A DNA stretch of 64,000 nucleotides from Flavobacteriaceae bacterium. Its GTDB lineage: Bacteria; Bacteroidota; Bacteroidia; Flavobacteriales; Flavobacteriaceae. A program made the position numbers and the translations under genes. Each line of letters starts with the position of its first letter. The first letter of the stretch is position 1. The notes beneath the pieces are model-generated. The model saw only the letters and a program-made list of their open reading frames with translations, ran no database searches and was not told the origin of the DNA. This document shows, piece by piece, positions 1 to 64,000 of this stretch. Location: NCBI GenBank assembly GCA_013001285.1, contig JABDMU010000076.1, positions 1 to 64,000 of the forward strand, written 5' to 3'.

Positions 1-216
1 GAAACAGGAAGACATCATCAAATTAGGTGTCAGTTGGCTAAAATAGGTTCGCCAATAAAAGGCGATCTCAAATATGGGTTCGATAGAAGTAATAAAGATG
101 GTAGCATTCATTTACATGCTCGAAAGATCGCATTTGTTCATCCCGTTTCTAAGGCAATAATAAGTGTTGAGGCAGCGCCACCAAAAGATGCTATTTGGGA
201 CGCCTGTCTAAACTAA
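1..216 (+). CDS. RluA-family pseudouridine synthase, C-terminal part (5' end outside window)
   Basis: The reading frame is open from base 1, so the gene begins left of the window. The visible 71 residues start with TGRHHQIR and continue with QLAKIGSPIKGDLKYG, the conserved last block of RluA/RluD-type enzymes that isomerise uridine to pseudouridine in rRNA or tRNA. The catalytic Asp block is not in view, so the exact target RNA cannot be assigned. The stop lies 17 bases before an aldehyde dehydrogenase on the same strand, so the two may be cotranscribed. An in-frame ATG/GTG near position 34 is internal, not a start. Confidence 0.88.
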   Translation, partial: ETGRHHQIRCQLAKIGSPIKGDLKYGFDRSNKDGSIHLHARKIAFVHPVSKAIISVEAAPPKDAIWDACLN

Positions 217-233
217 TTGATTATTTTTGTTAA

Positions 234-1613
234 ATGTCGAATATCCCTAAGATCATAAAGAAGCAAAGAAAGTATTTTAACAGTCATGCAACGCGTGATG
301 TCGATTTCCTTCGGGGTCGATTAAATGCCCTTCGATCTGAATTAATACTACAGGAGCAAGCGATTTACGAAGCCCTTGAGAACGATTTTAATAAACCTCC
401 TTTTGAGACCTATTTAAGCGAGTTTGGAATTGTCATGTCTGAAATAGATTTGTTTTTGAAGAAAATAAAATCTTGGACCAAGCCTAAACGCGTTTTACCT
501 GCCTTATTAAGTTTTCCAACTTCCGATTTCATATATAAAGATCCTTATGGTACAGTTTTGATCATCGCACCTTGGAATTATCCGTTTCAGCTTGCAATTG
601 CGCCCTTGATTGCTGCTATTGCCGCAGGAAATACGGTGGTTTTAAAACCAAGTGAATTGACGCCAAATACATCGCAATTAGTGCATGATATGGTATCAAA
701 AATATTTGCTCCTGAGCATGCAATGGTGATTCAAGGTGGTATCCCAATTGCTACTGAACTATTGTCGCAGCGTTGGGATTATATCTTTTTTACCGGAAGC
801 GTTCCAGTTGGAAAAATTGTAGCTAAGGCCGCAGCCGAACATTTAACACCTGTTACTTTGGAACTTGGCGGAAAATCACCCTGTATTGTTGACGATACAG
901 TACCTATAAATTTAGTAGCCAAACGACTTGTTTGGGGCAAATTTTTGAATGCAGGGCAAACCTGTATCGCACCCGATTATTTGATCGTTCACTCCAAGAT
1001 CAAGTATGATCTTATTGAAGCTTTAAAGAAAAGAATCATATCAGTATATGGTGCAAATCCAGAGTCCTCGCCCGATTTAGCCCACATTGTCAATTCGAAA
1101 AATTTAGATCGGCTAAAACACTATTTAGAAGGAGAAACCATTCTGCATGGTGGAGGATCTAACGCACAATCCAATTTCTTGGAGCCAACACTAATTGATG
1201 AGCCAGAATTAGATAGCGCTGTGATGTCTGATGAGATCTTTGGTCCTATCCTTCCGATTTTAGCTTATGACGATATTGAAGATATCAAAGTTATTGTTAA
1301 TCAATATGAGAAGCCGTTATCATTCTATATTTTCTCTAATAATAAATCGTTCCGGAAACAACTCCTAAAGTTTTTTAGTTTTGGTGGTGGTGTCATCAAT
1401 GATACACTCATTCATTTTGGCAACAAGAAGCTACCCTTTGGTGGCGTTGGACATAGCGGAATGGGTGCTTATCATGGCAAACATGGCTTTGACACTTTTA
1501 TTCATAAAAAAGGCATCGTAAAAAAAGGCAATTGGCTGGATATTCCTATAAGGTACGCACCTTATAAGGGCAAAATGCCATTATTAAAAAGATTATTTAA
1601 ATTACTAAGTTAG
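234..1613 (+). CDS. NAD(P)-dependent aldehyde dehydrogenase, class 3 / fatty aldehyde type
   Basis: This 459-residue protein has the compact size of class 3 (ALDH3-like) aldehyde dehydrogenases, which oxidise medium- and long-chain or aromatic aldehydes to acids. The general-base glutamate sits in VTLELGGK (E210) and the nucleophilic cysteine in NAGQTC (C244); the cofactor-binding segment around FFTGSVPVGK is at about 186-194. No signal peptide is present, although the C-terminus is basic and could associate with membranes, as in some ALDH3 enzymes. It follows the RluA gene by 17 bases, and its end overlaps the convergent histidine kinase gene by 9 bases. The substrate is not determinable. 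Confidence 0.9.
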   Translation: MSNIPKIIKKQRKYFNSHATRDVDFLRGRLNALRSELILQEQAIYEALENDFNKPPFETYLSEFGIVMSEIDLFLKKIKSWTKPKRVLPALLSFPTSDFIYKDPYGTVLIIAPWNYPFQLAIAPLIAAIAAGNTVVLKPSELTPNTSQLVHDMVSKIFAPEHAMVIQGGIPIATELLSQRWDYIFFTGSVPVGKIVAKAAAEHLTPVTLELGGKSPCIVDDTVPINLVAKRLVWGKFLNAGQTCIAPDYLIVHSKIKYDLIEALKKRIISVYGANPESSPDLAHIVNSKNLDRLKHYLEGETILHGGGSNAQSNFLEPTLIDEPELDSAVMSDEIFGPILPILAYDDIEDIKVIVNQYEKPLSFYIFSNNKSFRKQLLKFFSFGGGVINDTLIHFGNKKLPFGGVGHSGMGAYHGKHGFDTFIHKKGIVKKGNWLDIPIRYAPYKGKMPLLKRLFKLLS

Positions 1614-2405
1614 CTTATAATTAAGCTCGAGATCTGTTCCTTTATTAGAAGCCGATTCTAATTTATAATGAGTATTGATCAGTTCGGCGCGGCTTTTCAT
1701 ATTGATCAAACCTGAACCAAGATCGATTGCCGATTCATCAAACCCCATACCATCATCTGAAAGCGAGATCATCAGCTCATCTGCTGAATACTTTAATAGG
1801 ACTTTTAAATGTTTAGCATCGGCGTATTTAATGGTATTGGAGAAAAATTCCTGAACAATTCGAAATAAAATAATCTCATCCTTTTTATTTTTTAATGTTA
1901 CAGGTTTACCAACGATACTAAGTTCGGCTTTTATAACATTAAGCTTATTCATTCGGTCGACTTCATTCTGTATAGATTCTAACAAGCCAAAGTTGGCAAT
2001 AACATCTGAATTCAAAGATTTTGACAAAGCCCTAACTTCTTGGATGGTATTGGAGATGACATCCTTAGTATCATCTACCTTTTCTTTTACTGAATCCTTT
2101 ACCAATGTTGAAATCAAATTGAGTTGCATACTGGCAAACGACAACAATTGACCAACATTATCATGAAGTTCCTGTCCGACATTCTTTAGAGTCTGATCTT
2201 GAATTTCCAACTGGGACTTCGTCAGTTCTTCTTCAAATTCTTGTTGCTGTCTGAATTTTTCGAATAACAGTTTGTTTTTACGTTTCTGAAAAACAATAAA
2301 AAAAATGATGATTAAAGCACTCACGATTAGTAATACACCAATCATGTAAACAAGAAGATACCTTTCAGCATCAGTACTGACTATACGTTCTTCGGCTTGC
2401 AACAT
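1605..2405 (-). CDS. Membrane-anchored sensor histidine kinase, HisKA_3 / NarL-LytS-like type
   Basis: The 266-residue protein has one N-terminal membrane helix (about 17-40), a short coiled coil, and a HisKA_3 dimerisation motif, ELHDNVGQLL, with the phospho-acceptor His at 81. A HATPase_c domain follows with an N box around VQEFFSNTIKYA and a glycine box around DDGMGFDE. There is no recognisable sensory domain. The start overlaps the end of the 7-TM protein gene upstream by 25 bases, which suggests translational coupling, so that protein is the likely sensing partner. No response regulator lies next to it; a LuxR-type partner elsewhere would be expected for this kinase class. Confidence 0.88.
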   Translation of the reverse strand: MLQAEERIVSTDAERYLLVYMIGVLLIVSALIIIFFIVFQKRKNKLLFEKFRQQQEFEEELTKSQLEIQDQTLKNVGQELHDNVGQLLSFASMQLNLISTLVKDSVKEKVDDTKDVISNTIQEVRALSKSLNSDVIANFGLLESIQNEVDRMNKLNVIKAELSIVGKPVTLKNKKDEIILFRIVQEFFSNTIKYADAKHLKVLLKYSADELMISLSDDGMGFDESAIDLGSGLINMKSRAELINTHYKLESASNKGTDLELNYKLT

Positions 2406-3085
2406 ATTAATGCGATTGTAAAAGTTATGTACATAAAAATATTAGAAAATAGCATAATTGAGGATTTCAGAATTATATAATCCCTATCATCTCTATTAAA
2501 GTATATATCATAAAAAATTAAAGGTGTTGTGATTAAATTCCAGATCAATAACACTGTGGCGATAATAAAATTTATAGACGAATAGAATTTAAGGATTTCG
2601 TCAGACTGGAGTAATTCAATTAAGTATAACGTGACTGATAAAATTATAAGTAATGAAGACGAAATATTAATGGGTTTGAACGACGCTACAAAGAACAAAT
2701 CAAATTGACTGGCAATTACAAATATGGAGCCGACTACAAATAGTAGTACTCCAATTAAAATGAGTTTTTTAAAAAATTGACTTTTTAAGAAGGACCTAAA
2801 ATAAAACGCAAATCCTATGCTTGCTCCTATTTGCCAGAAAATAGTATAGAGCCAATGATTTCTTTCATACCATGTGTCTTTGATGAGATGTTCAAAATCA
2901 TATATTTTGGCATATATGGTATAACCGCCGATTAATTCAAGAATAGCAATTCCTATAAGTAGCCAAATAAAATATTTAACATTGGTATTCTTGTATTTTT
3001 GATACACAAGAATACCAACTAAAGCAGCAGTAAATTCTACTCCTTTCGTTAAACTTGAATAATAATTGCTTAGAAATTCTTCCAA
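2381..3085 (-). CDS. Seven-helix integral membrane protein, probable sensory partner of the adjacent kinase
   Basis: I do not recognise a named family. The 234 residues contain seven hydrophobic segments, roughly at 17-33, 38-60, 78-98, 106-126, 140-158, 168-190 and 208-228, with short loops. Its gene overlaps the histidine kinase gene by 25 bases and begins 8 bases after the end of the preceding small-protein gene, so all three look like one minus-strand operon. The arrangement resembles 7TM-type sensor kinases in which the membrane and kinase parts are one polypeptide, here split in two. A transporter or scaffold role cannot be excluded. Confidence 0.75.
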   Translation of the reverse strand: MEEFLSNYYSSLTKGVEFTAALVGILVYQKYKNTNVKYFIWLLIGIAILELIGGYTIYAKIYDFEHLIKDTWYERNHWLYTIFWQIGASIGFAFYFRSFLKSQFFKKLILIGVLLFVVGSIFVIASQFDLFFVASFKPINISSSLLIILSVTLYLIELLQSDEILKFYSSINFIIATVLLIWNLITTPLIFYDIYFNRDDRDYIILKSSIMLFSNIFMYITFTIALICCKPKNV

Positions 3086-3093
3086 TAATTGAA

Positions 3094-3594
3094 TTAATTG
3101 TTAGGATAATTTGCATTTGGCGGGTATCCGTTACCACCATTATTAAATCCACTTCCTCCTGGAATGTCTCCACTATCCTGCATATTGATAGTAATCATGC
3201 CGCCTTCAGAAACTTTCTTAGTTCCCGTTGGTACCAAGAACATCGTTGTGTATCCAACCTGATTGCCTTCATTGGCGTGAGCTCCTAAATAAATACGGAC
3301 ACCGTCCATAGTGTATCCTAGATCTCGCGCTTGTCCTTCGGCATAACTCAAATAATCACGCATATCTTGCAATGAGTACCATGATGATCGATTATCTGGT
3401 CTTTTTACAATGGAATCGCTGATTAATTGATGTCTGGAATTGAATGCTGCATCAAGGGTTTTTGCCTCACTTGGTGTAATTACGCCTGCTGGTGGTTTGG
3501 CCAAAGCTTCTTTGGTGTCTTTTGGATTAATAAATAAATAACAAATGGCAATGCCGAGTGCAAGACCTAATAGCAATAATAATAGTTTTTTCAT
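3094..3594 (-). CDS. Small anchored or secreted protein of unknown function
   Basis: The 166-residue protein starts with a strongly hydrophobic leucine-rich segment (residues 3-23) that is an uncleaved anchor or a signal peptide, followed by a soluble domain. The central part contains SWYSLQDMRDYLSYAEGQA and GVRIYLGAH; the C-terminal 30 residues are rich in Gly, Asn and Pro and look unstructured. I cannot assign a family. It is the first gene of a probable operon with the 7-TM protein and histidine kinase, and could be an extracytoplasmic accessory of that sensor. The real start is taken at MKKLLLLLLG. Confidence 0.7.
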   Translation of the reverse strand: MKKLLLLLLGLALGIAICYLFINPKDTKEALAKPPAGVITPSEAKTLDAAFNSRHQLISDSIVKRPDNRSSWYSLQDMRDYLSYAEGQARDLGYTMDGVRIYLGAHANEGNQVGYTTMFLVPTGTKKVSEGGMITINMQDSGDIPGGSGFNNGGNGYPPNANYPNN

Positions 3595-3676
3595 TGGTTG
3601 AATAGTTTATGATTATTTCCTCTAAAGTAGATAAATCTTGGAAGAATCTAAAGAAACCGGCTCAATAAGATTATTC

Positions 3677-4528
3677 TTACATGTAATTTTTGAGGCTAAA
3701 TCGAATAGTATCCTGTGAAAATTTCTGAGCCAATAAATTGATGGACTCCTCACTCAATTGAAGGATTCTTGGGTAGCCACCGGTAGTTTGACAATCTCTC
3801 ATTAAAATAATGATCTTTCCAGCCGGGGTTAATTGCACTGTGCCTGGCATTACCATAGAGGTAATGAGCTCTGGCAACTTGTTAGGTATCCTTTCTATAA
3901 GTTGATAAGCCATTCTATTGTTTTCATTTGAAATCGTAAAGTTCGTTGCCATAATTGCTTCTTTCTGTAAGTCTGTTAATAGTTCAAATTCAGGACCTTC
4001 ATAAACATGAAGTATCTGTTGAGTCATGCGATCTTTCATTTTAATTCCAGCATTTCGAGTAATGCTATCTCTTTTTACATTTTTTATTGAAATGCAGTCG
4101 TTTTTCTGAAGCCTACTTTGATTGGTAATGCCTGCAAACATGCTTTTGCTTCCCATTACATCATCCACATTTAATCCGCCGGCAATGGCGATATAAGCAC
4201 GAATGCCACGTGTTGGTCTTTCAAAACTTAGAAGGTCCCCTTCCTTAAGATTGAAAGCTCTATTCATATGATTAAGATGTCCATTGATAACTGGTGTAAA
4301 ATTAGCGCCTACTACACTAACCATGGCTGGAGATTCAAACCTTAATTTAGGACCCTGAAGTGTCATTTCAATTACGGCTTCACCCTGTTGATTACCCACC
4401 AAGGTGTTCGCTAAGCTGGCTGAAAAAGCATCCATGACTCCAGAAACAGGAACACCATACTCTTGCTGACCTGATCGTCCTTGATCTTGAATGCTTGAAT
4501 ATAATCCCGGATGTTCGACCCTAATCAT
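3677..4528 (-). CDS. pxpC: 5-oxoprolinase subunit C (KipA / biotin-dependent carboxyltransferase-like)
   Basis: The 283-residue protein matches the KipA/PxpC family: N-terminal MIRVEHPGLYSSIQDQGR, then GQQEYGVPVSGVMD, and the typical TGGYPRILQL near the C-terminus. With PxpA and PxpB it forms the prokaryotic ATP-dependent 5-oxoprolinase that opens pyroglutamate to glutamate. Its length is slightly shorter than many homologues (about 300-330), but no motif is obviously missing. The start overlaps the end of pxpB by 8 bases. It is the last gene of the Nramp-like-pxpA-pxpB-pxpC run. Cytoplasmic. Confidence 0.9.
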   Translation of the reverse strand: MIRVEHPGLYSSIQDQGRSGQQEYGVPVSGVMDAFSASLANTLVGNQQGEAVIEMTLQGPKLRFESPAMVSVVGANFTPVINGHLNHMNRAFNLKEGDLLSFERPTRGIRAYIAIAGGLNVDDVMGSKSMFAGITNQSRLQKNDCISIKNVKRDSITRNAGIKMKDRMTQQILHVYEGPEFELLTDLQKEAIMATNFTISNENNRMAYQLIERIPNKLPELITSMVMPGTVQLTPAGKIIILMRDCQTTGGYPRILQLSEESINLLAQKFSQDTIRFSLKNYM

Positions 4529-5255
4529 CTAGTAACACTTTATTAATTTCATAGGCACCTTCTTCAATTTTCTTTTTAATAGTTTGATGTTCTTCAATAG
4601 TAATCGGACAAAACTGAATGCTATCACCTGCAGCTGCAATACAGGGCATTTCTTTTTGGACATTAAAAAATTTTAATGGCGAATTCCCAATAATATTCCA
4701 ACCTCCTGGACTTGTTTGAGGATAAACACCAGTTTGATTTCCACCTATAGCCACATCGCCGGCTTTTATTTGTGATCTTGGTTTATCTAACCGCGGCATA
4801 AACAAAGATGATTTTAGTCCACCCAAATACATAAATCCAGGTAAAAATCCATTAAAATAAAGCAGGTATTTTTCTTGAGAATGTATGCTTATTATCTCCT
4901 CAATAGTTAACTTTTTCTCTTTGGATATTCGCTCTAAATCAATACCAAAATATTGATCATAACACACGGGGATTTTCCATAATGTTCTAGAAGAAAGTTG
5001 TGTTGATTCAGACTTCAAATAGAGGTCTTTTAAGTCGGATAATGTATTATAAATATTATCTATACTATTATCATAACATATTAATATCGAGTTATATGCA
5101 TGATTTATTCGAACTTTTTGTTTAATATAATGAAATTTGATGCTGGTTTTAAATGCTAGTACATCAAAAAGGATGTATTGGTCAATTTTTTTTGGCCATT
5201 CTATCAAAATTGACCGCGTTCCGAACCGCTTATATTTAAGTTGATATTGTTTCAA
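4521..5255 (-). CDS. pxpB: 5-oxoprolinase subunit B (KipI / allophanate hydrolase subunit 1-like)
   Basis: The 244 residues carry the family signatures YLLYFNGFLPGFMYLGGL (about 131-148) and VAIGGNQTGVYPQTSPGGWNIIG (about 169-191) typical of PxpB/KipI, a cyclophilin-like subunit of the three-part 5-oxoprolinase. The N-terminal 100 residues diverge more. The gene starts 4 bases after pxpA stops and overlaps pxpC by 8 bases, so the three subunits are translationally linked. In Bacillus the orthologue was first described as an inhibitor of the sporulation kinase KinA; that role does not apply in a flavobacterium, so pyroglutamate salvage is the better reading. Confidence 0.9.
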   Translation of the reverse strand: MKQYQLKYKRFGTRSILIEWPKKIDQYILFDVLAFKTSIKFHYIKQKVRINHAYNSILICYDNSIDNIYNTLSDLKDLYLKSESTQLSSRTLWKIPVCYDQYFGIDLERISKEKKLTIEEIISIHSQEKYLLYFNGFLPGFMYLGGLKSSLFMPRLDKPRSQIKAGDVAIGGNQTGVYPQTSPGGWNIIGNSPLKFFNVQKEMPCIAAAGDSIQFCPITIEEHQTIKKKIEEGAYEINKVLLDD

Positions 5256-5259
5256 TTCT

Positions 5260-6000
5260 TTAGTGAATAATGATGCCTTTTTTTGTCAAAAATTGAGTCA
5301 ATGATTTAAGCATATTGATTGCCTTTGGATTATCGCCATGAATGCAAATAGTTTGGGCTTTAATTGGGACTTCTACTCCATTTATAGTTTTTACTTTTTT
5401 ATGCACGATCATTCTGTAAGCATGTTCTATTAATTCATCAACATCTTGAATCATAGCCAATGGTAAATCGCGAGAGACCAAACTAAGATCTTCATTGTAA
5501 TTTCGGTCGGCAAATGCTTCATATGTGATTGGGATACGTTCAGAAATAGCTTTTTCGGCAATAACAGATCCGAATGGCACATAAAGTTTTAAGGGTTGCT
5601 TGATACTTTTCATAACCTCAAGTACCACTTCGGCGGTACGATTATCCTTCGCTGATGAATTATATAAAGCACCATGGCATTTCACATGATGTAATTGCAG
5701 GTGTTCTTCCCTCATGATAGCCATCATGGTTTGAATTTGAGATTTGACAGTACTATAAAGCGCGGCACATGACATCTCTACAACCTTACGGCCAAAGTTT
5801 TCACGATCCGGATAAGAAGGATGGGCTCCAATTTTTACATTATTAGATTTAGCAATTTGAATGACCTCTCTCATAATTGTTTCATTGCCTGCATGTCCGC
5901 CACAGGCTATATTACAAGATGAAACCAAAGGTAAAAGCTCATGTTCATTGTGAAGCCCTTCACCCACGTCTGCGTTGATATCTATACTATGTGTTTGCAT
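5260..6000 (-). CDS. pxpA: 5-oxoprolinase subunit A (LamB/YcsF family)
   Basis: The 246-residue protein has the full LamB/YcsF pattern: DINADVGEG at residues 7-15, SSCNIACGGHAGNE, IGAHPSYPDRENFGR and VKCHGALYN, with FADRNYN and a C-terminal ICIHGDNPKA. These mark the metal- and substrate-binding face of PxpA, the hydrolytic subunit of 5-oxoprolinase. The ATG overlaps the stop of the transporter gene upstream by one base (TAATG), a classical translational coupling. Length is normal for the family. Confidence 0.93.
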   Translation of the reverse strand: MQTHSIDINADVGEGLHNEHELLPLVSSCNIACGGHAGNETIMREVIQIAKSNNVKIGAHPSYPDRENFGRKVVEMSCAALYSTVKSQIQTMMAIMREEHLQLHHVKCHGALYNSSAKDNRTAEVVLEVMKSIKQPLKLYVPFGSVIAEKAISERIPITYEAFADRNYNEDLSLVSRDLPLAMIQDVDELIEHAYRMIVHKKVKTINGVEVPIKAQTICIHGDNPKAINMLKSLTQFLTKKGIIIH

Positions 6001-7226
6001 TAAATCAATTCAAATACTTTTAATATACTTTTTAACCCTAAGAATATTGTTATGGCCAAAATAACAAAGCCAATTATATTTTGTATGTTGTTATTCTTGT
6101 AAACTCCAAGGACGGCTGATTTATTAACGATCCAGAGTAAAAACCCAGCAATGACGGGTAATAATATGCCATTGGCCACCTGAGCGAATTTTATGATCTC
6201 AATAGATTTTAATCCGCTTGACGCTGAAACCACACCTAGACCTAAAATCAACATCCATACAAAGCGAAACCGCTTAGACTTTAGGTTACTTTTCCATCCT
6301 AAACATCCCGAAGCCACGTAAGCCGCTGCCAAAGGCGCCGTGATAGCACTCGTAATTCCTGCGGCAAACAATCCAATAGCCAAAAAATATTTTGAATAGC
6401 TTCCAAATAATGGCTCTAGACCTAAGGCTAAATCGGCTGCCGAATTGATCTCTTGGGTTTGAATGGCTGCTGCTGATATGATGATACACATAGAAACAAT
6501 TCCACCTAAGACCACCGCAATTACAGTATCTTTTCGAGCATATTTAAGATCATCCTTTGCCTGCCATTTTTCCTTTACGAGTGACGCATGAAGAAATAAA
6601 TTATAAGGCACAACTGTTGTTCCAATTAATCCAATAATAGTGAGAATACTATTCTCTGGAAAACTCGGAATAAAAATCCCTTTGAATACTTGTCCAAGAT
6701 CAGGCTTCGTAAGAATTGCCGTGATCAAAAATGCCAAACTCATAATAATTACAAGCCCTACCAGGGCTTTTTCTAAAACTTTATAATTTCCAATATATAA
6801 TAATATGAAGGCAATAATGCCCAGAACAATGCTAATCAGATTAATATTAACTGCACCAACAGCTATAGATTGATTTCCTAAAATGGCCTCAAGCCCTAAA
6901 ACACCACCACTTATATTTCCCGCTTCATAGGCTGCATTGCCCACAACAATTGCTGATAACATTAAAACGACGGCTATGGTTTTTACAACTGGGTGTTTTA
7001 ATTCATTCCGAATAACTTCGGCAAGACCTTTCTGAGAAATGATCCCCAGTCTGGCTGCCATTTCCTGAAGCACGATTGTTGCCACAATAGACAATAGCAT
7101 AGCCCATAACAATGCGTAGCCAAATCCAACTCCAGCTAGAGTACATAGCGTAACTGTGCCCGGACCAATAAATGCAGCTGCTACCAATGGCCCTGGACCA
7201 ATATTTTTAAACCAATTTCTAATCAT
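6000..7226 (-). CDS. Nramp-fold transporter lacking canonical metal ligands, linked to 5-oxoprolinase
   Basis: I place the start at the ATG ending at 7226 (MIRNWFKNIGPGPL); an in-frame ATG at 7307 would add 27 residues of no clear membrane-protein character. The 408-residue protein has about 11 helices and aligns with the Nramp/MntH family. The helix 1 metal motif DPGN is replaced by GPGT (residues 21-24), and the helix 6 motif MPH by VPY (206-208), in GTTVVPYNLFLH. A canonical Mn/Fe transport role is therefore doubtful. B. subtilis also keeps an Nramp-like gene (ycsG) in the kip/pxp operon, so import of pyroglutamate or a related solute is a reasonable inference. It overlaps pxpA by one base. 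Confidence 0.85.
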   Translation of the reverse strand: MIRNWFKNIGPGPLVAAAFIGPGTVTLCTLAGVGFGYALLWAMLLSIVATIVLQEMAARLGIISQKGLAEVIRNELKHPVVKTIAVVLMLSAIVVGNAAYEAGNISGGVLGLEAILGNQSIAVGAVNINLISIVLGIIAFILLYIGNYKVLEKALVGLVIIMSLAFLITAILTKPDLGQVFKGIFIPSFPENSILTIIGLIGTTVVPYNLFLHASLVKEKWQAKDDLKYARKDTVIAVVLGGIVSMCIIISAAAIQTQEINSAADLALGLEPLFGSYSKYFLAIGLFAAGITSAITAPLAAAYVASGCLGWKSNLKSKRFRFVWMLILGLGVVSASSGLKSIEIIKFAQVANGILLPVIAGFLLWIVNKSAVLGVYKNNNIQNIIGFVILAITIFLGLKSILKVFELI

Positions 7227-7319
7227 TTGTAGAAGTAATTGTGGTAATTTCAGTACTATAAATGGTATAAATCTGAGGTGATTATTTTGAGTGCAATATG
7301 AATACAAGATACTAAAATA

Positions 7320-8858
7320 TTAGCCCAACCAACCTTCTCTATCCAAACTTCTATATTGAATGGCTTCTGCAATATGAGATCCTTTGATATCAACAGATTG
7401 TTCGAGATCTGCAATGGTTCTAGATACCTTCAGAATGCGGTCATAGGCTCGTGCAGATAAATTTAGGTGATCCATAGCTTCCTTTAATAATTGCATCGAG
7501 CTGGAGTCTAGTTTACAAAATGAATTAATGTGTTTGGTATTCATTTGTGCGTTGTAATGAAGATTCTTTATATCTGAAAATCTATCTGTTTGAAACGCTC
7601 TCGCCTTTATCACGCGATTCCGAATATGAATAGAGGACTCCCCTTTTCGAGTATCCGATAATTTCTCAAAAGGTACAGGAGTTACTTCAATATGAATATC
7701 AATGCGGTCTAATAATGGTCCGGATACTTTACTCAGATATCGCTGCATCTCTGCCTGTGAAGAATTCATTGAGGAATTAGGATCCATGAAAAATCCGCTT
7801 GGACTCGGATTCATACTTGCTACTAACATGAATGAAGAGGGATAGGTAACTGTGAACCTCGCTCTCGATATTGTAACCTCACGATCTTCTAGAGGTTGTC
7901 TCATGACTTCTAGAACAGTTCTTTTAAACTCTGGTAACTCATCAAGAAATAGGACGCCATTGTGTGCCATTGAAATCTCTCCGGGTTGTGGGTATTGACC
8001 GCCGCCAACTAAGGCAACATCTGAAATGGTGTGATGCGGTGAACGAAAAGGCCGCTGGGCCATTAAGCCAGAATCAGCTTTTATTTTCCCAACTACGGAA
8101 TGTATTTTTGTGGTCTCCAAAGCCTCTTCCATGGTCATTGGCGGCAAGATGGATGGTAAGCGTTTCGCCAACATGGTTTTGCCAGCTCCTGGAGGACCGA
8201 TTAAAATTATATTATGACCCCCAGCCGCGGCAATTTCCATGCACCTTTTAATACTTTCCTGACCTTTAACATCAGAAAAATTAAAGTCTGGATAATCTAA
8301 TTGCTTCTGAAATTCTTCTTTAATATCAACAATGGTTTGTTTTAATTCAGCTCCCAAGTCAAAATGTTGAATAACTTCTAAGATAGTTTCAACTCCATAG
8401 ATCGTTAGACCTTCAACTACAGCTGCTTCTTTTGCATTTTGCTTTGGAAGAATAAAATACTTAAAACCTTCAGATTTAGCCTTTATGGCAATGGGCAAGG
8501 CACCTTTTATGGGTTGCAGAATGCCATCTAAAGATAATTCACCCATGATTATATAGTCTGCTAAGCCATCTGCTTTGATCTGATTTGAGGCGGCTAATAT
8601 TCCTACTGCCAAGGTGAGGTCGAAGGCCGAGCCTTCCTTTCTAAGGTCTGCGGGCGACATATTAATGATAATTTTTTTACCAGGAATTTTATAGCCATTG
8701 TTTTGTAGCGCAGCAGCAATTCTAAAGTTGCTCTCCTTAATGGCATTGTCAGGCAATCCTACTAAATGGTAACCTATACCTTGATCAACATTTACTTCCA
8801 CAACCACAGCTGTGGCCTCAACGCCAAAGACCGCTGCACTAAATACCTTATTAAGCAT
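7320..8858 (-). CDS. YifB/ComM-family AAA ATPase with magnesium-chelatase-like domain
   Basis: The 512-residue protein has the three-part architecture of YifB/ComM: an N-terminal Lon-protease-like ChlI fold (residues 1-170, with INMSPADLRKEGSAFDL), an AAA core with Walker A GPPGAGKT (221-228), a sensor region around LFLDELPEF, and a C-terminal Mg-chelatase domain with LSARAYDRILKVSRTIADL. ComM is a hexameric branch-migration helicase that helps integrate DNA during natural transformation in gamma-proteobacteria; that role is inferred here by family. A 22-base palindrome lies just upstream of the start (8867-8888). Confidence 0.93.
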   Translation of the reverse strand: MLNKVFSAAVFGVEATAVVVEVNVDQGIGYHLVGLPDNAIKESNFRIAAALQNNGYKIPGKKIIINMSPADLRKEGSAFDLTLAVGILAASNQIKADGLADYIIMGELSLDGILQPIKGALPIAIKAKSEGFKYFILPKQNAKEAAVVEGLTIYGVETILEVIQHFDLGAELKQTIVDIKEEFQKQLDYPDFNFSDVKGQESIKRCMEIAAAGGHNIILIGPPGAGKTMLAKRLPSILPPMTMEEALETTKIHSVVGKIKADSGLMAQRPFRSPHHTISDVALVGGGQYPQPGEISMAHNGVLFLDELPEFKRTVLEVMRQPLEDREVTISRARFTVTYPSSFMLVASMNPSPSGFFMDPNSSMNSSQAEMQRYLSKVSGPLLDRIDIHIEVTPVPFEKLSDTRKGESSIHIRNRVIKARAFQTDRFSDIKNLHYNAQMNTKHINSFCKLDSSSMQLLKEAMDHLNLSARAYDRILKVSRTIADLEQSVDIKGSHIAEAIQYRSLDREGWLG

Positions 8859-8866
8859 TATAGAAT

Positions 8867-8888
8867 ATTTTCTATAAATATAGAAAAT
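8867..8888. promoter_or_regulatory. Near-perfect palindrome upstream of the comM-like gene
   Basis: The 10-base arms ATTTTCTATA and TATAGAAAAT are perfect inverted repeats separated by two bases, 9 bases upstream of the comM-like start codon and 14 bases after the yheT-like stop. A third partial copy of the half-site (TATAGAATA) begins at 8860. The AT-rich stem with a two-base spacer reads better as a protein-binding operator than as a terminator, because no long T-run follows it on the minus strand. The binding protein is unknown. Confidence 0.4.
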
Positions 8889-8901
8889 AATATTGGTTAC
8901 T

Positions 8902-9870
8902 TCAAAGGTGTTTTAACTCTTCAATAAAATTTAATGCCCTTGATTCATTATAATAAACACTATCAGGTTCATAAAACCCTACATGTCCACCATGATTTGG
9001 CACTTCTAAGAACAAATTCGCATTTTTGTCTGCAATTTCATAAGGAAAGCATTCTTCAGATAAGAAGGAATCGTTCTTTGCATTCAAAATCAAGGTTGGT
9101 AACTTTATATGCGAGAGGAATTGTAAGCTACTACATTTGGCATAATAATCTTCAGCATCTCGAAAGCCATGAGCTTTGGATGTATAGACATCATCAAAAT
9201 CGTATAATGTTCTTATTGATTTGACATCAGCCTTGCTAATTTGATCAGGAAACCGCGTTTGTTTTTCTTTCAGTCTACCTAATAAATGTTTCTTAAACCT
9301 ATTGGCATAAAGCACATTTTTAAAGGTATGTAATTCTCGTGCAGAACCAGAAAGATAACAAGGCACAGATACGGCAATAGCGGATTTAACTTGAGGAGGA
9401 AACTCTTGACGTTCTCCAAAATATTTCAATGTGATATTGGCCCCTAAACTAAATCCGTTTATATGGATCTCATCATAGTTTTTGTTCTGAACTATATGAT
9501 GAATAATTTGCTCTAAATCGTGCGTAGCTCCCGAATGGTAAGACTTGTATTTTAAATTAGGCACACCACTACAGCCTCTGAAATTTACACAAACAGCATC
9601 GTAATTATTTCTATTGAAGAGTTTCGCTGGCCCCAACAGATAAGGTCTTTGGGCGTTCCCTTCAAGACCATGTAAAAGAATGATAAGTTTGTTTGATTTT
9701 TCTTTTGAAAAACTCCAATCAAGGTCTAGAAAATCGCCATCTGATAAAGTGATTCGCTCTCGTTCTTGATCGACTCCTTTTACAGTTCGAAATAATCCTG
9801 AATAAACAGTTGCAACATGACCGTTCTTAAAAAGATGAGGTGCACGATACTTCGAAGTAACTATTGGCAT
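8902..9870 (-). CDS. YheT-type alpha/beta hydrolase
   Basis: The 322-residue protein has the family opening (PHLFKNGHVATVYSGLFR), an oxyanion HGLEGN motif (67-72), the nucleophile elbow NGFSLGAN with Ser141, an acid candidate in LNAKNDSFL and the late catalytic His in NHGGHVGFY. This is the COG0429 YheT group of predicted carboxylesterases, whose natural substrate is generally unknown. There is no signal peptide. It starts 16 bases after preA and could be the tail of the pyrimidine operon, but homologues usually have no pyrimidine connection, so that is a guess. Confidence 0.88.
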   Translation of the reverse strand: MPIVTSKYRAPHLFKNGHVATVYSGLFRTVKGVDQERERITLSDGDFLDLDWSFSKEKSNKLIILLHGLEGNAQRPYLLGPAKLFNRNNYDAVCVNFRGCSGVPNLKYKSYHSGATHDLEQIIHHIVQNKNYDEIHINGFSLGANITLKYFGERQEFPPQVKSAIAVSVPCYLSGSARELHTFKNVLYANRFKKHLLGRLKEKQTRFPDQISKADVKSIRTLYDFDDVYTSKAHGFRDAEDYYAKCSSLQFLSHIKLPTLILNAKNDSFLSEECFPYEIADKNANLFLEVPNHGGHVGFYEPDSVYYNESRALNFIEELKHL

Positions 9871-9886
9871 AATCGCTTCTGGTAAT

Positions 9887-11215
9887 TTACTTCTTTAAAG
9901 CATCGGTTGGTGCTGGAACAAAATGACCTTTCCCTCCTGCTCTGTCATCATTAAAAGTAACCGGAATATCATCATTTAAGGTACGTTCATTCCAGGTAAC
10001 ATGTTCTGAACCGTCATCACGTTGAACCATTGTAATACAGTCTTCCACAGGACATACCAAGGCGCATAAATTACACCCAACACAATTTTCTTCTATGATA
10101 CTCGGAATTCTATTGTTCAAGTCAATTGGCAATGCAATAGCTTGATGAGCACCATCATCACATGCGATATAGCAAAGGTCGCAGCCGATGCATTTTTCTT
10201 TATTGATCTCTGCAACAACTTTATGTTTCAAATTCAGATGCTTCCATTCGGTGACATTTGGAAGTGCTTTTCCAGCAAAGTCATAAATGGTGGAATAATT
10301 TTTCTCTTCCATAAATTGTCTTAAGCCTGCTTCCATTTCTCTAACAATACCAAAACCATAGTGCATAACGGCCGTACACACTTGTACCGAGGTTGCTCCA
10401 AGCAAAATAAACTCGACAACATCACGCCAGGTTTCTACACCACCAATTCCAGAAATAGGAACTTTACTGATCTCAGGATGTTGGGCAAGATCTTTGATCA
10501 TATGCATGGCGATTGGTTTTACCGCAGGTCCGCAATAGCCACCATTAGTTCCTTTGCCATCAACTACTGGTAATGGCGCATAGGAGTCTAAATCTATCCC
10601 AACAATACTTTTAATGGTATTTATTAATGATATCGAATCTGTTCCACCTTGAACTGCTGCTAGTCCAGGATCTGTAATGTGTGAAATGTTAGGCGATAAT
10701 TTTGTGATCACAGGAATATTTGAAGCCTCTTTAACCCATTCAACAATGGTCTTTAACACTTCTGGTTCTTGTCCAACCGCCGAACCCATGCCACGCTCGC
10801 ACATGCCATGTGGACAACCAAAATTGAGTTCTATGCCATCAGCTCCGGCGTTCTCTACATCTTTTATGATCTGTTCCCATTCGGCGCGACTTTCAACCAT
10901 TAAGGAGGCAATTACGGCATGATCTGGAAAATATTTTTTCACTTCTTCAATTTCGCGTAAATTATCTTCTAAGGGTCTATCAGTGATCAATTCAATATTA
11001 TTGAATCCCATCATTCTAGTATCCCTATAATTCACAGAACCATAGCGACTAGACACATTAACCACAGGTACACCGAGTGTTTTCCAAACCGCACCTCCCC
11101 ATCCCGCTTCAAAGGCCTTCATAATCTGATAGCCAGAATTAGTAGGTGGTGCTGATGCCAACCAAAAAGGATTTGGTGATTTTATACCTCCAAAATTTAT
11201 TGATAAATCTATCAT
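9887..11215 (-). CDS. preA: NAD-dependent dihydropyrimidine dehydrogenase, subunit PreA (FMN, 4Fe-4S)
   Basis: I choose the ATG ending at 11215 (MIDLSINFGG), which matches the family start and avoids overlap with preT; an in-frame start at 11245 would run into preT. The protein has a dihydroorotate-dehydrogenase-like TIM barrel with the active-site Cys in LNFGCPHG, followed by two 4Fe-4S motifs, CIGCDLCYIAC and CVGCNLCALVC, near residues 345-395. With PreT it reduces uracil and thymine to the dihydro forms using NAD(P)H, the first step of reductive pyrimidine breakdown. The neighbouring genes encode all following steps. Confidence 0.95.
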   Translation of the reverse strand: MIDLSINFGGIKSPNPFWLASAPPTNSGYQIMKAFEAGWGGAVWKTLGVPVVNVSSRYGSVNYRDTRMMGFNNIELITDRPLEDNLREIEEVKKYFPDHAVIASLMVESRAEWEQIIKDVENAGADGIELNFGCPHGMCERGMGSAVGQEPEVLKTIVEWVKEASNIPVITKLSPNISHITDPGLAAVQGGTDSISLINTIKSIVGIDLDSYAPLPVVDGKGTNGGYCGPAVKPIAMHMIKDLAQHPEISKVPISGIGGVETWRDVVEFILLGATSVQVCTAVMHYGFGIVREMEAGLRQFMEEKNYSTIYDFAGKALPNVTEWKHLNLKHKVVAEINKEKCIGCDLCYIACDDGAHQAIALPIDLNNRIPSIIEENCVGCNLCALVCPVEDCITMVQRDDGSEHVTWNERTLNDDIPVTFNDDRAGGKGHFVPAPTDALKK

Positions 11216-11226
11216 AGTTTTTTTCT

Positions 11227-12555
11227 TTAATCGTTGATCAACCATTTATATATTCCATGCGCTGCCATTTTTCCATCATATGCCGCGTTTACCACTTCAG
11301 CCCCGCCGTTAATGGCATCTCCTCCTGCAAAATACTTTAAATTAGAGGTATGAAAGGTTTCTTCATCTATTTTTATACGTGTTTTTGAATCTAATTGTAA
11401 ATCGTCAATTAACTCATATAAATGACCTTGTTTGGCCTGTCCAGTAGCTTTTATAACCATATCACATTTTACTGTAAACACATTATTCATATCGGTTTTT
11501 AGCTCTCCATCAACAACTTGTGTTTTTGCAAATTTCACACCTTCAACTTTTCCATTGCCAATAATTTCAAGTGGTGTGACATTAAATAAACTATCTACAC
11601 CAGCACTAATGGCAAGATCATACTCAAATTTGTAAGCACCCATATCTTCTTTTGAGCGACGGTAGGCTAAAACAGTTTTACGTGCGCCCATTCTCGCAGA
11701 TTCTGATGCTGCATCCATTGCAGTGTTTCCACCACCAATGACAACCACACGCTTCGGTACTTTGACCAAATGGTGTTTCATTCGCAATTCTTCAATGAAT
11801 TCGACTGCACCAACTACGCCATTTTTTTCTTCGCCTTCTAATCCTAGAGTTGCTGTTTTTCCAAGTCCAACTCCAATAAAAATGGCGTTATAATTACTCT
11901 CGAGTTCTTTTATCTTTTCCTTTGTATCAATACTTGAATTGTACTTGATTTCAAAACCTAATTGATCTTGTAGATATTTGACTTCTTTTAAAACCTCCTC
12001 ATTCGTAATTTTATAAGGTGCGATCCCATGAACCGTAAGTCCTGACGGTTTTTCTTTAGCTTCATAAATATCAACTTCAAATCCGAAAACTCGAAGTTCA
12101 CAAGCACAGGCAATCCCAGCCGGTCCTGCCCCGATGATGGCTACTTTTTTACCATTCGCTTCACCTGCTTTAAACAGTTTTTTATTTGATTCTATTGACT
12201 TATTAGTCGCATAATTCTGCAAGCGACCGATTTGAATTGGAGGGACATCCTGATGATTATAAACACAGGCACCTTCACATAGTACGCCCGTTGGACAAAC
12301 AACACCGCAAGCATTTCCAAGCCAATTAGAATCGAAAATGGTTTTTGACGCACCAGTAATATTGTCTGTGTGAATCTGTTTTATAAACAGTGGAATATCA
12401 ATCCCAGTTGGGCAGGCTTTAATGCACGGCGCATCATAACAAAACAAGCAGCGTGAACTTTCGTAATACGCTTGGGTATCATTCATCAACGGATTCTTCT
12501 GCTTGAAATTTTTTTTGAATTCTTCCTCCGAAGTTGGTCTCTTATATTCTGCCAT
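11227..12555 (-). CDS. preT: Dihydropyrimidine dehydrogenase, subunit PreT (FAD, NAD(P)H, Fe-S)
   Basis: The 442-residue protein is a GltD-like flavoprotein. The N-terminus has the cysteine sets CLFCYDAPCIKACP and CGVVCPTGVLCEGAC for Fe-S clusters, followed by the FAD fingerprint IIGAGPAGIACACE (about 144-157) and the NAD(P) fingerprint VVIGGGNTAMDAA. It passes electrons from NAD(P)H to PreA. It starts one base after the ureidopropionase gene stops and ends 11 bases before the chosen preA start, so the subunits are made from one transcript. Length is normal for PreT. Confidence 0.94.
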   Translation of the reverse strand: MAEYKRPTSEEEFKKNFKQKNPLMNDTQAYYESSRCLFCYDAPCIKACPTGIDIPLFIKQIHTDNITGASKTIFDSNWLGNACGVVCPTGVLCEGACVYNHQDVPPIQIGRLQNYATNKSIESNKKLFKAGEANGKKVAIIGAGPAGIACACELRVFGFEVDIYEAKEKPSGLTVHGIAPYKITNEEVLKEVKYLQDQLGFEIKYNSSIDTKEKIKELESNYNAIFIGVGLGKTATLGLEGEEKNGVVGAVEFIEELRMKHHLVKVPKRVVVIGGGNTAMDAASESARMGARKTVLAYRRSKEDMGAYKFEYDLAISAGVDSLFNVTPLEIIGNGKVEGVKFAKTQVVDGELKTDMNNVFTVKCDMVIKATGQAKQGHLYELIDDLQLDSKTRIKIDEETFHTSNLKYFAGGDAINGGAEVVNAAYDGKMAAHGIYKWLIND

Positions 12556-12556
12556 A

Positions 12557-13423
12557 TTATAATTCAGTTAATTTTCCATATGTTTCAGGACGTCTGTCTC
12601 TATAGAATTGCCAGGTTGAACGCACTTCATCAATGAGGTCCAGATCAAATTCGGCCACTAACAATTCATCATCATCACGTGAAGCTTCAGCAAAAATTTG
12701 CCCTCTTGGATCCACAAAATAAGATTGGCCGTAAAACTTGCCAAGATTCCAAGGTTTCTCTTCACCCACACGGTTTATACAGCCCATAAAATACCCATTG
12801 GCTGCTGCATGTGCTGGTTGTTCAAGTTTCCAAAGGTATTCGCTTAATCCTGCTACGGTAGCTGACGGATTATATACGATCTCAGCGCCATTTAATCCTA
12901 AAATTCTTGCGCCATCAGGGAAATGTCTATCATAACAAATGTAAACCCCCACTTTGGCATATTTTGTTTGAAAAACGGGATAGCCTAAATTACCTGGTTT
13001 GAAGAAGAATTTTTCCCAGAAACCTGTTGTATGGGGAATGTGATTTTTTCTATACTTTCCTAGATAAGAACCATCGGCATCAATCACAGCCGCCGTATTG
13101 TAAAAGACACCCGCTTGTTCCTTTTCATAAATTGGAACGATTATGACCATATTGTATTTCTTAGCGTATACCTGTAGTTTCTCTGTAGTTGGTCCAGGAA
13201 CCGTTTCTGCTGATGCGTACCAGGCTCTATCCTGTCCCGGACAAAAATAAGGTGTGTTAAAAATTTCCTGTAGACAAAGAATTTGAACCCCCTGCTTTCC
13301 AGCTTCCTCTATATAAGGAATATGCTTATCGTACATGGCATCCATTATTTCTTTAATAGATCCTTCGCCTTCAGACATTGGAAGGCTCATTTGTATCAAT
13401 CCTGATTTAATTTTTCTTGGCAT
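12557..13423 (-). CDS. N-carbamoyl-beta-alanine amidohydrolase (beta-ureidopropionase), nitrilase family
   Basis: The 288-residue enzyme carries the nitrilase triad: Glu in LCLQEIFNTPYF, Lys in GKYRKNHIPH and Cys in VYICYDRHFPDGAR. FYGQSYFVDPRGQ and the C-terminal TWQFYRDRRPETYG are typical of beta-ureidopropionases and N-carbamoyl-putrescine-type amidases. Its position between dihydropyrimidinase and dihydropyrimidine dehydrogenase genes decides the role: hydrolysis of N-carbamoyl-beta-alanine, or the beta-aminoisobutyrate analogue, to the free beta-amino acid, CO2 and ammonia. Cytoplasmic. Confidence 0.92.
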   Translation of the reverse strand: MPRKIKSGLIQMSLPMSEGEGSIKEIMDAMYDKHIPYIEEAGKQGVQILCLQEIFNTPYFCPGQDRAWYASAETVPGPTTEKLQVYAKKYNMVIIVPIYEKEQAGVFYNTAAVIDADGSYLGKYRKNHIPHTTGFWEKFFFKPGNLGYPVFQTKYAKVGVYICYDRHFPDGARILGLNGAEIVYNPSATVAGLSEYLWKLEQPAHAAANGYFMGCINRVGEEKPWNLGKFYGQSYFVDPRGQIFAEASRDDDELLVAEFDLDLIDEVRSTWQFYRDRRPETYGKLTEL

Positions 13424-13434
13424 ATCTTTAAATT

Positions 13435-14817
13435 CTAAATTATTTTTGAGGTCTTTCCCCTAGGAATAAATTGACCATGACCAGCTTTTAATTTACACTG
13501 ATTATTTTCAATGGCAATTTGACCTCTTAGTATAACCGTTTCTGTTTTGCCTTTTAATTTAAAGCCCTCATAGGCCGAATAATCGCAATTCATATGATGG
13601 GTTTCAACAGAAATAGTATGTTCCTTACGAGGATCAAATATGACAATATCAGCATCACTTCCAATGGCTATAGTCCCTTTTCTTGGATACATGCCGAAAA
13701 TCTTGGCAGCATTGGTTGCGCTGACTTCAACATATTTTGTCAATGATATTTTTCCTTTATTAACGCCTTCAGAAAAGAGCAATTCCATGCGATGCTCAAT
13801 TGCTGGATGTCCATTGGGAATCTTCGAAAAATCCGATTCCCCCATTTTCTTTTGTTCCCAAAGAAACGGGCAATGGTCAGTTCCAACAACCTGAACTAGA
13901 CCTTGATTAATTCCCGACCAAAGCGCATGTTGATCCTTTTTTTCTCTTAAGGGCGGACTCATTACCCATTTGGCGCCTTCAAAATCTTTTTCATAGAGCG
14001 AAGCATCTAAAACCAAATACTGCGTACATGTTTCAACGAATACCTTTTGATTCCTATGCGTTGCTTTTCTTACAGCATTCAAAGCCCCTTCGCAGGTCAT
14101 ATGAACGATATAGCCCGGACAATCTGTATAGTGTAGCATGTCTGTAAATCGTGCTGAAGCTTCGGCTTCTGTAACCTCTGGTTGTGATAGATAATGATAT
14201 AGTGGTGCTCTGTTTCCCGCAGCTCTGTTCTTGGCGATCAAAGAGTCGATCATATCCCCATTTGTGGCATGAACTGTTACTAATCCGCCATGTTTCTTTA
14301 CCACTTTCATCAATTGCACCATTTGACCATCATCGATCATTAATGCACCTTTATAAGCCATAAAGGTTTTAAAGGATGATATGCCTTCCTCTTCTATCAT
14401 CTGAACAACTTCCTTCGCAACATCATCATTAAAATCGGTTACTGCCATATGATAGGAGTAATCGCCTATAGCTTTTCCTTGAGATTTAGACTGCCAAGTT
14501 TTTAAGGCATTGTGAAGCGAATCACCCTGAGTTTGTAATATGAAATCGATAACCATGGTTGTACCACCATGTAAAGCCGCTCGTGTTCCAGTTTCATAAT
14601 CATCACTTGAATAGGTTCCCATAAAAGGCATGTCTAAATGAACATGAGGGTCTATTCCACCCGGAAAAACTAATTTACCGCTAGCATCTAGAATTCTATC
14701 GGCATCATAATTCAAATCCTTTCCTATGGCAACAATAGCTTCATTTTCTATATAAAGATCGGCGACATAGGTTTCTGCCGCTGTTACGATCTGACCATTT
14801 TTAATTAAAATTGACAT
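13435..14817 (-). CDS. hydA: Dihydropyrimidinase (hydantoinase)
   Basis: The 460-residue amidohydrolase shows the metal motif DPHVHLDMPFMG (about 56-67), the lysine in SSFKTFMAYKG expected to be carboxylated and bridge the two zinc ions, metal histidines in VTVHATNGD and YIVHMTCEG, and the late Asp in VVGTDHCPF. It opens dihydrouracil or dihydrothymine to the N-carbamoyl-beta-amino acid. The start lies one base after the NCS1 transporter stops, and the next gene encodes the following enzyme. D-hydantoinase activity is common in this family, but the operon supports the pyrimidine role. Confidence 0.94.
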   Translation of the reverse strand: MSILIKNGQIVTAAETYVADLYIENEAIVAIGKDLNYDADRILDASGKLVFPGGIDPHVHLDMPFMGTYSSDDYETGTRAALHGGTTMVIDFILQTQGDSLHNALKTWQSKSQGKAIGDYSYHMAVTDFNDDVAKEVVQMIEEEGISSFKTFMAYKGALMIDDGQMVQLMKVVKKHGGLVTVHATNGDMIDSLIAKNRAAGNRAPLYHYLSQPEVTEAEASARFTDMLHYTDCPGYIVHMTCEGALNAVRKATHRNQKVFVETCTQYLVLDASLYEKDFEGAKWVMSPPLREKKDQHALWSGINQGLVQVVGTDHCPFLWEQKKMGESDFSKIPNGHPAIEHRMELLFSEGVNKGKISLTKYVEVSATNAAKIFGMYPRKGTIAIGSDADIVIFDPRKEHTISVETHHMNCDYSAYEGFKLKGKTETVILRGQIAIENNQCKLKAGHGQFIPRGKTSKII

Positions 14818-14818
14818 A

Positions 14819-16489
14819 TTATTCTTTCTTCTTTAAAACTACATAAATTACAAACGAAATAATAAATCCGGTAAACCAAGATAGTGAATACAGGAAATCT
14901 AAAGCTGGTATCCAATACCCAATCAGTGCCAAGAACACCCCTATGAATAAGGCTATCATAGCCGCACGGCTAAATCCTGTTTTTCCATAAGAATATTTCC
15001 CATCTACTTTATATAATTCTGACAACTCAAGATTTTTTTTCCTAACGACAAAATAATCAGCTATCAAAATACCTAAAACTGGTCCGAGAAGTCCACTTAC
15101 AAAAATTAAAAATCCAGAAATCTCATTGAGTAACCACCAAGGCGCTATTAAGATACCAATTAATCCTGTGATTATTCCTCCTGTTCTAAAACTAATTCGT
15201 TTCGGATAAAGATTAGAAAAAGCATTTGATGGAGCAATGACGTTGGCAGCGATATTGGTACTTAAAGTTGCTATGATCATAAATATTTGTGCGATCACAA
15301 CTACTACTGGTGATTTGATCTTAGCGATCAAAGATACAGGATCCCAAGGCGCGTCATCAGCTATAAGTACATCTTGAAAATTGATAACTGCTGCGCAGGT
15401 CACAAAAATACCAACAAAGGAATATAACATCATCGTGGCTGGAAGGCCAATAAACTGACCCACAACCTGATCTTTTTGAGTTGCAGCAAAGCGTGTGATA
15501 TCAGCAATGCTAATTGACATTGTTGCCCAAAAACCAACCATGGCTGTTAACCATAATAAATAGCTCCATAGTTTCGAGCCTGATGCATTTGGATCAATGA
15601 TACCAGCCGTAACAACACTTGACAGGACTATAGGTTGAGATGAACTATTTCTAAATTGGACTTGCACATCATCAGGATCTGAGATTGAAATAGGATCTGT
15701 TGTAAACGGCAACCATGTTGAATTCTCATTAGAAAGCAGTTTGTATTCGTCCACCTTAATTTGTCCTTCCTTATCGTGAAGTGCATTTAAACTCAGGAAG
15801 TAAGTGTCATTCTCTTGGGTGATAGTTGCAGCGGTTTTTTCAAGCTGCTGACTTTGATCAAGAACGATGGCGAACCCATCAGCTTTAGCATAGCTCCAAT
15901 ATATGAGAGCAACGCCCATGATTATTAAAATAGGTGCCGAATAGGTTTCTAACCATTTGATGCTTTCAGTACCTTTCCAAATGAAATACATATTGATAAG
16001 CCAAAAAATACCGAAACCAACAAACTTACCAACCGAAAGTCCGAGTTCTCCCTGCGTGCCTAGAACCGCATGAAAAATGGCATAAATAGCAAGGCCACCG
16101 ATCCAGGTTTGTACACCAAACCAACCACAAGCAATGATGCCTCTAGTTACTGAAGCCAAGTGCACACCTTTAGTTCCAAAAGCGGCACGGCCAATGACCG
16201 GAAACGGGATGCCATATTTAACACCGGCATGACCATTTAAAACCATGGGTACTGTAATAATTAAATTTGCAAGGCCAATAATGATCAAGGCTTCGTACCA
16301 ATTCAATCCTGTTTTTATCATATATGAAGCCAGCAAATATGTTGGGATACAGACGGCCATACCTACCCAAATCGCAGCTAAGTGCCACTTACTCCAAGTT
16401 CTATTTTTTGCGGAAACAGGTGCGAGATCGTCACTATATAGCGGTGAATTAGAAAGGTCTTCTTGTAATTCAATTATTTCCTTACTCAT
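14819..16489 (-). CDS. NCS1-family nucleobase:cation symporter with a large hydrophilic insertion
   Basis: The 556-residue protein is a 12-helix NCS1 carrier (Mhp1, PucI, uracil/allantoin permease group): VIGRAAFGTKG, CGWFGVQTWIGG, TAMVGFWATMSISIADITRFA and the late LGPVLGILIADYFVVRKK are family blocks. It is longer than usual (about 480-500) because of an insert at about residues 211-303, between helices 5 and 6, which is polar and looks beta-rich. Its place in the operon points to uptake of uracil, thymine or dihydropyrimidines. It starts 3 bases after the aminotransferase gene. Confidence 0.92.
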   Translation of the reverse strand: MSKEIIELQEDLSNSPLYSDDLAPVSAKNRTWSKWHLAAIWVGMAVCIPTYLLASYMIKTGLNWYEALIIIGLANLIITVPMVLNGHAGVKYGIPFPVIGRAAFGTKGVHLASVTRGIIACGWFGVQTWIGGLAIYAIFHAVLGTQGELGLSVGKFVGFGIFWLINMYFIWKGTESIKWLETYSAPILIIMGVALIYWSYAKADGFAIVLDQSQQLEKTAATITQENDTYFLSLNALHDKEGQIKVDEYKLLSNENSTWLPFTTDPISISDPDDVQVQFRNSSSQPIVLSSVVTAGIIDPNASGSKLWSYLLWLTAMVGFWATMSISIADITRFAATQKDQVVGQFIGLPATMMLYSFVGIFVTCAAVINFQDVLIADDAPWDPVSLIAKIKSPVVVVIAQIFMIIATLSTNIAANVIAPSNAFSNLYPKRISFRTGGIITGLIGILIAPWWLLNEISGFLIFVSGLLGPVLGILIADYFVVRKKNLELSELYKVDGKYSYGKTGFSRAAMIALFIGVFLALIGYWIPALDFLYSLSWFTGFIISFVIYVVLKKKE

Positions 16490-16492
16490 AGT

Positions 16493-17827
16493 TTAATTAC
16501 AATATTGATCTGCGATACTTATAGCTTCTGATATTATTTTAAGGCCTTCATCTACTTCTTCCTTGGAAACATTCAATGGTGGTGCTATAAAAATCCAATT
16601 CCACCTGACGAAGGTGAACATGCCAAGTTCTCTAATTTTAGAGGCCATTTTAAGGGTAACTTCCATGTCGCCTGGTTTGGCATTCCATGGTGTCACGGGC
16701 TCTTTAGTTGTTCTGTTTTTAACCAATTCGATACAGCCTAATAATCCGGTGTTTCTAAAATCGCCTATAGATGGATGTTTTGATTTCAGCTTTTCAACTT
16801 CAGCTTCGATATATTTACCCATTTCAGCAGCCTTATACACCAAATTATCCTCTTCAATAATTTTAATATTTTCTAGTGCAGCTGCGCACAATGTCGGATG
16901 CGCCGAATAGGTTAATCCTATGACCATTGGATTCTCATTAAAATGATTAGCGATCTCCTCAGTAACTACCACTGCTCCTAGCGGAAGGTATCCTGATGTC
17001 AATCCTTTTGCTAAACACATGATGTCTGGCGTTACCTCGTGATTATCGATCCCAAACATCTTCCCCGTTCTTCCGAAGCCACTCATGACCTCATCATCAA
17101 TGAGCATAATGCCATATTTATCACAAAGTGCTCTTACTTTTTTCAAATACAATGGCGGGTATTTAATACATCCTGAAGAACCTGATTCACCTTCCATTAA
17201 TATCCCAGCAATACTTTGGGAATTTTCAAAATTGATCACGCGTTCAAGATGTGCTATAGCCATTTCTCCACATTCTTCAATAGATGAGGAATTCCAAGGG
17301 CAGCGATAGGCATATGGATTTTCAACATGTACGATTCCAGGCATATTTTCTCTATCAACAGGAAATTTTCTAGGGTCACCCCCAGCAGATATCGCGCCAT
17401 TTGTTGCACCATGGTAGGCTCTATAATGGGTGATGATCTTATGGCGTCCCGTATACATTCTGGCTAATTTTATAGCATTTTCAATTGCTTCAGCACCACC
17501 GAGGGTAAAAAAGGACTTCTTTAAACTCCCAGGCGTGATCTCAGCGATCTTCTTGCCCAGTTTTCCACGAACATCGGTAGCCATTCCTGGATAAACATAA
17601 CTCACTTCTTGCATTTGTTTAGACACAGCATCAGTAATGCGTTGGTTGCCATGGCCAATATTCACATTCATTAATTGCGAGCTAAAGTCAAGGTATTTTT
17701 TTCCATCTCGATCATATATATATGAGCCTTTGGCATGAGATGCATTGATGGGATTAAGACCTCCTTGTTTCGACCAAGAAAATAAGGTATAGTCAAGGTT
17801 GTTTTTAATTATTTGTTGGTTATTCAT
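16493..17827 (-). CDS. Class III omega-aminotransferase, probable beta-alanine / beta-aminoisobutyrate aminotransferase
   Basis: The 444-residue PLP enzyme has the class III signature: cofactor-binding GGAEAIENAIKLAR, YHGATNGAISAGG, the Asp in LMLIDDEVMSGFGRTGK-type context (IMLIDDEVMSGFG) and the PLP lysine in CLAKGLTSGYLPLG. The substrate is inferred from position: upstream enzymes yield beta-alanine or beta-aminoisobutyrate, and the gene before it encodes the semialdehyde dehydrogenase that would consume the product. The amino acceptor, pyruvate or 2-oxoglutarate, cannot be read from sequence. It starts 63 bases after mmsA stops, the largest gap in this operon. Confidence 0.9.
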   Translation of the reverse strand: MNNQQIIKNNLDYTLFSWSKQGGLNPINASHAKGSYIYDRDGKKYLDFSSQLMNVNIGHGNQRITDAVSKQMQEVSYVYPGMATDVRGKLGKKIAEITPGSLKKSFFTLGGAEAIENAIKLARMYTGRHKIITHYRAYHGATNGAISAGGDPRKFPVDRENMPGIVHVENPYAYRCPWNSSSIEECGEMAIAHLERVINFENSQSIAGILMEGESGSSGCIKYPPLYLKKVRALCDKYGIMLIDDEVMSGFGRTGKMFGIDNHEVTPDIMCLAKGLTSGYLPLGAVVVTEEIANHFNENPMVIGLTYSAHPTLCAAALENIKIIEEDNLVYKAAEMGKYIEAEVEKLKSKHPSIGDFRNTGLLGCIELVKNRTTKEPVTPWNAKPGDMEVTLKMASKIRELGMFTFVRWNWIFIAPPLNVSKEEVDEGLKIISEAISIADQYCN

Positions 17828-17890
17828 TAATTATATTATATTGATTTTTAATGAGTTGAATTAATTTATCAAAACTTATAGTTTAATATC

Positions 17891-19357
17891 TTAACTCATC
17901 CAGTTCGTTCGAGCTTCTGGATTCCATTTTATTGTTGTCTTTTTGTTTTGCGTCCAAAATTCGATAGAACTTCGTCCTGTGATATCACCGACTCCAAATT
18001 TAGATTCGTTCCATCCACCAAAGGAAAAAGGTTCCCTTGGGACAGGTACACCAATATTAACACCAATCATTCCAGCGCTAGCACGATCGATCACTTCTTT
18101 TGCCAAGCCGCCGCTCTGTGTAAATACTGCTGCAGCATTTCCATAATCTGAGCCATTTTCAATAGCTATAGCTTCATCCAGATCTTTTGCTCGAATGATT
18201 GAAATAACAGGTCCGAAGATCTCTTCTCGAGCCACCGACATATCTGTTGTGACATAATCAATTATGGTTGGGCCAACATAAAAACCGCCTTCCTTTCCTG
18301 GAACCGTAGTGTTTCGGCCATCAACAAGGATCTTGGCGCCATTAGCTTCAGCTTCCGCGATATACCCTTCAATACGTTTCTTGGCTTCAGCACTGATTAC
18401 TGAACCCAGATTATCACCTGGAACCAACTTCTTGGTTTCGTCAACCATACGATCTATAATATGTTGAACTTTATCTACTCCAACCATCACTGAAGCCGCC
18501 ATACAGCGTTGTCCGGCACAACCAGACATTGATGCAACTACGTTTGAAGCAGTCATTTCAGGATTGGCATCAGGTAAAACCAATAGGTGATTTTTCGCAC
18601 CACCTAAGGCAACACAACGTTTTAAATTTGAGGTTGCCCGTTGATATACAATTTTAGCAACCTTGGTAGAGCCTACAAACGAAACCGCTTCTATATCTTT
18701 ATGATCACAAATGGCTTCAACAACATCTTTTCCTCCATTTACAATATTAAAAACACCATCAGGAAGACCTGCTTCTTTAAGTAGTTCAGCCATACGCACT
18801 GTACTCAGTGGCACTATTTCTGAAGGCTTCATCACCATTGTGTTTCCTAATACCAAGGCATTAGGCATGGTCCAATGCGGCACCATATTTGGAAAGTTAA
18901 ATGGTGTGATTGAAGCGACTACGCCAAGTGGTTTTCGTTCAATTCTACATTCTACACCTTTGCTAACTTCCTGTACTTCGTTGACAATTATCTGTGGCAT
19001 AGAGACTGCAAATTCACAGAGTTCCATACTTTTTTCTACTTCAGCTTTTGCTTCTCCATAGGTCTTACCATTTTCAATATGAACCAAATTGGTTAATTCT
19101 TCCATGTGTTTTTCTAATAAGGCTCTATATCTAAAGAAAATCTGCACACGCTCTTTCAAGGTCATGGCAGCCCAGGCAGGAAATGCTTTCTTGGCAGCCT
19201 GAACAGCACTGTCAACATCTAATCCTGAGGACAAAGGCAAGGTCGATATTTTACTGCCATCAATTGGACTCAAAACATCCATGGCATTCTGGCCATTTCG
19301 TTCAAATTTTCCGTCAATAAAATTCTTTACTTCGGAAAGTGTTTCACTAACATTCAT
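17891..19357 (-). CDS. mmsA: CoA-acylating (methyl)malonate-semialdehyde dehydrogenase
   Basis: The 488-residue protein is an MmsA-type dehydrogenase. The nucleophile is Cys285 in CAGQRCMAAS. At the place where ordinary aldehyde dehydrogenases carry the general-base Glu (LELGGK), it reads ALGGAKNH, as expected for the CoA-acylating subgroup. It would convert malonate semialdehyde to acetyl-CoA, or methylmalonate semialdehyde to propionyl-CoA, with NAD and CoA and loss of CO2, ending the uracil/thymine route. It is the first gene of the operon; a TATATTTG box lies about 87 bases upstream of its start. A role in valine or inositol breakdown is possible but no such genes are nearby. Confidence 0.94.
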   Translation of the reverse strand: MNVSETLSEVKNFIDGKFERNGQNAMDVLSPIDGSKISTLPLSSGLDVDSAVQAAKKAFPAWAAMTLKERVQIFFRYRALLEKHMEELTNLVHIENGKTYGEAKAEVEKSMELCEFAVSMPQIIVNEVQEVSKGVECRIERKPLGVVASITPFNFPNMVPHWTMPNALVLGNTMVMKPSEIVPLSTVRMAELLKEAGLPDGVFNIVNGGKDVVEAICDHKDIEAVSFVGSTKVAKIVYQRATSNLKRCVALGGAKNHLLVLPDANPEMTASNVVASMSGCAGQRCMAASVMVGVDKVQHIIDRMVDETKKLVPGDNLGSVISAEAKKRIEGYIAEAEANGAKILVDGRNTTVPGKEGGFYVGPTIIDYVTTDMSVAREEIFGPVISIIRAKDLDEAIAIENGSDYGNAAAVFTQSGGLAKEVIDRASAGMIGVNIGVPVPREPFSFGGWNESKFGVGDITGRSSIEFWTQNKKTTIKWNPEARTNWMS

Positions 19358-19443
19358 CAGTCTATGTATTTTAAATTAATACTTTGTTGTGGAGATAATA
19401 ACCTGACCCATGAACACTTAAAAATATACCGGGAGGCTCCTTT

Positions 19444-19451
19444 CAAATATA
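19444..19451 (-). promoter_or_regulatory. Bacteroidota -7 promoter box of the pyrimidine operon
   Basis: On the minus strand the bases read TATATTTG, an exact match to the TAnnTTTG -7 consensus of Bacteroidota sigma-A promoters. It is 87 bases upstream of the mmsA start, so the transcript would have a leader of roughly 80 bases. No good TTG -33 element is visible at the usual spacing, which fits a promoter needing an activator. The box lies between two 7-base inverted copies, CTGACCC at 19403-19409 and GGGTCAG at 19482-19488. Confidence 0.45.
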
Positions 19452-19502
19452 TAAAATATATATGAAATTTACTTAGGAAACGGGTCAGAATTGCTTTCGG
19501 AA

Positions 19503-21128
19503 TTAGTCATCAATTTCAACCGAAACAAAATTAAAATCGGTACCGTTGAACAAGCCTTTATCGCTGAGCTTTAATGAAGGAATTACCAATAAGGCCATGA
19601 AGGATAAAGTCATATACGGCGCTTTTAATTTACTACCAAGTGATTTGGCCATAGCATCTAATTTAGCATATTGATTCCCTACGGTTTGACCATCTTGATC
19701 GCTCATGATACCAGCAATAGGCAGAGGAACCACTTCTGAATGACTTTCAGAAACGGCACAGATACCACCTTTATTTTCTATAAGTAAATTCACAGCCTGG
19801 CAAATGGCTTCGTCAGACACGCCTACAGCAATGATATTGTGAGAGTCGTGCCCAACCGATGAAGCAATAGCTCCTTCTTTGAACCCGAAGTTTTTAATAA
19901 AAGCCACTGCTGGTTTTTGATCTTTATACCGATTTACTACAGTCATTTTAAGAATGTCTTCCTGTGGATTAGAGATCAAATTTCCATCGTTGATCAGGCT
20001 CTCGGTTATTATTTCTTTCGTAATAAGCTCCCCATCAAGCGCTTCAATAACACGTATTTTCTTGGCATGAGACAGCAATCTGAAATCATTTACATCCTTA
20101 ATTGAGGTATTAAAACTATTCAGTACTTCAAATGGGATAGAATCAAAATAGCAGGTACCCTGATCATAAACAAGATCTCCATTAATAAAGGTGCTAATCA
20201 CATTAAAATCTTTCAGGTCTTCAAGAATAGTTAAGTCGGCAGGATCACCAACCTTTAGCAAACCTACATCCAACTTATAATGCTCGACAGGATTGATACA
20301 AGCGCATTGTAAAACCTTGAAAACATCAATGTTTTTCGCCACCGCGCGAGCACATAATTTATTGATATGATCTATAAGCAGGTCATCTGGATGCTTATCA
20401 TCACTACAAAACATCATATTTTCATAATGATCATCCATGAGATCGATCAAGGCATCGAAATTTTTTGCTGCACTACCTTCACGAATTAAAATTTTCATGC
20501 CTTTTTGTAGTTTTTCAAGAGCTTCAGCATAGGTAAAGCATTCATGATCTGTAGAAATTCCGGCGGCAATATATTTAGTTATAGCCTCTCCACGTAAACC
20601 AGGTGCATGGCCATCAACGGGTTTGTTGTAGTGCTTTGCCCATTCAATTTTTTTCAGGACTTCGGCATCATCGAATAGCACTCCTGGATAATTCATCATT
20701 TCTGCCAGATATTTAACATCTGGATTCTGAAGTAAGGTTTTTATAGCTTCGGAATCGATAACTGCACCAGCCGATTCGAAATTTGTAGCCGGCACACAAG
20801 ACGGAGCGCCGAAATTAAACTTGAAGGGCGTTTGTTTTCCATTATTAATCATAAACTCAACGCCTTTTACACCCAGCACATTTGCGATCTCATGAGGATC
20901 GGAAACTGTAGCCACTGAACCATGCCTAACTGCTAGCCTTGCAAATTCAGAAGGCACGAGCATTGAACTTTCAATATGAATATGAGCATCTACAAAGCCT
21001 GGTATAATGAAATTTTCAACAGCATGTTCAATTTTAGAGATGTTTGATATTTTACCATTTTCAATGGTGATCTCCCCTTTAAAGATAGACCTGTTTAGAA
21101 TATCAACAATATTGCCTTGTATTTTCAT
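19503..21128 (-). CDS. ade: Adenine deaminase
   Basis: The 541-residue amidohydrolase matches the bacterial Ade/AdeC family: metal motif [13 protein letters not shown] (about 43-55), [47 protein letters not shown] and the C-terminal-domain block [15 protein letters not shown]. It deaminates adenine to hypoxanthine for purine salvage, with Fe or Mn at the active site. The start ATG directly follows the tilS stop, so pabB-tilS-ade look like one operon. Its position next to the pyrimidine catabolic operon suggests a general nucleobase-use neighbourhood, but the transcripts are probably separate. Confidence 0.95.
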
Positions 21129-22442
21129 TTATTTCAATTGAATTTTTAAAGGATTAGCTGTGGATTCGGTCGCTTTAAAGCGGTCATCGGCACGTTTACC
21201 AATTATCCAAACCACCTTTTGGTTTGAGCACAGCAATAAGGCCTTTTCCTTGTCAAATAAACTGTATTTTTCATCCTTAAAGAACTTACTCATTTTCTTT
21301 TTGCCTTTCATTCCTATTGGGTAAAACAAATCGCCTTTTTGCCATTTTCTTATTGTCAACGGCAATTTCAATTTATCCTGGTCTACATAAATAACATCTG
21401 ATCGTTTTCCGAAGAGCGCATCAGCCTCATCAAAAAACAAGGTCCCCATTGAGGTTTGATATTTTTTATTGAGATCTTCAATTTCAATATACTCTGGATG
21501 ATCCGCAGTTCTTTCAGTTAGGATCAAGACATCCCTATCCTTAAGCAAACGCCAATCTTTTGATAAAACCTGTTTACCTGACTGAGCGTTAAGCAATGCA
21601 TAAACATCCTCCCAGTTCGTGAATTTATAGTCTTTGAGCAACTGATACAATAAGGCTTCTGGATGTTCAAGCAATTGGATTTTTTTGATGTTGAAGGTGA
21701 TCATATCCTCGTCAACACTTATGATATCTTGAGAAATGGTATCAACATATGCTTCAGTCAAAAGTGATGCTTGCTGAAGATGCCTTTGAGTGTCTTTGAA
21801 TTGCTCCAGAAAATTTTCGCTTAATTCTTTTAAATTTGGAATGACCTCATGTCTAATTTTATTCCTTAAATACTTGGTTGAAGCATTGCTGGAATCTTCG
21901 CGCCATTTCAATTTTTTTGAGGCAGCATAGGCCTCAATCTCAATTCTTGAAAATTCCAATAGTGGTCTGATGATATTTCCTCTGATTTCTGAAATCCCTG
22001 TCAGTCCATCTAAACCAGTTCCTCTTGACAAGTTAATGATAAATGTTTCGAGCTCGTCATCGGCGTGATGTGCTGTAAGTACATAATCAAAATCAAGTTG
22101 TTCAGCGAGATCAGAGAACCATGAATAGCGCAACTCGCGAGCTGCCATCTGTGTAGATATCTTATGGTCTTCGGCGTAAGTTTTCGTTTCAAAATGCTCT
22201 ATAAAAACTTCAAGATCCAGCTGCTCTGCCAAGTTTAGAACAAAAGATTCATCATCATCACTTTCGGTGCCTCTTAAATGAAAATTGCAATGAGCCAAAG
22301 CAATATTCAACTTTAAGGCATTACACAAATAAGTTAAGACCACGCTATCTAATCCACCAGAAATGGCAACCAGTAATTTTGCATTCTTTAGAAATGTCAA
22401 TTTGGTATCGATATGTGATTCAAAAGCTTGAAGCATTTTCAA
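21129..22442 (-). CDS. tilS: tRNA(Ile)-lysidine synthase
   Basis: The 437-residue protein has the PP-loop ATP motif AISGGLDSVVL (about 26-36), followed by LAHCNFHLRG, the TilS-specific LTAHHADDELETFIINLSRGTGLDGL, and IIRPLLEFSR. The C-terminal third contains TIRKWQKGDLFYPIGMKGKKK and KKMSKFFKDEK, the tRNA-recognition part. TilS attaches lysine to C34 of the AUA-reading tRNA-Ile and is essential in most bacteria. It lies 22 bases after pabB and abuts ade. The start could be the ATG two codons further in (MLQAF). Confidence 0.95.
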   Translation of the reverse strand: MKMLQAFESHIDTKLTFLKNAKLLVAISGGLDSVVLTYLCNALKLNIALAHCNFHLRGTESDDDESFVLNLAEQLDLEVFIEHFETKTYAEDHKISTQMAARELRYSWFSDLAEQLDFDYVLTAHHADDELETFIINLSRGTGLDGLTGISEIRGNIIRPLLEFSRIEIEAYAASKKLKWREDSSNASTKYLRNKIRHEVIPNLKELSENFLEQFKDTQRHLQQASLLTEAYVDTISQDIISVDEDMITFNIKKIQLLEHPEALLYQLLKDYKFTNWEDVYALLNAQSGKQVLSKDWRLLKDRDVLILTERTADHPEYIEIEDLNKKYQTSMGTLFFDEADALFGKRSDVIYVDQDKLKLPLTIRKWQKGDLFYPIGMKGKKKMSKFFKDEKYSLFDKEKALLLCSNQKVVWIIGKRADDRFKATESTANPLKIQLK

Positions 22443-22464
22443 AATTAAACTATTTCAATTAGAA

Positions 22465-23754
22465 TTAGCCTTCTAAAACGGTTCTCATGGCTTTCGCCTT
22501 AATCAGGCATTCTTCATATTCATTTAAGGGATCACTTTTTGCTGTAATAGCGCCGCCCACAGAATAGGAAACGTATTTCAAACTAGCATTGTAAAGGATA
22601 CTTCGTATGACCACGTTAAAATCAAAATTTCCTTCTGGACTAAAATAGCCTACACTTCCAGAATACAAGCCGCGTTTGGATTCTTCAAGTTCTTCAATGA
22701 TCTTCATGGCCGAAATTTTAGGAGCTCCGGTCATGCTTCCCATTGGAAAAGTGGCAGCCAAAACATCAACAGGTTTTATTTCGGGTCTGATCTTTGCCGA
22801 TACCGTAGAGATCATTTGATGCACTTGTTGAAAAGTATAGACTTTACACAATTCTTTGACTTCAACCGAACCTTTTGATGCTAATTTAGACAGGTCATTC
22901 CTTACCAGATCAACGATCATAATATTTTCACTGCGTTCCTTTTCATCAGTTTCCAGCCTGAGTTTCAATTCTTGATCTTCTTTGGTATCGGTCGATCTTT
23001 TGGCAGTTCCTTTAATGGGCTGCGATATCAGCTCCTCTCCTATTTTTTTAATGTAGCGTTCTGGCGAAGCCGAAAGGAGGTATTTGTCGTCCACCTTTAA
23101 AAACGTTGCAAATGGTGTCTTCGAAATCTGATTTAACTTTTTATAGGTTTCAAGTGGATTGATATAGGTATTCTCAGCATAAAACTCCTGACAAAAGTTA
23201 GCTTCATAAATATCGCCTCTTTGGATATGTCTAAGCATGTCATTCACCTTTTCGAAATAAGCATCCTTGGTCATTCTCAAACTGATCTTGACTTGATCTC
23301 TTCGATCTTCATCTATTGAAACATAATTATTGATCTGAGCAAGGTCTTCCGTAAATTCATCATCTACCATATTAAGGTAGTAGGCTGTGCCTTTATTTCC
23401 TTTTATTAAAATGATCTTTTTAGGCTGAAAAAAGAATAGTTCAGGAAAATGCAGACCGTCAAAATTTTGTGATTGAAGCGCTTCAAGGTCATTTTTAAGG
23501 TCATAGGTCAAGTATCCAAAGATCCAATCACTGGTGATTGCCTGGTATTCCTTCAATTTTTCAAAAGCCTCTTCATGATCGGTTTGAATGCAGGTCATGG
23601 CATCAATAGCAATAATTGAATCATAATCTTGATACTTTAAATGATAATCGTTTGAATCTAACCAAACAACTTGATCAAATTGTTGCGCCCAACCTAAAAG
23701 GTTGTTCTTAAAATCTGAGGGATGCTCAATATTAAATGAAAAGGTTTTTCGCAA
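22465..23754 (-). CDS. pabB: Aminodeoxychorismate synthase component I
   Basis: The 429-residue protein belongs to the chorismate-binding family. The motif PIKGTAKR (about 265-272) is the version found in aminodeoxychorismate synthase, where the lysine attacks chorismate; anthranilate synthases read PIAGT. Further family blocks are NIMIVDLVRNDLSKLA, VHQMISTVSA and the C-terminal TFPMGSMTGAPKI and YSGSVGYFSPEG. It makes 4-amino-4-deoxychorismate for folate. The glutaminase partner is not in the window. A TAACTTTG promoter box lies 26 bases upstream. Confidence 0.93.
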   Translation of the reverse strand: MRKTFSFNIEHPSDFKNNLLGWAQQFDQVVWLDSNDYHLKYQDYDSIIAIDAMTCIQTDHEEAFEKLKEYQAITSDWIFGYLTYDLKNDLEALQSQNFDGLHFPELFFFQPKKIILIKGNKGTAYYLNMVDDEFTEDLAQINNYVSIDEDRRDQVKISLRMTKDAYFEKVNDMLRHIQRGDIYEANFCQEFYAENTYINPLETYKKLNQISKTPFATFLKVDDKYLLSASPERYIKKIGEELISQPIKGTAKRSTDTKEDQELKLRLETDEKERSENIMIVDLVRNDLSKLASKGSVEVKELCKVYTFQQVHQMISTVSAKIRPEIKPVDVLAATFPMGSMTGAPKISAMKIIEELEESKRGLYSGSVGYFSPEGNFDFNVVIRSILYNASLKYVSYSVGGAITAKSDPLNEYEECLIKAKAMRTVLEG

Positions 23755-23779
23755 AAAAGTTAAATTCTGTATCGGTTGG

Positions 23780-23787
23780 CAAAGTTA
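23780..23787 (-). promoter_or_regulatory. Bacteroidota -7 promoter box of pabB-tilS-ade
   Basis: The minus strand reads TAACTTTG, matching TAnnTTTG, 26 bases upstream of the pabB ATG; this predicts a short leader of about 20 bases. A clear TTG -33 element is not visible. It is one half of a divergent promoter region shared with the helicase gene. Confidence 0.5.
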
Positions 23788-23828
23788 ATAGATATCTCTA
23801 AAATAAATCACATTCTTAAAGAATAGCT

Positions 23829-23836
23829 TACTTTTG
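23829..23836 (+). promoter_or_regulatory. Bacteroidota -7 promoter box of the DEAD-box helicase
   Basis: The plus strand reads TACTTTTG, an exact TAnnTTTG match, ending 17 bases before the preferred ATG at 23854. Transcription would start near 23842, giving a leader of about ten bases. This also argues against the upstream in-frame GTG at 23836, which lies inside the box. Confidence 0.5.
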
Positions 23837-23853
23837 TGCCATTATATTTTTCC

Positions 23854-25206
23854 ATGACCTTTGAAGATTTTAAAATATCGAAATTCTTAAGTAATGCCTT
23901 AGTTGAAATGGGGCTCGAAACACCCACTCCAATTCAGGAGGCTGCTATTGGTGTCATTGCATCAGGTAGAGATGTGGTTGGCGTTGCTCAAACTGGTACT
24001 GGTAAAACCATAGCCTATGTACTCCCTATTCTTAAAACTCTTGATTTTTCACAACAAGAAGCACCAAGAGTTTTGGTATTGGTTCCAACCCGTGAATTAG
24101 TAATTCAGGTTAAAGAGGCATTTGAAGCCGTTGGAAAATATACCAATCATCGCATCTTGGGTGTTTATGGTGGCACGAATATCAACACTCAAAAGCAAGA
24201 CATCGCTCAGGGTGTTGACATACTCATTGCAACGCCTGGACGATTGTATGACCTTGCTCTAAGCCATGTATTGCAGTTAAAATCGATTCAGAAATTGGTC
24301 ATTGATGAAGTTGACATCATGTTAGACCTCGGTTTTAGACATCAATTGATAAATCTGTTCTATCTGCTTCCGGAACGTCGACAAAACATTATGTTCTCGG
24401 CTACAATGACAACAGATGTTGACGACATGATAACGGCATATTTTAAAAACCCGGAACGCATCTCTATAGCCGTTTCAGGAACACCATTAGACAATATTGT
24501 TCAAGAGCGATATAATGTGCCAAATTATTTTACCAAGTTAAACTTAGTTTCTAATTTATTGAAGGATCGCGAAACATTTCACAAGGTGATCCTGTTTGTA
24601 GGCTATAAGCGCATGGCAGATCGATTATTTGAAAACTTGGAAGAACAATTTCCCGACGACTGTTGTGTGATTCATTCCAATAAAACTCAGAATTACCGAT
24701 TAAGAAGTATTGAACATTTTAGAAGTGGTGAAAAAAGAATTCTAATTGCCACAGATGTGATGGCTCGAGGATTGGATATAGACAATGTATCACAAGTAAT
24801 CAATTTTGATACGCCAGAATATCCAGAAAATTATATGCATCGTATTGGAAGGACTGGTCGAGCTGAAAAAGAAGGTCATTCCATTCTGCTTTCAACAGAA
24901 AAAGAATTGGAGCATTTGGCAAAAATTGAGGATCTTATGGACATGAAGATCAATTGCAAGACCATGCCTTCTGATGTGGAGATCTCAAAAGAATTGATCG
25001 ATGAAGAACGAACTCAAATCAAGGAACATTACAATCCGCATAAGCGAAAAAAAGACGATCATGTTCCAGGTCCAGCATTTACGGAGAAGTCAGAAAAAAA
25101 TCAAAAAGAAAATCTTGGCGGCTCATACAAGTTCAAGATCGCAAAAAAATACAAAAAGCCTAAAACTCGAGGCGATAAGAATTACAATAAGAAAAAAAGG
25201 CGTTAG
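23854..25206 (+). CDS. DEAD-box ATP-dependent RNA helicase
   Basis: Translation from the ATG at 23854 gives about 450 residues starting MTFEDFKISK. Motifs in order: Q motif (PTPIQEAAI), motif I AQTGTGKT, Ia PTRELVIQ, Ib TPGRLYDL, motif II reading VIDEVD (DEVD, a variant of DEAD), motif III SATM, motif V ATDVMARGLDID and motif VI HRIGRTGRAE. The C-terminal 80 residues are lysine-rich and probably bind RNA. A likely role is ribosome assembly or RNA decay, as for RhlE-type helicases; the exact subgroup is uncertain. The divergent pabB operon shares its promoter region. Confidence 0.93.
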   Translation: MTFEDFKISKFLSNALVEMGLETPTPIQEAAIGVIASGRDVVGVAQTGTGKTIAYVLPILKTLDFSQQEAPRVLVLVPTRELVIQVKEAFEAVGKYTNHRILGVYGGTNINTQKQDIAQGVDILIATPGRLYDLALSHVLQLKSIQKLVIDEVDIMLDLGFRHQLINLFYLLPERRQNIMFSATMTTDVDDMITAYFKNPERISIAVSGTPLDNIVQERYNVPNYFTKLNLVSNLLKDRETFHKVILFVGYKRMADRLFENLEEQFPDDCCVIHSNKTQNYRLRSIEHFRSGEKRILIATDVMARGLDIDNVSQVINFDTPEYPENYMHRIGRTGRAEKEGHSILLSTEKELEHLAKIEDLMDMKINCKTMPSDVEISKELIDEERTQIKEHYNPHKRKKDDHVPGPAFTEKSEKNQKENLGGSYKFKIAKKYKKPKTRGDKNYNKKKRR

Positions 25207-25224
25207 TTATTTAAGCTTAGGGCA

Positions 25225-25256
25225 TAAAAAACCCCTTCCAAATGAATGAAAGGGGT
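25225..25256 (-). terminator. Rho-independent terminator after the MscS gene
   Basis: The arms ACCCCTT (25231-25237) and AAGGGGT (25250-25256) form a GC-rich hairpin. On the minus strand it is followed by a run of six T, so it terminates the minus-strand sigma-small protein-mscS transcript, about 60 bases after the mscS stop. On the plus strand no T-run follows, but the stem sits 25 bases after the helicase stop and may also protect that mRNA end. Confidence 0.75.
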
Positions 25257-25316
25257 AAGCAAAGAATCTGTCTCATCAGGACTTCCCTAACAATAACTTA
25301 TATACCACAACATAAG

Positions 25317-26123
25317 TTATCCCTGAATTTCGACTTGATTCTCCACTATATCTTTAACCGGAATAACCAATTTACCCTGATCGGTTTTTAATGTCATTGA
25401 AATATCATCGATGGCGATAATTTCACCTTCTACCTTATTAAACTTAATATGCTGACCGAGTTCATAGGTGCGTCGTGTATAAAAAGTTCTTAAAAGGTCT
25501 GCTACAACACCTCGAGCACCTAAACCTAAGGCTAATGCAAAAGCGCCAAGAAATGCACCAAAAATCAATGTCATGTTGCTCGTGATAATTTCAGTATCAA
25601 TTCCTGCCTGATTTAAGGCTGTAATTGATATAATGATCATAAGTATCAAAAAGACCAAATTGCTTATGATCTTTGAACCAGAAATCTCAAGAGATTTGAA
25701 CATCGATTTAATTGCGTTTTTAGCAAGTGTAGCAATAAATAATCCGATCATAAAAATGACCAAAGCACTAATAAGAATTGGCAGGTAGCTAATTAGGTTG
25801 CCTAATTCTTCAGAAATTATGGTCAGACCAAGGACCTCTGCTACGATAATGATAAGCAACAGGAGATAAACCCACTTTACAACACTCAAGATGATCTTGG
25901 TCAAGTTGACATTTAGTTTTTTTCCTTCAATGACTTCCAGTTCATTTATTTTATCGCCTAAAGCATCGATCTTCACTGCTTTCAATACTTTTTTTAGAAC
26001 GAATAATATGACCTTTAAAATCAGCCATCCAATGAGTAAAATTATTAGAGCCTTTCCAACGGTAATTCCTGTGGTCATAAAACCATCAATTATGATTTCT
26101 TTATACTTATCTAAATTTTCCAT
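25317..26123 (-). CDS. Small-conductance mechanosensitive channel, MscS family
   Basis: The 268-residue protein has three to four N-terminal helices, including a pore-helix-like stretch FGAFLGAFALALGLGARGVVADLLRT (about 188-213, with alternating Ala and Gly as in MscS TM3), and a beta domain with GQHIKFNKVEGEIIAIDDISMTLKTDQG and IPVKDIVEN. MscS channels release solutes during hypo-osmotic shock. It is the third gene of an operon beginning with an ECF sigma factor, so its expression may be tied to envelope or osmotic stress. Length is normal for the minimal form. Confidence 0.9.
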   Translation of the reverse strand: MENLDKYKEIIIDGFMTTGITVGKALIILLIGWLILKVILFVLKKVLKAVKIDALGDKINELEVIEGKKLNVNLTKIILSVVKWVYLLLLIIIVAEVLGLTIISEELGNLISYLPILISALVIFMIGLFIATLAKNAIKSMFKSLEISGSKIISNLVFLILMIIISITALNQAGIDTEIITSNMTLIFGAFLGAFALALGLGARGVVADLLRTFYTRRTYELGQHIKFNKVEGEIIAIDDISMTLKTDQGKLVIPVKDIVENQVEIQG

Positions 26124-26167
26124 GATATTATTCTCTTAGTTTAATGTCTTCTTCTAATTATCTGACT

Positions 26168-26359
26168 TTATTTTTTATTTTCTCTACGTTTAACAACTGT
26201 ACGTTCAATTACGCTACCAACATTTAATGAAAAAAGACTTGCCAATTCCATTAAAAGTTTTGCATACGCAACATCTTTCATTACCCTTTCCTTTAGTTCA
26301 GCTGGAACATCCTTGAGGGGTTTGTTTATGTATTCAAATGGATTGTCTAAGTTATTCAT
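26168..26359 (-). CDS. Small 63-aa protein overlapping the ECF sigma gene, function unknown
   Basis: The start overlaps the sigma gene stop by 8 bases, so it is probably translated by coupling. The 63 residues are soluble and mostly helical (DVPAELKERVMKDVAYAKLLMELASLFSLNVG), ending with a basic tail (VVKRRENKK). There is no membrane segment, zinc motif or other sign of a classical anti-sigma factor. Similar small proteins occur after ECF sigma genes in flavobacteria, but I know of no assigned role. It may modulate the sigma factor. Confidence 0.7.
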   Translation of the reverse strand: MNNLDNPFEYINKPLKDVPAELKERVMKDVAYAKLLMELASLFSLNVGSVIERTVVKRRENKK

Positions 26360-26921
26360 TATATACGTTTATTAGTTTCTCTTTGGCTCGCTTAAGCCTC
26401 ATTTTAACTGCGCTTTCACCAATATCTAAAATGTCTTTTAGTTCTTTAATACTTAAAGCATCTTGATATTTAAGCAAAAGAATCATTTTCTCATCGGGAG
26501 AAATGCGTTCTAGTGCTTCCTTCAATTTGTCAACTCTCAATTGACTTATTTCCATATCATCCTTACCTGGATCATATAGTGTATCTTCAAGAATATCAGA
26601 ATCAACTGATTTCTTTTCTATTTTTTTTGCTGTATTTCTATTGACGTAATTCACACAATGATTATATGTAAAAGCATACAACCAGGTTGAAAATTTTGAA
26701 TTCCCCTTAAAGGACCTAAGTTTTACAAAAAGTTTAAGGAAGACATCTTGAGTTAAATCTTCGGCTTCTTGCTGTCCTCTCGAAAAACCATAGCATTTAT
26801 TATATACCACTTGCGAATATCGATCATACAATACTTCAAAGAGCATAGAATCGTTTGAAGACACAATGGATTTAACCAGATCTTCATCAGATAGCTTTTT
26901 AATGTTGAGATTTTTATTCAA
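26352..26921 (-). CDS. ECF RNA polymerase sigma factor
   Basis: The 189-residue protein has sigma region 2 (FEVLYDRYSQVVYNKCYGF, then EAEDLTQDVFLKLFVKL and STWLYAFTYNHCVNYV) and sigma region 4 (ALERISPDEKMILLLKYQDALSIKELKDIL, then ESAVKMRLKRAKEKL). It lacks regions 1.1 and 3, which defines the extracytoplasmic-function class. The neighbours, a 63-aa soluble protein and an MscS channel, are in the same operon. A palindrome at 26963-26983 lies 42 bases upstream and could be an autoregulatory site. The stimulus is unknown. Confidence 0.93.
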   Translation of the reverse strand: MNKNLNIKKLSDEDLVKSIVSSNDSMLFEVLYDRYSQVVYNKCYGFSRGQQEAEDLTQDVFLKLFVKLRSFKGNSKFSTWLYAFTYNHCVNYVNRNTAKKIEKKSVDSDILEDTLYDPGKDDMEISQLRVDKLKEALERISPDEKMILLLKYQDALSIKELKDILDIGESAVKMRLKRAKEKLINVYNE

Positions 26922-26962
26922 TATTATTGTTAGGGTATTATATCTTTAGACACCATATTTTT

Positions 26963-26983
26963 CTTAAAGTCACAAACTTTAAG
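26963..26983. promoter_or_regulatory. Palindrome between the ECF sigma gene and the TPR lipoprotein gene
   Basis: Arms CTTAAAGT and ACTTTAAG are perfect 8-base inverted repeats separated by CACAA. The site sits 42 bases upstream of the sigma gene start in a 307-base divergent intergenic region (26922-27228) that is otherwise very AT-rich and has no other clear element. It could be an operator for either gene or a weak hairpin; no T-run follows on either strand. Confidence 0.35.
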
Positions 26984-27228
26984 AATAAATTTCATAAAAT
27001 TTTCCCTTTGAATAATAGCGATACATAAGGTGCTAATATTGAACATTTTAGAAATGTTGAATTAACATATGAGAACAAATTAAGTATTATTTTATATTAT
27101 TCACGCATTTACGATTAATATTTTCTGGCAATTATAAATTATATGGAAGGTGTATCACGTTCAAAAATGATCTTTCATAGCAGTTTTTTGTATATTTAGA
27201 ATACTCATAATTTCAAATAGCCATTGTT

Positions 27229-28947
27229 ATGAAATCCAATTTATACATTGTTGTAGGCCTAATTTTCATTATTTTTTCCTGTAAAAAAGGCTCAGATAAA
27301 GATACCTTGATCACCACCAAAGCACCTCCTAAATCGTTTTATGGTTGTGCTCCAGCAATTACCGATGCTGAGTGGTATGAAAAAGATAATATTGCACCTT
27401 TACTTGATGGCTATGATGTTATTGATTATCCCATTAGCACTTCAGATAAGCTAGTACAGCGCTATTTTAATCAAGGGCTGGCCTTAGCCTATAGTTTTAA
27501 TCATGCCGAAGCTGCTAGGTCATTTTATTATGCCACTAAATTAGATCCGAATTGCGCTATGGCTTTTTGGGGATACGCCTACGTTCTTGGGCCTAATTAT
27601 AATGCTGGCATGGAAGACGACAATTATGAACGTGCATACGAAGCTATTCAAACAGCTATTCAACTTTCTAAAAATGCTGCAGCTAAGGAGAAACAACTGA
27701 TAAATGCTATGGCAAAGCGTTATGCCAAAACGCCACCAGAAGATCGTTCATCACTTGATATCAGCTATTCAAAAGCGATGAAAGCCTTGTATGATCAATT
27801 CCCGAATGATGCAGAGATCAGCGCTTTATATGCCGAATCCATAATGAATTTACATCCCTGGGATCTTTATGATAAACAAGGAGATCCAAAGCCTTGGACC
27901 CCAGAAATTGTAACCTTATTAGAAACTTTGATCGAAAAAAACCCTGAGCATCCAGGCGCACATCACTTTTATATTCATGCTGTTGAAGCCTCCAGCAGCC
28001 CAGAACGATCAAATAATTCGGCTCAGGTCTTTGACGACGGATTGGTATCTGGATCTGGTCATTTATTACATATGCCTTCACATACCTATATTCGTACAGG
28101 AGAATATCATAAAGGCACCCTTTCGAATATTGCTGCTGTTAAAGCCGATAGTTCTTATGTTTCGGCATGTCATGCGCAAGGTGCTTATCCATTAGGTTAT
28201 TATCCTCACAACTATCATTTTATGGCGGCTACAGCCACACTTTCGGGCAATAGCCATTGGGCCATGATTGGTGCAAATAAAGTGTCAGAGCATGTGCATC
28301 CTGATATTATGAAAGAACCAGGATGGGGAACCTTGCAACATTATTATGTGATACCCTATTACGTAGCCGTAAAATTTCAAAAATGGGAAGAGATCCTCGA
28401 CATGGATTTACCCACCTATGACCTTAACTATGTTCAAGCAATAAAGCATTATGCCGAAGGCATGGCCTATTTGGGCTTGGATGATAATGAAAATGCAAAA
28501 ATTGAATTGAGTGAATTACGGATGTTGTCAAAAGACGAAAGTCTAAAAGAAGTGACCATCTGGGATATAAATTCAGTATTTGATCTTGTGGCCATAGCTG
28601 AAAAAGTTTTAGCAGCCGAGATCTATGCTTCCGAAGGATTGATTGATGAAGGCTTGATTCGCTTGAAGCGTGCTATAGTAATTGAAGATGCATTAAATTA
28701 TAATGAGCCTCCAGATTGGTTCTTTTCAGTTCGGCATCATTTAGGAACACTCCAAATAAAGGCGGGTCTATACGAACAAGCCATAGATACCTATAAGAAA
28801 GATCTTGAGAATTTACCGCACAATGGCTGGGCCTTTCACGGCATTGTTTATGCGTATGAGCAATTAAATAACGAGGAAATGGCGGCCTACATGCGACAGC
28901 ATATTGATGAAACCTGGGGACATGCCGATTTCGAGATCAGTTTTTAA
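27229..28947 (+). CDS. TPR-repeat lipoprotein of unknown function
   Basis: The 572-residue protein starts with a lipoprotein signal (hydrophobic LIFIIFSCKK; lipidation Cys near residue 18). Repeated helical pairs typical of tetratricopeptide repeats follow, for example LVQRYFNQGLALAYSFNHAEAARSFYYATKLDPNCAMAFWGYAYV (about 72-117), a central HHFYIHAVEA stretch, and a C-terminal TPR (LYEQAIDTYKKDLENLP). It should sit in the periplasm or outer membrane. Homologues are widespread conserved TPR proteins without a defined substrate. It ends with a 4-base overlap with the convergent lpdA gene. A TATATTTA near-consensus promoter box occurs at 27191. Confidence 0.82.
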   Translation: MKSNLYIVVGLIFIIFSCKKGSDKDTLITTKAPPKSFYGCAPAITDAEWYEKDNIAPLLDGYDVIDYPISTSDKLVQRYFNQGLALAYSFNHAEAARSFYYATKLDPNCAMAFWGYAYVLGPNYNAGMEDDNYERAYEAIQTAIQLSKNAAAKEKQLINAMAKRYAKTPPEDRSSLDISYSKAMKALYDQFPNDAEISALYAESIMNLHPWDLYDKQGDPKPWTPEIVTLLETLIEKNPEHPGAHHFYIHAVEASSSPERSNNSAQVFDDGLVSGSGHLLHMPSHTYIRTGEYHKGTLSNIAAVKADSSYVSACHAQGAYPLGYYPHNYHFMAATATLSGNSHWAMIGANKVSEHVHPDIMKEPGWGTLQHYYVIPYYVAVKFQKWEEILDMDLPTYDLNYVQAIKHYAEGMAYLGLDDNENAKIELSELRMLSKDESLKEVTIWDINSVFDLVAIAEKVLAAEIYASEGLIDEGLIRLKRAIVIEDALNYNEPPDWFFSVRHHLGTLQIKAGLYEQAIDTYKKDLENLPHNGWAFHGIVYAYEQLNNEEMAAYMRQHIDETWGHADFEISF

Positions 28948-30344
28948 CTATGCAATGCACGATCGTCAGTAGCAGCAAGAGCGGCTTCTTTTATAGCTTC
29001 CGTAAAAGTTGGATGTGCATGCGACATACGTGAGATATCTTCGGCAGAAGCTCTATATTCCATGGCAACTACAGCTTCGGCAATCATATCTGCCGCCCGA
29101 GCACCTATCATATGAACACCCAAGATCTCATCTGTTTTAGAATCTGCTAAGATTTTTACAAATCCGTCAATATCCATACTAGCTCGGCTTCTTCCCAAAG
29201 CACGCATTGGAAACTGCCCTGTTTTATAATCAACTCCAGATTCTTTAAGTTCCTCTTCCGTTTTTCCTACGGAAGCCACTTCTGGCCATGTATACACAAC
29301 GCCAGGTATTAAATTATAATCGATATGCGGTTTCTGACCAGCAATAATTTCTGCAACTAAAACACCTTCTTCGGAAGCTTTATGCGCTAACATCGCGCCT
29401 TTCACCACATCGCCTACAGCATAAATATTAGATGCTGAAGTTTGCAATTTCTCATTGACTTCAATACGTCCTCTGTCGTCTAATTTCACACCAGCGGCTT
29501 CGGCGTTTAATCCTTCGGTATATGGAGATCTTCCTACTGAAACCAAACAATAATCGCCTTTAAAAGTTACTTCTTCGCCTTTTTTATTATCGGCTTTCAC
29601 GATAACTTCATCACCTTTTCTTTCAACTGCTTTCACCTTATGCGAAACGTTCATTGAGAATTTAGCCTTTTTAAAGACTTTGTTCAATTCCTTGGAAAGG
29701 CTAGCATCCATGGTTGGAATAATCCGATCCATGTATTCTACAACAGTAACTTCAGAACCTAATCGTCTATAAACTTGGCCAAGTTCAAGACCTATTACGC
29801 CACCTCCAATAACGATAAGATGCTTCGGAATTTCCTTTAATTTCAATGCTTCGGTCGACGTAATTATACGTTCTTTATCTAATTTAATAAATGGTAAATT
29901 AGATGGCTTACTTCCAGTAGCTATGATGGTTTTTTCGGCTTCTATTTCTGTAGATTCACTTCCCTTAATCATAATATGAGTGGCGTCTTTAAAACTTCCA
30001 AGGCCTTCATAGACATCGATTTTATTTTTCTTCATAAGAAAATCAATACCCGAGGTCGTTTGGTCTACAACCGACTGTTTTCTTGCGATCATTTGTTCGA
30101 TGTTCACTTTGATGTCTCCTGGGATATCAATACCATGTTCTTCAAAATGTTTTACAGCATCTTCATAATGATGGGATGAATCTAAAAGGGCTTTACTTGG
30201 AATACAGCCTACATTCAAACAGGTGCCACCAAGGGTTGCATATTTCTCTATAATGGCAGTTTTCATGCCTAACTGAGCACAGCGAATGGCTGCAACATAT
30301 CCTCCAGGGCCTGAGCCAATAACTGCTACGTCGTATGAATTCAT
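28944..30344 (-). CDS. lpdA: Dihydrolipoyl dehydrogenase (E3)
   Basis: The 466-residue flavoprotein has the FAD motif VIGSGPGGYVAAIRCAQ, the redox-active disulfide motif GGTCLNVGCIPSK (about 40-52), the NAD motif VIGGGVIGLELG, the second FAD block IYAVGDVVKGAMLAHKASEEG and the catalytic His-Glu segment SHAHPTFTEAIKEA at the C-terminus. It reoxidises lipoamide in the pyruvate and 2-oxoglutarate dehydrogenase complexes and the glycine cleavage system. It stands alone here, with its own strong-looking promoter. All key residues are present. Confidence 0.96.
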   Translation of the reverse strand: MNSYDVAVIGSGPGGYVAAIRCAQLGMKTAIIEKYATLGGTCLNVGCIPSKALLDSSHHYEDAVKHFEEHGIDIPGDIKVNIEQMIARKQSVVDQTTSGIDFLMKKNKIDVYEGLGSFKDATHIMIKGSESTEIEAEKTIIATGSKPSNLPFIKLDKERIITSTEALKLKEIPKHLIVIGGGVIGLELGQVYRRLGSEVTVVEYMDRIIPTMDASLSKELNKVFKKAKFSMNVSHKVKAVERKGDEVIVKADNKKGEEVTFKGDYCLVSVGRSPYTEGLNAEAAGVKLDDRGRIEVNEKLQTSASNIYAVGDVVKGAMLAHKASEEGVLVAEIIAGQKPHIDYNLIPGVVYTWPEVASVGKTEEELKESGVDYKTGQFPMRALGRSRASMDIDGFVKILADSKTDEILGVHMIGARAADMIAEAVVAMEYRASAEDISRMSHAHPTFTEAIKEAALAATDDRALHS

Positions 30345-30377
30345 GAAATAATTGTTTATCGATTTTTAAAACGAATA

Positions 30378-30408
30378 CAAAAGTACGACTAATTCTAGAT
30401 TAAGCCAA
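30378..30408 (-). promoter_or_regulatory. Complete Bacteroidota-type promoter of lpdA
   Basis: On the minus strand TTGG at 30408-30405 is followed, 19 to 20 bases later, by TACTTTTG at 30385-30378. This fits the TTG-N19-21-TAnnTTTG consensus of the Bacteroidota housekeeping sigma factor. Transcription would start near 30371, 27 bases before the ATG. It is the best-formed promoter in the window. Confidence 0.65.
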
Positions 30409-30492
30409 TAAATTTTCGGCTATAGGATGGTAAATAAAAAGTAAGATTAAAATAGCTGAATGAATCTTGAAAAAAATAATATTATCTGAAAC

Positions 30493-31002
30493 TTAATACA
30501 GTGCAACCTTAGTTTCTTTAAGTCCTTTGGACATAAGAAAATCCTTGACTTCAAGAGCTTCGTCTCCACCCTTTTCAGCATGGTGTAGTAACGTAAATCC
30601 GTGCGGCCCTCTTGCATGCAAAAGCGCTGGTGAGAATTCAAGCATTGGTTTTAAGATGTCCATTTTTCCAAAGAGTGCAGCCGTAAAGATATTAGCCTGT
30701 GCACCATTCTCTAAAAAATAAAGCGCCAATTCTTTATAGCCAACATGACTTGCGGCACCAAGGCCAGTTTCAAAATCTCCAAATTTCCAGTCATGGGCTG
30801 CATTGATTAAATTTGGATGTTCAGCATGCAATTCTTTGACCACATCCATTTTAGAATGGGAAGCGCCTACAAATTTTTGAACTAAAGCCTTATCTAATTG
30901 AGGGTCTTCCTGAAATTCATTTTTAGGAATTGCGAAAAACGGTACCGTTGGAATGAGCATCGCTCCTATACCAACTGATTTTATAAATTGATTACGGTTC
31001 AT
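30493..31002 (-). CDS. Ankyrin-repeat protein with N-terminal export or anchor segment
   Basis: The 169-residue protein begins MNRNQFIKSVGIGAMLIPTVPFFA, a hydrophobic export segment without a clear twin arginine. Ankyrin-like repeats follow: LHAEHPNLINAAHDWKFGDFETGLGAASHVGYKELALYFLENGAQANIFTAALFGKMDILKPML, with typical helix-turn-helix spacing. The last part, GFTLLHHAEKGGDEALEVKDFL, is another repeat. Such small periplasmic ankyrin proteins are common next to catalase or unknown genes; the partner is unknown. The next gene upstream (CPBP protein) ends 66 bases away on the same strand. Confidence 0.78.
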   Translation of the reverse strand: MNRNQFIKSVGIGAMLIPTVPFFAIPKNEFQEDPQLDKALVQKFVGASHSKMDVVKELHAEHPNLINAAHDWKFGDFETGLGAASHVGYKELALYFLENGAQANIFTAALFGKMDILKPMLEFSPALLHARGPHGFTLLHHAEKGGDEALEVKDFLMSKGLKETKVALY

Positions 31003-31068
31003 AATGTTAGTTTTGAAAAAGGTAATAAATTAATACAGATTGCGATTCTAGTTTAACAAAGCCTTATG

Positions 31069-31704
31069 TTAAAAATCGGAAGCTGGAAAGCCTAGCATAT
31101 TCCCCATTCCAACTGTAAATAACCAAGAGCCATAAATAGCATGTTCAATGGAAACGAGTAAAGTAGATCTAGTTTTAAAAAAGGTTAAACCGAAAAGTAG
31201 TCCGCCAATGAATGTAATGACCATGACCAAGGCATTTCGAAAAAACAAATGGGCTAAGGAAAACACGATGGCATTAACAAAAATGAGCAGCCGCCGATCT
31301 TTGAACAATGATTCATAACGTTGAAAGAAAAAGGTTCTGAAGATAAGTTCTTGAGGATAAACCGAAAAAACACTGTAAACAAACAGGATTAAAATCCACA
31401 ATTTGAAGTTATTCAACAACACTTCAAAAAGCAGGTCCTTTTGGGTGAAAAACACGAACGGAATAGTGACCATTATAATGGCAAAAAGGGTTAAAGAAGT
31501 ACGCTTCCAAAAGGCCGACCAATTAAGGGTTTTGCTGATTTTGAATGTGTTATTTTGAACGCGAAGCAAGATGTAAATCACGTAGATAAATCCGAGCACT
31601 CCTAAAATTAATTTGATCCATATTGACGTATCAAGCACCAAACTTATTGGGATAAGTATGTATAGTATAAAAAGTTCGGCTACTTTATAAGAAACAGAAT
31701 TCAC
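31069..31704 (-). CDS. CPBP-family intramembrane protease (CAAX/ABI type) with variant motif 1
   Basis: The 211-residue protein has about six to seven membrane helices. Motif 1 reads YPQELIFRTFFFQRY, where the family usually has EExxxR; the first Glu is Gln here, while the second Glu and the Arg are kept. Motif 2, FSLAHLFF, supplies FxxxH. Near the C-terminus HAIYGSWLFTVG provides the third conserved region. The family contains CAAX prenyl proteases and bacteriocin-immunity-like proteins; the substrate is unknown. It starts 3 bases after the Lrp-type regulator gene stops, so the two share a transcript. Confidence 0.83.
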   Translation of the reverse strand: MNSVSYKVAELFILYILIPISLVLDTSIWIKLILGVLGFIYVIYILLRVQNNTFKISKTLNWSAFWKRTSLTLFAIIMVTIPFVFFTQKDLLFEVLLNNFKLWILILFVYSVFSVYPQELIFRTFFFQRYESLFKDRRLLIFVNAIVFSLAHLFFRNALVMVITFIGGLLFGLTFFKTRSTLLVSIEHAIYGSWLFTVGMGNMLGFPASDF

Positions 31705-31707
31705 CGG

Positions 31708-32166
31708 TTAGAATTTAATTTGTGATGATTGCTTTACTTCACTTATCATAAACGTACTGTGGGTGCTTCCGATGTGATCAATAGTCGTCAATTTTTTAAC
31801 CATAAAATCACGATAAGCCGCCATATCTTTTACTAGTATTTTCAGTATATAATCATAGTCGCCACTAATATGATAACATTCAAGCACCTCATCCAATTTA
31901 CACACTTCTTTTTCAAACTTTACCACAAAGTCTTTGGCATGTTTCTCAAGTTTAATATGGCAGAATGCAACAAAACCCTTGTCAATTTTGTCCTTATCGA
32001 TTACAGCCACATATTTTTGAATGATCTGCTCCTTTTCAAGCTTTTTTACCCGCTCATAAATGGCAGTAACCGAAAGCCCTAATGCGTTAGATAATTCCTT
32101 ATTGGTCTGCTTGCAGTCCTCCTGAAGGCGCATTATGATGTTCTTATCTGTGCTGTCTAAATTCAT
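31708..32166 (-). CDS. Lrp/AsnC-family transcriptional regulator
   Basis: The 152-residue protein has an N-terminal winged helix-turn-helix (LDSTDKNIIMRLQEDCKQTNKELSNALGLSVTAIYERVKKLE) and a C-terminal RAM ligand-binding domain (CYHISGDYDYILKILVKDM). Lrp/AsnC proteins respond to amino acids. The gene is divergent from a gamma-family PLP lyase that acts on sulfur amino acids, with 165 AT-rich bases between; control of that gene by this regulator is the simplest model. The downstream CPBP gene is probably cotranscribed. Confidence 0.93.
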   Translation of the reverse strand: MNLDSTDKNIIMRLQEDCKQTNKELSNALGLSVTAIYERVKKLEKEQIIQKYVAVIDKDKIDKGFVAFCHIKLEKHAKDFVVKFEKEVCKLDEVLECYHISGDYDYILKILVKDMAAYRDFMVKKLTTIDHIGSTHSTFMISEVKQSSQIKF

Positions 32167-32331
32167 CGTTTGGAATATTTTTCTAATTCTATATAAAATT
32201 CATCTAATTTTAAGAATATCAATCTATATTATAGTTATAATATAATTTTATTTTCTAAATATAATAAATATCATTGTTTTTAAATCCAAAATAACAGACT
32301 TTTACGGTAATAAACCAAAACAACACTAATA

Positions 32332-33555
32332 ATGGCGTATAAACCTGCAAATAAGATTCAAGATCTTCAATATTTCGGTGAATTTGGAGGGGTTAATCCT
32401 TCGGTTTCAGATTCTTCAACCTATACCTTTCTTTCGGCGAAAACCATGTTTGACACCTTTGAAGGCAATGCCGATGGCTGTTATTTATATTCTAGGCACA
32501 GCTCGCCAAGCAATTTATACCTTGGTGAAGCTCTGGCAGCTATGGAAGGCACAGAAACAGCAAATGTTGCAGCATCCGGAATGGGCGCTATCACGCCTGT
32601 TATTCTTCAAATATGTCAAGCAGGCGATCATATTGTAAGCAGCCGTACGATATATGGCGGCACCTATGCTTTTTTAAAGAATTTTAGTCCAAAGTTGGGC
32701 ATCGACACCAGCTTTGTTGACATCACTAATCTAGAAAAAGTTGAAGCTGCTATAACTTCAACTACAAAAATCCTCTATTGTGAATCGGTGAGCAATCCCT
32801 TATTAGAAGTTGCAGATATCAGTGGTTTGGCAGCTATAGCTAAAAAACACAAGATAAAATTGGTGGTTGATAATACCTTTTCACCACTCTCAATTTCTCC
32901 AGCCAAACTCGGAGCGGATATTGTGATCCATAGCCTAACCAAATTCATTAATGGCAGTAGCGATACCGTTGGTGGTGTTGTTTGTGGGTCTCAAGAATTC
33001 ATCAATGCATTGCGAAATGTAAATGATGGGGCTTCCATGCTATTGGGTTCTACTATGGATAGTTTCAGAGCGGCTTCGATCCTTAAGAATTTAAGGACGC
33101 TACACATTCGAATGAAGCAACACAGTACGAACGCACATTATCTCGCTGAAAAATTTCAACAGGATGGATTGAAAACGGTTTATCCGGGTCTTAAATCTCA
33201 TCCGTCGCATGAGCTTTTTAAAAAGATGATGAATGAAGAATATGGCTTTGGTGGCATGCTGACCATAGATGTTGGCTCCATAGATAAGGCTAATGCACTA
33301 ATGGAAATGATGCAAGAGAAAAACTTGGGTTACCTGGCTGTGAGTCTCGGATTTTACAAGACATTGTTTAGTGCACCAGGGACTTCCACATCTTCCGAAA
33401 TACCTGAAGATGAGCAACTAGAAATGGGGTTGAGCGATGGTTTGATCCGCTTTTCAATTGGGCTTGATAACGATATTGAAAGAACGTACCGAACGATGCG
33501 CCAATGTATGACCTCACTACATATTTTAAAGTCTAAAAAAGCTCTAGCCTATTAA
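32332..33555 (+). CDS. Cys/Met-metabolism PLP enzyme, probable methionine gamma-lyase type
   Basis: The 407-residue protein is a gamma-family PLP enzyme: substrate/PLP Tyr-Ser-Arg in LYSRHSSPSN, the glycine-rich ASGMGAI, the Tyr of RTIYGGTYAF stacking on PLP, the Asp of VVDNTFSP and the PLP lysine in HSLTKFINGSSDTVGG. It could be a methionine gamma-lyase, cystathionine gamma-lyase or gamma-synthase; sequence alone does not settle this. The solitary gene divergent from an Lrp-type regulator favours an amino-acid-induced degradative lyase. The end overlaps the convergent YdjM-like gene by 4 bases. Confidence 0.88.
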   Translation: MAYKPANKIQDLQYFGEFGGVNPSVSDSSTYTFLSAKTMFDTFEGNADGCYLYSRHSSPSNLYLGEALAAMEGTETANVAASGMGAITPVILQICQAGDHIVSSRTIYGGTYAFLKNFSPKLGIDTSFVDITNLEKVEAAITSTTKILYCESVSNPLLEVADISGLAAIAKKHKIKLVVDNTFSPLSISPAKLGADIVIHSLTKFINGSSDTVGGVVCGSQEFINALRNVNDGASMLLGSTMDSFRAASILKNLRTLHIRMKQHSTNAHYLAEKFQQDGLKTVYPGLKSHPSHELFKKMMNEEYGFGGMLTIDVGSIDKANALMEMMQEKNLGYLAVSLGFYKTLFSAPGTSTSSEIPEDEQLEMGLSDGLIRFSIGLDNDIERTYRTMRQCMTSLHILKSKKALAY

Positions 33556-34571
33556 TTACCCTTAATGCGATTCCAGAAGTATGATAAGTTTTCACTGGAT
33601 GGTGGTTTGCCAAAAAAGGGTAAGGCTACCCACCTATCGCCTTCTTTCTTTATGGTAAAACTAAATACGGCGTTACTTGGGTCATCCTCATCAAAGGATG
33701 GATATCTCAGGTCGTTATATCTAAAAACACCCTCTTCTTGAGGCACAAAATTGTAATAATTGTTACTGAACCAGGCTAGGGTTTTGATATCAGCATTATC
33801 AGCTGGGATCAGGTTGTGATTCTTCGGTATTTCATTCCAAATTTTTACCTGGTTCGACTTGTCTAACAACGAGTAAAATCCGACATGGTAACTCTTTTCA
33901 GATTCGGCGATGCCATACCAAAGCACATTGTTTAAAATGGTGGGTTGGGTTTGAAATCGTGTGTAAACAAGGTCGTTCTGCTCTAAGGATTTTTTATAGA
34001 TATAGTTGATATAAACTTTATTTATCATGGTAAAAAGCAAATAGCTACAACTAATGATAAGTCCTAATCTCAGCCAAAAACGCCGTCGCGGCTTATACCT
34101 TTTATAAAACATTAAGACGATCAGACATAATAAGAATGGGACTGTGTATGCAGGATCGGCAACTGAAATATTATTTAAGGCTACTCTATAGTTGGAAAAT
34201 GGTGAAAAAAGTTGTGTACCATAAGGCGTAAAACTATCTAATATTGGATGTGTGAATAGAGACAAAAAGAACAACCAAATCCAATCTTTTCTTGTTGTAC
34301 TTCCAGTACGATTTCCGGTATTATACAACCAGTAAACGAGCCAACCAAACACGAAGGCGCCAATTATTGAAAATAAAATAGAATGCATAAACCCCCTATG
34401 GAAGGCCATAATTGAGATTTCATTATCATTGATCCATCGACCCACAAAAACATCTAAATCGGGAATAGTCCCGCCAATAGCTCCAAACAATAAGGCTTTA
34501 TTGCCTATTTTCTTTCCTAAGGCTACTTCTCCGCAGGCTGCTCCTAAAACAATTTGAGTTAATGAATCCAT
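33552..34571 (-). CDS. YdjM/LexA-binding-inner-membrane-like metal-dependent hydrolase
   Basis: The 339-residue membrane protein starts MDSLTQIVLGAACGEVALGKKIGNKALLFGAIGGTIPDLD, the pattern of the YdjM (DUF457-like, predicted metal-dependent hydrolase) family, with His/Asp residues in FHRGFMHSIL and LFTHPILDSFTPYG forming a probable metal site. About four or five membrane helices occupy the first 170 residues; the C-terminal half is a soluble domain of unknown fold. The enzymatic activity of this family is not established. It converges on the PLP lyase gene with a 4-base overlap. Confidence 0.82.
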   Translation of the reverse strand: MDSLTQIVLGAACGEVALGKKIGNKALLFGAIGGTIPDLDVFVGRWINDNEISIMAFHRGFMHSILFSIIGAFVFGWLVYWLYNTGNRTGSTTRKDWIWLFFLSLFTHPILDSFTPYGTQLFSPFSNYRVALNNISVADPAYTVPFLLCLIVLMFYKRYKPRRRFWLRLGLIISCSYLLFTMINKVYINYIYKKSLEQNDLVYTRFQTQPTILNNVLWYGIAESEKSYHVGFYSLLDKSNQVKIWNEIPKNHNLIPADNADIKTLAWFSNNYYNFVPQEEGVFRYNDLRYPSFDEDDPSNAVFSFTIKKEGDRWVALPFFGKPPSSENLSYFWNRIKGN

Positions 34572-34609
34572 ATTTTATACTCAAATGTACAAACATTAAT
34601 AAAATAAAA

Positions 34610-34640
34610 AACAGGCGATAAAATATACTTATGGCCTGTT
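34610..34640 (-). terminator. Rho-independent terminator after the coiled-coil membrane protein gene
   Basis: Arms AACAGGC (34610-34616) and GCCTGTT (34634-34640) form a hairpin with a 17-base loop. On the minus strand it is followed by a T-rich run, so it fits termination of the gene ending at 34661. Confidence 0.6.
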
Positions 34641-34660
34641 AAAACTATTCCGATATTGAT

Positions 34661-35128
34661 CTAGTCTTGATCGGAATCAAATTTAGAGCGAAGCTCCTTT
34701 TGATAATTAAGTTCATTTGTAAGTTTTAGGGTATTCTTCCTTAAAACTTTTCTCAGTCGGATCAAATCTTCTAGATGATTTAACGAATCTGATAATCGAA
34801 AGTTCGATTCCATTTTAAAGATATAGACTAAAGTGCTTAAATTCTGCTCTAATTTTTTATTCAATAAATTAATCTTTCTATCTATTTCCAAAAGGTCTGA
34901 ATTCGGTTCATCTTCAAATTCATCTCCTTGAGGTCCCTTAAAAAGGTTGTCCTTTATTAACAAGGGATAGGCATCAGTTAAAAATGATATTTTATTCCAA
35001 ATAATATCAAATACAGAGGCTTGATTTGAGGTCTTGCCTTTGGGGTCAAACAAAACCAAATTGGTTTCGGTAAAAAGTACAGCGATCATTGATATTAACA
35101 TCAAGGATACTAAAATGAGTAGGGTCAT
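34661..35128 (-). CDS. Small membrane-anchored coiled-coil protein, function unknown
   Basis: The start is taken at the ATG ending at 35128 (MTLLILVSLMLISMIAV), which opens directly with a membrane helix; the longer reading frame from 35257 adds a cysteine-rich stretch of doubtful coding character that overlaps the divergent gene's start. The 155 residues comprise one N-terminal helix and a charged, mostly helical C-terminal region with coiled-coil-like heptads (LLEIDRKINLLNKKLEQNL; LEDLIRLRKVLRKN). No family is recognised. It is followed by a terminator and is divergent from nhaC. Confidence 0.65.
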   Translation of the reverse strand: MTLLILVSLMLISMIAVLFTETNLVLFDPKGKTSNQASVFDIIWNKISFLTDAYPLLIKDNLFKGPQGDEFEDEPNSDLLEIDRKINLLNKKLEQNLSTLVYIFKMESNFRLSDSLNHLEDLIRLRKVLRKNTLKLTNELNYQKELRSKFDSDQD

Positions 35129-35251
35129 CGGACTAATTATTAAGTTAATATAAAATGAAATTATAATTAACAGTTCATTAGTATGACACCTATAGCAAGG
35201 GTTTTGGTCACATCTTTTCGATAAATGACATAAAAATTCGCCAAAACAGAA

Positions 35252-36817
35252 ATGCAAGGCAAAAATTTGTTCAAAAATTTAGATTATCGTAACATTACAG
35301 GACTTAAAAAAGGTGTAATGCAAGACGACAAGAACATTTCAAAGATCAAAATTGAGGATCAAAACATCATAGAAAATATTGAATTAAACATCTGGGAAGC
35401 TCTTATTCCAGTTATAGCCTTGGTTGGCATGCTAGCCTACAATATATATGTATTTGGAGATGATGCCTTAAGCGGAAGCAACCAATTTATCCTACTCCTT
35501 GGGGCAGCTGTGGCGGCAATAGTTGGCTTTTTTAATAAAGTAAATTATAAGTTGATGCTAGAAGAGGTCGCCGAAAATGTGAGATCAACTACAGGCGCAT
35601 TACTCATACTTTTAATGGTTGGAGCCCTTGCAGGAACATGGCTCATTAGTGGGATAATCCCAACAATGATCTATTACGGTTTACAAATTTTAAATCCTAC
35701 AATCTTCCTGGCAGCATGTGTGATCATTTGCGCCATAATATCAGTGGCGACGGGAAGCAGTTGGACTACCTCGGCTACGGTAGGAATTGCATTGATTGGC
35801 ATTGGCGAAACCTTAGGAATTTCCCTTGGCATGACGGCTGGAGCAGTGCTTTCAGGAGCTTATTTTGGTGATAAGATGTCGCCTTTAAGCGATACAACTA
35901 ACCTGGCACCAGCTATGGCCGGTGGCGAGTTATTTGCCCATATTAAATATATGGCGCTGACTACGGTGCCAACAATTACAGTTACTTTAATTGTGTTCAT
36001 CATTATTGGCTTAAATATAGATACTACGGGATCTCCTGATATAACTGATAAATTATCAGCTATAGATTCGGCGTTTAATATATCGCCTTGGTTATTTTTA
36101 GTACCATTGGCTGTTATATTAATGATTATTAAAAAAACGCCTCCTCTTGTAGCACTATTGGTAGGTACTCTTTTAGGAGGAGTGGCTGCAATTATTGCAC
36201 AACCAGATATTGTTGCTGCGGTTGCAGGCTCTGAATCCTTAACTTTTCAATCGGCATATAAAGGCGTAATGAATGCAATGACCGTGGATTCAGCCGTTGC
36301 AACATCGAGTGCAGAATTGAATGACCTTTTTACGGCAGGCGGTATGTCTGGTATGCTTGGTACCATTTGGTTAATAATATGTGCTATGGTATTTGGAGGT
36401 GTGATGGATGCCATTGGTGCTTTGTCTAGAATTAGTAATGCCTTGTTAAGTCTTGCAACGACCACCTTTGGTTTATTTGCGAGCACGGTAGCGAGTTGCC
36501 TGGCACTTAACGTGACAGCATCAGATCAATATTTGGCATTGGTGGTTCCTGGAAAAATGTTTAAAAAAGCCTATGAAGAACGAGGATTGGCTCCTGAAAA
36601 TTTAAGCCGTACATTAGAAGATTCTGGAACGGTTACCTCCGTACTCGTCCCATGGAATACATGTGGTGCTTATCAATCTGGAGTGCTTGGGGTTCCAGTA
36701 GTGGACTATTTCTTCTTTGCCATTTTTAATTGGTTAAGTCCGTTTACAACCCTATTATTTGCAGCGTTTAAAATAAAGATCAAACAACTTTCTACCAAAT
36801 CATCGGTAATTGCCTAA
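35252..36817 (+). CDS. nhaC: NhaC-family Na+/H+ antiporter
   Basis: The 521-residue protein has about 11-12 helices and the NhaC block SSWTTSATVGIALIGIGETLGI, followed by SGAYFGDKMSPLSDTTNLAPAM (about 206-227) with the conserved Asp residues, and TASDQYLALVVPGKMF and DSGTVTSVLVPWNTCGAYQSGVLGV. It exchanges Na+ for H+, or malate/lactate pairs in related subgroups. The start is uncertain: ATG at 35252 gives a 22-residue polar extension, while ATG at 35318 (MQDDKNIS) is also plausible. A strong bidirectional terminator follows the stop. Confidence 0.92.
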   Translation: MQGKNLFKNLDYRNITGLKKGVMQDDKNISKIKIEDQNIIENIELNIWEALIPVIALVGMLAYNIYVFGDDALSGSNQFILLLGAAVAAIVGFFNKVNYKLMLEEVAENVRSTTGALLILLMVGALAGTWLISGIIPTMIYYGLQILNPTIFLAACVIICAIISVATGSSWTTSATVGIALIGIGETLGISLGMTAGAVLSGAYFGDKMSPLSDTTNLAPAMAGGELFAHIKYMALTTVPTITVTLIVFIIIGLNIDTTGSPDITDKLSAIDSAFNISPWLFLVPLAVILMIIKKTPPLVALLVGTLLGGVAAIIAQPDIVAAVAGSESLTFQSAYKGVMNAMTVDSAVATSSAELNDLFTAGGMSGMLGTIWLIICAMVFGGVMDAIGALSRISNALLSLATTTFGLFASTVASCLALNVTASDQYLALVVPGKMFKKAYEERGLAPENLSRTLEDSGTVTSVLVPWNTCGAYQSGVLGVPVVDYFFFAIFNWLSPFTTLLFAAFKIKIKQLSTKSSVIA

Positions 36818-36825
36818 ACGAAATA

Positions 36826-36856
36826 AAAAAGCCTACTCATATGAAGTAGGCTTTTT
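36826..36856. terminator. Bidirectional terminator between nhaC and katG
   Basis: A perfect 12-base stem, AAAAAGCCTACT (36826-36837) with AGTAGGCTTTTT (36845-36856), encloses a 7-base loop. The A-run and T-run on either side make it work on both strands, serving the convergent nhaC and katG genes. Confidence 0.9.
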
Positions 36857-36877
36857 CAATTTTTATTTTTATTTCCC

Positions 36878-39109
<2,232 letters not shown>

Positions 39110-39275
39110 TTATTTATAAAATTTTTAATAGGCTAAAGTTAAAAATAAGTTTGCACATTTCAGGCCCTATTTATTTTTTAATGTTATGATAAAATTGATA
39201 AAACTTATGTGTTGAAATTTCAGTAGTTCACCATCACTGCATTCAAGTTTAAATTTAAAATCAAGTCATAAAAAA

Positions 39276-39305
39276 AAGGTCCTCAGCGTTTCCACTGAGA
39301 ACCTT
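39276..39305 (-). terminator. Rho-independent terminator after the fasciclin gene
   Basis: AAGGTCCTCAG (39276-39286) pairs with CTGAGAACCTT (39295-39305), with one mismatch and an 8-base loop. On the minus strand a run of seven T follows, about 35 bases after the fasciclin-protein stop. Confidence 0.8.
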
Positions 39306-39339
39306 CAACCAACTTAAATAAACCAATCAATTATATTGC

Positions 39340-39861
39340 TTATTTAGGCATAACTACTGTGTCAATCACATGAATTACGCCATTAGATTGATCAAGATCT
39401 GTCGCTACGATCTTAGACCAATTTCCGTTTTCATCTTCTAAGTAAACTGCGCCATCTTTCATTTTGGCAGTTAGTGTTGCACCATTTACTGTTGTAATGG
39501 TTGCCATGCCGTTTCCTTTTTTGATCATGGCAATGACATCACTCGCCTTAACGTCTCCTGCTACGACGTGATACGTTAAAATGCTTTGTAACATTTTCTT
39601 GTTCTCTGGTTTCAATAAGGTTGCAATAGTACCTTCAGGTAACTTTGCGAAAGCTGCATTTGTTGGAGCAAAAACCGTAAATGGACCCTCACTTGATAGT
39701 GTTTCAACCAAGTCTGCTGCTTTTACCGCAGTCACTAAGGTTGTAAAATCATCAGATTCAGCTGCAGTAGCAACTATAGTTTTGTCCTGAGCTACAATGT
39801 TAACGCTAATGAGCATAATGAATCCGAATACTGCTGTTTTAAAAATTGTTTTGATTTTCAT
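39340..39861 (-). CDS. Secreted fasciclin (FAS1) domain protein
   Basis: The 173-residue protein has a Sec signal peptide (residues 1-25, ending ISVNIVAQ) and one FAS1 domain: SDDFTTLVTAVKAADLVETLSSEGPFTVFAPTNAAFAKLP, the H1-like box, and a C-terminal DLDQSNGVIHVIDTVVMPK, the H2 box. FAS1 proteins mediate adhesion or bind small ligands in the periplasm or at the surface. It is single-gene, with a TATATTTG box upstream and a terminator downstream. No sorting domain is present, so the protein is expected to be periplasmic or released. Confidence 0.92.
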   Translation of the reverse strand: MKIKTIFKTAVFGFIMLISVNIVAQDKTIVATAAESDDFTTLVTAVKAADLVETLSSEGPFTVFAPTNAAFAKLPEGTIATLLKPENKKMLQSILTYHVVAGDVKASDVIAMIKKGNGMATITTVNGATLTAKMKDGAVYLEDENGNWSKIVATDLDQSNGVIHVIDTVVMPK

Positions 39862-39907
39862 AATAATGTGTGTTTAGTGGTAATTAATCTTTTATAATTT
39901 TGTTTAA

Positions 39908-39915
39908 CAAATATA
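39908..39915 (-). promoter_or_regulatory. Bacteroidota -7 promoter box of the fasciclin gene
   Basis: The minus strand reads TATATTTG, an exact TAnnTTTG match, 47 bases upstream of the fasciclin-protein ATG. No convincing -33 element is visible upstream. Confidence 0.45.
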
Positions 39916-40048
39916 CTATATCATTAAACAATATAAATTACTTTTATCATAACTTTAACTATTAGCCTATAATTTGGATTAAAAAACAGAAAAGCCTTTT
40001 ATGGAATTTTCATAATGCTTATTTTTAAGATTCTTAAAAAAATAAAAA

Positions 40049-40555
40049 ATGGCAACAGTAACATTAAATGGAAATGCAATAAACACATTAGGCAGTCTAC
40101 CTCAAGTTGGCAGTAAGGCACCAGATTTTAAATTAGCAAGGACCGACCTGTCCGATGCTACCTTAAATGATTATCAAGGATTAAAATTAATTTTAAATAT
40201 TTTTCATAGCATTGACACCGGTACTTGTGCACAATCGGTTAGAAAATTCAATATTGAGGCTAGTGAGCTGGAAAACACAAAAGTACTTTGTATCTCTAAA
40301 GATTTGCCCTTCGCACAAACACGTTTTTGTGGCGCAGAGGGCATAGAAAATGTTGAAATGCTTTCAGATTTTAGAGATGGCAACTTTGGAAAAAATTATG
40401 GTTTGGTCTTTACAGATGGACCCATTCGAGGTTTACTTTCCAGGTCTATCATCGTATTAGACGAGAATGGTATTGTATTGCATACCGAGCAAGTTCAAGA
40501 AGTTGTTGAAGAACCCAATTACAAAGCATCGCTTTATGCTTTATTAGATGAATAA
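40049..40555 (+). CDS. tpx: Thiol peroxidase (atypical 2-Cys peroxiredoxin)
   Basis: The 168-residue protein is a full-length Tpx. The peroxidatic Cys60 lies in DTGTCAQSVRKF and the resolving Cys94 in TRFCGAEGIENV, matching the E. coli spacing; SIDTGTC and the C-terminal FTDGPIRGLLSRS are family blocks. It reduces hydroperoxides with thioredoxin. The stop overlaps the dgkA start by 8 bases, so these are cotranscribed. It sits near katG, though on the other strand. Confidence 0.95.
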   Translation: MATVTLNGNAINTLGSLPQVGSKAPDFKLARTDLSDATLNDYQGLKLILNIFHSIDTGTCAQSVRKFNIEASELENTKVLCISKDLPFAQTRFCGAEGIENVEMLSDFRDGNFGKNYGLVFTDGPIRGLLSRSIIVLDENGIVLHTEQVQEVVEEPNYKASLYALLDE

Positions 40556-40916
40556 AAGTGAATCTTTTTTTATAAAACGAATAAGAAGTATTGGCTATGC
40601 ATTTAAAGGTGCATATTTATTGATCACTACTGAAGCCAGTTTAAAAGTCCAGTTTATAATTGGGATCATCATGACCCTGGCAGGCTTTTATTTTAAGCTT
40701 TCTGCTACAGAATGGATCATTCAGGTATTGATTATTGCCCTTATCATGGCATTAGAAGGCCTAAATACCGCTATTGAAGAGATCTCTGATTTTGTCCATC
40801 CCGAACATCATCAAAAAATAGGACTTATAAAAGATCTTGCGGCTGGCGCCGTATTCATCTTTGCTATTGCGGCGATTGTTGTTGGTTGTATTATATATAT
40901 TCCAAAGATTTTTTAA
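40548..40916 (+). CDS. dgkA: Diacylglycerol kinase family protein, DgkA type
   Basis: The 122-residue integral membrane protein has three helices and the DgkA signature: GAYLLITTEASLKVQF (Glu of the first helix), then ALIMALEGLNTAIEEISDF with the catalytic ENTAIE-like motif (here GLNTAIEEI) and HQKIGLIKDLAAGAVFI. It may phosphorylate diacylglycerol or, as in Gram-positives, undecaprenol. The start overlaps tpx by 8 bases. Confidence 0.92.
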   Translation: MNKSESFFIKRIRSIGYAFKGAYLLITTEASLKVQFIIGIIMTLAGFYFKLSATEWIIQVLIIALIMALEGLNTAIEEISDFVHPEHHQKIGLIKDLAAGAVFIFAIAAIVVGCIIYIPKIF

Positions 40917-40952
40917 TATACGATTACCCATAGGATAAACGTTAGTTATTTG

Positions 40953-40960
40953 TATTTTTG
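40953..40960 (+). promoter_or_regulatory. Bacteroidota -7 promoter box of ftsK
   Basis: TATTTTTG matches TAnnTTTG and ends 20 bases before the ftsK ATG, predicting a leader of about 14 bases. The following lolA, lptF and possibly ribBA may be read from it. A -33 element is not clear. Confidence 0.45.
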
Positions 40961-40980
40961 TTCAAATCTAATTTTGATTA

Positions 40981-43368
40981 ATGGCCAAGAGAAAAACCAA
41001 GACGAAAACAACTAAAAAAACCAAATTCAAAAAGCCCTCCTTAAAACTATCTAACCAACAGAAGTTAATTTTTGGTAGCCTTTTGCTTATCCTTGGTATT
41101 TTACTTTTTATTGCTTTCCTTTCCTACTTTTTCACCGGACAAACCGATCAAAGTATTTTGGGCGAATTCTCCTCACGTCAAGCAAAAGCTGAAAATTGGA
41201 TGAGTAAAGTTGGAGCCTGGATCAGCGACCTATTTATCTATAAAGGGTTTGGAATTGCTTCCTTTATTTTTTCTGGACTCATATTTATTTCAGGCATTTA
41301 TGTGCTTCTAGATATCAAGAAACAACGACTAGGTCGTCATTGGTTTTGGGGGACAATAATCGCTATCTGGGTGTCTGTGCTTTTAGGTTTTTTCTCAGCG
41401 AATAATGCCATGCTTGGAGGGACCATCGGATTTGAGATCAATACCATTCTGCAAGACTATATTGGAAAAATTGGAACGGTATTAGTATTGCTTCTAGCCC
41501 TAATTACTTATTTGGCCATCCGATTTAAAATGACGCCTGAACAAATTGGAAAGTGGTTTACTTCGGCGAAAAAGGAAATAAAAGATGAGTTTTCAAAAAG
41601 TGATGATGCGGCGGTCATAGTCGATAATAATTTAAGCGCCGAAGCCGAAGAGATCAAATCGGCTTTTGAAATTCCCTTAGAAAACCTAGAACCAACTATT
41701 GAGAACCATTCAAAACCAACTCAAGAACCCAAATCCGACAAAAAAGACATTAAAACCGAGGTCAATAAAGAAAAGAATGATCTAAAAATGGAGGTTGAAA
41801 AAGTAACCGAAGAGTCCTCTGAATCAGATAATCTTGCCGACAAGATCGTTGAGGATTTTGGTCGCTTCGATCCTACTCTAGAACTGAGCAAATATCAATT
41901 TCCAACTTTAGAACTTCTCAAAAAATACGATACTGAAGGGATTACGATCAATCAAGAGGAACTTGAAGAAAATAAAAACAAGATCGTTGAAACACTTAGC
42001 AATTACAAGATCGGGATCTCTTCAATTAAAGCTACAATTGGGCCAACGGTCACCTTATATGAAATTGTTCCTGATGCAGGTATTCGAATTTCTAAAATAA
42101 AAAACCTAGAAGATGACATTGCTTTATCCCTTTCGGCATTAGGTATTCGAATCATTGCACCTATTCCAGGCAAAGGAACCATTGGCATTGAAGTGCCTAA
42201 TAAAAAGGCAACCATCGTATCGATGCGATCTGTGATCGCTTCTCAAAAATTTCAAAAAGCCGAAATGCAATTACCAATTGCCATGGGTAAGACCATTAGC
42301 AATGAAACCTTTGTTTTTGATCTCGCTAAAATGCCACATTTACTTATGGCTGGGGCAACCGGACAAGGTAAATCTGTTGGACTTAATGCGGTATTGACTT
42401 CGCTCTTATACAAGAAACATCCTGCGGAAGTAAAATTCGTTTTGGTAGATCCAAAGAAGGTAGAATTAACCTTATTCAACAAGATCGAACGCCATTACCT
42501 CGCAAAATTACCTGATTCGGAAGAAGCCATTATTACCGATACCACCAAAGTGGTACACACGTTGAATTCATTGTGTATTGAAATGGACAACCGCTATGAG
42601 TTGCTCAAAAATGCAATGTGCCGAAACATCATTGAATACAATACCAAGTTCAAGGCTAGAAAACTGAATCCTAATGACGGCCACAAATTTCTGCCCTATA
42701 TAGTTTTAGTGGTAGATGAATTTGCCGATCTGATCATGACAGCTGGTAAAGAGATAGAAACACCAATAGCCCGACTAGCGCAGTTGGCCAGAGCTATTGG
42801 CATCCATTTGATCATTGCTACACAAAGACCATCTGTAAACGTGATCACCGGTATAATAAAAGCGAATTTCCCTGCGCGTATTGCCTTTAGAGTGACCTCT
42901 AAGATAGATTCGCGTACCATATTAGATGGTTCTGGGGCAGATCAGCTTATTGGACGTGGTGATATGCTCTATACACAAGGTAATGACATGATAAGAATTC
43001 AGTGTGCTTTTGTAGACACGCCTGAAGTAGAACGCATAACAGATTTCATCGGTTCACAAAAAGCGTATGCCAGCGCCCATGAATTACCAGAGTATGTAGG
43101 TGAAGAAAGTGGCACAAGTCTTGATGTAGATATAGAAGATCGAGATAAACTGTTTAGAGAGGCTGCTGAAATCATTGTGATAGCACAACAGGGTTCAGCT
43201 TCACTCCTTCAGAGAAAACTAAAATTGGGTTACAACAGAGCTGGTCGTTTGATAGATCAATTAGAAGCCGCTGGAATTGTTGGACAATTTGAAGGCAGTA
43301 AAGCAAGACAAGTTCTGGTAACAGATTTAACAGCACTCGATCAATTATTAAATAATGAACGTGAATAA
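40981..43368 (+). CDS. ftsK: DNA translocase FtsK/SpoIIIE
   Basis: The 795-residue protein has a four-helix N-terminal membrane domain (about 25-180), an acidic and lysine-rich linker (about 195-290), the alpha-beta motor with Walker A GATGQGKSVG at about 457-466 and Walker B IVLVVDEFADLI, and a C-terminal winged-helix gamma domain (LLQRKLKLGYNRAGRLIDQLEAAGIVG) that reads KOPS-type DNA signs. It pumps chromosome DNA through the division septum and activates XerCD. The linker is short compared with E. coli. The end overlaps the long lolA frame, and the preferred lolA start is 14 bases downstream. Confidence 0.95.
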   Translation: MAKRKTKTKTTKKTKFKKPSLKLSNQQKLIFGSLLLILGILLFIAFLSYFFTGQTDQSILGEFSSRQAKAENWMSKVGAWISDLFIYKGFGIASFIFSGLIFISGIYVLLDIKKQRLGRHWFWGTIIAIWVSVLLGFFSANNAMLGGTIGFEINTILQDYIGKIGTVLVLLLALITYLAIRFKMTPEQIGKWFTSAKKEIKDEFSKSDDAAVIVDNNLSAEAEEIKSAFEIPLENLEPTIENHSKPTQEPKSDKKDIKTEVNKEKNDLKMEVEKVTEESSESDNLADKIVEDFGRFDPTLELSKYQFPTLELLKKYDTEGITINQEELEENKNKIVETLSNYKIGISSIKATIGPTVTLYEIVPDAGIRISKIKNLEDDIALSLSALGIRIIAPIPGKGTIGIEVPNKKATIVSMRSVIASQKFQKAEMQLPIAMGKTISNETFVFDLAKMPHLLMAGATGQGKSVGLNAVLTSLLYKKHPAEVKFVLVDPKKVELTLFNKIERHYLAKLPDSEEAIITDTTKVVHTLNSLCIEMDNRYELLKNAMCRNIIEYNTKFKARKLNPNDGHKFLPYIVLVVDEFADLIMTAGKEIETPIARLAQLARAIGIHLIIATQRPSVNVITGIIKANFPARIAFRVTSKIDSRTILDGSGADQLIGRGDMLYTQGNDMIRIQCAFVDTPEVERITDFIGSQKAYASAHELPEYVGEESGTSLDVDIEDRDKLFREAAEIIVIAQQGSASLLQRKLKLGYNRAGRLIDQLEAAGIVGQFEGSKARQVLVTDLTALDQLLNNERE

Positions 43369-43381
43369 AATAGATAATACA

Positions 43382-44026
43382 ATGAAAAACTTAATCTTTC
43401 TCTTGACACTAGTGATGAGCACCTTTTCATTTGCTCAGAATACATCTGTCCAAGCCAAAGCACTCTTAGATGAAGTTTCTGAAAAGATAAAGAGCTATGA
43501 TAATATTTCTATTGACTTCAAATTTGTTCTGAACAACAGTAAGGAAAATATAAATCAAGAAACACGTGGTGACGTGATCATGGAAGGCGATAAATACGTC
43601 ATGAACCTACTGGGTTTTACCAGAATTTTTGATGGCAAAACATTATACACCATCAGTCCTGAAGACGAAGAAGTTACTATTTCCTCAAATAATTCGGAAG
43701 ATGAAAATACCATTTCACCAAGTAAAATGCTGTCATTCTATAAAGATGGATACAGTTACAAAATGGATATCGAGCAGAATATTCAAGGTCGGAAGATCCA
43801 ATATGTAAAGCTAACACCTATTGATTCTAACTCAGAATTGAAATACGTCCTGCTTGGAATAGACATTAAAACAAAGCACATTTACAATCTTATTGAAATT
43901 GGCAGTAATGACACTAAAACGACGTTGACTGTTAATTCTTTTAAAACAAATGAGCCTTTATCAAAAACGTTGTTTACTTTTGATGAGAAGAAATATAGCG
44001 ATTACTTTATCAATCGCATAGACTAA
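43382..44026 (+). CDS. lolA: Outer-membrane lipoprotein carrier LolA
   Basis: I use the ATG at 43382, which opens directly with the signal peptide MKNLIFLLTLVMSTFSFAQ; an earlier in-frame ATG at 43355 would overlap ftsK and put nine polar residues before it. The mature part (about 195 residues) shows the LolA/LppC-like pattern: AKALLDEVSEKIKSYDNISIDFKFVL, RGDVIMEGDKYVMNLLGF and IFDGKTLYTISPEDEEVTIS. LolA ferries lipoproteins across the periplasm. It stands between ftsK and the LptF gene, an arrangement shared by flavobacteria. Confidence 0.9.
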   Translation: MKNLIFLLTLVMSTFSFAQNTSVQAKALLDEVSEKIKSYDNISIDFKFVLNNSKENINQETRGDVIMEGDKYVMNLLGFTRIFDGKTLYTISPEDEEVTISSNNSEDENTISPSKMLSFYKDGYSYKMDIEQNIQGRKIQYVKLTPIDSNSELKYVLLGIDIKTKHIYNLIEIGSNDTKTTLTVNSFKTNEPLSKTLFTFDEKKYSDYFINRID

Positions 44027-44033
44027 GGTCATC

Positions 44034-46022
44034 TTGAAGCTACTTGACAAGTACATACTCACAACATATCTAAAAACTTTTTTCAGCGTGTTTATTATTC
44101 TCATGCTGATTTTTATTTTACAATCTGTTTGGCTGTATATTACTGAACTTGCCGGAAAAGATCTGGAAATAGATGTCGTTTTTAAATTTCTGCTATACGT
44201 ATCACCACGACTCATTGTTCTTGTTTTACCCCTTACCATTTTATTAGCATCGATCATGGTCTTTGGAAGTTTTGCCGAAAACTATGAATTCGCAGCTATG
44301 AAATCAACTGGCATTTCCTTACAGCGTGCAATGCGAAGTTTGGCGATATTCATAACAGGGTTAGCCATTACAACCTTCTTTTTTGCTAATAATGTGATTC
44401 CCTGGGCCGAATTTAATTTTTATAATCTTCGGAAGAACCTTGCCAAAGTAAAACCGGCTATGGTTATTGCCGAAGGACAATTCAATCAAATTGGTTCCAT
44501 AAATATTAAAGTTGAAGAAAAAAGTGGCGATCGCGGTCAATATCTAAAGGATGTGGTAATTCATAAACAGAAGGCTGGACGACTCGGCAATTTTACTGTG
44601 ATCAAATCGATGACAGGTGAACTCACTAGCGCGCCAGATTCTGACGTTTTGCAATTAGTGCTTTATGACGGTAATTATTATGATGCCATTCAACCAAAAG
44701 AAATTGAAGAAAGACGCAAACGTCCGCTAGTAAAAAGCTCATTCGAAAAATACACCTTGAATGTAGACTTGTCTCAAATGAACAATGTTGATCTTGATGA
44801 AAAAAAATATGCTTCCAAATATTCAATGCTCTCAGCAAAAGAATTGAGCTATACCATTGACACCTTGAAGATAGACCGAAAAAAGGATTTTGAAGACCTT
44901 TCTGAAAACATGTACAATCGTACAACAGCTTCAACTCTCAGTTTAAATATGAACCCAAGAGAAGTCGATTCGGCCTTTTCAGGAGCTAGTATTTATGAGC
45001 TTTTTGACAATAGAAGGAAAATACAACTAATAGATGCAGCAACGAACAGTGTTAACAGTACGAGAGCCATTTTAAATTCAAAAAAGAAAACTTTAGCGAT
45101 CGCCGAAAAGAATTTGAACAAACATATCATTTCCTTTTATGAAAAGTTTGCTTTAGGCTTTGCATGTATTATTTTATTCTTTGTTGGTGCTCCTCTAGGG
45201 GCATTGATCAGAAAAGGTGGTTTTGGTTTGCCCATCGTCATTGCCATCGTCCTGTTTTTGACCTATCATTTCATTGGAATTTTTGCAAAAAATAGTGCCG
45301 AAGACAGCAGTTTGAATCCAATTGCAGCCACCTGGTTATCAACATTAATAATGCTACCACTGAGCGTTTATTTGACCAATCGTGCTACAAAAGATAGAAG
45401 TTTGGTGAGCTTTGATGGCATATTCGACCCAATAAATAAACTCATAGGACGCAAGGAATCAGAACAAAAACCCGTGAGTAGTGATCAATTGGTGAAATCT
45501 TCGGAAGCATTTCAAACCTTAGATGGCTATTCAAAAGAAAAGCTAATTGATGTTATAAAAAATTACAGGCAATACGATCTGGATGTGAGTTATAAGAATT
45601 CGGCTTTAGCTATTTTAAATGAAAGAGGGTTTACGGAAGACGAATTGCGTTTTGGTGGTAATTTATTGAATGAGAATTATGAAAATGCGCTTCGTTATAA
45701 AAAGAGTTATGCTTCGAATTCAGTAACAACCTTCAAACTTTATTTCATTAGTCTCATTGGTGATATTGTTGGTGCAGTCTTAAATAACAATGGCTTTCCA
45801 ACCATTGGTTTGATCTTAATGATCATCGGGATACTCGCAACTTTAATTTATATCGTGTATTTGTTTAAATCCCTATCCAGCTTGTCCAACTTTTATAAGC
45901 AAATTCCAGAAAAATCTGGTGTCAATATATTTGTGCTTTTATTTATGGGGCTCCCATTGTTCTTTCTATTGTACTTTTATTATAAAGATAAATTGAAAGA
46001 GGATATCAAGACCATAAGATAG
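44034..46022 (+). CDS. LptF/LptG-family permease with C-terminal membrane extension
   Basis: The start is a TTG at 44034; no ATG fits, and the first residues KLLDKYILTTYLKTFF match the usual LptF/LptG opening. Residues 1-450 form the canonical permease: three helices, a large periplasmic beta-jellyroll domain (about 135-360) and three helices with LGFACIILFFVGAPLGALIRKGGFG. Residues 451-662 are an extra part with a helical soluble segment and about three further membrane helices. LptFG with LptB extracts LPS from the inner membrane. Which of F or G this is cannot be told. It lies 7 bases after lolA. Confidence 0.9.
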   Translation: MKLLDKYILTTYLKTFFSVFIILMLIFILQSVWLYITELAGKDLEIDVVFKFLLYVSPRLIVLVLPLTILLASIMVFGSFAENYEFAAMKSTGISLQRAMRSLAIFITGLAITTFFFANNVIPWAEFNFYNLRKNLAKVKPAMVIAEGQFNQIGSINIKVEEKSGDRGQYLKDVVIHKQKAGRLGNFTVIKSMTGELTSAPDSDVLQLVLYDGNYYDAIQPKEIEERRKRPLVKSSFEKYTLNVDLSQMNNVDLDEKKYASKYSMLSAKELSYTIDTLKIDRKKDFEDLSENMYNRTTASTLSLNMNPREVDSAFSGASIYELFDNRRKIQLIDAATNSVNSTRAILNSKKKTLAIAEKNLNKHIISFYEKFALGFACIILFFVGAPLGALIRKGGFGLPIVIAIVLFLTYHFIGIFAKNSAEDSSLNPIAATWLSTLIMLPLSVYLTNRATKDRSLVSFDGIFDPINKLIGRKESEQKPVSSDQLVKSSEAFQTLDGYSKEKLIDVIKNYRQYDLDVSYKNSALAILNERGFTEDELRFGGNLLNENYENALRYKKSYASNSVTTFKLYFISLIGDIVGAVLNNNGFPTIGLILMIIGILATLIYIVYLFKSLSSLSNFYKQIPEKSGVNIFVLLFMGLPLFFLLYFYYKDKLKEDIKTIR

Positions 46023-46035
46023 ACTATAAAAGTTG

Positions 46036-46043
46036 TATCTTTG
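46036..46043 (+). promoter_or_regulatory. Bacteroidota -7 promoter box of ribBA
   Basis: TATCTTTG matches TAnnTTTG and ends 19 bases before the chosen ribBA ATG at 46063. It argues for that start rather than the in-frame ATG at 46033, which lies upstream of the box. There is no room for an FMN riboswitch. Confidence 0.5.
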
Positions 46044-46062
46044 TCGGCAAATTAATGATCAC

Positions 46063-47220
46063 ATGTCAACTCAAAATACATTGGAAAAACCTATTGAAAT
46101 AACGCTGAATACCATCTCAGAAGCCATTGAAGATATTCGTCAAGGCAAGATCGTAATTGTTGTTGATGATGAAAATAGAGAGAATGAAGGCGATTTTATT
46201 ACTGCTGCTGAAAAGGTGACTCCAGAAATGATCAATTTTATGGCCAAACATGGTCGCGGATTGATATGTGCGCCATTAACTGAAGACCGTTGCGAGGAAC
46301 TGGAATTGAATATGATGGTAGAAAACAATACCGTTTTACACCATACACAGTTTACGGTTTCCGTTGATTTAATTGGACATGGATGTACTACGGGAATTTC
46401 TGTACAAGACAGAGCAAAGACCATAAAAGCCTTAGTAGATAATGATACTAAGCCTTTTGACCTAGGACGGCCAGGGCATATTTTTCCGCTTCGCGCAAAA
46501 AATGGTGGAGTCCTTAGACGAACAGGACATACTGAAGCTACAGTTGATTTAGCAAGACTTGCTGGCTTTAAACCAGCAGGAATTTTGGTAGAGATCTTGA
46601 ATGAGGATGGTACCATGGCACGATTGCCTCAATTGATGCATGTGGCTAAAAAGTTTGACTTGAAGATCATCTCTATTGAAGATCTGGTTGCTTACAGGAT
46701 GGAACATGACTCTTTGATCGATAAAAAAGAGGATTTTGATATCGAAACCCGTTTTGGGAAGTTCAGATTGAGAGCATACGAGCAAACCACCAATCACCAA
46801 ATACATATTGCACTAACCAAAGGGACTTGGAAAAATACTGAACCTGTCTTAACTCGTGTTAACGCAACTTTAGTGAATAATGATATCCTAGGAACTTTGA
46901 CCAACAATGCGGATGAGAAATTGGATGATATGTTCAAAGTGATCAATGATGCTGGAAAAGGTGCGATCATATTTATCAATCAGCAGGCCCAGTCAATGAA
47001 TCTCCTAAAGCGCTTAAAAACTTTGAAAGACACTCAAGTTGAAGGCGAAGTGATCAAGGCCCCAAGAATTGATATGGATGCCAAAGATTTTGGAATTGGT
47101 GCACAAATACTTCACGATTTGAACATTCGTAAATTACGTCTCATTTCCAATAGCCAACAAACCAAACGCGTTGGGATGATTGGTTATGGCTTGGAGATTG
47201 TTGAGTACGTAAGCTATTAA
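46063..47220 (+). CDS. RibBA-like protein: intact DHBP synthase with degenerate GTP cyclohydrolase II domain
   Basis: From the ATG at 46063 the protein has 385 residues. The N-terminal RibB part is complete: DDENRENEGDFI, HGRGLICAPL, TTGISVQDRA and GHTEATVDLARLAG, so it should make 3,4-dihydroxy-2-butanone 4-phosphate from ribulose 5-phosphate. The C-terminal RibA part keeps the fold (FGKFRLRAY; LNIRKLRLISN), but HSECLTGD has become NATLVNND, the CDCG zinc cysteines are lost and RQEGRGIGL reads NQQAQSMNL. GTP cyclohydrolase activity is therefore unlikely. Such inactive fusions (RibBX-like) are known in other bacteria. Confidence 0.9.
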   Translation: MSTQNTLEKPIEITLNTISEAIEDIRQGKIVIVVDDENRENEGDFITAAEKVTPEMINFMAKHGRGLICAPLTEDRCEELELNMMVENNTVLHHTQFTVSVDLIGHGCTTGISVQDRAKTIKALVDNDTKPFDLGRPGHIFPLRAKNGGVLRRTGHTEATVDLARLAGFKPAGILVEILNEDGTMARLPQLMHVAKKFDLKIISIEDLVAYRMEHDSLIDKKEDFDIETRFGKFRLRAYEQTTNHQIHIALTKGTWKNTEPVLTRVNATLVNNDILGTLTNNADEKLDDMFKVINDAGKGAIIFINQQAQSMNLLKRLKTLKDTQVEGEVIKAPRIDMDAKDFGIGAQILHDLNIRKLRLISNSQQTKRVGMIGYGLEIVEYVSY

Positions 47221-47339
47221 AACCTTTATTTTTATGACTTTTCCAACAATTACCCACTAAGGAAAGTTTTCTTGAAATATATCTCATAAACAAACGCACC
47301 CCAGATTTTGACCTTAGTTAATATGTCTGATAGGAACTT

Positions 47340-48170
47340 TTAGTTTTTATTCGGGTCGAGTCCAAGATTAAACAGATCCTGACCAGGCATTTTCTTTTCC
47401 TTGGCTGCTGGAAGATTAACTTCGCATGGTTTGTAGAAGTATTCCAATTGTCCCGAACCCGAACCAAACTGTTGTTGATTTTTTGCGGTTATATTAATTT
47501 CTGCTAAACGGTCATCACCATCAAATAAAATAAAGCTATTGCTATATCCTTCTGCATCGATTACAAACTTTGTACAATTAGAACTACCTCTGCACGCTAC
47601 AGTTTTTTCAGTATAACTGGTATCATCTGTGTCCGTTCTAAAATGATCCGGTTTTAGTATAAAGGCAAACTCTACAAACATAAAAGTATTCAGCTTCAGG
47701 CCTTTTTTATTTAGCTGGTCTGAAGCTTCCCAAATAGCCCCAACTGGCAATTTATAGGCTTGTGCCATAGCTGAAGGACCAATCATTGCTATGGCGCCAT
47801 TACTTAGAAGATTGGTTTTTACGAAACAGCCTTCATTGTCGTCATATGCGATAAAATACCCCTCACTATCAATAAACGACTTTTGCACTTTACCAGTTTT
47901 ATGGTCTTTCCAAACAGATTTCATGGCCAAATGATCTGCATCAAAGTAATTAACAGTTTTGGCCTTTTTTTCTACGTCGTAAGTTTCAATAACAATATCT
48001 TCTTGATAAAAGTCTCTTTTAGTGGCTGTATTTATCTGGTCTGCCGTATTTTCTTCTACAGTTTTACTGGTACCACCAGTAATTGCTTCCTTTAAATTGT
48101 CCAATATCTGTGCATTGGCAGGTAAGATCATACACAGCACAATACAGGTTGAAATGATTCTTGATTTCAT
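47340..48170 (-). CDS. Secreted protein of unknown function (DUF4412-like pattern)
   Basis: The 276-residue protein has a signal peptide (MKSRIISTCIVLCMILPANAQ). The remainder is a beta-rich soluble domain with DLKEAI near the start, several Asp/Lys-rich beta strands, two cysteine pairs (FVKTNL region Cys; ACRGSSNCTKF), and a C-terminal KKMPGQDLFNLGLD. The pattern recalls DUF4412-type proteins, but I cannot confirm it. It lies downstream of the adhesin genes and the relic copy, 12 bases after the relic's stop, and may be transcribed with them. Confidence 0.65.
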   Translation of the reverse strand: MKSRIISTCIVLCMILPANAQILDNLKEAITGGTSKTVEENTADQINTATKRDFYQEDIVIETYDVEKKAKTVNYFDADHLAMKSVWKDHKTGKVQKSFIDSEGYFIAYDDNEGCFVKTNLLSNGAIAMIGPSAMAQAYKLPVGAIWEASDQLNKKGLKLNTFMFVEFAFILKPDHFRTDTDDTSYTEKTVACRGSSNCTKFVIDAEGYSNSFILFDGDDRLAEINITAKNQQQFGSGSGQLEYFYKPCEVNLPAAKEKKMPGQDLFNLGLDPNKN

Positions 48171-48182
48171 GATTTCTTGTTT

Positions 48183-48314
48183 TTATTTATTAATATTTCC
48201 TTCATTTATAGCTTCAACACCATTTTCATTGGCTGCATTTAGGGTATAGGGCACACTCATAAACTGTGTGTTGCCCATATCAACTAAAACTGAAAGTAGA
48301 ATAAGATTTTTCAT
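48183..48314 (-). pseudogene. Relic of a third fibre/adhesin gene (43 codons)
   Basis: A 43-codon minus-strand frame begins 7 bases after the stop of the first fibre gene. After MKNLILLSVL it reads LVDMGNTQFMSVPYTLNAAN, nearly identical to LVDMGTTQFMAVPYAL at residues 108-122 of the full-length proteins, and then ENGVEAINEGN, which resembles the LEAIDEGNG seen in their linker module. The signal-peptide start is joined directly to an internal segment, so about 100 codons before it and the whole rest of the gene are missing. It is either a deletion remnant or a very small secreted derivative. Confidence 0.6.
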
Positions 48315-48321
48315 AATACTT

Positions 48322-51300
48322 TTATTTTTTGCTCTCCAAATGACCAATGCGTTTTTCTAATTTTTCTATCTGGATTTGTTGAGATTGAACTGTTTTTATA
48401 AGCAGAGGAATCAAATCATTATAAGAAACCGATAGCAAATCATTAGATTTATTTTCATAGACCATATCCGGAAATACTTTTTGCAATTCCTGGGCGATCA
48501 ACCCATAATTTTCCCGGCCGTCTTTCTGATCTTTCATTTTATATTTTACCGGGTTTAAATTCATTAGAAGGTCTGATTCCTCTTCTCCTAAGGGCTGTAT
48601 ATTTTTCTTTAAATTTTTGTCTGAAACCGGACCATAAACGCCTGAAGCAGCATTAAAAGAACCTCTGTAATTTCCATCTTTATAGAGCAATAAGTAACCA
48701 TCATTTTGAGTGAAGAACTGCCATGAATCATTTGAGGATTCGTTGGCGATGGTAAATGCATTTGTATAATCGGAGGTTGTAGGAACTCCATTAGTATGGG
48801 AAACCTCCAATATACTTCTGGGGGTATGTGTTCCTATGCCTGTTTTTCCGTCCTTTAAGACTGTTATAGCATTATTCGGACTACCGGAGGTTCCAATACC
48901 TATTTCGAAAACTGGATCAGTACTAGACCAAATCCCCGGAAATCCTCCACCAATATTATATCTGCCAAGTGTAAAAGATGCATAACTTTCTGCATTAGTT
49001 CCTTCACCAAAAGCGGAAGAAAATAATCCTGAGGCTTCAGTTAGAAAATTAAATGCAGCGGAACTTCCTCCTAAGGCAATTACCCTATCTCCACTTGCAA
49101 AAGAATAACTACCAAGCGCTCCAAAGAGATTTCCGGCGCCTAAACCATTTGATAAGTCAACGGCTCTTATTCCGATATTACCATAATGAACAGGATTATT
49201 TCCTATGAGTCGCCAACCGTAACCATTACCTTCATCAATAGCCTCCAATCCACTTGCGGCAGCCGGGATGATTCCATCAACATATTCTTTGGTTGTAAGT
49301 GCCTTAGGATCTGTGATCTCTGCAAGATCGAAAGTTGGGGCTAATACAGTTCCGTTTTTTAATACTGTTAGTGCATTGGTTCTTGAGACATCGCTAGAAC
49401 CATTTCCAATTTCAAATAGTGGATCTGTAGCAACCCACGTTGATGGATTTCCACCACCCTCATTAAATCTCCCTAAAACAAAAGAAGCATGAGAATCTGA
49501 TAAGGTTTGTATTCCAAATACTGAAGAAAAAAATCCATTTGCAACTGTTAATTGCCCGGTTGCAAAACTCAATCCACCAACAGCTTGAGAATTTATTCCA
49601 AATGCCGAACTGTAATCCCCAATCGCTTGATTTCCAAGACCAAAAGTACTAGAATAAATTCCGGATGCGGTTGTATCGTTTCCACTTGCAAAACTAGCTA
49701 GTCCAGTGGCATTGGTATTAATGCCAATTGCAAAGCTATTAGTTCCAGATGCTATGGTTGAATTATTTAATGCTGTTGAATTATTTCCGGATGCTTCCGT
49801 ATCTATTCCCATGGCAAATGAAACTCCTCCGGAAGCGATGGTATTTGTTCCACCAGCAAATGATCTAAATCCAACATTAACATCATCCCATTGAGTGTCA
49901 TTTACATTTCCCGCACGAAATGCACCCTTAGTTTTATTGAAGAACATTCTAATATCATTGTCTGGATTTCCGGTATCGTCCAATTGGGGTGAGCCAAAAA
50001 CGAAGTTATCTGTTGAATAAGTTCCATTAGCATTTGAGGTAATATTGCTATTAGTTGAAAAGGCTCCTCCTGAATTCAAGTCAACATATTCTTTGGTAGT
50101 TAATGCCTTGGGATCTGTTATTTCACCAAGATCAAAGCTTGGTGCAGTAATGGTTCCATTTTTTAATACCGTAAGCGCATTGCTTCTATTTGAATTATCA
50201 GCCCCATTTCCAATTTCGAATAAAGGATCTGTATCAACCCAAGTGAAACTATCACCTAAACCTGTGTTATATCTTCCGAAGGCCATTGATGAGTAAGCCA
50301 ACGCCCGAGCACCATGACCACTTGCCATCGAAAAAGATCCCGAAGCATTTGAAAAATAGCCGAAAGCACTACTGCTGGACCCTGAAGCATCTGTGTCTTC
50401 TCCAAAAGCGGCACTTTTACTTCCTGATGCTTCTGTACCGTCCCCTATGGCAAAAGAGGCAAATCCTGATGCATCTGTCAATGATCCTGCAGCAAATGAA
50501 TAATCGGCAGTTGCTTCCGTACTATTTCCGAAGGCTGCAGATGCCCTACCAATATTGGCTCCATTCCACTGAATATTTGATACTCGTCCTGCCCTAAAGG
50601 CCCCTAATTTATCTGGTAAGAACATCAATTTTTGCCCGCCGTTAATTGTATCATGTCCGAATAATACTCGTTTATCACCTTGAACATGAAAAGGTGTACG
50701 AGGGTCGGTCCCCACACCAACCCTTCCGTCACCCTTCATCATCATAATATTTCCATATCTGGAATTATAGATATTAAATCTGTCGTCTTCTACCAATGGT
50801 TGTGTTAATCCTGCTACTGTCCAATAGAAATCCCCGTTGGCGGTTCTGTAGTTCAAGCGCGCATAATCGTCTTCTGTTTCGGTAAGGGTCAGTTGTGAAT
50901 TGGCAACAGTGCTGTTTGATTGAATTTCCAACTGACCTTGCGGAGCGAGGTTTGATCCTATATTAACTGACTGTGTATCATTATAAATATGCGATCCAAC
51001 GTTTTCCCAGCGGTGGTCAGAGCTGCTTAATGCATAAGGCACTGCCATAAATTGGGTGGTTCCCATATCCACAAGTCCGCCGCCAATATCTACCTGCACA
51101 TTTAAGAAATGATCATCGGCTCCCCAATTGATTCCTGCAAAAGTTCCGGAGATAGGAGTGCCTTGCCCAATGTCTAACACCACCAGACCATTGGCATCGG
51201 TGATTGGATTGTGACTTTCGCTATAGGAGGTGCTCATGGCTGCCCCTTCTAAAACAGACAACTGAACTGTAACAGATTGGCTGTCAACAACATTACCCAA

Positions 51301-51393
51301 ATTGTCTTTTATAAGAGCCTTATAGTTAATGCCTTGTTGGGCAAATGAAACTAAAGTGAAGCAAAAAGCTAGTATAATTTGAAATGTTTTCAT
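48322..51393 (-). CDS. Giant fibre / adhesin with YadA-head repeats and peptidase S74 chaperone (copy A)
   Basis: The 1023-residue protein has a signal peptide (1-19), a conserved N-terminal domain (GINYKALIKDNLGNV; GLVDMGTTQFMAVPYAL at 107-121), a unique beta-rich section (about 126-285), three sets of YadA-head-like 14-residue repeats (ASGxxSxAxGxxT), and linker modules at about 373-438, 641-706 and 810-850. The C-terminus is a peptidase S74 intramolecular chaperone, with SDKNLKKNI (catalytic Ser924), NYGLIAQELQ and a trimeric-coil end KLEKRIGHLESKK. S74 domains help fibres trimerise and then cut themselves off. No membrane anchor or T9SS tail is visible. It overlaps copy B by 4 bases. Confidence 0.85.
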   Translation of the reverse strand: MKTFQIILAFCFTLVSFAQQGINYKALIKDNLGNVVDSQSVTVQLSVLEGAAMSTSYSESHNPITDANGLVVLDIGQGTPISGTFAGINWGADDHFLNVQVDIGGGLVDMGTTQFMAVPYALSSSDHRWENVGSHIYNDTQSVNIGSNLAPQGQLEIQSNSTVANSQLTLTETEDDYARLNYRTANGDFYWTVAGLTQPLVEDDRFNIYNSRYGNIMMMKGDGRVGVGTDPRTPFHVQGDKRVLFGHDTINGGQKLMFLPDKLGAFRAGRVSNIQWNGANIGRASAAFGNSTEATADYSFAAGSLTDASGFASFAIGDGTEASGSKSAAFGEDTDASGSSSSAFGYFSNASGSFSMASGHGARALAYSSMAFGRYNTGLGDSFTWVDTDPLFEIGNGADNSNRSNALTVLKNGTITAPSFDLGEITDPKALTTKEYVDLNSGGAFSTNSNITSNANGTYSTDNFVFGSPQLDDTGNPDNDIRMFFNKTKGAFRAGNVNDTQWDDVNVGFRSFAGGTNTIASGGVSFAMGIDTEASGNNSTALNNSTIASGTNSFAIGINTNATGLASFASGNDTTASGIYSSTFGLGNQAIGDYSSAFGINSQAVGGLSFATGQLTVANGFFSSVFGIQTLSDSHASFVLGRFNEGGGNPSTWVATDPLFEIGNGSSDVSRTNALTVLKNGTVLAPTFDLAEITDPKALTTKEYVDGIIPAAASGLEAIDEGNGYGWRLIGNNPVHYGNIGIRAVDLSNGLGAGNLFGALGSYSFASGDRVIALGGSSAAFNFLTEASGLFSSAFGEGTNAESYASFTLGRYNIGGGFPGIWSSTDPVFEIGIGTSGSPNNAITVLKDGKTGIGTHTPRSILEVSHTNGVPTTSDYTNAFTIANESSNDSWQFFTQNDGYLLLYKDGNYRGSFNAASGVYGPVSDKNLKKNIQPLGEEESDLLMNLNPVKYKMKDQKDGRENYGLIAQELQKVFPDMVYENKSNDLLSVSYNDLIPLLIKTVQSQQIQIEKLEKRIGHLESKK

Positions 51394-53774
51394 TTTTTAT
51401 TTGAATTAAGTTCTAATTCCATTGCATCAAGTCTCGCAATAAGCTGATTTACTACCATTAATGTTGATTCCTTATCTGCAGAAAGTTGATTAATCTTTAG
51501 TTCTTGATCTGTGATAGTTTGATTCTGTTCCTGAATTGCCTTGATAAGTACAGGAATAAGCTCAACATAACTTATACTTAAAGTTTCTCTTTCGTCTTCA
51601 CCAACATTCACAATGTCATTTAAAATAGATTGTACATCTTGAGCGATTAATCCGAAGGTTTTTTGAGATTTATCTTTTTGATTTTTCCAATGGTAGGAAA
51701 CAGGATTTAAACTTAAAACGGTTTTTAGCCCATATTCAATCTCGGAAATATCGGTTTTTAGTCTTTTATCCGATGCTAAATCATAACTCCATGCAAGGAC
51801 ATGCCCGTTTCGATAAACCGTCATAGCATTGGCTCTAAATGTTCCATCAGTGCCATCTCCTGTACCATTACCTATTTGAAAAAGAACATCGTCATAGATA
51901 TCATTATACTCTCCTATTACCAGACTACTAGGATTTTGAGCAATTGTTCCTAAGCCCATAGCCACGGTATGGCTTGCAGAAGCAACAGTATTTTTTCCAA
52001 AAGAGGAGGAATAATTTCCGTTAGCTTGAGTGTTATCCCCAAATGAGCTACTGAAATCTCCTAGAGCTGTGGTTAAATTTCCGGTTGATAAGGAATACTG
52101 ACCTTGAGCTTGTGAACCAACGCCCATTGCTGTAGAGTAATCTCCAGAGGCATTGGTGTTTGTGCCCATTGCGGTTGAATATAACCCACCTGCCTGAGAA
52201 AGATTTCCCATGGCGGTAGATGCGATCCCACTGGCAAAAGTATTTACACCAAGGGCTGTTGACCAGTCGGCAAAAGCCCTAGTTTCATTTCCAATTGCTA
52301 CAGAATGATTAAAACTTGCTTCTGCATTATCGCCTATGGCAATAGAACCTACACTGAATGCAGAGGATAAATTTCCAAATGCAATAGAATTTTCTCCTGA
52401 GGCGTTAGACTGATTACCCATGGCAACCGAATAATTCCCCGATGCTTGACTTAACAGTCCAACGGCAAACGAATCTGATCCTAATGCTTGTGTGAGGTGC
52501 CCTAATGCCACTGAATGCTGTCCCGCTGCGGTGGTTTGATATCCTACTGCAAAAGAATTATCTCCTGTAGCTCCATAAGACGTACTATTCGTATTACTTT
52601 CACTTAAATCTATTGCATGATCACCTATATCACCATAATTGTTCGGATCTTTATCATTTAATCGCCATCCCCCTTTCATATTCTCAACTATGAGTTCCAA
52701 ACCACTTAGCTCGTTCTCAAAATTGTAATCCACATATTCTTTGGTCACCAGTGATTTTGGATGAGTCATATATAAAAGGTCAAAGGTTGGCGCGTGAATA
52801 GTTCCATTTTTAAAGACAATTAGCGCATTTTGCCTTGTGGCTTCAGAAAATCCATTTCCAATTTCAAATAGAGGATTGAATCCATCCCATGATGTAGGAT
52901 GGCCACCTCCTGTATTAAATCTGCCAATAGCAGTAGTCATAAAAGATTCTGCTTTTGTAAAGGCACCCATAGCTGTTGAATATGCACCTGAAGCAATTGT
53001 ATTTTGACCAAATGCTGTAGAGTTCTGACCTGAGGCTAAATTCCCATTTCCTAAGGCTACGGCACTATGTCCGGATGCCGTATTACCTCCACCAATAGAT
53101 GTTGATTGAGTACCGGTAGCATTAGATCCTACCCCGGCTGCAAAGGAATTCCAGCCCTCGGCTAAGGTGTTTTGACCAAAGGAACTTGCCCAATGGCCAA
53201 TTGCTTGAGCATTATATCCTGAAGCAATTGTATTATTCCCAGACGCCAAACTCAGTTCTCCAAAAGCAACAGAATAATTACCTGAAGCAATAGTGCCATT
53301 ACCAGCTGCGAATGATTGATCGCCAATAGCTTGATTATTAGCTCCAATTGCCATCGCTGCAAACCCCGAGGCGATCACATCACCACCAACAGCAAAGCTG
53401 GAAACCCCGGTTGCTCCATTTACGGTTGAAGGAAAAAAACTATCGCTAAGATCAACAGCGTTTATACCAATAGTTCCAAAATTGGCCGGATCTTTACCTG
53501 CTAAGCGCCATCCACCGATTCCGTTTCCTGTTTCAATAAATTCTAAACCGGTTCCACCACCACCAGAATAATTTGCATCTGCATATTCCTTTGTAATTAA
53601 TGATTTTGGATCTACTATTTCGTCAATTTCGAAACTTGGAGCAATTAAAGTTCCATTCTTTAAAACAGTTAACGCATTACTTCTAGGTGCACCATCTATA
53701 CTATTTCCAACTTCAAATAATGGATCTGTTTCTTCCCATGTATCAGCCGAACCTCCTCCTACATTATAACTTCC
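48844..53774 (-). repeat. Tandem linker and head modules within and between the two fibre genes
   Basis: A linker of about 66 residues recurs: a GRYNxGGG start, then TDPLFEIGNG, NALTVLKNGT, APxFDL and ITDPKALTTKEYVD. Copies are at 53774-53577 and 52925-52728 (copy B) and 50277-50080 and 49473-49276 (copy A), with shortened versions at 51914-51780 and 48966-48844. Each is flanked by a GLExIxxGNGxGWRL / YGxIGxxAVDLS segment and head repeats. The high DNA similarity makes the region prone to recombination and hard to assemble. Confidence 0.8.
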
Positions 53775-54449
53775 AAGGGCTGTTGAATGCATGGCTTCAG
53801 CTTTTGAATAATTTCCGAAGGCAAATGAATTTAAACCGGAGGCTACAGTTTGTAATCCCCCAGCCATAGACTGTGATCCGGAAGCGGTGGTTTGATAACC
53901 GTTGGCAAAAGAATAATTTCCTGTAGCTCCATAAGTAGAATTATTAGATGTTAAACTAATGCTTATGTCAGTTGCAGCCAAACCTATATCACCATAAGCA
54001 TCTGGATTTGTATCTGCAAGTCGCCATCCTGGGCTTCCTCCTTCCCAAATTTTCTCCAAACCAAGTGAAGGAGCATAAAGAGCATAAGGTACAGACATGA
54101 ACTGTGTAGTTCCCATGTCTACCAGACCAGATCCAATATCAACTTGTACATTTAGAAAATGCTCATCGCTTCCCCAAAGAATATCAGTAAAATCTCCAAT
54201 AATGGGAGTCCCTTGACCTATATTTATCATTACCATGCCATTTTCATCAGTCATTGCATTATGACTTTCTGAATAAATAATGGCCATACCATCACCAATT
54301 TTTATGGTAATTTCCAAGATTATGCTTTGATCAACCAAAGCGTTTCCAAGATCATCCGTTATATAAGCTTTATAATTGATTCCCGTTTGGGCTATTGAAC
54401 TAAAACTTAATAATAGTCCTAGAAATAGAAGATACATTCCTTTTTTCAT
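51390..54449 (-). CDS. Giant fibre / adhesin with YadA-head repeats and peptidase S74 chaperone (copy B)
   Basis: The 1019-residue paralogue of copy A has a signal peptide (1-20), the same N-terminal domain (GLVDMGTTQFMSVPYAL at 108-124), and then long runs of YadA-head-like repeats in three blocks (about 175-225, 343-508, 625-845), separated by linker modules at about 226-291 and 509-574; a third, degenerate linker is at about 846-890. The S74 domain starts at SDKRLKTDI (Ser893), followed by FGLIAQDVQ and a coiled coil ending in LNSNKK. Repeat number and unique segments differ from copy A, so the genes have diverged by module shuffling. It is first in the pair. Confidence 0.85.
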   Translation of the reverse strand: MKKGMYLLFLGLLLSFSSIAQTGINYKAYITDDLGNALVDQSIILEITIKIGDGMAIIYSESHNAMTDENGMVMINIGQGTPIIGDFTDILWGSDEHFLNVQVDIGSGLVDMGTTQFMSVPYALYAPSLGLEKIWEGGSPGWRLADTNPDAYGDIGLAATDISISLTSNNSTYGATGNYSFANGYQTTASGSQSMAGGLQTVASGLNSFAFGNYSKAEAMHSTALGSYNVGGGSADTWEETDPLFEVGNSIDGAPRSNALTVLKNGTLIAPSFEIDEIVDPKSLITKEYADANYSGGGGTGLEFIETGNGIGGWRLAGKDPANFGTIGINAVDLSDSFFPSTVNGATGVSSFAVGGDVIASGFAAMAIGANNQAIGDQSFAAGNGTIASGNYSVAFGELSLASGNNTIASGYNAQAIGHWASSFGQNTLAEGWNSFAAGVGSNATGTQSTSIGGGNTASGHSAVALGNGNLASGQNSTAFGQNTIASGAYSTAMGAFTKAESFMTTAIGRFNTGGGHPTSWDGFNPLFEIGNGFSEATRQNALIVFKNGTIHAPTFDLLYMTHPKSLVTKEYVDYNFENELSGLELIVENMKGGWRLNDKDPNNYGDIGDHAIDLSESNTNSTSYGATGDNSFAVGYQTTAAGQHSVALGHLTQALGSDSFAVGLLSQASGNYSVAMGNQSNASGENSIAFGNLSSAFSVGSIAIGDNAEASFNHSVAIGNETRAFADWSTALGVNTFASGIASTAMGNLSQAGGLYSTAMGTNTNASGDYSTAMGVGSQAQGQYSLSTGNLTTALGDFSSSFGDNTQANGNYSSSFGKNTVASASHTVAMGLGTIAQNPSSLVIGEYNDIYDDVLFQIGNGTGDGTDGTFRANAMTVYRNGHVLAWSYDLASDKRLKTDISEIEYGLKTVLSLNPVSYHWKNQKDKSQKTFGLIAQDVQSILNDIVNVGEDERETLSISYVELIPVLIKAIQEQNQTITDQELKINQLSADKESTLMVVNQLIARLDAMELELNSNKK

Positions 54450-54468
54450 AATGTTTGGTTTTAATTAA

Positions 54469-54501
54469 GAGGAGGTGGCAGCCTAAACTAACCGCCTCCT
54501 C
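54469..54501 (-). terminator. GC-rich hairpin between the 46-aa ORF and copy B, attenuator or weak terminator
   Basis: GAGGAGGTGG (54469-54478) pairs with CCGCCTCCTC (54492-54501), ten pairs with one G-T, around a 13-base loop. It is the only GC-rich stem in an AT-rich stretch and lies 20 bases before the copy B start on the minus strand. The T-tract after it is weak (TTAATT), so it may act as a partial terminator for the small ORF, as an mRNA-stabilising leader stem or as an attenuator for the fibre operon. Confidence 0.4.
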
Positions 54502-54526
54502 ATTCCATTGATTAATAGCTAACTTT

Positions 54527-54667
54527 TTATTTTTTAAACTTGATGGATTTCACCACTTTGTTCTTTAAAAGCAACTGTAGCTTATATGATCCTTCTTTTA
54601 AATGATCTATGCTTAGGTAGATCTTTGAATCATTTTTCTCTAAATCTTGATCCTTTAAGTTTTTCAT
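54527..54667 (-). CDS. Small 46-aa ORF of unknown function
   Basis: This frame sits in the 357-base space (54450-54806) between copy B and the hybrid sensor gene. It has an ATG start with an in-frame stop three codons before it. The sequence MKNLKDQDLEKNDSKIYLSIDHLKEGSYKLQLLLKNKVVKSIKFKK is highly charged, has no signal peptide, and alternates polar and hydrophobic residues as a small beta sheet would. Its composition is protein-like rather than random. I do not recognise a family with certainty. The rest of the space holds the 54469-54501 hairpin and otherwise no clear element. Confidence 0.45.
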   Translation of the reverse strand: MKNLKDQDLEKNDSKIYLSIDHLKEGSYKLQLLLKNKVVKSIKFKK

Positions 54668-54806
54668 TAGCTCTTAGAGACAAGTGAGGAAGATTTGCTT
54701 TCCATCAAAAGCTAAATTAATACAGGAGATTTTCAGCTGGTATTCGCATTGTAACATTTCATGCCTAAAATGTAACAACTATTTCAAATCGCTGATAATA
54801 AAGTGT

Positions 54807-57800
54807 TTAAGATGTTTTTTGAAGATACTCAGTAGGTGTACAGTTATAAACCGCTTTAAATGATTTTATGAAATAGGAAGGGGTATTAAATCCAACTTGG
54901 TAGGCTACTTCAGAAATGGTACAATTATTTTGAGTCATTATGGCAACAGCTTGTTTTAATCTTTGTCTTCTTATAAATTCTGAACTGCTCATATCGGTAA
55001 GGGCTTTAAGTTTCCGATGCAATTGCATTCTACTCATCAACATTTTTTTGCTAAAATTTTCAGCATTAAAATCAGGATCCATAAGGTTGTCATCAAGTAC
55101 CTGTTGCAATCTTTCAATAAATTGCTCCTCGGCCGAGGAAATTTGAATGTCTTTAGTTTTAAACTCGAAGTTATTTCCAAAATGAGTTTGAAGTTGCTTC
55201 CTACCTTCTATTAAATTCTCAATTCTTATTTTCAATTTATTGGCACTAAAGGGTTTGGTCATATAAGCGTCGGCTCCAGTTTCAAATCCTTTTATTTCAT
55301 GCCTATCTCCAGATTTTGCGGTAAGTAATATAACGGGAATATGACTACATCTTTGATCTTCCTTGATTGCCTTGGTAGTTTCTAAGCCGTCTGGACCGGG
55401 CATCATAATATCACAAATAATTATATCGGGAATAAACTCTATGGCCTTTTTAATCCCTGTTTTTCCTTCAGAAGCCTCGATGACTTCATATTCGGGGTTT
55501 AGAATAGACCTAATAAATTGCCGGATATCATCGTCATCATCTATAACCAAAACCATAGACTTATCTGAATCCTCTATTTCTATTTCATTTATTTTCTCTT
55601 GAGACTCCATTGCCTCAAAATCTATCTCGCTATGATGGAAATATGATTTATCTATAGGCAACGTAACTGTAAATTGAATTCTATCATCATCTAAGGTATT
55701 GGCTACTACATTTCCATGAGAAAGTATGCATAACTCTTTTACCAAAGACAAGCCTACTCCCATACCATCTGAATTCGATTTATCTTGATAAAACCTCTGA
55801 AATAATCGCGGTAATTCATCATCAAAAAGAGTGTTGCCACTGTTGATCACTGTGATGATTAATTGTCCGTCTTTCTCTTGAGTGGAAAAGGATATCCGCC
55901 CTCCCGAAGGTGTATATTTCACCGCATTGGAAAGCAAATTGGTGACGATTTTCTCTACTACATCTCTATCAAACCATGCTGTTTTGATCTTGGCTATATC
56001 GCTTTGAAAATTTATTTTTTTTTCATTAGCCTGGAATTTGAAGGCTCTTCCAATTTGATGCATTAGAGCACCTAGGTTATCTTGAACAACCGATAATTTC
56101 AAATTTCCGGTTTCTAGTTTTGATAAATCAAGCAGTTGATTTACCAGATTCATTAAACGGTTGCTGTTACGTTTGATTAATTCGAGTTCCTCTTTATCTT
56201 CTTCAGATAAGTTTTTCTTTTGCAATTGGTTGGTAACCGGTCCATCTATCAAGGTTAAGGGTGTTCTAAATTCATGAGAAATATCGGTGTATAATTTCGA
56301 CTTAAAATCATCCAATTTTTTTAACCTGATGGCCTCAGCATGTTCCAGTTCCAGCTGCATTTTTAAAGCCCATCGCCATTTGAAATAACTATAAATTGAA
56401 TAAAGAAGAAAAATAAATAGTAGTCCATAGATTATTTTAGCAGTAAGGGTTGCATACCACGGTTGGAGAATGGTGAATTTATATTCAGCTGCATCTTGAT
56501 TCCAGACTCCCTCATAATTGCTTGAGACCACTTTAAAGGTATAATCATCCGGAGGAAGGTTGGTATAGTGGGCAGTATTAATAGTTGATGGTGGTGACCA
56601 TCCCGAATCATGATTTTCCAGTTTATACTTATATAGATTTTCTTGTGGTTGGGAAAAATGCAGTCCGGCAAAAGTAAATGTTACTGTATTTTCGTTATGA
56701 GCTAACTCAAGATTTGGGATGAGGGACCTTTTTTCATTAAAAATTTCGAATTTGGAAATAACAGTCTTAGGCTTCATTTCATTAAAAGACATATGGTTGG
56801 GTTGAAACCAGTTAATCCCATTGAGCCCTCCAAAATACATCATTCCTTTTCCATCTTGATAATATGCTCCTGTATTAAATTCAAAGGCTTGCAAGCCATT
56901 AAGAGGAGAAAAATTAACAACATTTATTTCCTTATTATCAGCAATATTAATTCTTACTATCCCTTTATTTGTACTAAGCCATTTATGATTGTTTTCGTCA
57001 ATTAGGATTCCATAAATTACGTTATTTGACAAGCCCTCATCCACAGTAAAAGAGTCAATTTTCTTAGATTCAATTTCATATTTATATAATCCGTTGCCAT
57101 TTGTTCCGATCCAAAGATCAAACCGATGAAAGTTTAAGGATTTGATCTTTTTTGGAATATCCTCAATGGATTGAATACTATTAGCAACTACATCGAGAAC
57201 ATATAAACCTTCATCCTCGGTTCCAAGAAAAAAAGTAGAGCCCGGACCCTTTTCAATGGTTCGAATATTTGAAGTTTTTAATTTCGAATTTTTGCTGTTG
57301 TAAGTTTGTTTGATTCCTTCTCTTTTGTTGAATCTTATAAGTCCTTCATCCCTTGTGCACAGCCAAAGTTCCTCCTCTGAAGCCGGATAAATCTTCCAAA
57401 TGGTTTGTGTTTTTAATTCGGGAAAGGAGCTCATATTGCCTTTTTCGTTCATTAGTTGCAAACCTCCTGCTTGATGCCCAATCCACAATTCATCTTTATC
57501 ATTGTAAAGGCTCATTATTCTATTGGTTCGCAATGCTGAATTCGACGCAGTTAAAGTCTTAAAATCTTTGGTTTCAGGGTTAATAAGTGTTAATCCTTTC
57601 CCCGATGTTCCTATCCAAATATTACCATTATTATCAGTTGTAATTGATCTTATAACGTCGACATTTACCTCATCCGGTAAATGATCATTTGTTAGCATTC
57701 TAAATTTGATGAGATGTTCATCAAAATAACTCAATCCTGCACCATCGGTTCCCAGCCAAATGGTATTCGTTCGATCCTGAAATAGGCAAAGAACATCATT

Positions 57801-58709
57801 ATAATGAAGGGCAAACGGATCTGTGACATCTGCCAAAAAATGCTGAATCATTTCCTTTTTAAAATCAAGCAAGAATACACCTTGGCCGTAAGTTGCCACC
57901 CATAGTCTGTTATGATGATCGGTGAGTAAATCTTGAACTTTTAAGTTTTGGGGCAGGTCTTTATCTTCTGAAAACCCTTTAAATGGTATTAATTTTTCGG
58001 TATTCTCATCATAAAGAAAGAGACCATTTCCGAAGCTTCCAATAAAAAGTCCTTTTCCTCTTGTAAAACTATAACTACTGTAGTTTATAGGTTTATCTAA
58101 TGCGCTTGGAATCTGATATATATCTGAATTGTTAAATTTATATAACCCTCCATGAGCGGCAATAAATAGCTCATCATTAAATTCATTTAAGGCGTAAATA
58201 TCCGGTAATGGTTTTTTAGTAGAAAATAATTGAAGAGTATCTCCTGTCTTTTCTTGAATTTTAAACAGACCATCACCATAGGTTCCGATAAAAAAATCGC
58301 CATTAGAATCGCGTAATACGGTTGAAATATTCTCTAATTCGCTAGCTGTTTTAAAAAGGTTTTGGTCTTTGTTATATTTTAAAAGTTTACCATCAAGATC
58401 AATGCAATAAATCTCTCCTTTGGTGTCAACATAAACTTTACCTAAGCGCGAAAAATCAGGGCGTGTAATATCAACAAATTGGAGATTGAAATATTCAAAT
58501 TCTCTACCGTCATATTTGTTAAGACCGTCTTGAGTAGCAAACCAAAGATAACCGGTACTATCCTGTGCTATTGAGACTACCGAATTTTGAGAAAGACCTT
58601 GTTCAACAGTAAGATCGCGAAAGCTGATTGGTTTGTTGACTTCTTGAGAATAGACCGATAAGAAAACAAACTGCAAAGAAAGGATGATATAGGCAAATCG
58701 CAAGGTCAT
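54807..58709 (-). CDS. Hybrid two-component system sensor/regulator (HTCS) with AraC output
   Basis: This is a one-protein signalling system of 1300 residues. In order: signal peptide (1-21), a two-beta-propeller-like sensor of Reg_prop repeats (about 25-660, e.g. GLSQNSVVSIAQDSTGYLWFATQDGLNKYDG), a Y_Y_Y domain (about 690-750), a membrane helix (about 752-775), HisKA with DISHEFRTPLTL (His near 807), HATPase_c, a receiver domain with phospho-acceptor Asp in IIICDIMMPG (near 1096) and a C-terminal AraC-type HTH (from about 1195, SEVAYQVGFNTPSYFIKSFKAVYN). HTCS proteins usually control neighbouring polysaccharide or surface genes; here the nearest targets are the fibre genes. Confidence 0.95.
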   Translation of the reverse strand: MTLRFAYIILSLQFVFLSVYSQEVNKPISFRDLTVEQGLSQNSVVSIAQDSTGYLWFATQDGLNKYDGREFEYFNLQFVDITRPDFSRLGKVYVDTKGEIYCIDLDGKLLKYNKDQNLFKTASELENISTVLRDSNGDFFIGTYGDGLFKIQEKTGDTLQLFSTKKPLPDIYALNEFNDELFIAAHGGLYKFNNSDIYQIPSALDKPINYSSYSFTRGKGLFIGSFGNGLFLYDENTEKLIPFKGFSEDKDLPQNLKVQDLLTDHHNRLWVATYGQGVFLLDFKKEMIQHFLADVTDPFALHYNDVLCLFQDRTNTIWLGTDGAGLSYFDEHLIKFRMLTNDHLPDEVNVDVIRSITTDNNGNIWIGTSGKGLTLINPETKDFKTLTASNSALRTNRIMSLYNDKDELWIGHQAGGLQLMNEKGNMSSFPELKTQTIWKIYPASEEELWLCTRDEGLIRFNKREGIKQTYNSKNSKLKTSNIRTIEKGPGSTFFLGTEDEGLYVLDVVANSIQSIEDIPKKIKSLNFHRFDLWIGTNGNGLYKYEIESKKIDSFTVDEGLSNNVIYGILIDENNHKWLSTNKGIVRINIADNKEINVVNFSPLNGLQAFEFNTGAYYQDGKGMMYFGGLNGINWFQPNHMSFNEMKPKTVISKFEIFNEKRSLIPNLELAHNENTVTFTFAGLHFSQPQENLYKYKLENHDSGWSPPSTINTAHYTNLPPDDYTFKVVSSNYEGVWNQDAAEYKFTILQPWYATLTAKIIYGLLFIFLLYSIYSYFKWRWALKMQLELEHAEAIRLKKLDDFKSKLYTDISHEFRTPLTLIDGPVTNQLQKKNLSEEDKEELELIKRNSNRLMNLVNQLLDLSKLETGNLKLSVVQDNLGALMHQIGRAFKFQANEKKINFQSDIAKIKTAWFDRDVVEKIVTNLLSNAVKYTPSGGRISFSTQEKDGQLIITVINSGNTLFDDELPRLFQRFYQDKSNSDGMGVGLSLVKELCILSHGNVVANTLDDDRIQFTVTLPIDKSYFHHSEIDFEAMESQEKINEIEIEDSDKSMVLVIDDDDDIRQFIRSILNPEYEVIEASEGKTGIKKAIEFIPDIIICDIMMPGPDGLETTKAIKEDQRCSHIPVILLTAKSGDRHEIKGFETGADAYMTKPFSANKLKIRIENLIEGRKQLQTHFGNNFEFKTKDIQISSAEEQFIERLQQVLDDNLMDPDFNAENFSKKMLMSRMQLHRKLKALTDMSSSEFIRRQRLKQAVAIMTQNNCTISEVAYQVGFNTPSYFIKSFKAVYNCTPTEYLQKTS

Positions 58710-58784
58710 TTATAAAGGTTAATGATTCAGTAAGTTACAAATTTTAAAGGTTTTTTAAAAAAAGGAAATAGCTGAGAAAAAAGA

Positions 58785-58807
58785 AAAACCTGAGCTGCTC
58801 AGGTTTT
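58785..58807 (-). terminator. Rho-independent terminator after the T9SS protein gene
   Basis: A perfect 10-base stem, AAAACCTGAG (58785-58794) with CTCAGGTTTT (58798-58807), has a 3-base loop and is followed on the minus strand by a T-rich tract. It closes the secreted-protein pair and separates it from the HTCS gene, 39 bases after the stop. Confidence 0.85.
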
Positions 58808-58847
58808 CTCTAACTAAATGATTAATATCTAATATGGGATAATAGGT

Positions 58848-59651
58848 CTATTGTTTTATAATTCGTTTAAATAATTTTTTTTCTTCATAAATTAGATATA
58901 AAAAATAGACGCCTCCTGATAAATTTCTAAGATCAATTTGATTTAAATTTTCTTGATGACGCGCCACCCGTCTTCCATTGATATCGTACACATCAATAGT
59001 TTTAAACTGCAAATTCGAATCTATATATACATAATCGGCAGTTGGATTCGGATAAATTTTTATTGAATTTGTATTTATTGGAAAATCTTCTGTACTCAAA
59101 GTATCAAAATTAAAACTTTCTAAGCCTGGTGCGTAACCACTAAAATAATCTTGGGTTGTGGTCATATCAATATTGGAATTGTAGAAACTATCCAGTACAC
59201 CACCTGAACCAACTGCAATAGGGTCGCTGTTATCTAAAAAGCTCATGACTCCAGAAACAGGCATATTACTAACACTAAAGGTAACCAAATCTATCATTTG
59301 CCCCATAGTATGCGCAAACAAACTCTGACCTGCAGGCATATTAAATTGAAAGGCATCTCTTGTGCCATCGCCCAATCCAAGGCCAGTTAAAAAAGCAGCA
59401 TCAAATTCGGTAACAGTCCAGGTTCGTGGTGTTAATGCCGAAGCCTCATTAACAACATCACTCGCTCCTGCGGGTAACATTAAGGTAAATCCTACGTCTG
59501 AAAGATCTGTATCTCCTGCGGAATCAAAATCAGGGACGGCTACCACCTTAAAGTCGTATCCGGCTACATGGACGACCCCAAGATCATAAGTTTGACCAAA
59601 GGCCATTGAACTTACTATAAATGCTAAAATAAAAGTGTAATACTGTCTCAT
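58848..59651 (-). CDS. Secreted protein with type IX secretion C-terminal sorting domain
   Basis: The 267-residue protein has a signal peptide (1-19, ending SSMAFGQ), a beta-rich central part of about 170 residues and a Por_Secre_tail sorting domain from about residue 195: SIKIYPNPTADYVYI, IDVYDINGRRV, and LRNLSGGVYFLYL ending in a basic FKRIIKQ. It should cross the outer membrane by the type IX system and be attached to the surface. The middle part has the general look of a cohesin-like beta sandwich (VTFSVSNMPVSGVMSF), which is only a guess. It starts 11 bases after its partner gene. Confidence 0.85.
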   Translation of the reverse strand: MRQYYTFILAFIVSSMAFGQTYDLGVVHVAGYDFKVVAVPDFDSAGDTDLSDVGFTLMLPAGASDVVNEASALTPRTWTVTEFDAAFLTGLGLGDGTRDAFQFNMPAGQSLFAHTMGQMIDLVTFSVSNMPVSGVMSFLDNSDPIAVGSGGVLDSFYNSNIDMTTTQDYFSGYAPGLESFNFDTLSTEDFPINTNSIKIYPNPTADYVYIDSNLQFKTIDVYDINGRRVARHQENLNQIDLRNLSGGVYFLYLIYEEKKLFKRIIKQ

Positions 59652-59662
59652 GATAAAAATTT

Positions 59663-60658
59663 TTAATTGTTAACTGGTGGTACTGTTGCTTGTATGGTAT
59701 AGGTTACAGAATTGAAGCCGTTTGCTGGATGAGCCAACACATTATCTTTAAGAATATTGCTGTCGTTGCCAGCTCCTGAAAATCGTCCGATACCATTCAT
59801 ATTGATGTCGATATTTAGATAACCCTGTGACCCAAAGGTCACCGAATTGAATCCGTTGGCCGGATCTGCTAAGACAAAATCTTTAATGGCATTCGTGCCA
59901 TTATTTGCTCCTGAAAATCGGATTTGATTAGCCAAATTGGTATCGCCTCCCCAAAGGGCTTTATCACCAGTTCCTAATAAGACTTGTGCGTTAGGGCCCC
60001 ATTCGCCAAAGCCAATATTTGTAAAATCAATAGATACTGGTGCATTGGTTAGTCCAATAGGACTTCCTGACATAGCATCCATATGGTTGCGGTGTGCTAA
60101 GACCACATAATATGAGGTTGGCGAGGCTTGCATGACCAATGGTGAAATTCCATCTAGATCAACCACATCACCATCGCGTTGTAATAGTCCAGAGCGTCCA
60201 TTGATCCGTTTTGTGTTATCAGAGGCAGTACGTAATTCGGCCCAGACCCAATCCACAATATCATCTTGTGGCAAACCCGTTCCAGAAGTCCCTCCTGTGT
60301 TTAAAACGGAAGCAGCAACAAGTGCCTGATCGGCATACGGACTTTGCAAAGGAATATATCCCAAAGTGCGAAGGTCATCATTCATTAAACCTGGCGCAGC
60401 CGGAGCTAATAACGGACCTTGTAGAAACAATTTTGGTTCCAGTTGCAGTCGTCCGTCAGGTACAACAAAACCTTCAGAAACAGAAACTGTTGGCGTACTG
60501 CGTTCTTGAATATTCACTTCGCCTATGGTATAGAGCAGTTCAATACCTCCAGCTGTGGCAGAATCACCACCACTATCAATACTAAAGCGTTCTATGGTTT
60601 GGGCATTAGAAAATTTTATACAACTTAAGACGATTAGTATTATTAATAAGGTTCTCAT
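59663..60658 (-). CDS. Secreted hemagglutinin-like protein with duplicated calcium-loop-like C-terminal motif
   Basis: The start is the ATG ending at 60658 (MRTLLIILIVLSCIKFSNAQ, a signal peptide); an in-frame ATG at 60679 adds 7 residues. The protein (about 331 residues) begins ETIERFSIDSGGDSA-like beta structure and ends in two similar units, GDTNLANQIRFSGANNGTNAIKDFVLADPANGFNSVT and IDINMNGIGRFSGAGNDSNILKDNVLAHPANGFNSVT. The Asp/Asn spacing resembles the calcium loops of dockerins. No T9SS tail is present. Flavobacterial relatives are often annotated as hemagglutinin. It precedes and probably is cotranscribed with the T9SS protein; a TAACTTTG box lies about 105 bases upstream. Confidence 0.75.
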   Translation of the reverse strand: MRTLLIILIVLSCIKFSNAQTIERFSIDSGGDSATAGGIELLYTIGEVNIQERSTPTVSVSEGFVVPDGRLQLEPKLFLQGPLLAPAAPGLMNDDLRTLGYIPLQSPYADQALVAASVLNTGGTSGTGLPQDDIVDWVWAELRTASDNTKRINGRSGLLQRDGDVVDLDGISPLVMQASPTSYYVVLAHRNHMDAMSGSPIGLTNAPVSIDFTNIGFGEWGPNAQVLLGTGDKALWGGDTNLANQIRFSGANNGTNAIKDFVLADPANGFNSVTFGSQGYLNIDINMNGIGRFSGAGNDSNILKDNVLAHPANGFNSVTYTIQATVPPVNN

Positions 60659-60762
60659 GTTTTTGGTTTTTAGTACCATTTTCTCACATTGCCTTAAGAA
60701 GTATTTGTGAAAGCACGGTTAATTGTAATGTCTAAAAATATTTAGGCTAATGATTATATTTT

Positions 60763-60770
60763 CAAAGTTA
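60763..60770 (-). promoter_or_regulatory. Bacteroidota -7 promoter box upstream of the secreted pair
   Basis: The minus strand reads TAACTTTG, matching TAnnTTTG, about 105 bases before the hemagglutinin-like protein start, implying a leader of about 95 bases. No clear TTG -33 element is present. Confidence 0.4.
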
Positions 60771-60847
60771 TAGGACTCATTCTTTATTGATTATTTCGCT
60801 TGTAACATTTAATAATAATAATGTAACAGTGCATATTCTTTTCAAAA

Positions 60848-60875
60848 AAAAAGACATCCCATGGGATGTCTTTTT
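60848..60875 (-). terminator. Rho-independent terminator after the DUF3857/transglutaminase gene
   Basis: A 28-base perfect palindrome, AAAAAGACATCCC (60848-60860) with GGGATGTCTTTTT (60863-60875), lies 20 bases after the stop. It has A- and T-runs on both sides, so it could work in either direction; here only the minus-strand gene needs it. Confidence 0.88.
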
Positions 60876-60895
60876 AAAATATGTTCTTGCCTGTC

Positions 60896-63800
60896 TTACT
60901 TATACCCAATAAAAGCACTTTCTACTTCCAAGACATTTTTAACATAGGTCTTAAAAGCCTCATAATCTTCTGGATTGATATTAGAAATTGATGGCGTTGA
61001 ATTTACCTCAACTTTTAAATGATTCGGTTTTACCTGCTTATATGAGATCGAATAACTGTGGTCTTTAAACGAGAAAGATGCATCTTCTGGGATCTCTGAA
61101 AATGCCTGCCCTTCTTCAATAATAATATCGTAAGTCGTTACATAAACATCTACGTTTTCATAGTTCAAATACTCAATAGGGTAATTTCTATCTTCTTCCG
61201 AAATTATATCACTTGTATACGGTCGTGAGACTATAGGAAGTTGAATCACATGCAAACCGCCAATTTTATTCACTTTTTTATCGATCTTTAAATGTGTCGT
61301 GAATTTTATGATCCTATCATCATCTAGACGCTCTATATTGGTAACATCTTCCAAAACGAAAGATTCCGAAATTCGGCCTTGAAGGTCCTCATCTATAGCT
61401 TGCTTTTTAACTTCAAAATTAGGTTCTGACAACAGTCCTGCATAATAGGAATTGATATGGCCTTTGAATTCAGTGGCCATTTCTATGTCCATATGACTAG
61501 GTGATACCTTGATCACGGCGTTATTAGTAAATACGGCCTTTTCCCGTTTGACATCTGTTAATTTAAACAGGTCAAAAGTCTTATCAGTATCCGAATTGAA
61601 TGGTATTTCCAGAGCGGTTGCTCCTGCCAAGGATCTTGGCAATGCTCGAAATGGTAAATATTTATCTGTCAATTCTAAGAATTGCTCTTCGCCATCGATC
61701 TTTACTTTCGCAATACAGTGATTGAAATCTGTACTCGGTAATACCAATTCGTTTTGGCCATAATCTGAAGTTAAGATCAAAACCAAATTCGAATCCAGTT
61801 CGGCTAAATTCGCCAAAGTCACGAACAAGGTTGAGAAATCTTTGCAATCGCCTAAACTGGTTTTAATGGTTTTTGATGGCTTCTGCGGAACGAATCCACT
61901 TTGCCTAAAACTCACATAACTGTAGTTGAAATTATTTCTAATATAATTGTAAATGATCTTCACGCGCTCCTCTTCCGAAAGTTGCTTATGGCCGTTCGGA
62001 AACAATTCGGAAAACACCTTTTCAACAGTCGAGTTCACTTCAATTCTTGAGCGTACAAGATCTGAATACCAAGACGATATTTCATTCCAATCTTTTATGG
62101 TACTGACATGTAAATAATTGGCGACATCTACAGAATTTGGCATATAGCTTTCGCCTTGCGGTAAGCCTTTAAAATCTAACATAGACCATTCATACAACTT
62201 CATATCACCTTTTTCTGTAATCTTAGGTTCTAGGGTTCCATTGAGACTTGCGTATTTTAAATTCATCGATTTCGGCGCGAGGACTTGCATGGTCGATTCT
62301 ACCGTTGGGTGAAAGGCTTCAAACTGATATTTATCTGAAAAATCTCTGTAAAAACGTCCTACACTCGAGAATGAACTTTCGTAATCAATATAGATGACAT
62401 CGCCAATACTCAGTCCGCTAAACACAAAGCTCGAACCGCTTTTTTCAGCAGGTACAATACTGCCGTCTTTTTTTACGAGTTCCGATTTGATGATATCATA
62501 TCCGCCAGATAATCCAAGGTCATATTCTTTAAAGGTTTCAACACCATTATCTGAAGTGATCTCATAGATGTACACAAAACGGTAGCGTCCGCCGCCTTCG
62601 CCATACAGCTCATAATTCACATCGTCAAGTAAAATATTAAATCCGTAATTGTTTTCAGTAATGGTTCCGCGCTTCTCTTTAATGAAATCATAAGCTTCTT
62701 CAAGTACGAGTTCATTTAATAGATTCGGCTCATTTTTAAGGTCTCTAATTTTCTTACGAAGTGATTTATGTGCACTATTATGCGTCAAGGATCTTTCGTA
62801 AAAGTCTATGGCTTCTTTTTTACGATCTAATTGCAATAACGCATCCCCTTTTAATTCCATCATTTGAAACGAATACGGAAAATTGTCCAAGGCCATATCA
62901 ATGTATTCCAGAGATTTTTTATGTTCTTGGTAATTGTGCAATTTGTCAATAATTGCTTTTAGGTAAAGGTTATCTTCTTGCATATGACTCATGTCCTTCG
63001 TAAGCAATTTCAAAACCTTATCCTTTTTATTTTGCTTTTCATAATATCGCGCCAATGATTTCACAGCAGCATATTCAAAATGATCGTCATTCAGGTCTTC
63101 CAGTAGTTTAATGGTTGTGTCATCGTCTTCATATAAGATAGAATACAATGGGATGTAGCGTAATAACAAACGGGTATTTCCCTGCGCCACGCGAATGAGA
63201 TCATTCAAGTTTCTTTTGAGCTTTACACGGTCTTCTTGACGTGCATTGTACATAAAATCGGCTGTAATATTAAACACTTCCAGATCGAAAGCCTTTTTAA
63301 ATTTATTCAAAAAGCTATCCAATTCGTCTAAGCTCATCCTCTGAAGTGCTTGATAATCGGCAATTTTCAATACCAATGGCAAATAATAATTTGGATCTTC
63401 CAATTCAATATTATCAGCTAATTCCTTAACAGTTGCTTCATCACCTTCTAGGCTATAAACACCTGTCAGCATTTTTCTGATCAAAGAACTTTTTGGATAT
63501 TTTTCGTAAAATGGTGTCAGCACTAATTTTGCTTCTTCATGTTTTGAACTTCGCATATATGCATTCGACAAACAGTAAGCGTAGAAGAAATTATTTGGAT
63601 GGTTCTTTAGTTTATTTTCAAAGAACACTTCAAATTCATTGTTAAGTGGTTTTGCTTGAATTTGCTCTTTCGTACTCTTGTTATAATCTGAATAGGCAGA
63701 TGAATAGGTCAAGTTCGTTTTGGCCTGTCCATTTTCATCTAAAGCGGCAATAATAAAGTAACTACCATAGCTGCTTTCGGCAGTTTTTATTAATAATCTG

Positions 63801-64000
63801 TTGTTTCCCTTCGGAAGGTTTACAGAAACATTATAAGCATTCATATCTGTAGTTACATCTTCCGGGTTTTCATAAATAAGTACGTCATTTAACCAAAGTT
63901 TAAATGCTGAACCGCATCCAATTCTGAAATGCACCTTCTGATCGGTTTCAGAACTTATAAACGTTTGCGCATAATTCACACCCGACCCATATTCTTCATG
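60896..64000 (-). CDS. DUF3857 / transglutaminase-like protein with TPR region (5' end outside window)
   Basis: The frame is open to the right edge (last visible residues HEEYGSGVNYAQTF), so the start lies outside; 1034 residues are visible. Order: a lectin-like beta domain (FRIGCGSAFKLWLNDVLIYE), helical TPR-like repeats (about 120-420), a DUF3857 beta domain (about 460-640), and a transglutaminase-like domain with the catalytic Cys in LGDCKDFSTLF, His in FNHCIAKV and a candidate Asp in LTDKYLPF. The triad is intact, so peptidase or cross-linking activity is possible. Such proteins are exported and common in Bacteroidota, but their substrates are unknown. Confidence 0.85.
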   Translation of the reverse strand, partial: HEEYGSGVNYAQTFISSETDQKVHFRIGCGSAFKLWLNDVLIYENPEDVTTDMNAYNVSVNLPKGNNRLLIKTAESSYGSYFIIAALDENGQAKTNLTYSSAYSDYNKSTKEQIQAKPLNNEFEVFFENKLKNHPNNFFYAYCLSNAYMRSSKHEEAKLVLTPFYEKYPKSSLIRKMLTGVYSLEGDEATVKELADNIELEDPNYYLPLVLKIADYQALQRMSLDELDSFLNKFKKAFDLEVFNITADFMYNARQEDRVKLKRNLNDLIRVAQGNTRLLLRYIPLYSILYEDDDTTIKLLEDLNDDHFEYAAVKSLARYYEKQNKKDKVLKLLTKDMSHMQEDNLYLKAIIDKLHNYQEHKKSLEYIDMALDNFPYSFQMMELKGDALLQLDRKKEAIDFYERSLTHNSAHKSLRKKIRDLKNEPNLLNELVLEEAYDFIKEKRGTITENNYGFNILLDDVNYELYGEGGGRYRFVYIYEITSDNGVETFKEYDLGLSGGYDIIKSELVKKDGSIVPAEKSGSSFVFSGLSIGDVIYIDYESSFSSVGRFYRDFSDKYQFEAFHPTVESTMQVLAPKSMNLKYASLNGTLEPKITEKGDMKLYEWSMLDFKGLPQGESYMPNSVDVANYLHVSTIKDWNEISSWYSDLVRSRIEVNSTVEKVFSELFPNGHKQLSEEERVKIIYNYIRNNFNYSYVSFRQSGFVPQKPSKTIKTSLGDCKDFSTLFVTLANLAELDSNLVLILTSDYGQNELVLPSTDFNHCIAKVKIDGEEQFLELTDKYLPFRALPRSLAGATALEIPFNSDTDKTFDLFKLTDVKREKAVFTNNAVIKVSPSHMDIEMATEFKGHINSYYAGLLSEPNFEVKKQAIDEDLQGRISESFVLEDVTNIERLDDDRIIKFTTHLKIDKKVNKIGGLHVIQLPIVSRPYTSDIISEEDRNYPIEYLNYENVDVYVTTYDIIIEEGQAFSEIPEDASFSFKDHSYSISYKQVKPNHLKVEVNSTPSISNINPEDYEAFKTYVKNVLEVESAFIGYK

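Follow-up and report, generated by a model that had tools for sequence, protein, structure and literature searches.

The 64,000-nt stretch of contig JABDMU010000076.1 analysed here (the window) contains, on its minus strand, two fibre genes of about 1020 codons that overlap by 4 bp, named P1 and P2, with several associated genes upstream (Table 1). The remnant of a third, deleted copy sits just downstream of the pair. The signal peptide of both products is an N-terminal hydrophobic stretch, ending in ...FAQ in P1 and ...IAQ in P2, and immediately behind it both carry a conserved N-domain of about 110 aa. YadA-head repeats (YadA_head, 49 and 222 bits in P1 and P2) and a C-terminal Peptidase_S74 domain (PF13884, 60.4 and 59.5 bits versus a gathering cut-off of 22) score above the Pfam gathering cut-offs in both proteins. 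The S74 domain starts at residue 924 in P1 and 893 in P2, at the serine of an SDxxxK dyad which reads SDKNLK and SDKRLK, respectively, and has the expected Ser/Lys spacing. Thus, gene arrangement, domain order and self-cleavage motif are as the preliminary description had given them.

Table 1. Features of the fibre locus and its neighbourhood; positions refer to the window.
Feature	Position	Strand	Remarks
Third fibre gene remnant	48183..48314	-	signal-peptide start joined to N-domain end, then stop
Fibre gene P1	48322..51393	-	1023 aa; architecture as P2; 4-bp overlap with P2
P1 Peptidase_S74	48457..48624	-	Ser924/Lys929
P1 N-domain	51013..51339	-	residues 19-127
Fibre gene P2	51390..54449	-	1019 aa; signal peptide, N-domain, YadA-head repeats, S74, C-terminal coil
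P2 Peptidase_S74	51609..51773	-	Ser893/Lys898
P2 N-domain	54063..54392	-	residues 20-129; beta-rich; distant Bdello_MAT_N match; AlphaFold2 pLDDT 90.7
Microprotein gene	54527..54667	-	46 aa, conserved; between hybrid regulator and fibre
Hybrid two-component sensor/regulator	54807..58709	-	Reg_prop, Y_Y_Y, HisKA, HATPase, receiver, AraC HTH
Partner B	58848..59651	-	267 aa; weakly cohesin-like beta-sandwich followed by a type A sorting domain of the T9SS
Sorting domain of B	about 58851-59057	-	T9SS type A
Long adaptor A	59663..60679	-	338 aa, lacking a sorting domain; signal peptide, adaptor domain and middle region, with a C-terminus resembling dockerin
Duplicated dockerin-like loops in A	59705..59959	-	limits approximate; weak basis
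FSIDSGG adaptor domain of A	60458-60604	-	about 50 aa

A profile search at E<=1 found neither YadA_anchor nor Por_Secre_tail nor a type B sorting domain in P1 and P2, and neither protein has a lipobox, in line with the anchor-less state noticed earlier. YadA_anchor was likewise missing from the families that 143 relatives of the fibres match at E<=0.01. The fibres share the head repeats of the YadA-type trimeric autotransporters (type Vc), but they lack the membrane anchor of that class, and their attachment end is probably the N-terminus instead of a C-terminal barrel. The S74 domain resembles the chaperone of the phage K1F endosialidase and the T5 tail fibre in sequence family, Ser-Lys spacing and C-terminal position; unlike these phage proteins, P1 and P2 are secreted bacterial fibres and do not belong to a virion.

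A distant relationship links the fibres to the mosaic adhesive trimer (MAT) superfamily of Bdellovibrio bacteriovorus, in which a signal peptide is also followed by a beta-rich N-domain and a long fibre with exchangeable C-terminal tips (S74 with SDxxxK, TNF/C1q-like, lectin-like), and which comprises many paralogues (Caulton et al. 2024, PMC10769870). Homology of the N-domains rests on the NCBIfam profile NF053851 (Bdello_MAT_N), which matches 18 of 18 diverse members of the N-domain family (best 1.9e-12) and 66 of 73 full-length fibre proteins; in the whole genome from which the window comes it matches two genes only, P1 and P2. The scores of 31.1 and 22.5 bits for the whole proteins and 37.2 for the isolated P2 N-domain stay below the curated cut-off of 60, and the alignment is limited to positions 4–78 of the 162 in the profile, that is, to its first half. 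Further differences from the MAT proteins are the YadA-head repeats in the shaft, the T9SS adaptor gene nearby and the different phylum. None of the solved structures retrieved in a fold search with the N-domain is close to it (the best has E 4.8e-3 and a TM of about 0.5), which is what had also been reported for the Bdellovibrio N-domain (PMC10769870). When a viral structure library was searched with the N-domain, weak matches to tail proteins were obtained.

Behind the N-domain, 91 of the 143 relatives carry an S74 tip, seven Lcl_C, three a C1q-like and two a FISUMP domain, and tips of unknown type occur as well. In four of the 143, a cysteine in the signal region fits a loose lipobox pattern, which we judge to be due to chance. 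For Bdellovibrio MAT fibres both S74 self-cleavage, namely of Bd3182, and surface location have been established experimentally (PMC10769870). By analogy, P1 and P2 are best read as MAT-like trimeric adhesive fibres, which are probably chaperoned and self-cleaved by S74 and most likely located on the cell surface. To this extent the earlier suggestion of self-processed surface fibres is retained; its second part, an attachment outside the type IX pathway, finds no support in the gene neighbourhood.

In the window, the cluster includes a T9SS-sorted partner, B. Its sorting domain scores 48.8 bits against TIGR04183/PF18962 (cut-off 23), and its C-terminus matches solved T9SS CTDs with E=1.8e-12. 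The adaptor domain itself lies in the adjacent gene A, so that adaptor domain and sorting domain occur here in a split form, and the regulator gene, 3.9 kb long, lies between the A/B pair and the fibres. The sole PDB match of the A profile is the dockerin 4dh2, a weak one (E=0.15), and Dockerin_1 was found in 3 of 28 homologues of A (best 0.0056). The model of B gave weak cohesin matches in Foldseek (5lxv, E=3.6e-3; 2jh2, E=8.6e-3; TM <0.5). Long adaptors ending in dockerin-like loops and the weakly cohesin-like fold of B recall the cohesin-dockerin scaffolds of cellulosomes; this similarity is weak only and would concern a tether for a fibre, not an enzyme scaffold. The genome also carries SprA and PorV.

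Such a pairing is widespread in the Bacteroidota. In 31 out of 40 fibre regions, covering about 15 families, a gene adjacent on the same strand encodes a T9SS type A sorting domain; this domain is present in 31 of 68 adjacent genes versus 7 of 307 others (p=6e-20). The fibres themselves never carry it (0/207 with a local CTD profile, composed of 0/158 and 0/49, and none by Pfam either). In this they differ from ordinary type A cargo, a group that includes the adaptor (in the window, B) by virtue of its sorting domain; the fibre would be carried or held in trans by the adaptor. In most Bacteroidota the adaptor has a short form, a protein of about 160 aa in which the adaptor domain is fused to the type A sorting domain, and 47 of the 48 adaptors that were scanned match TIGR04183.

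Adaptor neighbours were delineated with A and B of the window as queries. A narrow profile, trained only on named loci which are nearly all from Flavobacteriaceae, detected adaptor domains in 13 genomes, of which 12 have the fibre domain; of its 16 matches, 12 have a fibre gene within 4 kb, and for the match in the window the distance is 6 kb. With a wider profile, 73 of 89 matches are found within 4 kb of a fibre on the same strand. This profile was partly built from genes selected by adjacency, and the counts for genomes outside its training set agree (27 of 37 matches within 4 kb, same strand). The fibre domain is present in 65 of 70 genomes with an adaptor domain (p=6e-44). Within the Flavobacteriaceae the adaptor is the next gene at 50 of 65 loci; 19 of these 50 adaptors have a CTD of their own, and a CTD gene follows 25 of the 31 CTD-less ones. 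Because the sorting domain often sits one gene further on in this family, the adjacency signal for this domain alone is weaker here (34 of 159 adjacent genes, p=3e-6). Gene order is adaptor-first in most regions across the phylum and fibre-first in most Flavobacteriaceae loci, with the pairing kept. At a few loci, for instance L145, L146 and L166, there is no adaptor next door. Among the genomes sampled, SprA occurs in 96 of 96 that carry the fibre N-domain and in 225 of 297 others; part of this association is phylogenetic, since those lacking SprA are concentrated in one family.

The preliminary description had proposed a search for conserved secretion genes next to the fibres. No conserved alternative exporter was found near them; the sole recurrent partner that is informative about export is the T9SS adaptor. 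A literature search for T9SS together with S74, endosialidase or co-secretion of CTD-less proteins returned nothing relevant, and no description of the pairing was found.

Taking these observations together, we consider P1 and P2 to be MAT-like trimeric adhesins which are held on the surface through a T9SS-exported adaptor encoded in their own cluster, with a probability of about 0.68; binding, T9SS dependence and surface location are inferred for this organism. Sec would take both proteins into the periplasm, where S74 is expected to drive trimerisation and then to excise itself at Ser924 and Ser893, as the family suggests. The attachment end would be formed by the conserved N-domain instead of a barrel or sorting domain, and a T9SS cargo would grip it through its short adaptor domain (FSIDSGG...YTIGE...SEGF). 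In the window A, with its adaptor domain and dockerin-like end, would be joined to the possibly cohesin-like B; the T9SS would place B on the surface, and through B also A and the fibre. The fibre could either be exported together with the adaptor through SprA or take another route and dock outside.

According to the former option, the adaptor would supply the sorting signal in trans: the T9SS would export a large CTD-less fibre trimer because a small carrier with a CTD binds its N-domain. This would amount to type IX secretion with two partners across the Bacteroidota, including a split version that uses a cohesin-dockerin-like contact. We put this forward tentatively. The latter option, crossing of the outer membrane independently of the T9SS followed by docking on the displayed adaptor, would suit fibres that have no CTD themselves. 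Furthermore, Bdellovibrio, which to our knowledge has no T9SS, displays MAT fibres of the same architecture on its surface, and therefore the N-domain can presumably work with another partner. In view of the adaptor as the only export-informative neighbour, such a route appears plausible but less likely than not.

Adaptor and fibre could also be separate surface proteins sharing an operon only through common expression conditions. Since a hybrid two-component regulator frequently adjoins the fibre genes, the locus does look like a regulated unit. Mere co-regulation is nevertheless unlikely, as one domain of about 50 aa is paired with one fibre domain over about 15 families, in swapped order and in those 65 of 70 adaptor genomes, and the short adaptor consists of little beyond this domain and a sorting signal. 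That the fibres stay in the periplasm or in vesicles is suggested by a chain without an outer-membrane anchor, and is improbable given the adjoining T9SS partner, the adhesin-type tips of the paralogues (C1q, Lcl, FISUMP) and the surface location of the Bdellovibrio MAT proteins. A derivation from captured phage, prophage or contractile-injection tail fibres would account for the S74 and PHROG tail-fibre matches; these PHROG matches cover S74 and the head repeats, the fibres carry signal peptides, and their neighbours are housekeeping genes. Searches of 50,697 phage records and of IMG/VR gave no relative of the N-domain, and the fibres are chromosomal; a prophage origin was rejected and a viral source in general is hardly credible.

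For the many S74 fibres of Bacteroidota that show no visible route to the surface, the conserved T9SS adaptor next to them offers a concrete and testable answer. The pairing is also a lead on what the MAT N-domain binds, a question left open for Bdellovibrio (PMC10769870). If the fibre is indeed co-exported, this would demonstrate that a sorting signal provided in trans is enough for the T9SS to move cargo.

The preliminary description had reported an overlapping pair of genes for proteins of about 1020 aa, and this is what the tandem fibre genes P1 and P2 are (Table), their ORFs having 4 bases in common. Both proteins start with a signal sequence and contain YadA_head repeats (222 bits in P2, 49 bits in P1; cut-off 25) and, as described, a Peptidase_S74 domain at the C-terminus (59.5 bits in P2, 60.4 bits in P1; cut-off 22). 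It starts at Ser893 in P2 and Ser924 in P1, with a Lys five residues further in both. A profile search of P1 and P2 for an anchor or a sorting domain of the type IX secretion system (T9SS) remained empty even at E<=1, in agreement with the absence claimed before. This account of the proteins stands as far as it was given; it had overlooked a domain of about 110 residues right behind both signal peptides (GINYKA...DMGTTQF.VPYAL; about 61% between P1 and P2), here called the N-domain.

Features of the fibre region in the window
Feature	Position	Strand	Remarks
ftsK, lolA-like, lptG-like, ribBA (as read)	40981-47220	+	flank the fibre cluster
secreted protein	47340-48170	-	276 aa, no known family
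third fibre gene remnant	48183-48314	-	stop after 43 codons
P1 fibre ORF	48322-51393	-	1023 aa
P2 fibre ORF	51390-54449	-	1019 aa
hairpin	54465-54500 (approx.)	-	shortly 5' of the P2 start codon
microprotein gene	54527-54667	-	about 46 aa, conserved, after the hybrid regulator
hybrid two-component regulator	54807-58709	-	frequent fibre neighbour
partner B	58848-59651	-	sorting domain, gene next to A
long adaptor A	59663-60679	-	adaptor domain, no sorting domain

The NCBIfam model for the N-domain of the mosaic adhesive trimers (MATs) of Bdellovibrio detects this domain in both fibre proteins, with scores (31 and 22 bits) below the curated cut-off of 60. It also matches 18 out of 18 diverse Bacteroidota members (best 1.9e-12) and 66 of 73 full-length relatives, and in the whole 2.9 Mb of the own genome only P1 and P2. 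Because of these matches we regard homology with the MAT N-domain, judged from sequence, as solid despite the sub-cut-off scores. AlphaFold2 predicts a beta-rich domain with a helix at its end (pLDDT 90.7), for which a PDB fold search found no close relative. In Bdellovibrio, all 21 MATs carry the N-domain behind a signal peptide and 13 have an S74 end with SDxxxK; the MATs are located on the surface, and their S74 domain cleaves itself, which S782A abolishes; the surface element binding the N-domain was left unidentified (Caulton et al., PMC10769870). The sole other S74 protein of the own genome (C62, 344 aa) showed neither head repeats nor N-domain by eye and was not among the hits of the N-domain search.

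An N-domain profile search of genome contigs yielded 73 loci, nearly all from Flavobacteriaceae. These loci encode 158 proteins with the N-domain, many of them in tandem arrays of closely spaced or overlapping genes; one MAG contig (L054) is 99.85% identical to the window along 11 kb. Among 143 complete proteins, 91 have S74 and 80 YadA heads, others terminating in Lcl_C, C1q or FISUMP domains. Like MATs, these fibres are thus mosaic, with varied tips on one base. No N-domain was found in the phage records and viral contigs searched. In L087, L083, L066 and L105 the arrays comprise up to five or more genes whose tips differ within a single locus, hinting at tip shuffling. The remnant in the window, in which the start of a signal peptide runs in frame into the end of an N-domain, indicates that its array was formerly longer. 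The hairpin 5' of P2 (GAGGAGGCGG...CCACCTCCTC; region z-score -3.1) is strong and possibly an attenuator or leader structure.

Comparison of neighbouring genes revealed a recurrent partner that directly adjoins the fibre genes, has their orientation and codes for a signal peptide and an adaptor domain of about 50 aa (IEKFSIDSGG...LYTIGEVNVQE...SEGFIN). In its short form (about 155 aa in total) this domain is joined to a type A sorting domain of T9SS. In the long form it is followed by about 250 residues with a duplicated D-x-N-x-D/N-G motif at the end; the sorting domain is then in the next gene. In these loci, 65 fibre clusters have a downstream gene, and in 50 of them it is one with the adaptor domain. 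The sorting domain shows mutual exclusivity: 19 of these 50 adaptors have their own, in 25 of the other 31 the very next gene has one, and none was found in the fibres of the 73 loci. The adaptor domain also occurs away from fibre genes, in far larger frames of 750 to 3703 aa (G107:C8:73515, G330:C17:74543, G368:C6:24074).

For the split form, the long-adaptor profile matched a single PDB sequence, a dockerin, weakly (E=0.15), and Pfam Dockerin_1 was detected in 3 of 28 homologues (best 0.0056). The C-terminus of B matches solved T9SS substrate domains, its N-terminal sandwich weakly cohesins, amid other Ig-like folds. A contact of the cohesin-dockerin type between A and B is plausible, yet unproven.

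Among 393 Bacteroidota genomes, 96 have the N-domain, 321 SprA and 113 S74. SprA is present in every one of the 96 N-domain genomes and in 225 of the remaining 297 (p about 2e-10), an association that is partly phylogenetic. An adaptor profile from the named loci matched 13 genomes, 12 of them with the N-domain. Of its 16 matches, 12 are at most 4 kb away from an N-domain gene, and the match in the window is 6 kb away. Of 40 regions surrounding N-domain genes in about 15 families, 31 have an adjoining same-strand gene with a sorting domain. It mostly lies upstream of the fibre, and the gap ranges from a few bases to a few tens; a sorting domain occurs in 31 of 68 adjacent genes versus 7 of 307 others (p=6e-20). 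Of 48 adaptors scanned against NCBIfam, 47 were confirmed to have a sorting domain. A wider profile gave 89 matches at E<=1e-3, and 73 of them have an N-domain gene on the same strand no more than 4 kb away (27 of 37 in genomes outside its training set). The N-domain is found in 65 of 70 adaptor genomes (p=6e-44), and one apparent exception (G241) has an S74 gene at a distance of about 1 kb from its adaptor. Over the phylum as a whole the adaptor usually comes first, in most of the Flavobacteriaceae loci the fibre; that the pair persists though its order differs argues for a functional link and not an inherited order.

Homologues of the hybrid two-component regulator occur in 34 of the 73 loci, directly upstream of the fibre in 16, a neighbourhood that suggests control of fibre expression by an external ligand. 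Members of the microprotein family (43-74 aa, IYLSIDHLKKGxYxLNIxxKNKVVKSIKF, without signal peptide) lie immediately behind the hybrid gene in 28 of the 30 cases that could be tested, with a fibre gene next in 19, and resemble the last half of a T9SS sorting domain. Homologues of the flanking plus-strand genes in 14-15 of the loci suggest that the position of the cluster is old and fixed in Flavobacteriaceae. By direct search, the 276-aa protein has homologues in three.

The components are of known kinds; their phylum-wide combination, a T9SS adaptor in trans to a MAT-like fibre, was not found in the open-licence PMC papers searched. The computations themselves establish the architecture, the pairing, the mutually exclusive sorting domain and, through SprA and PorV in the own genome, the presence of T9SS; we infer that in this organism the fibres bind the adaptor, depend on T9SS, reach the surface and are cleaved. 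They may be co-exported with the adaptor or dock on it. T9SS would place the adaptor on the cell surface, the adaptor would hold the N-end of the fibre, and S74, at the outer tip, would remove itself after assembly.
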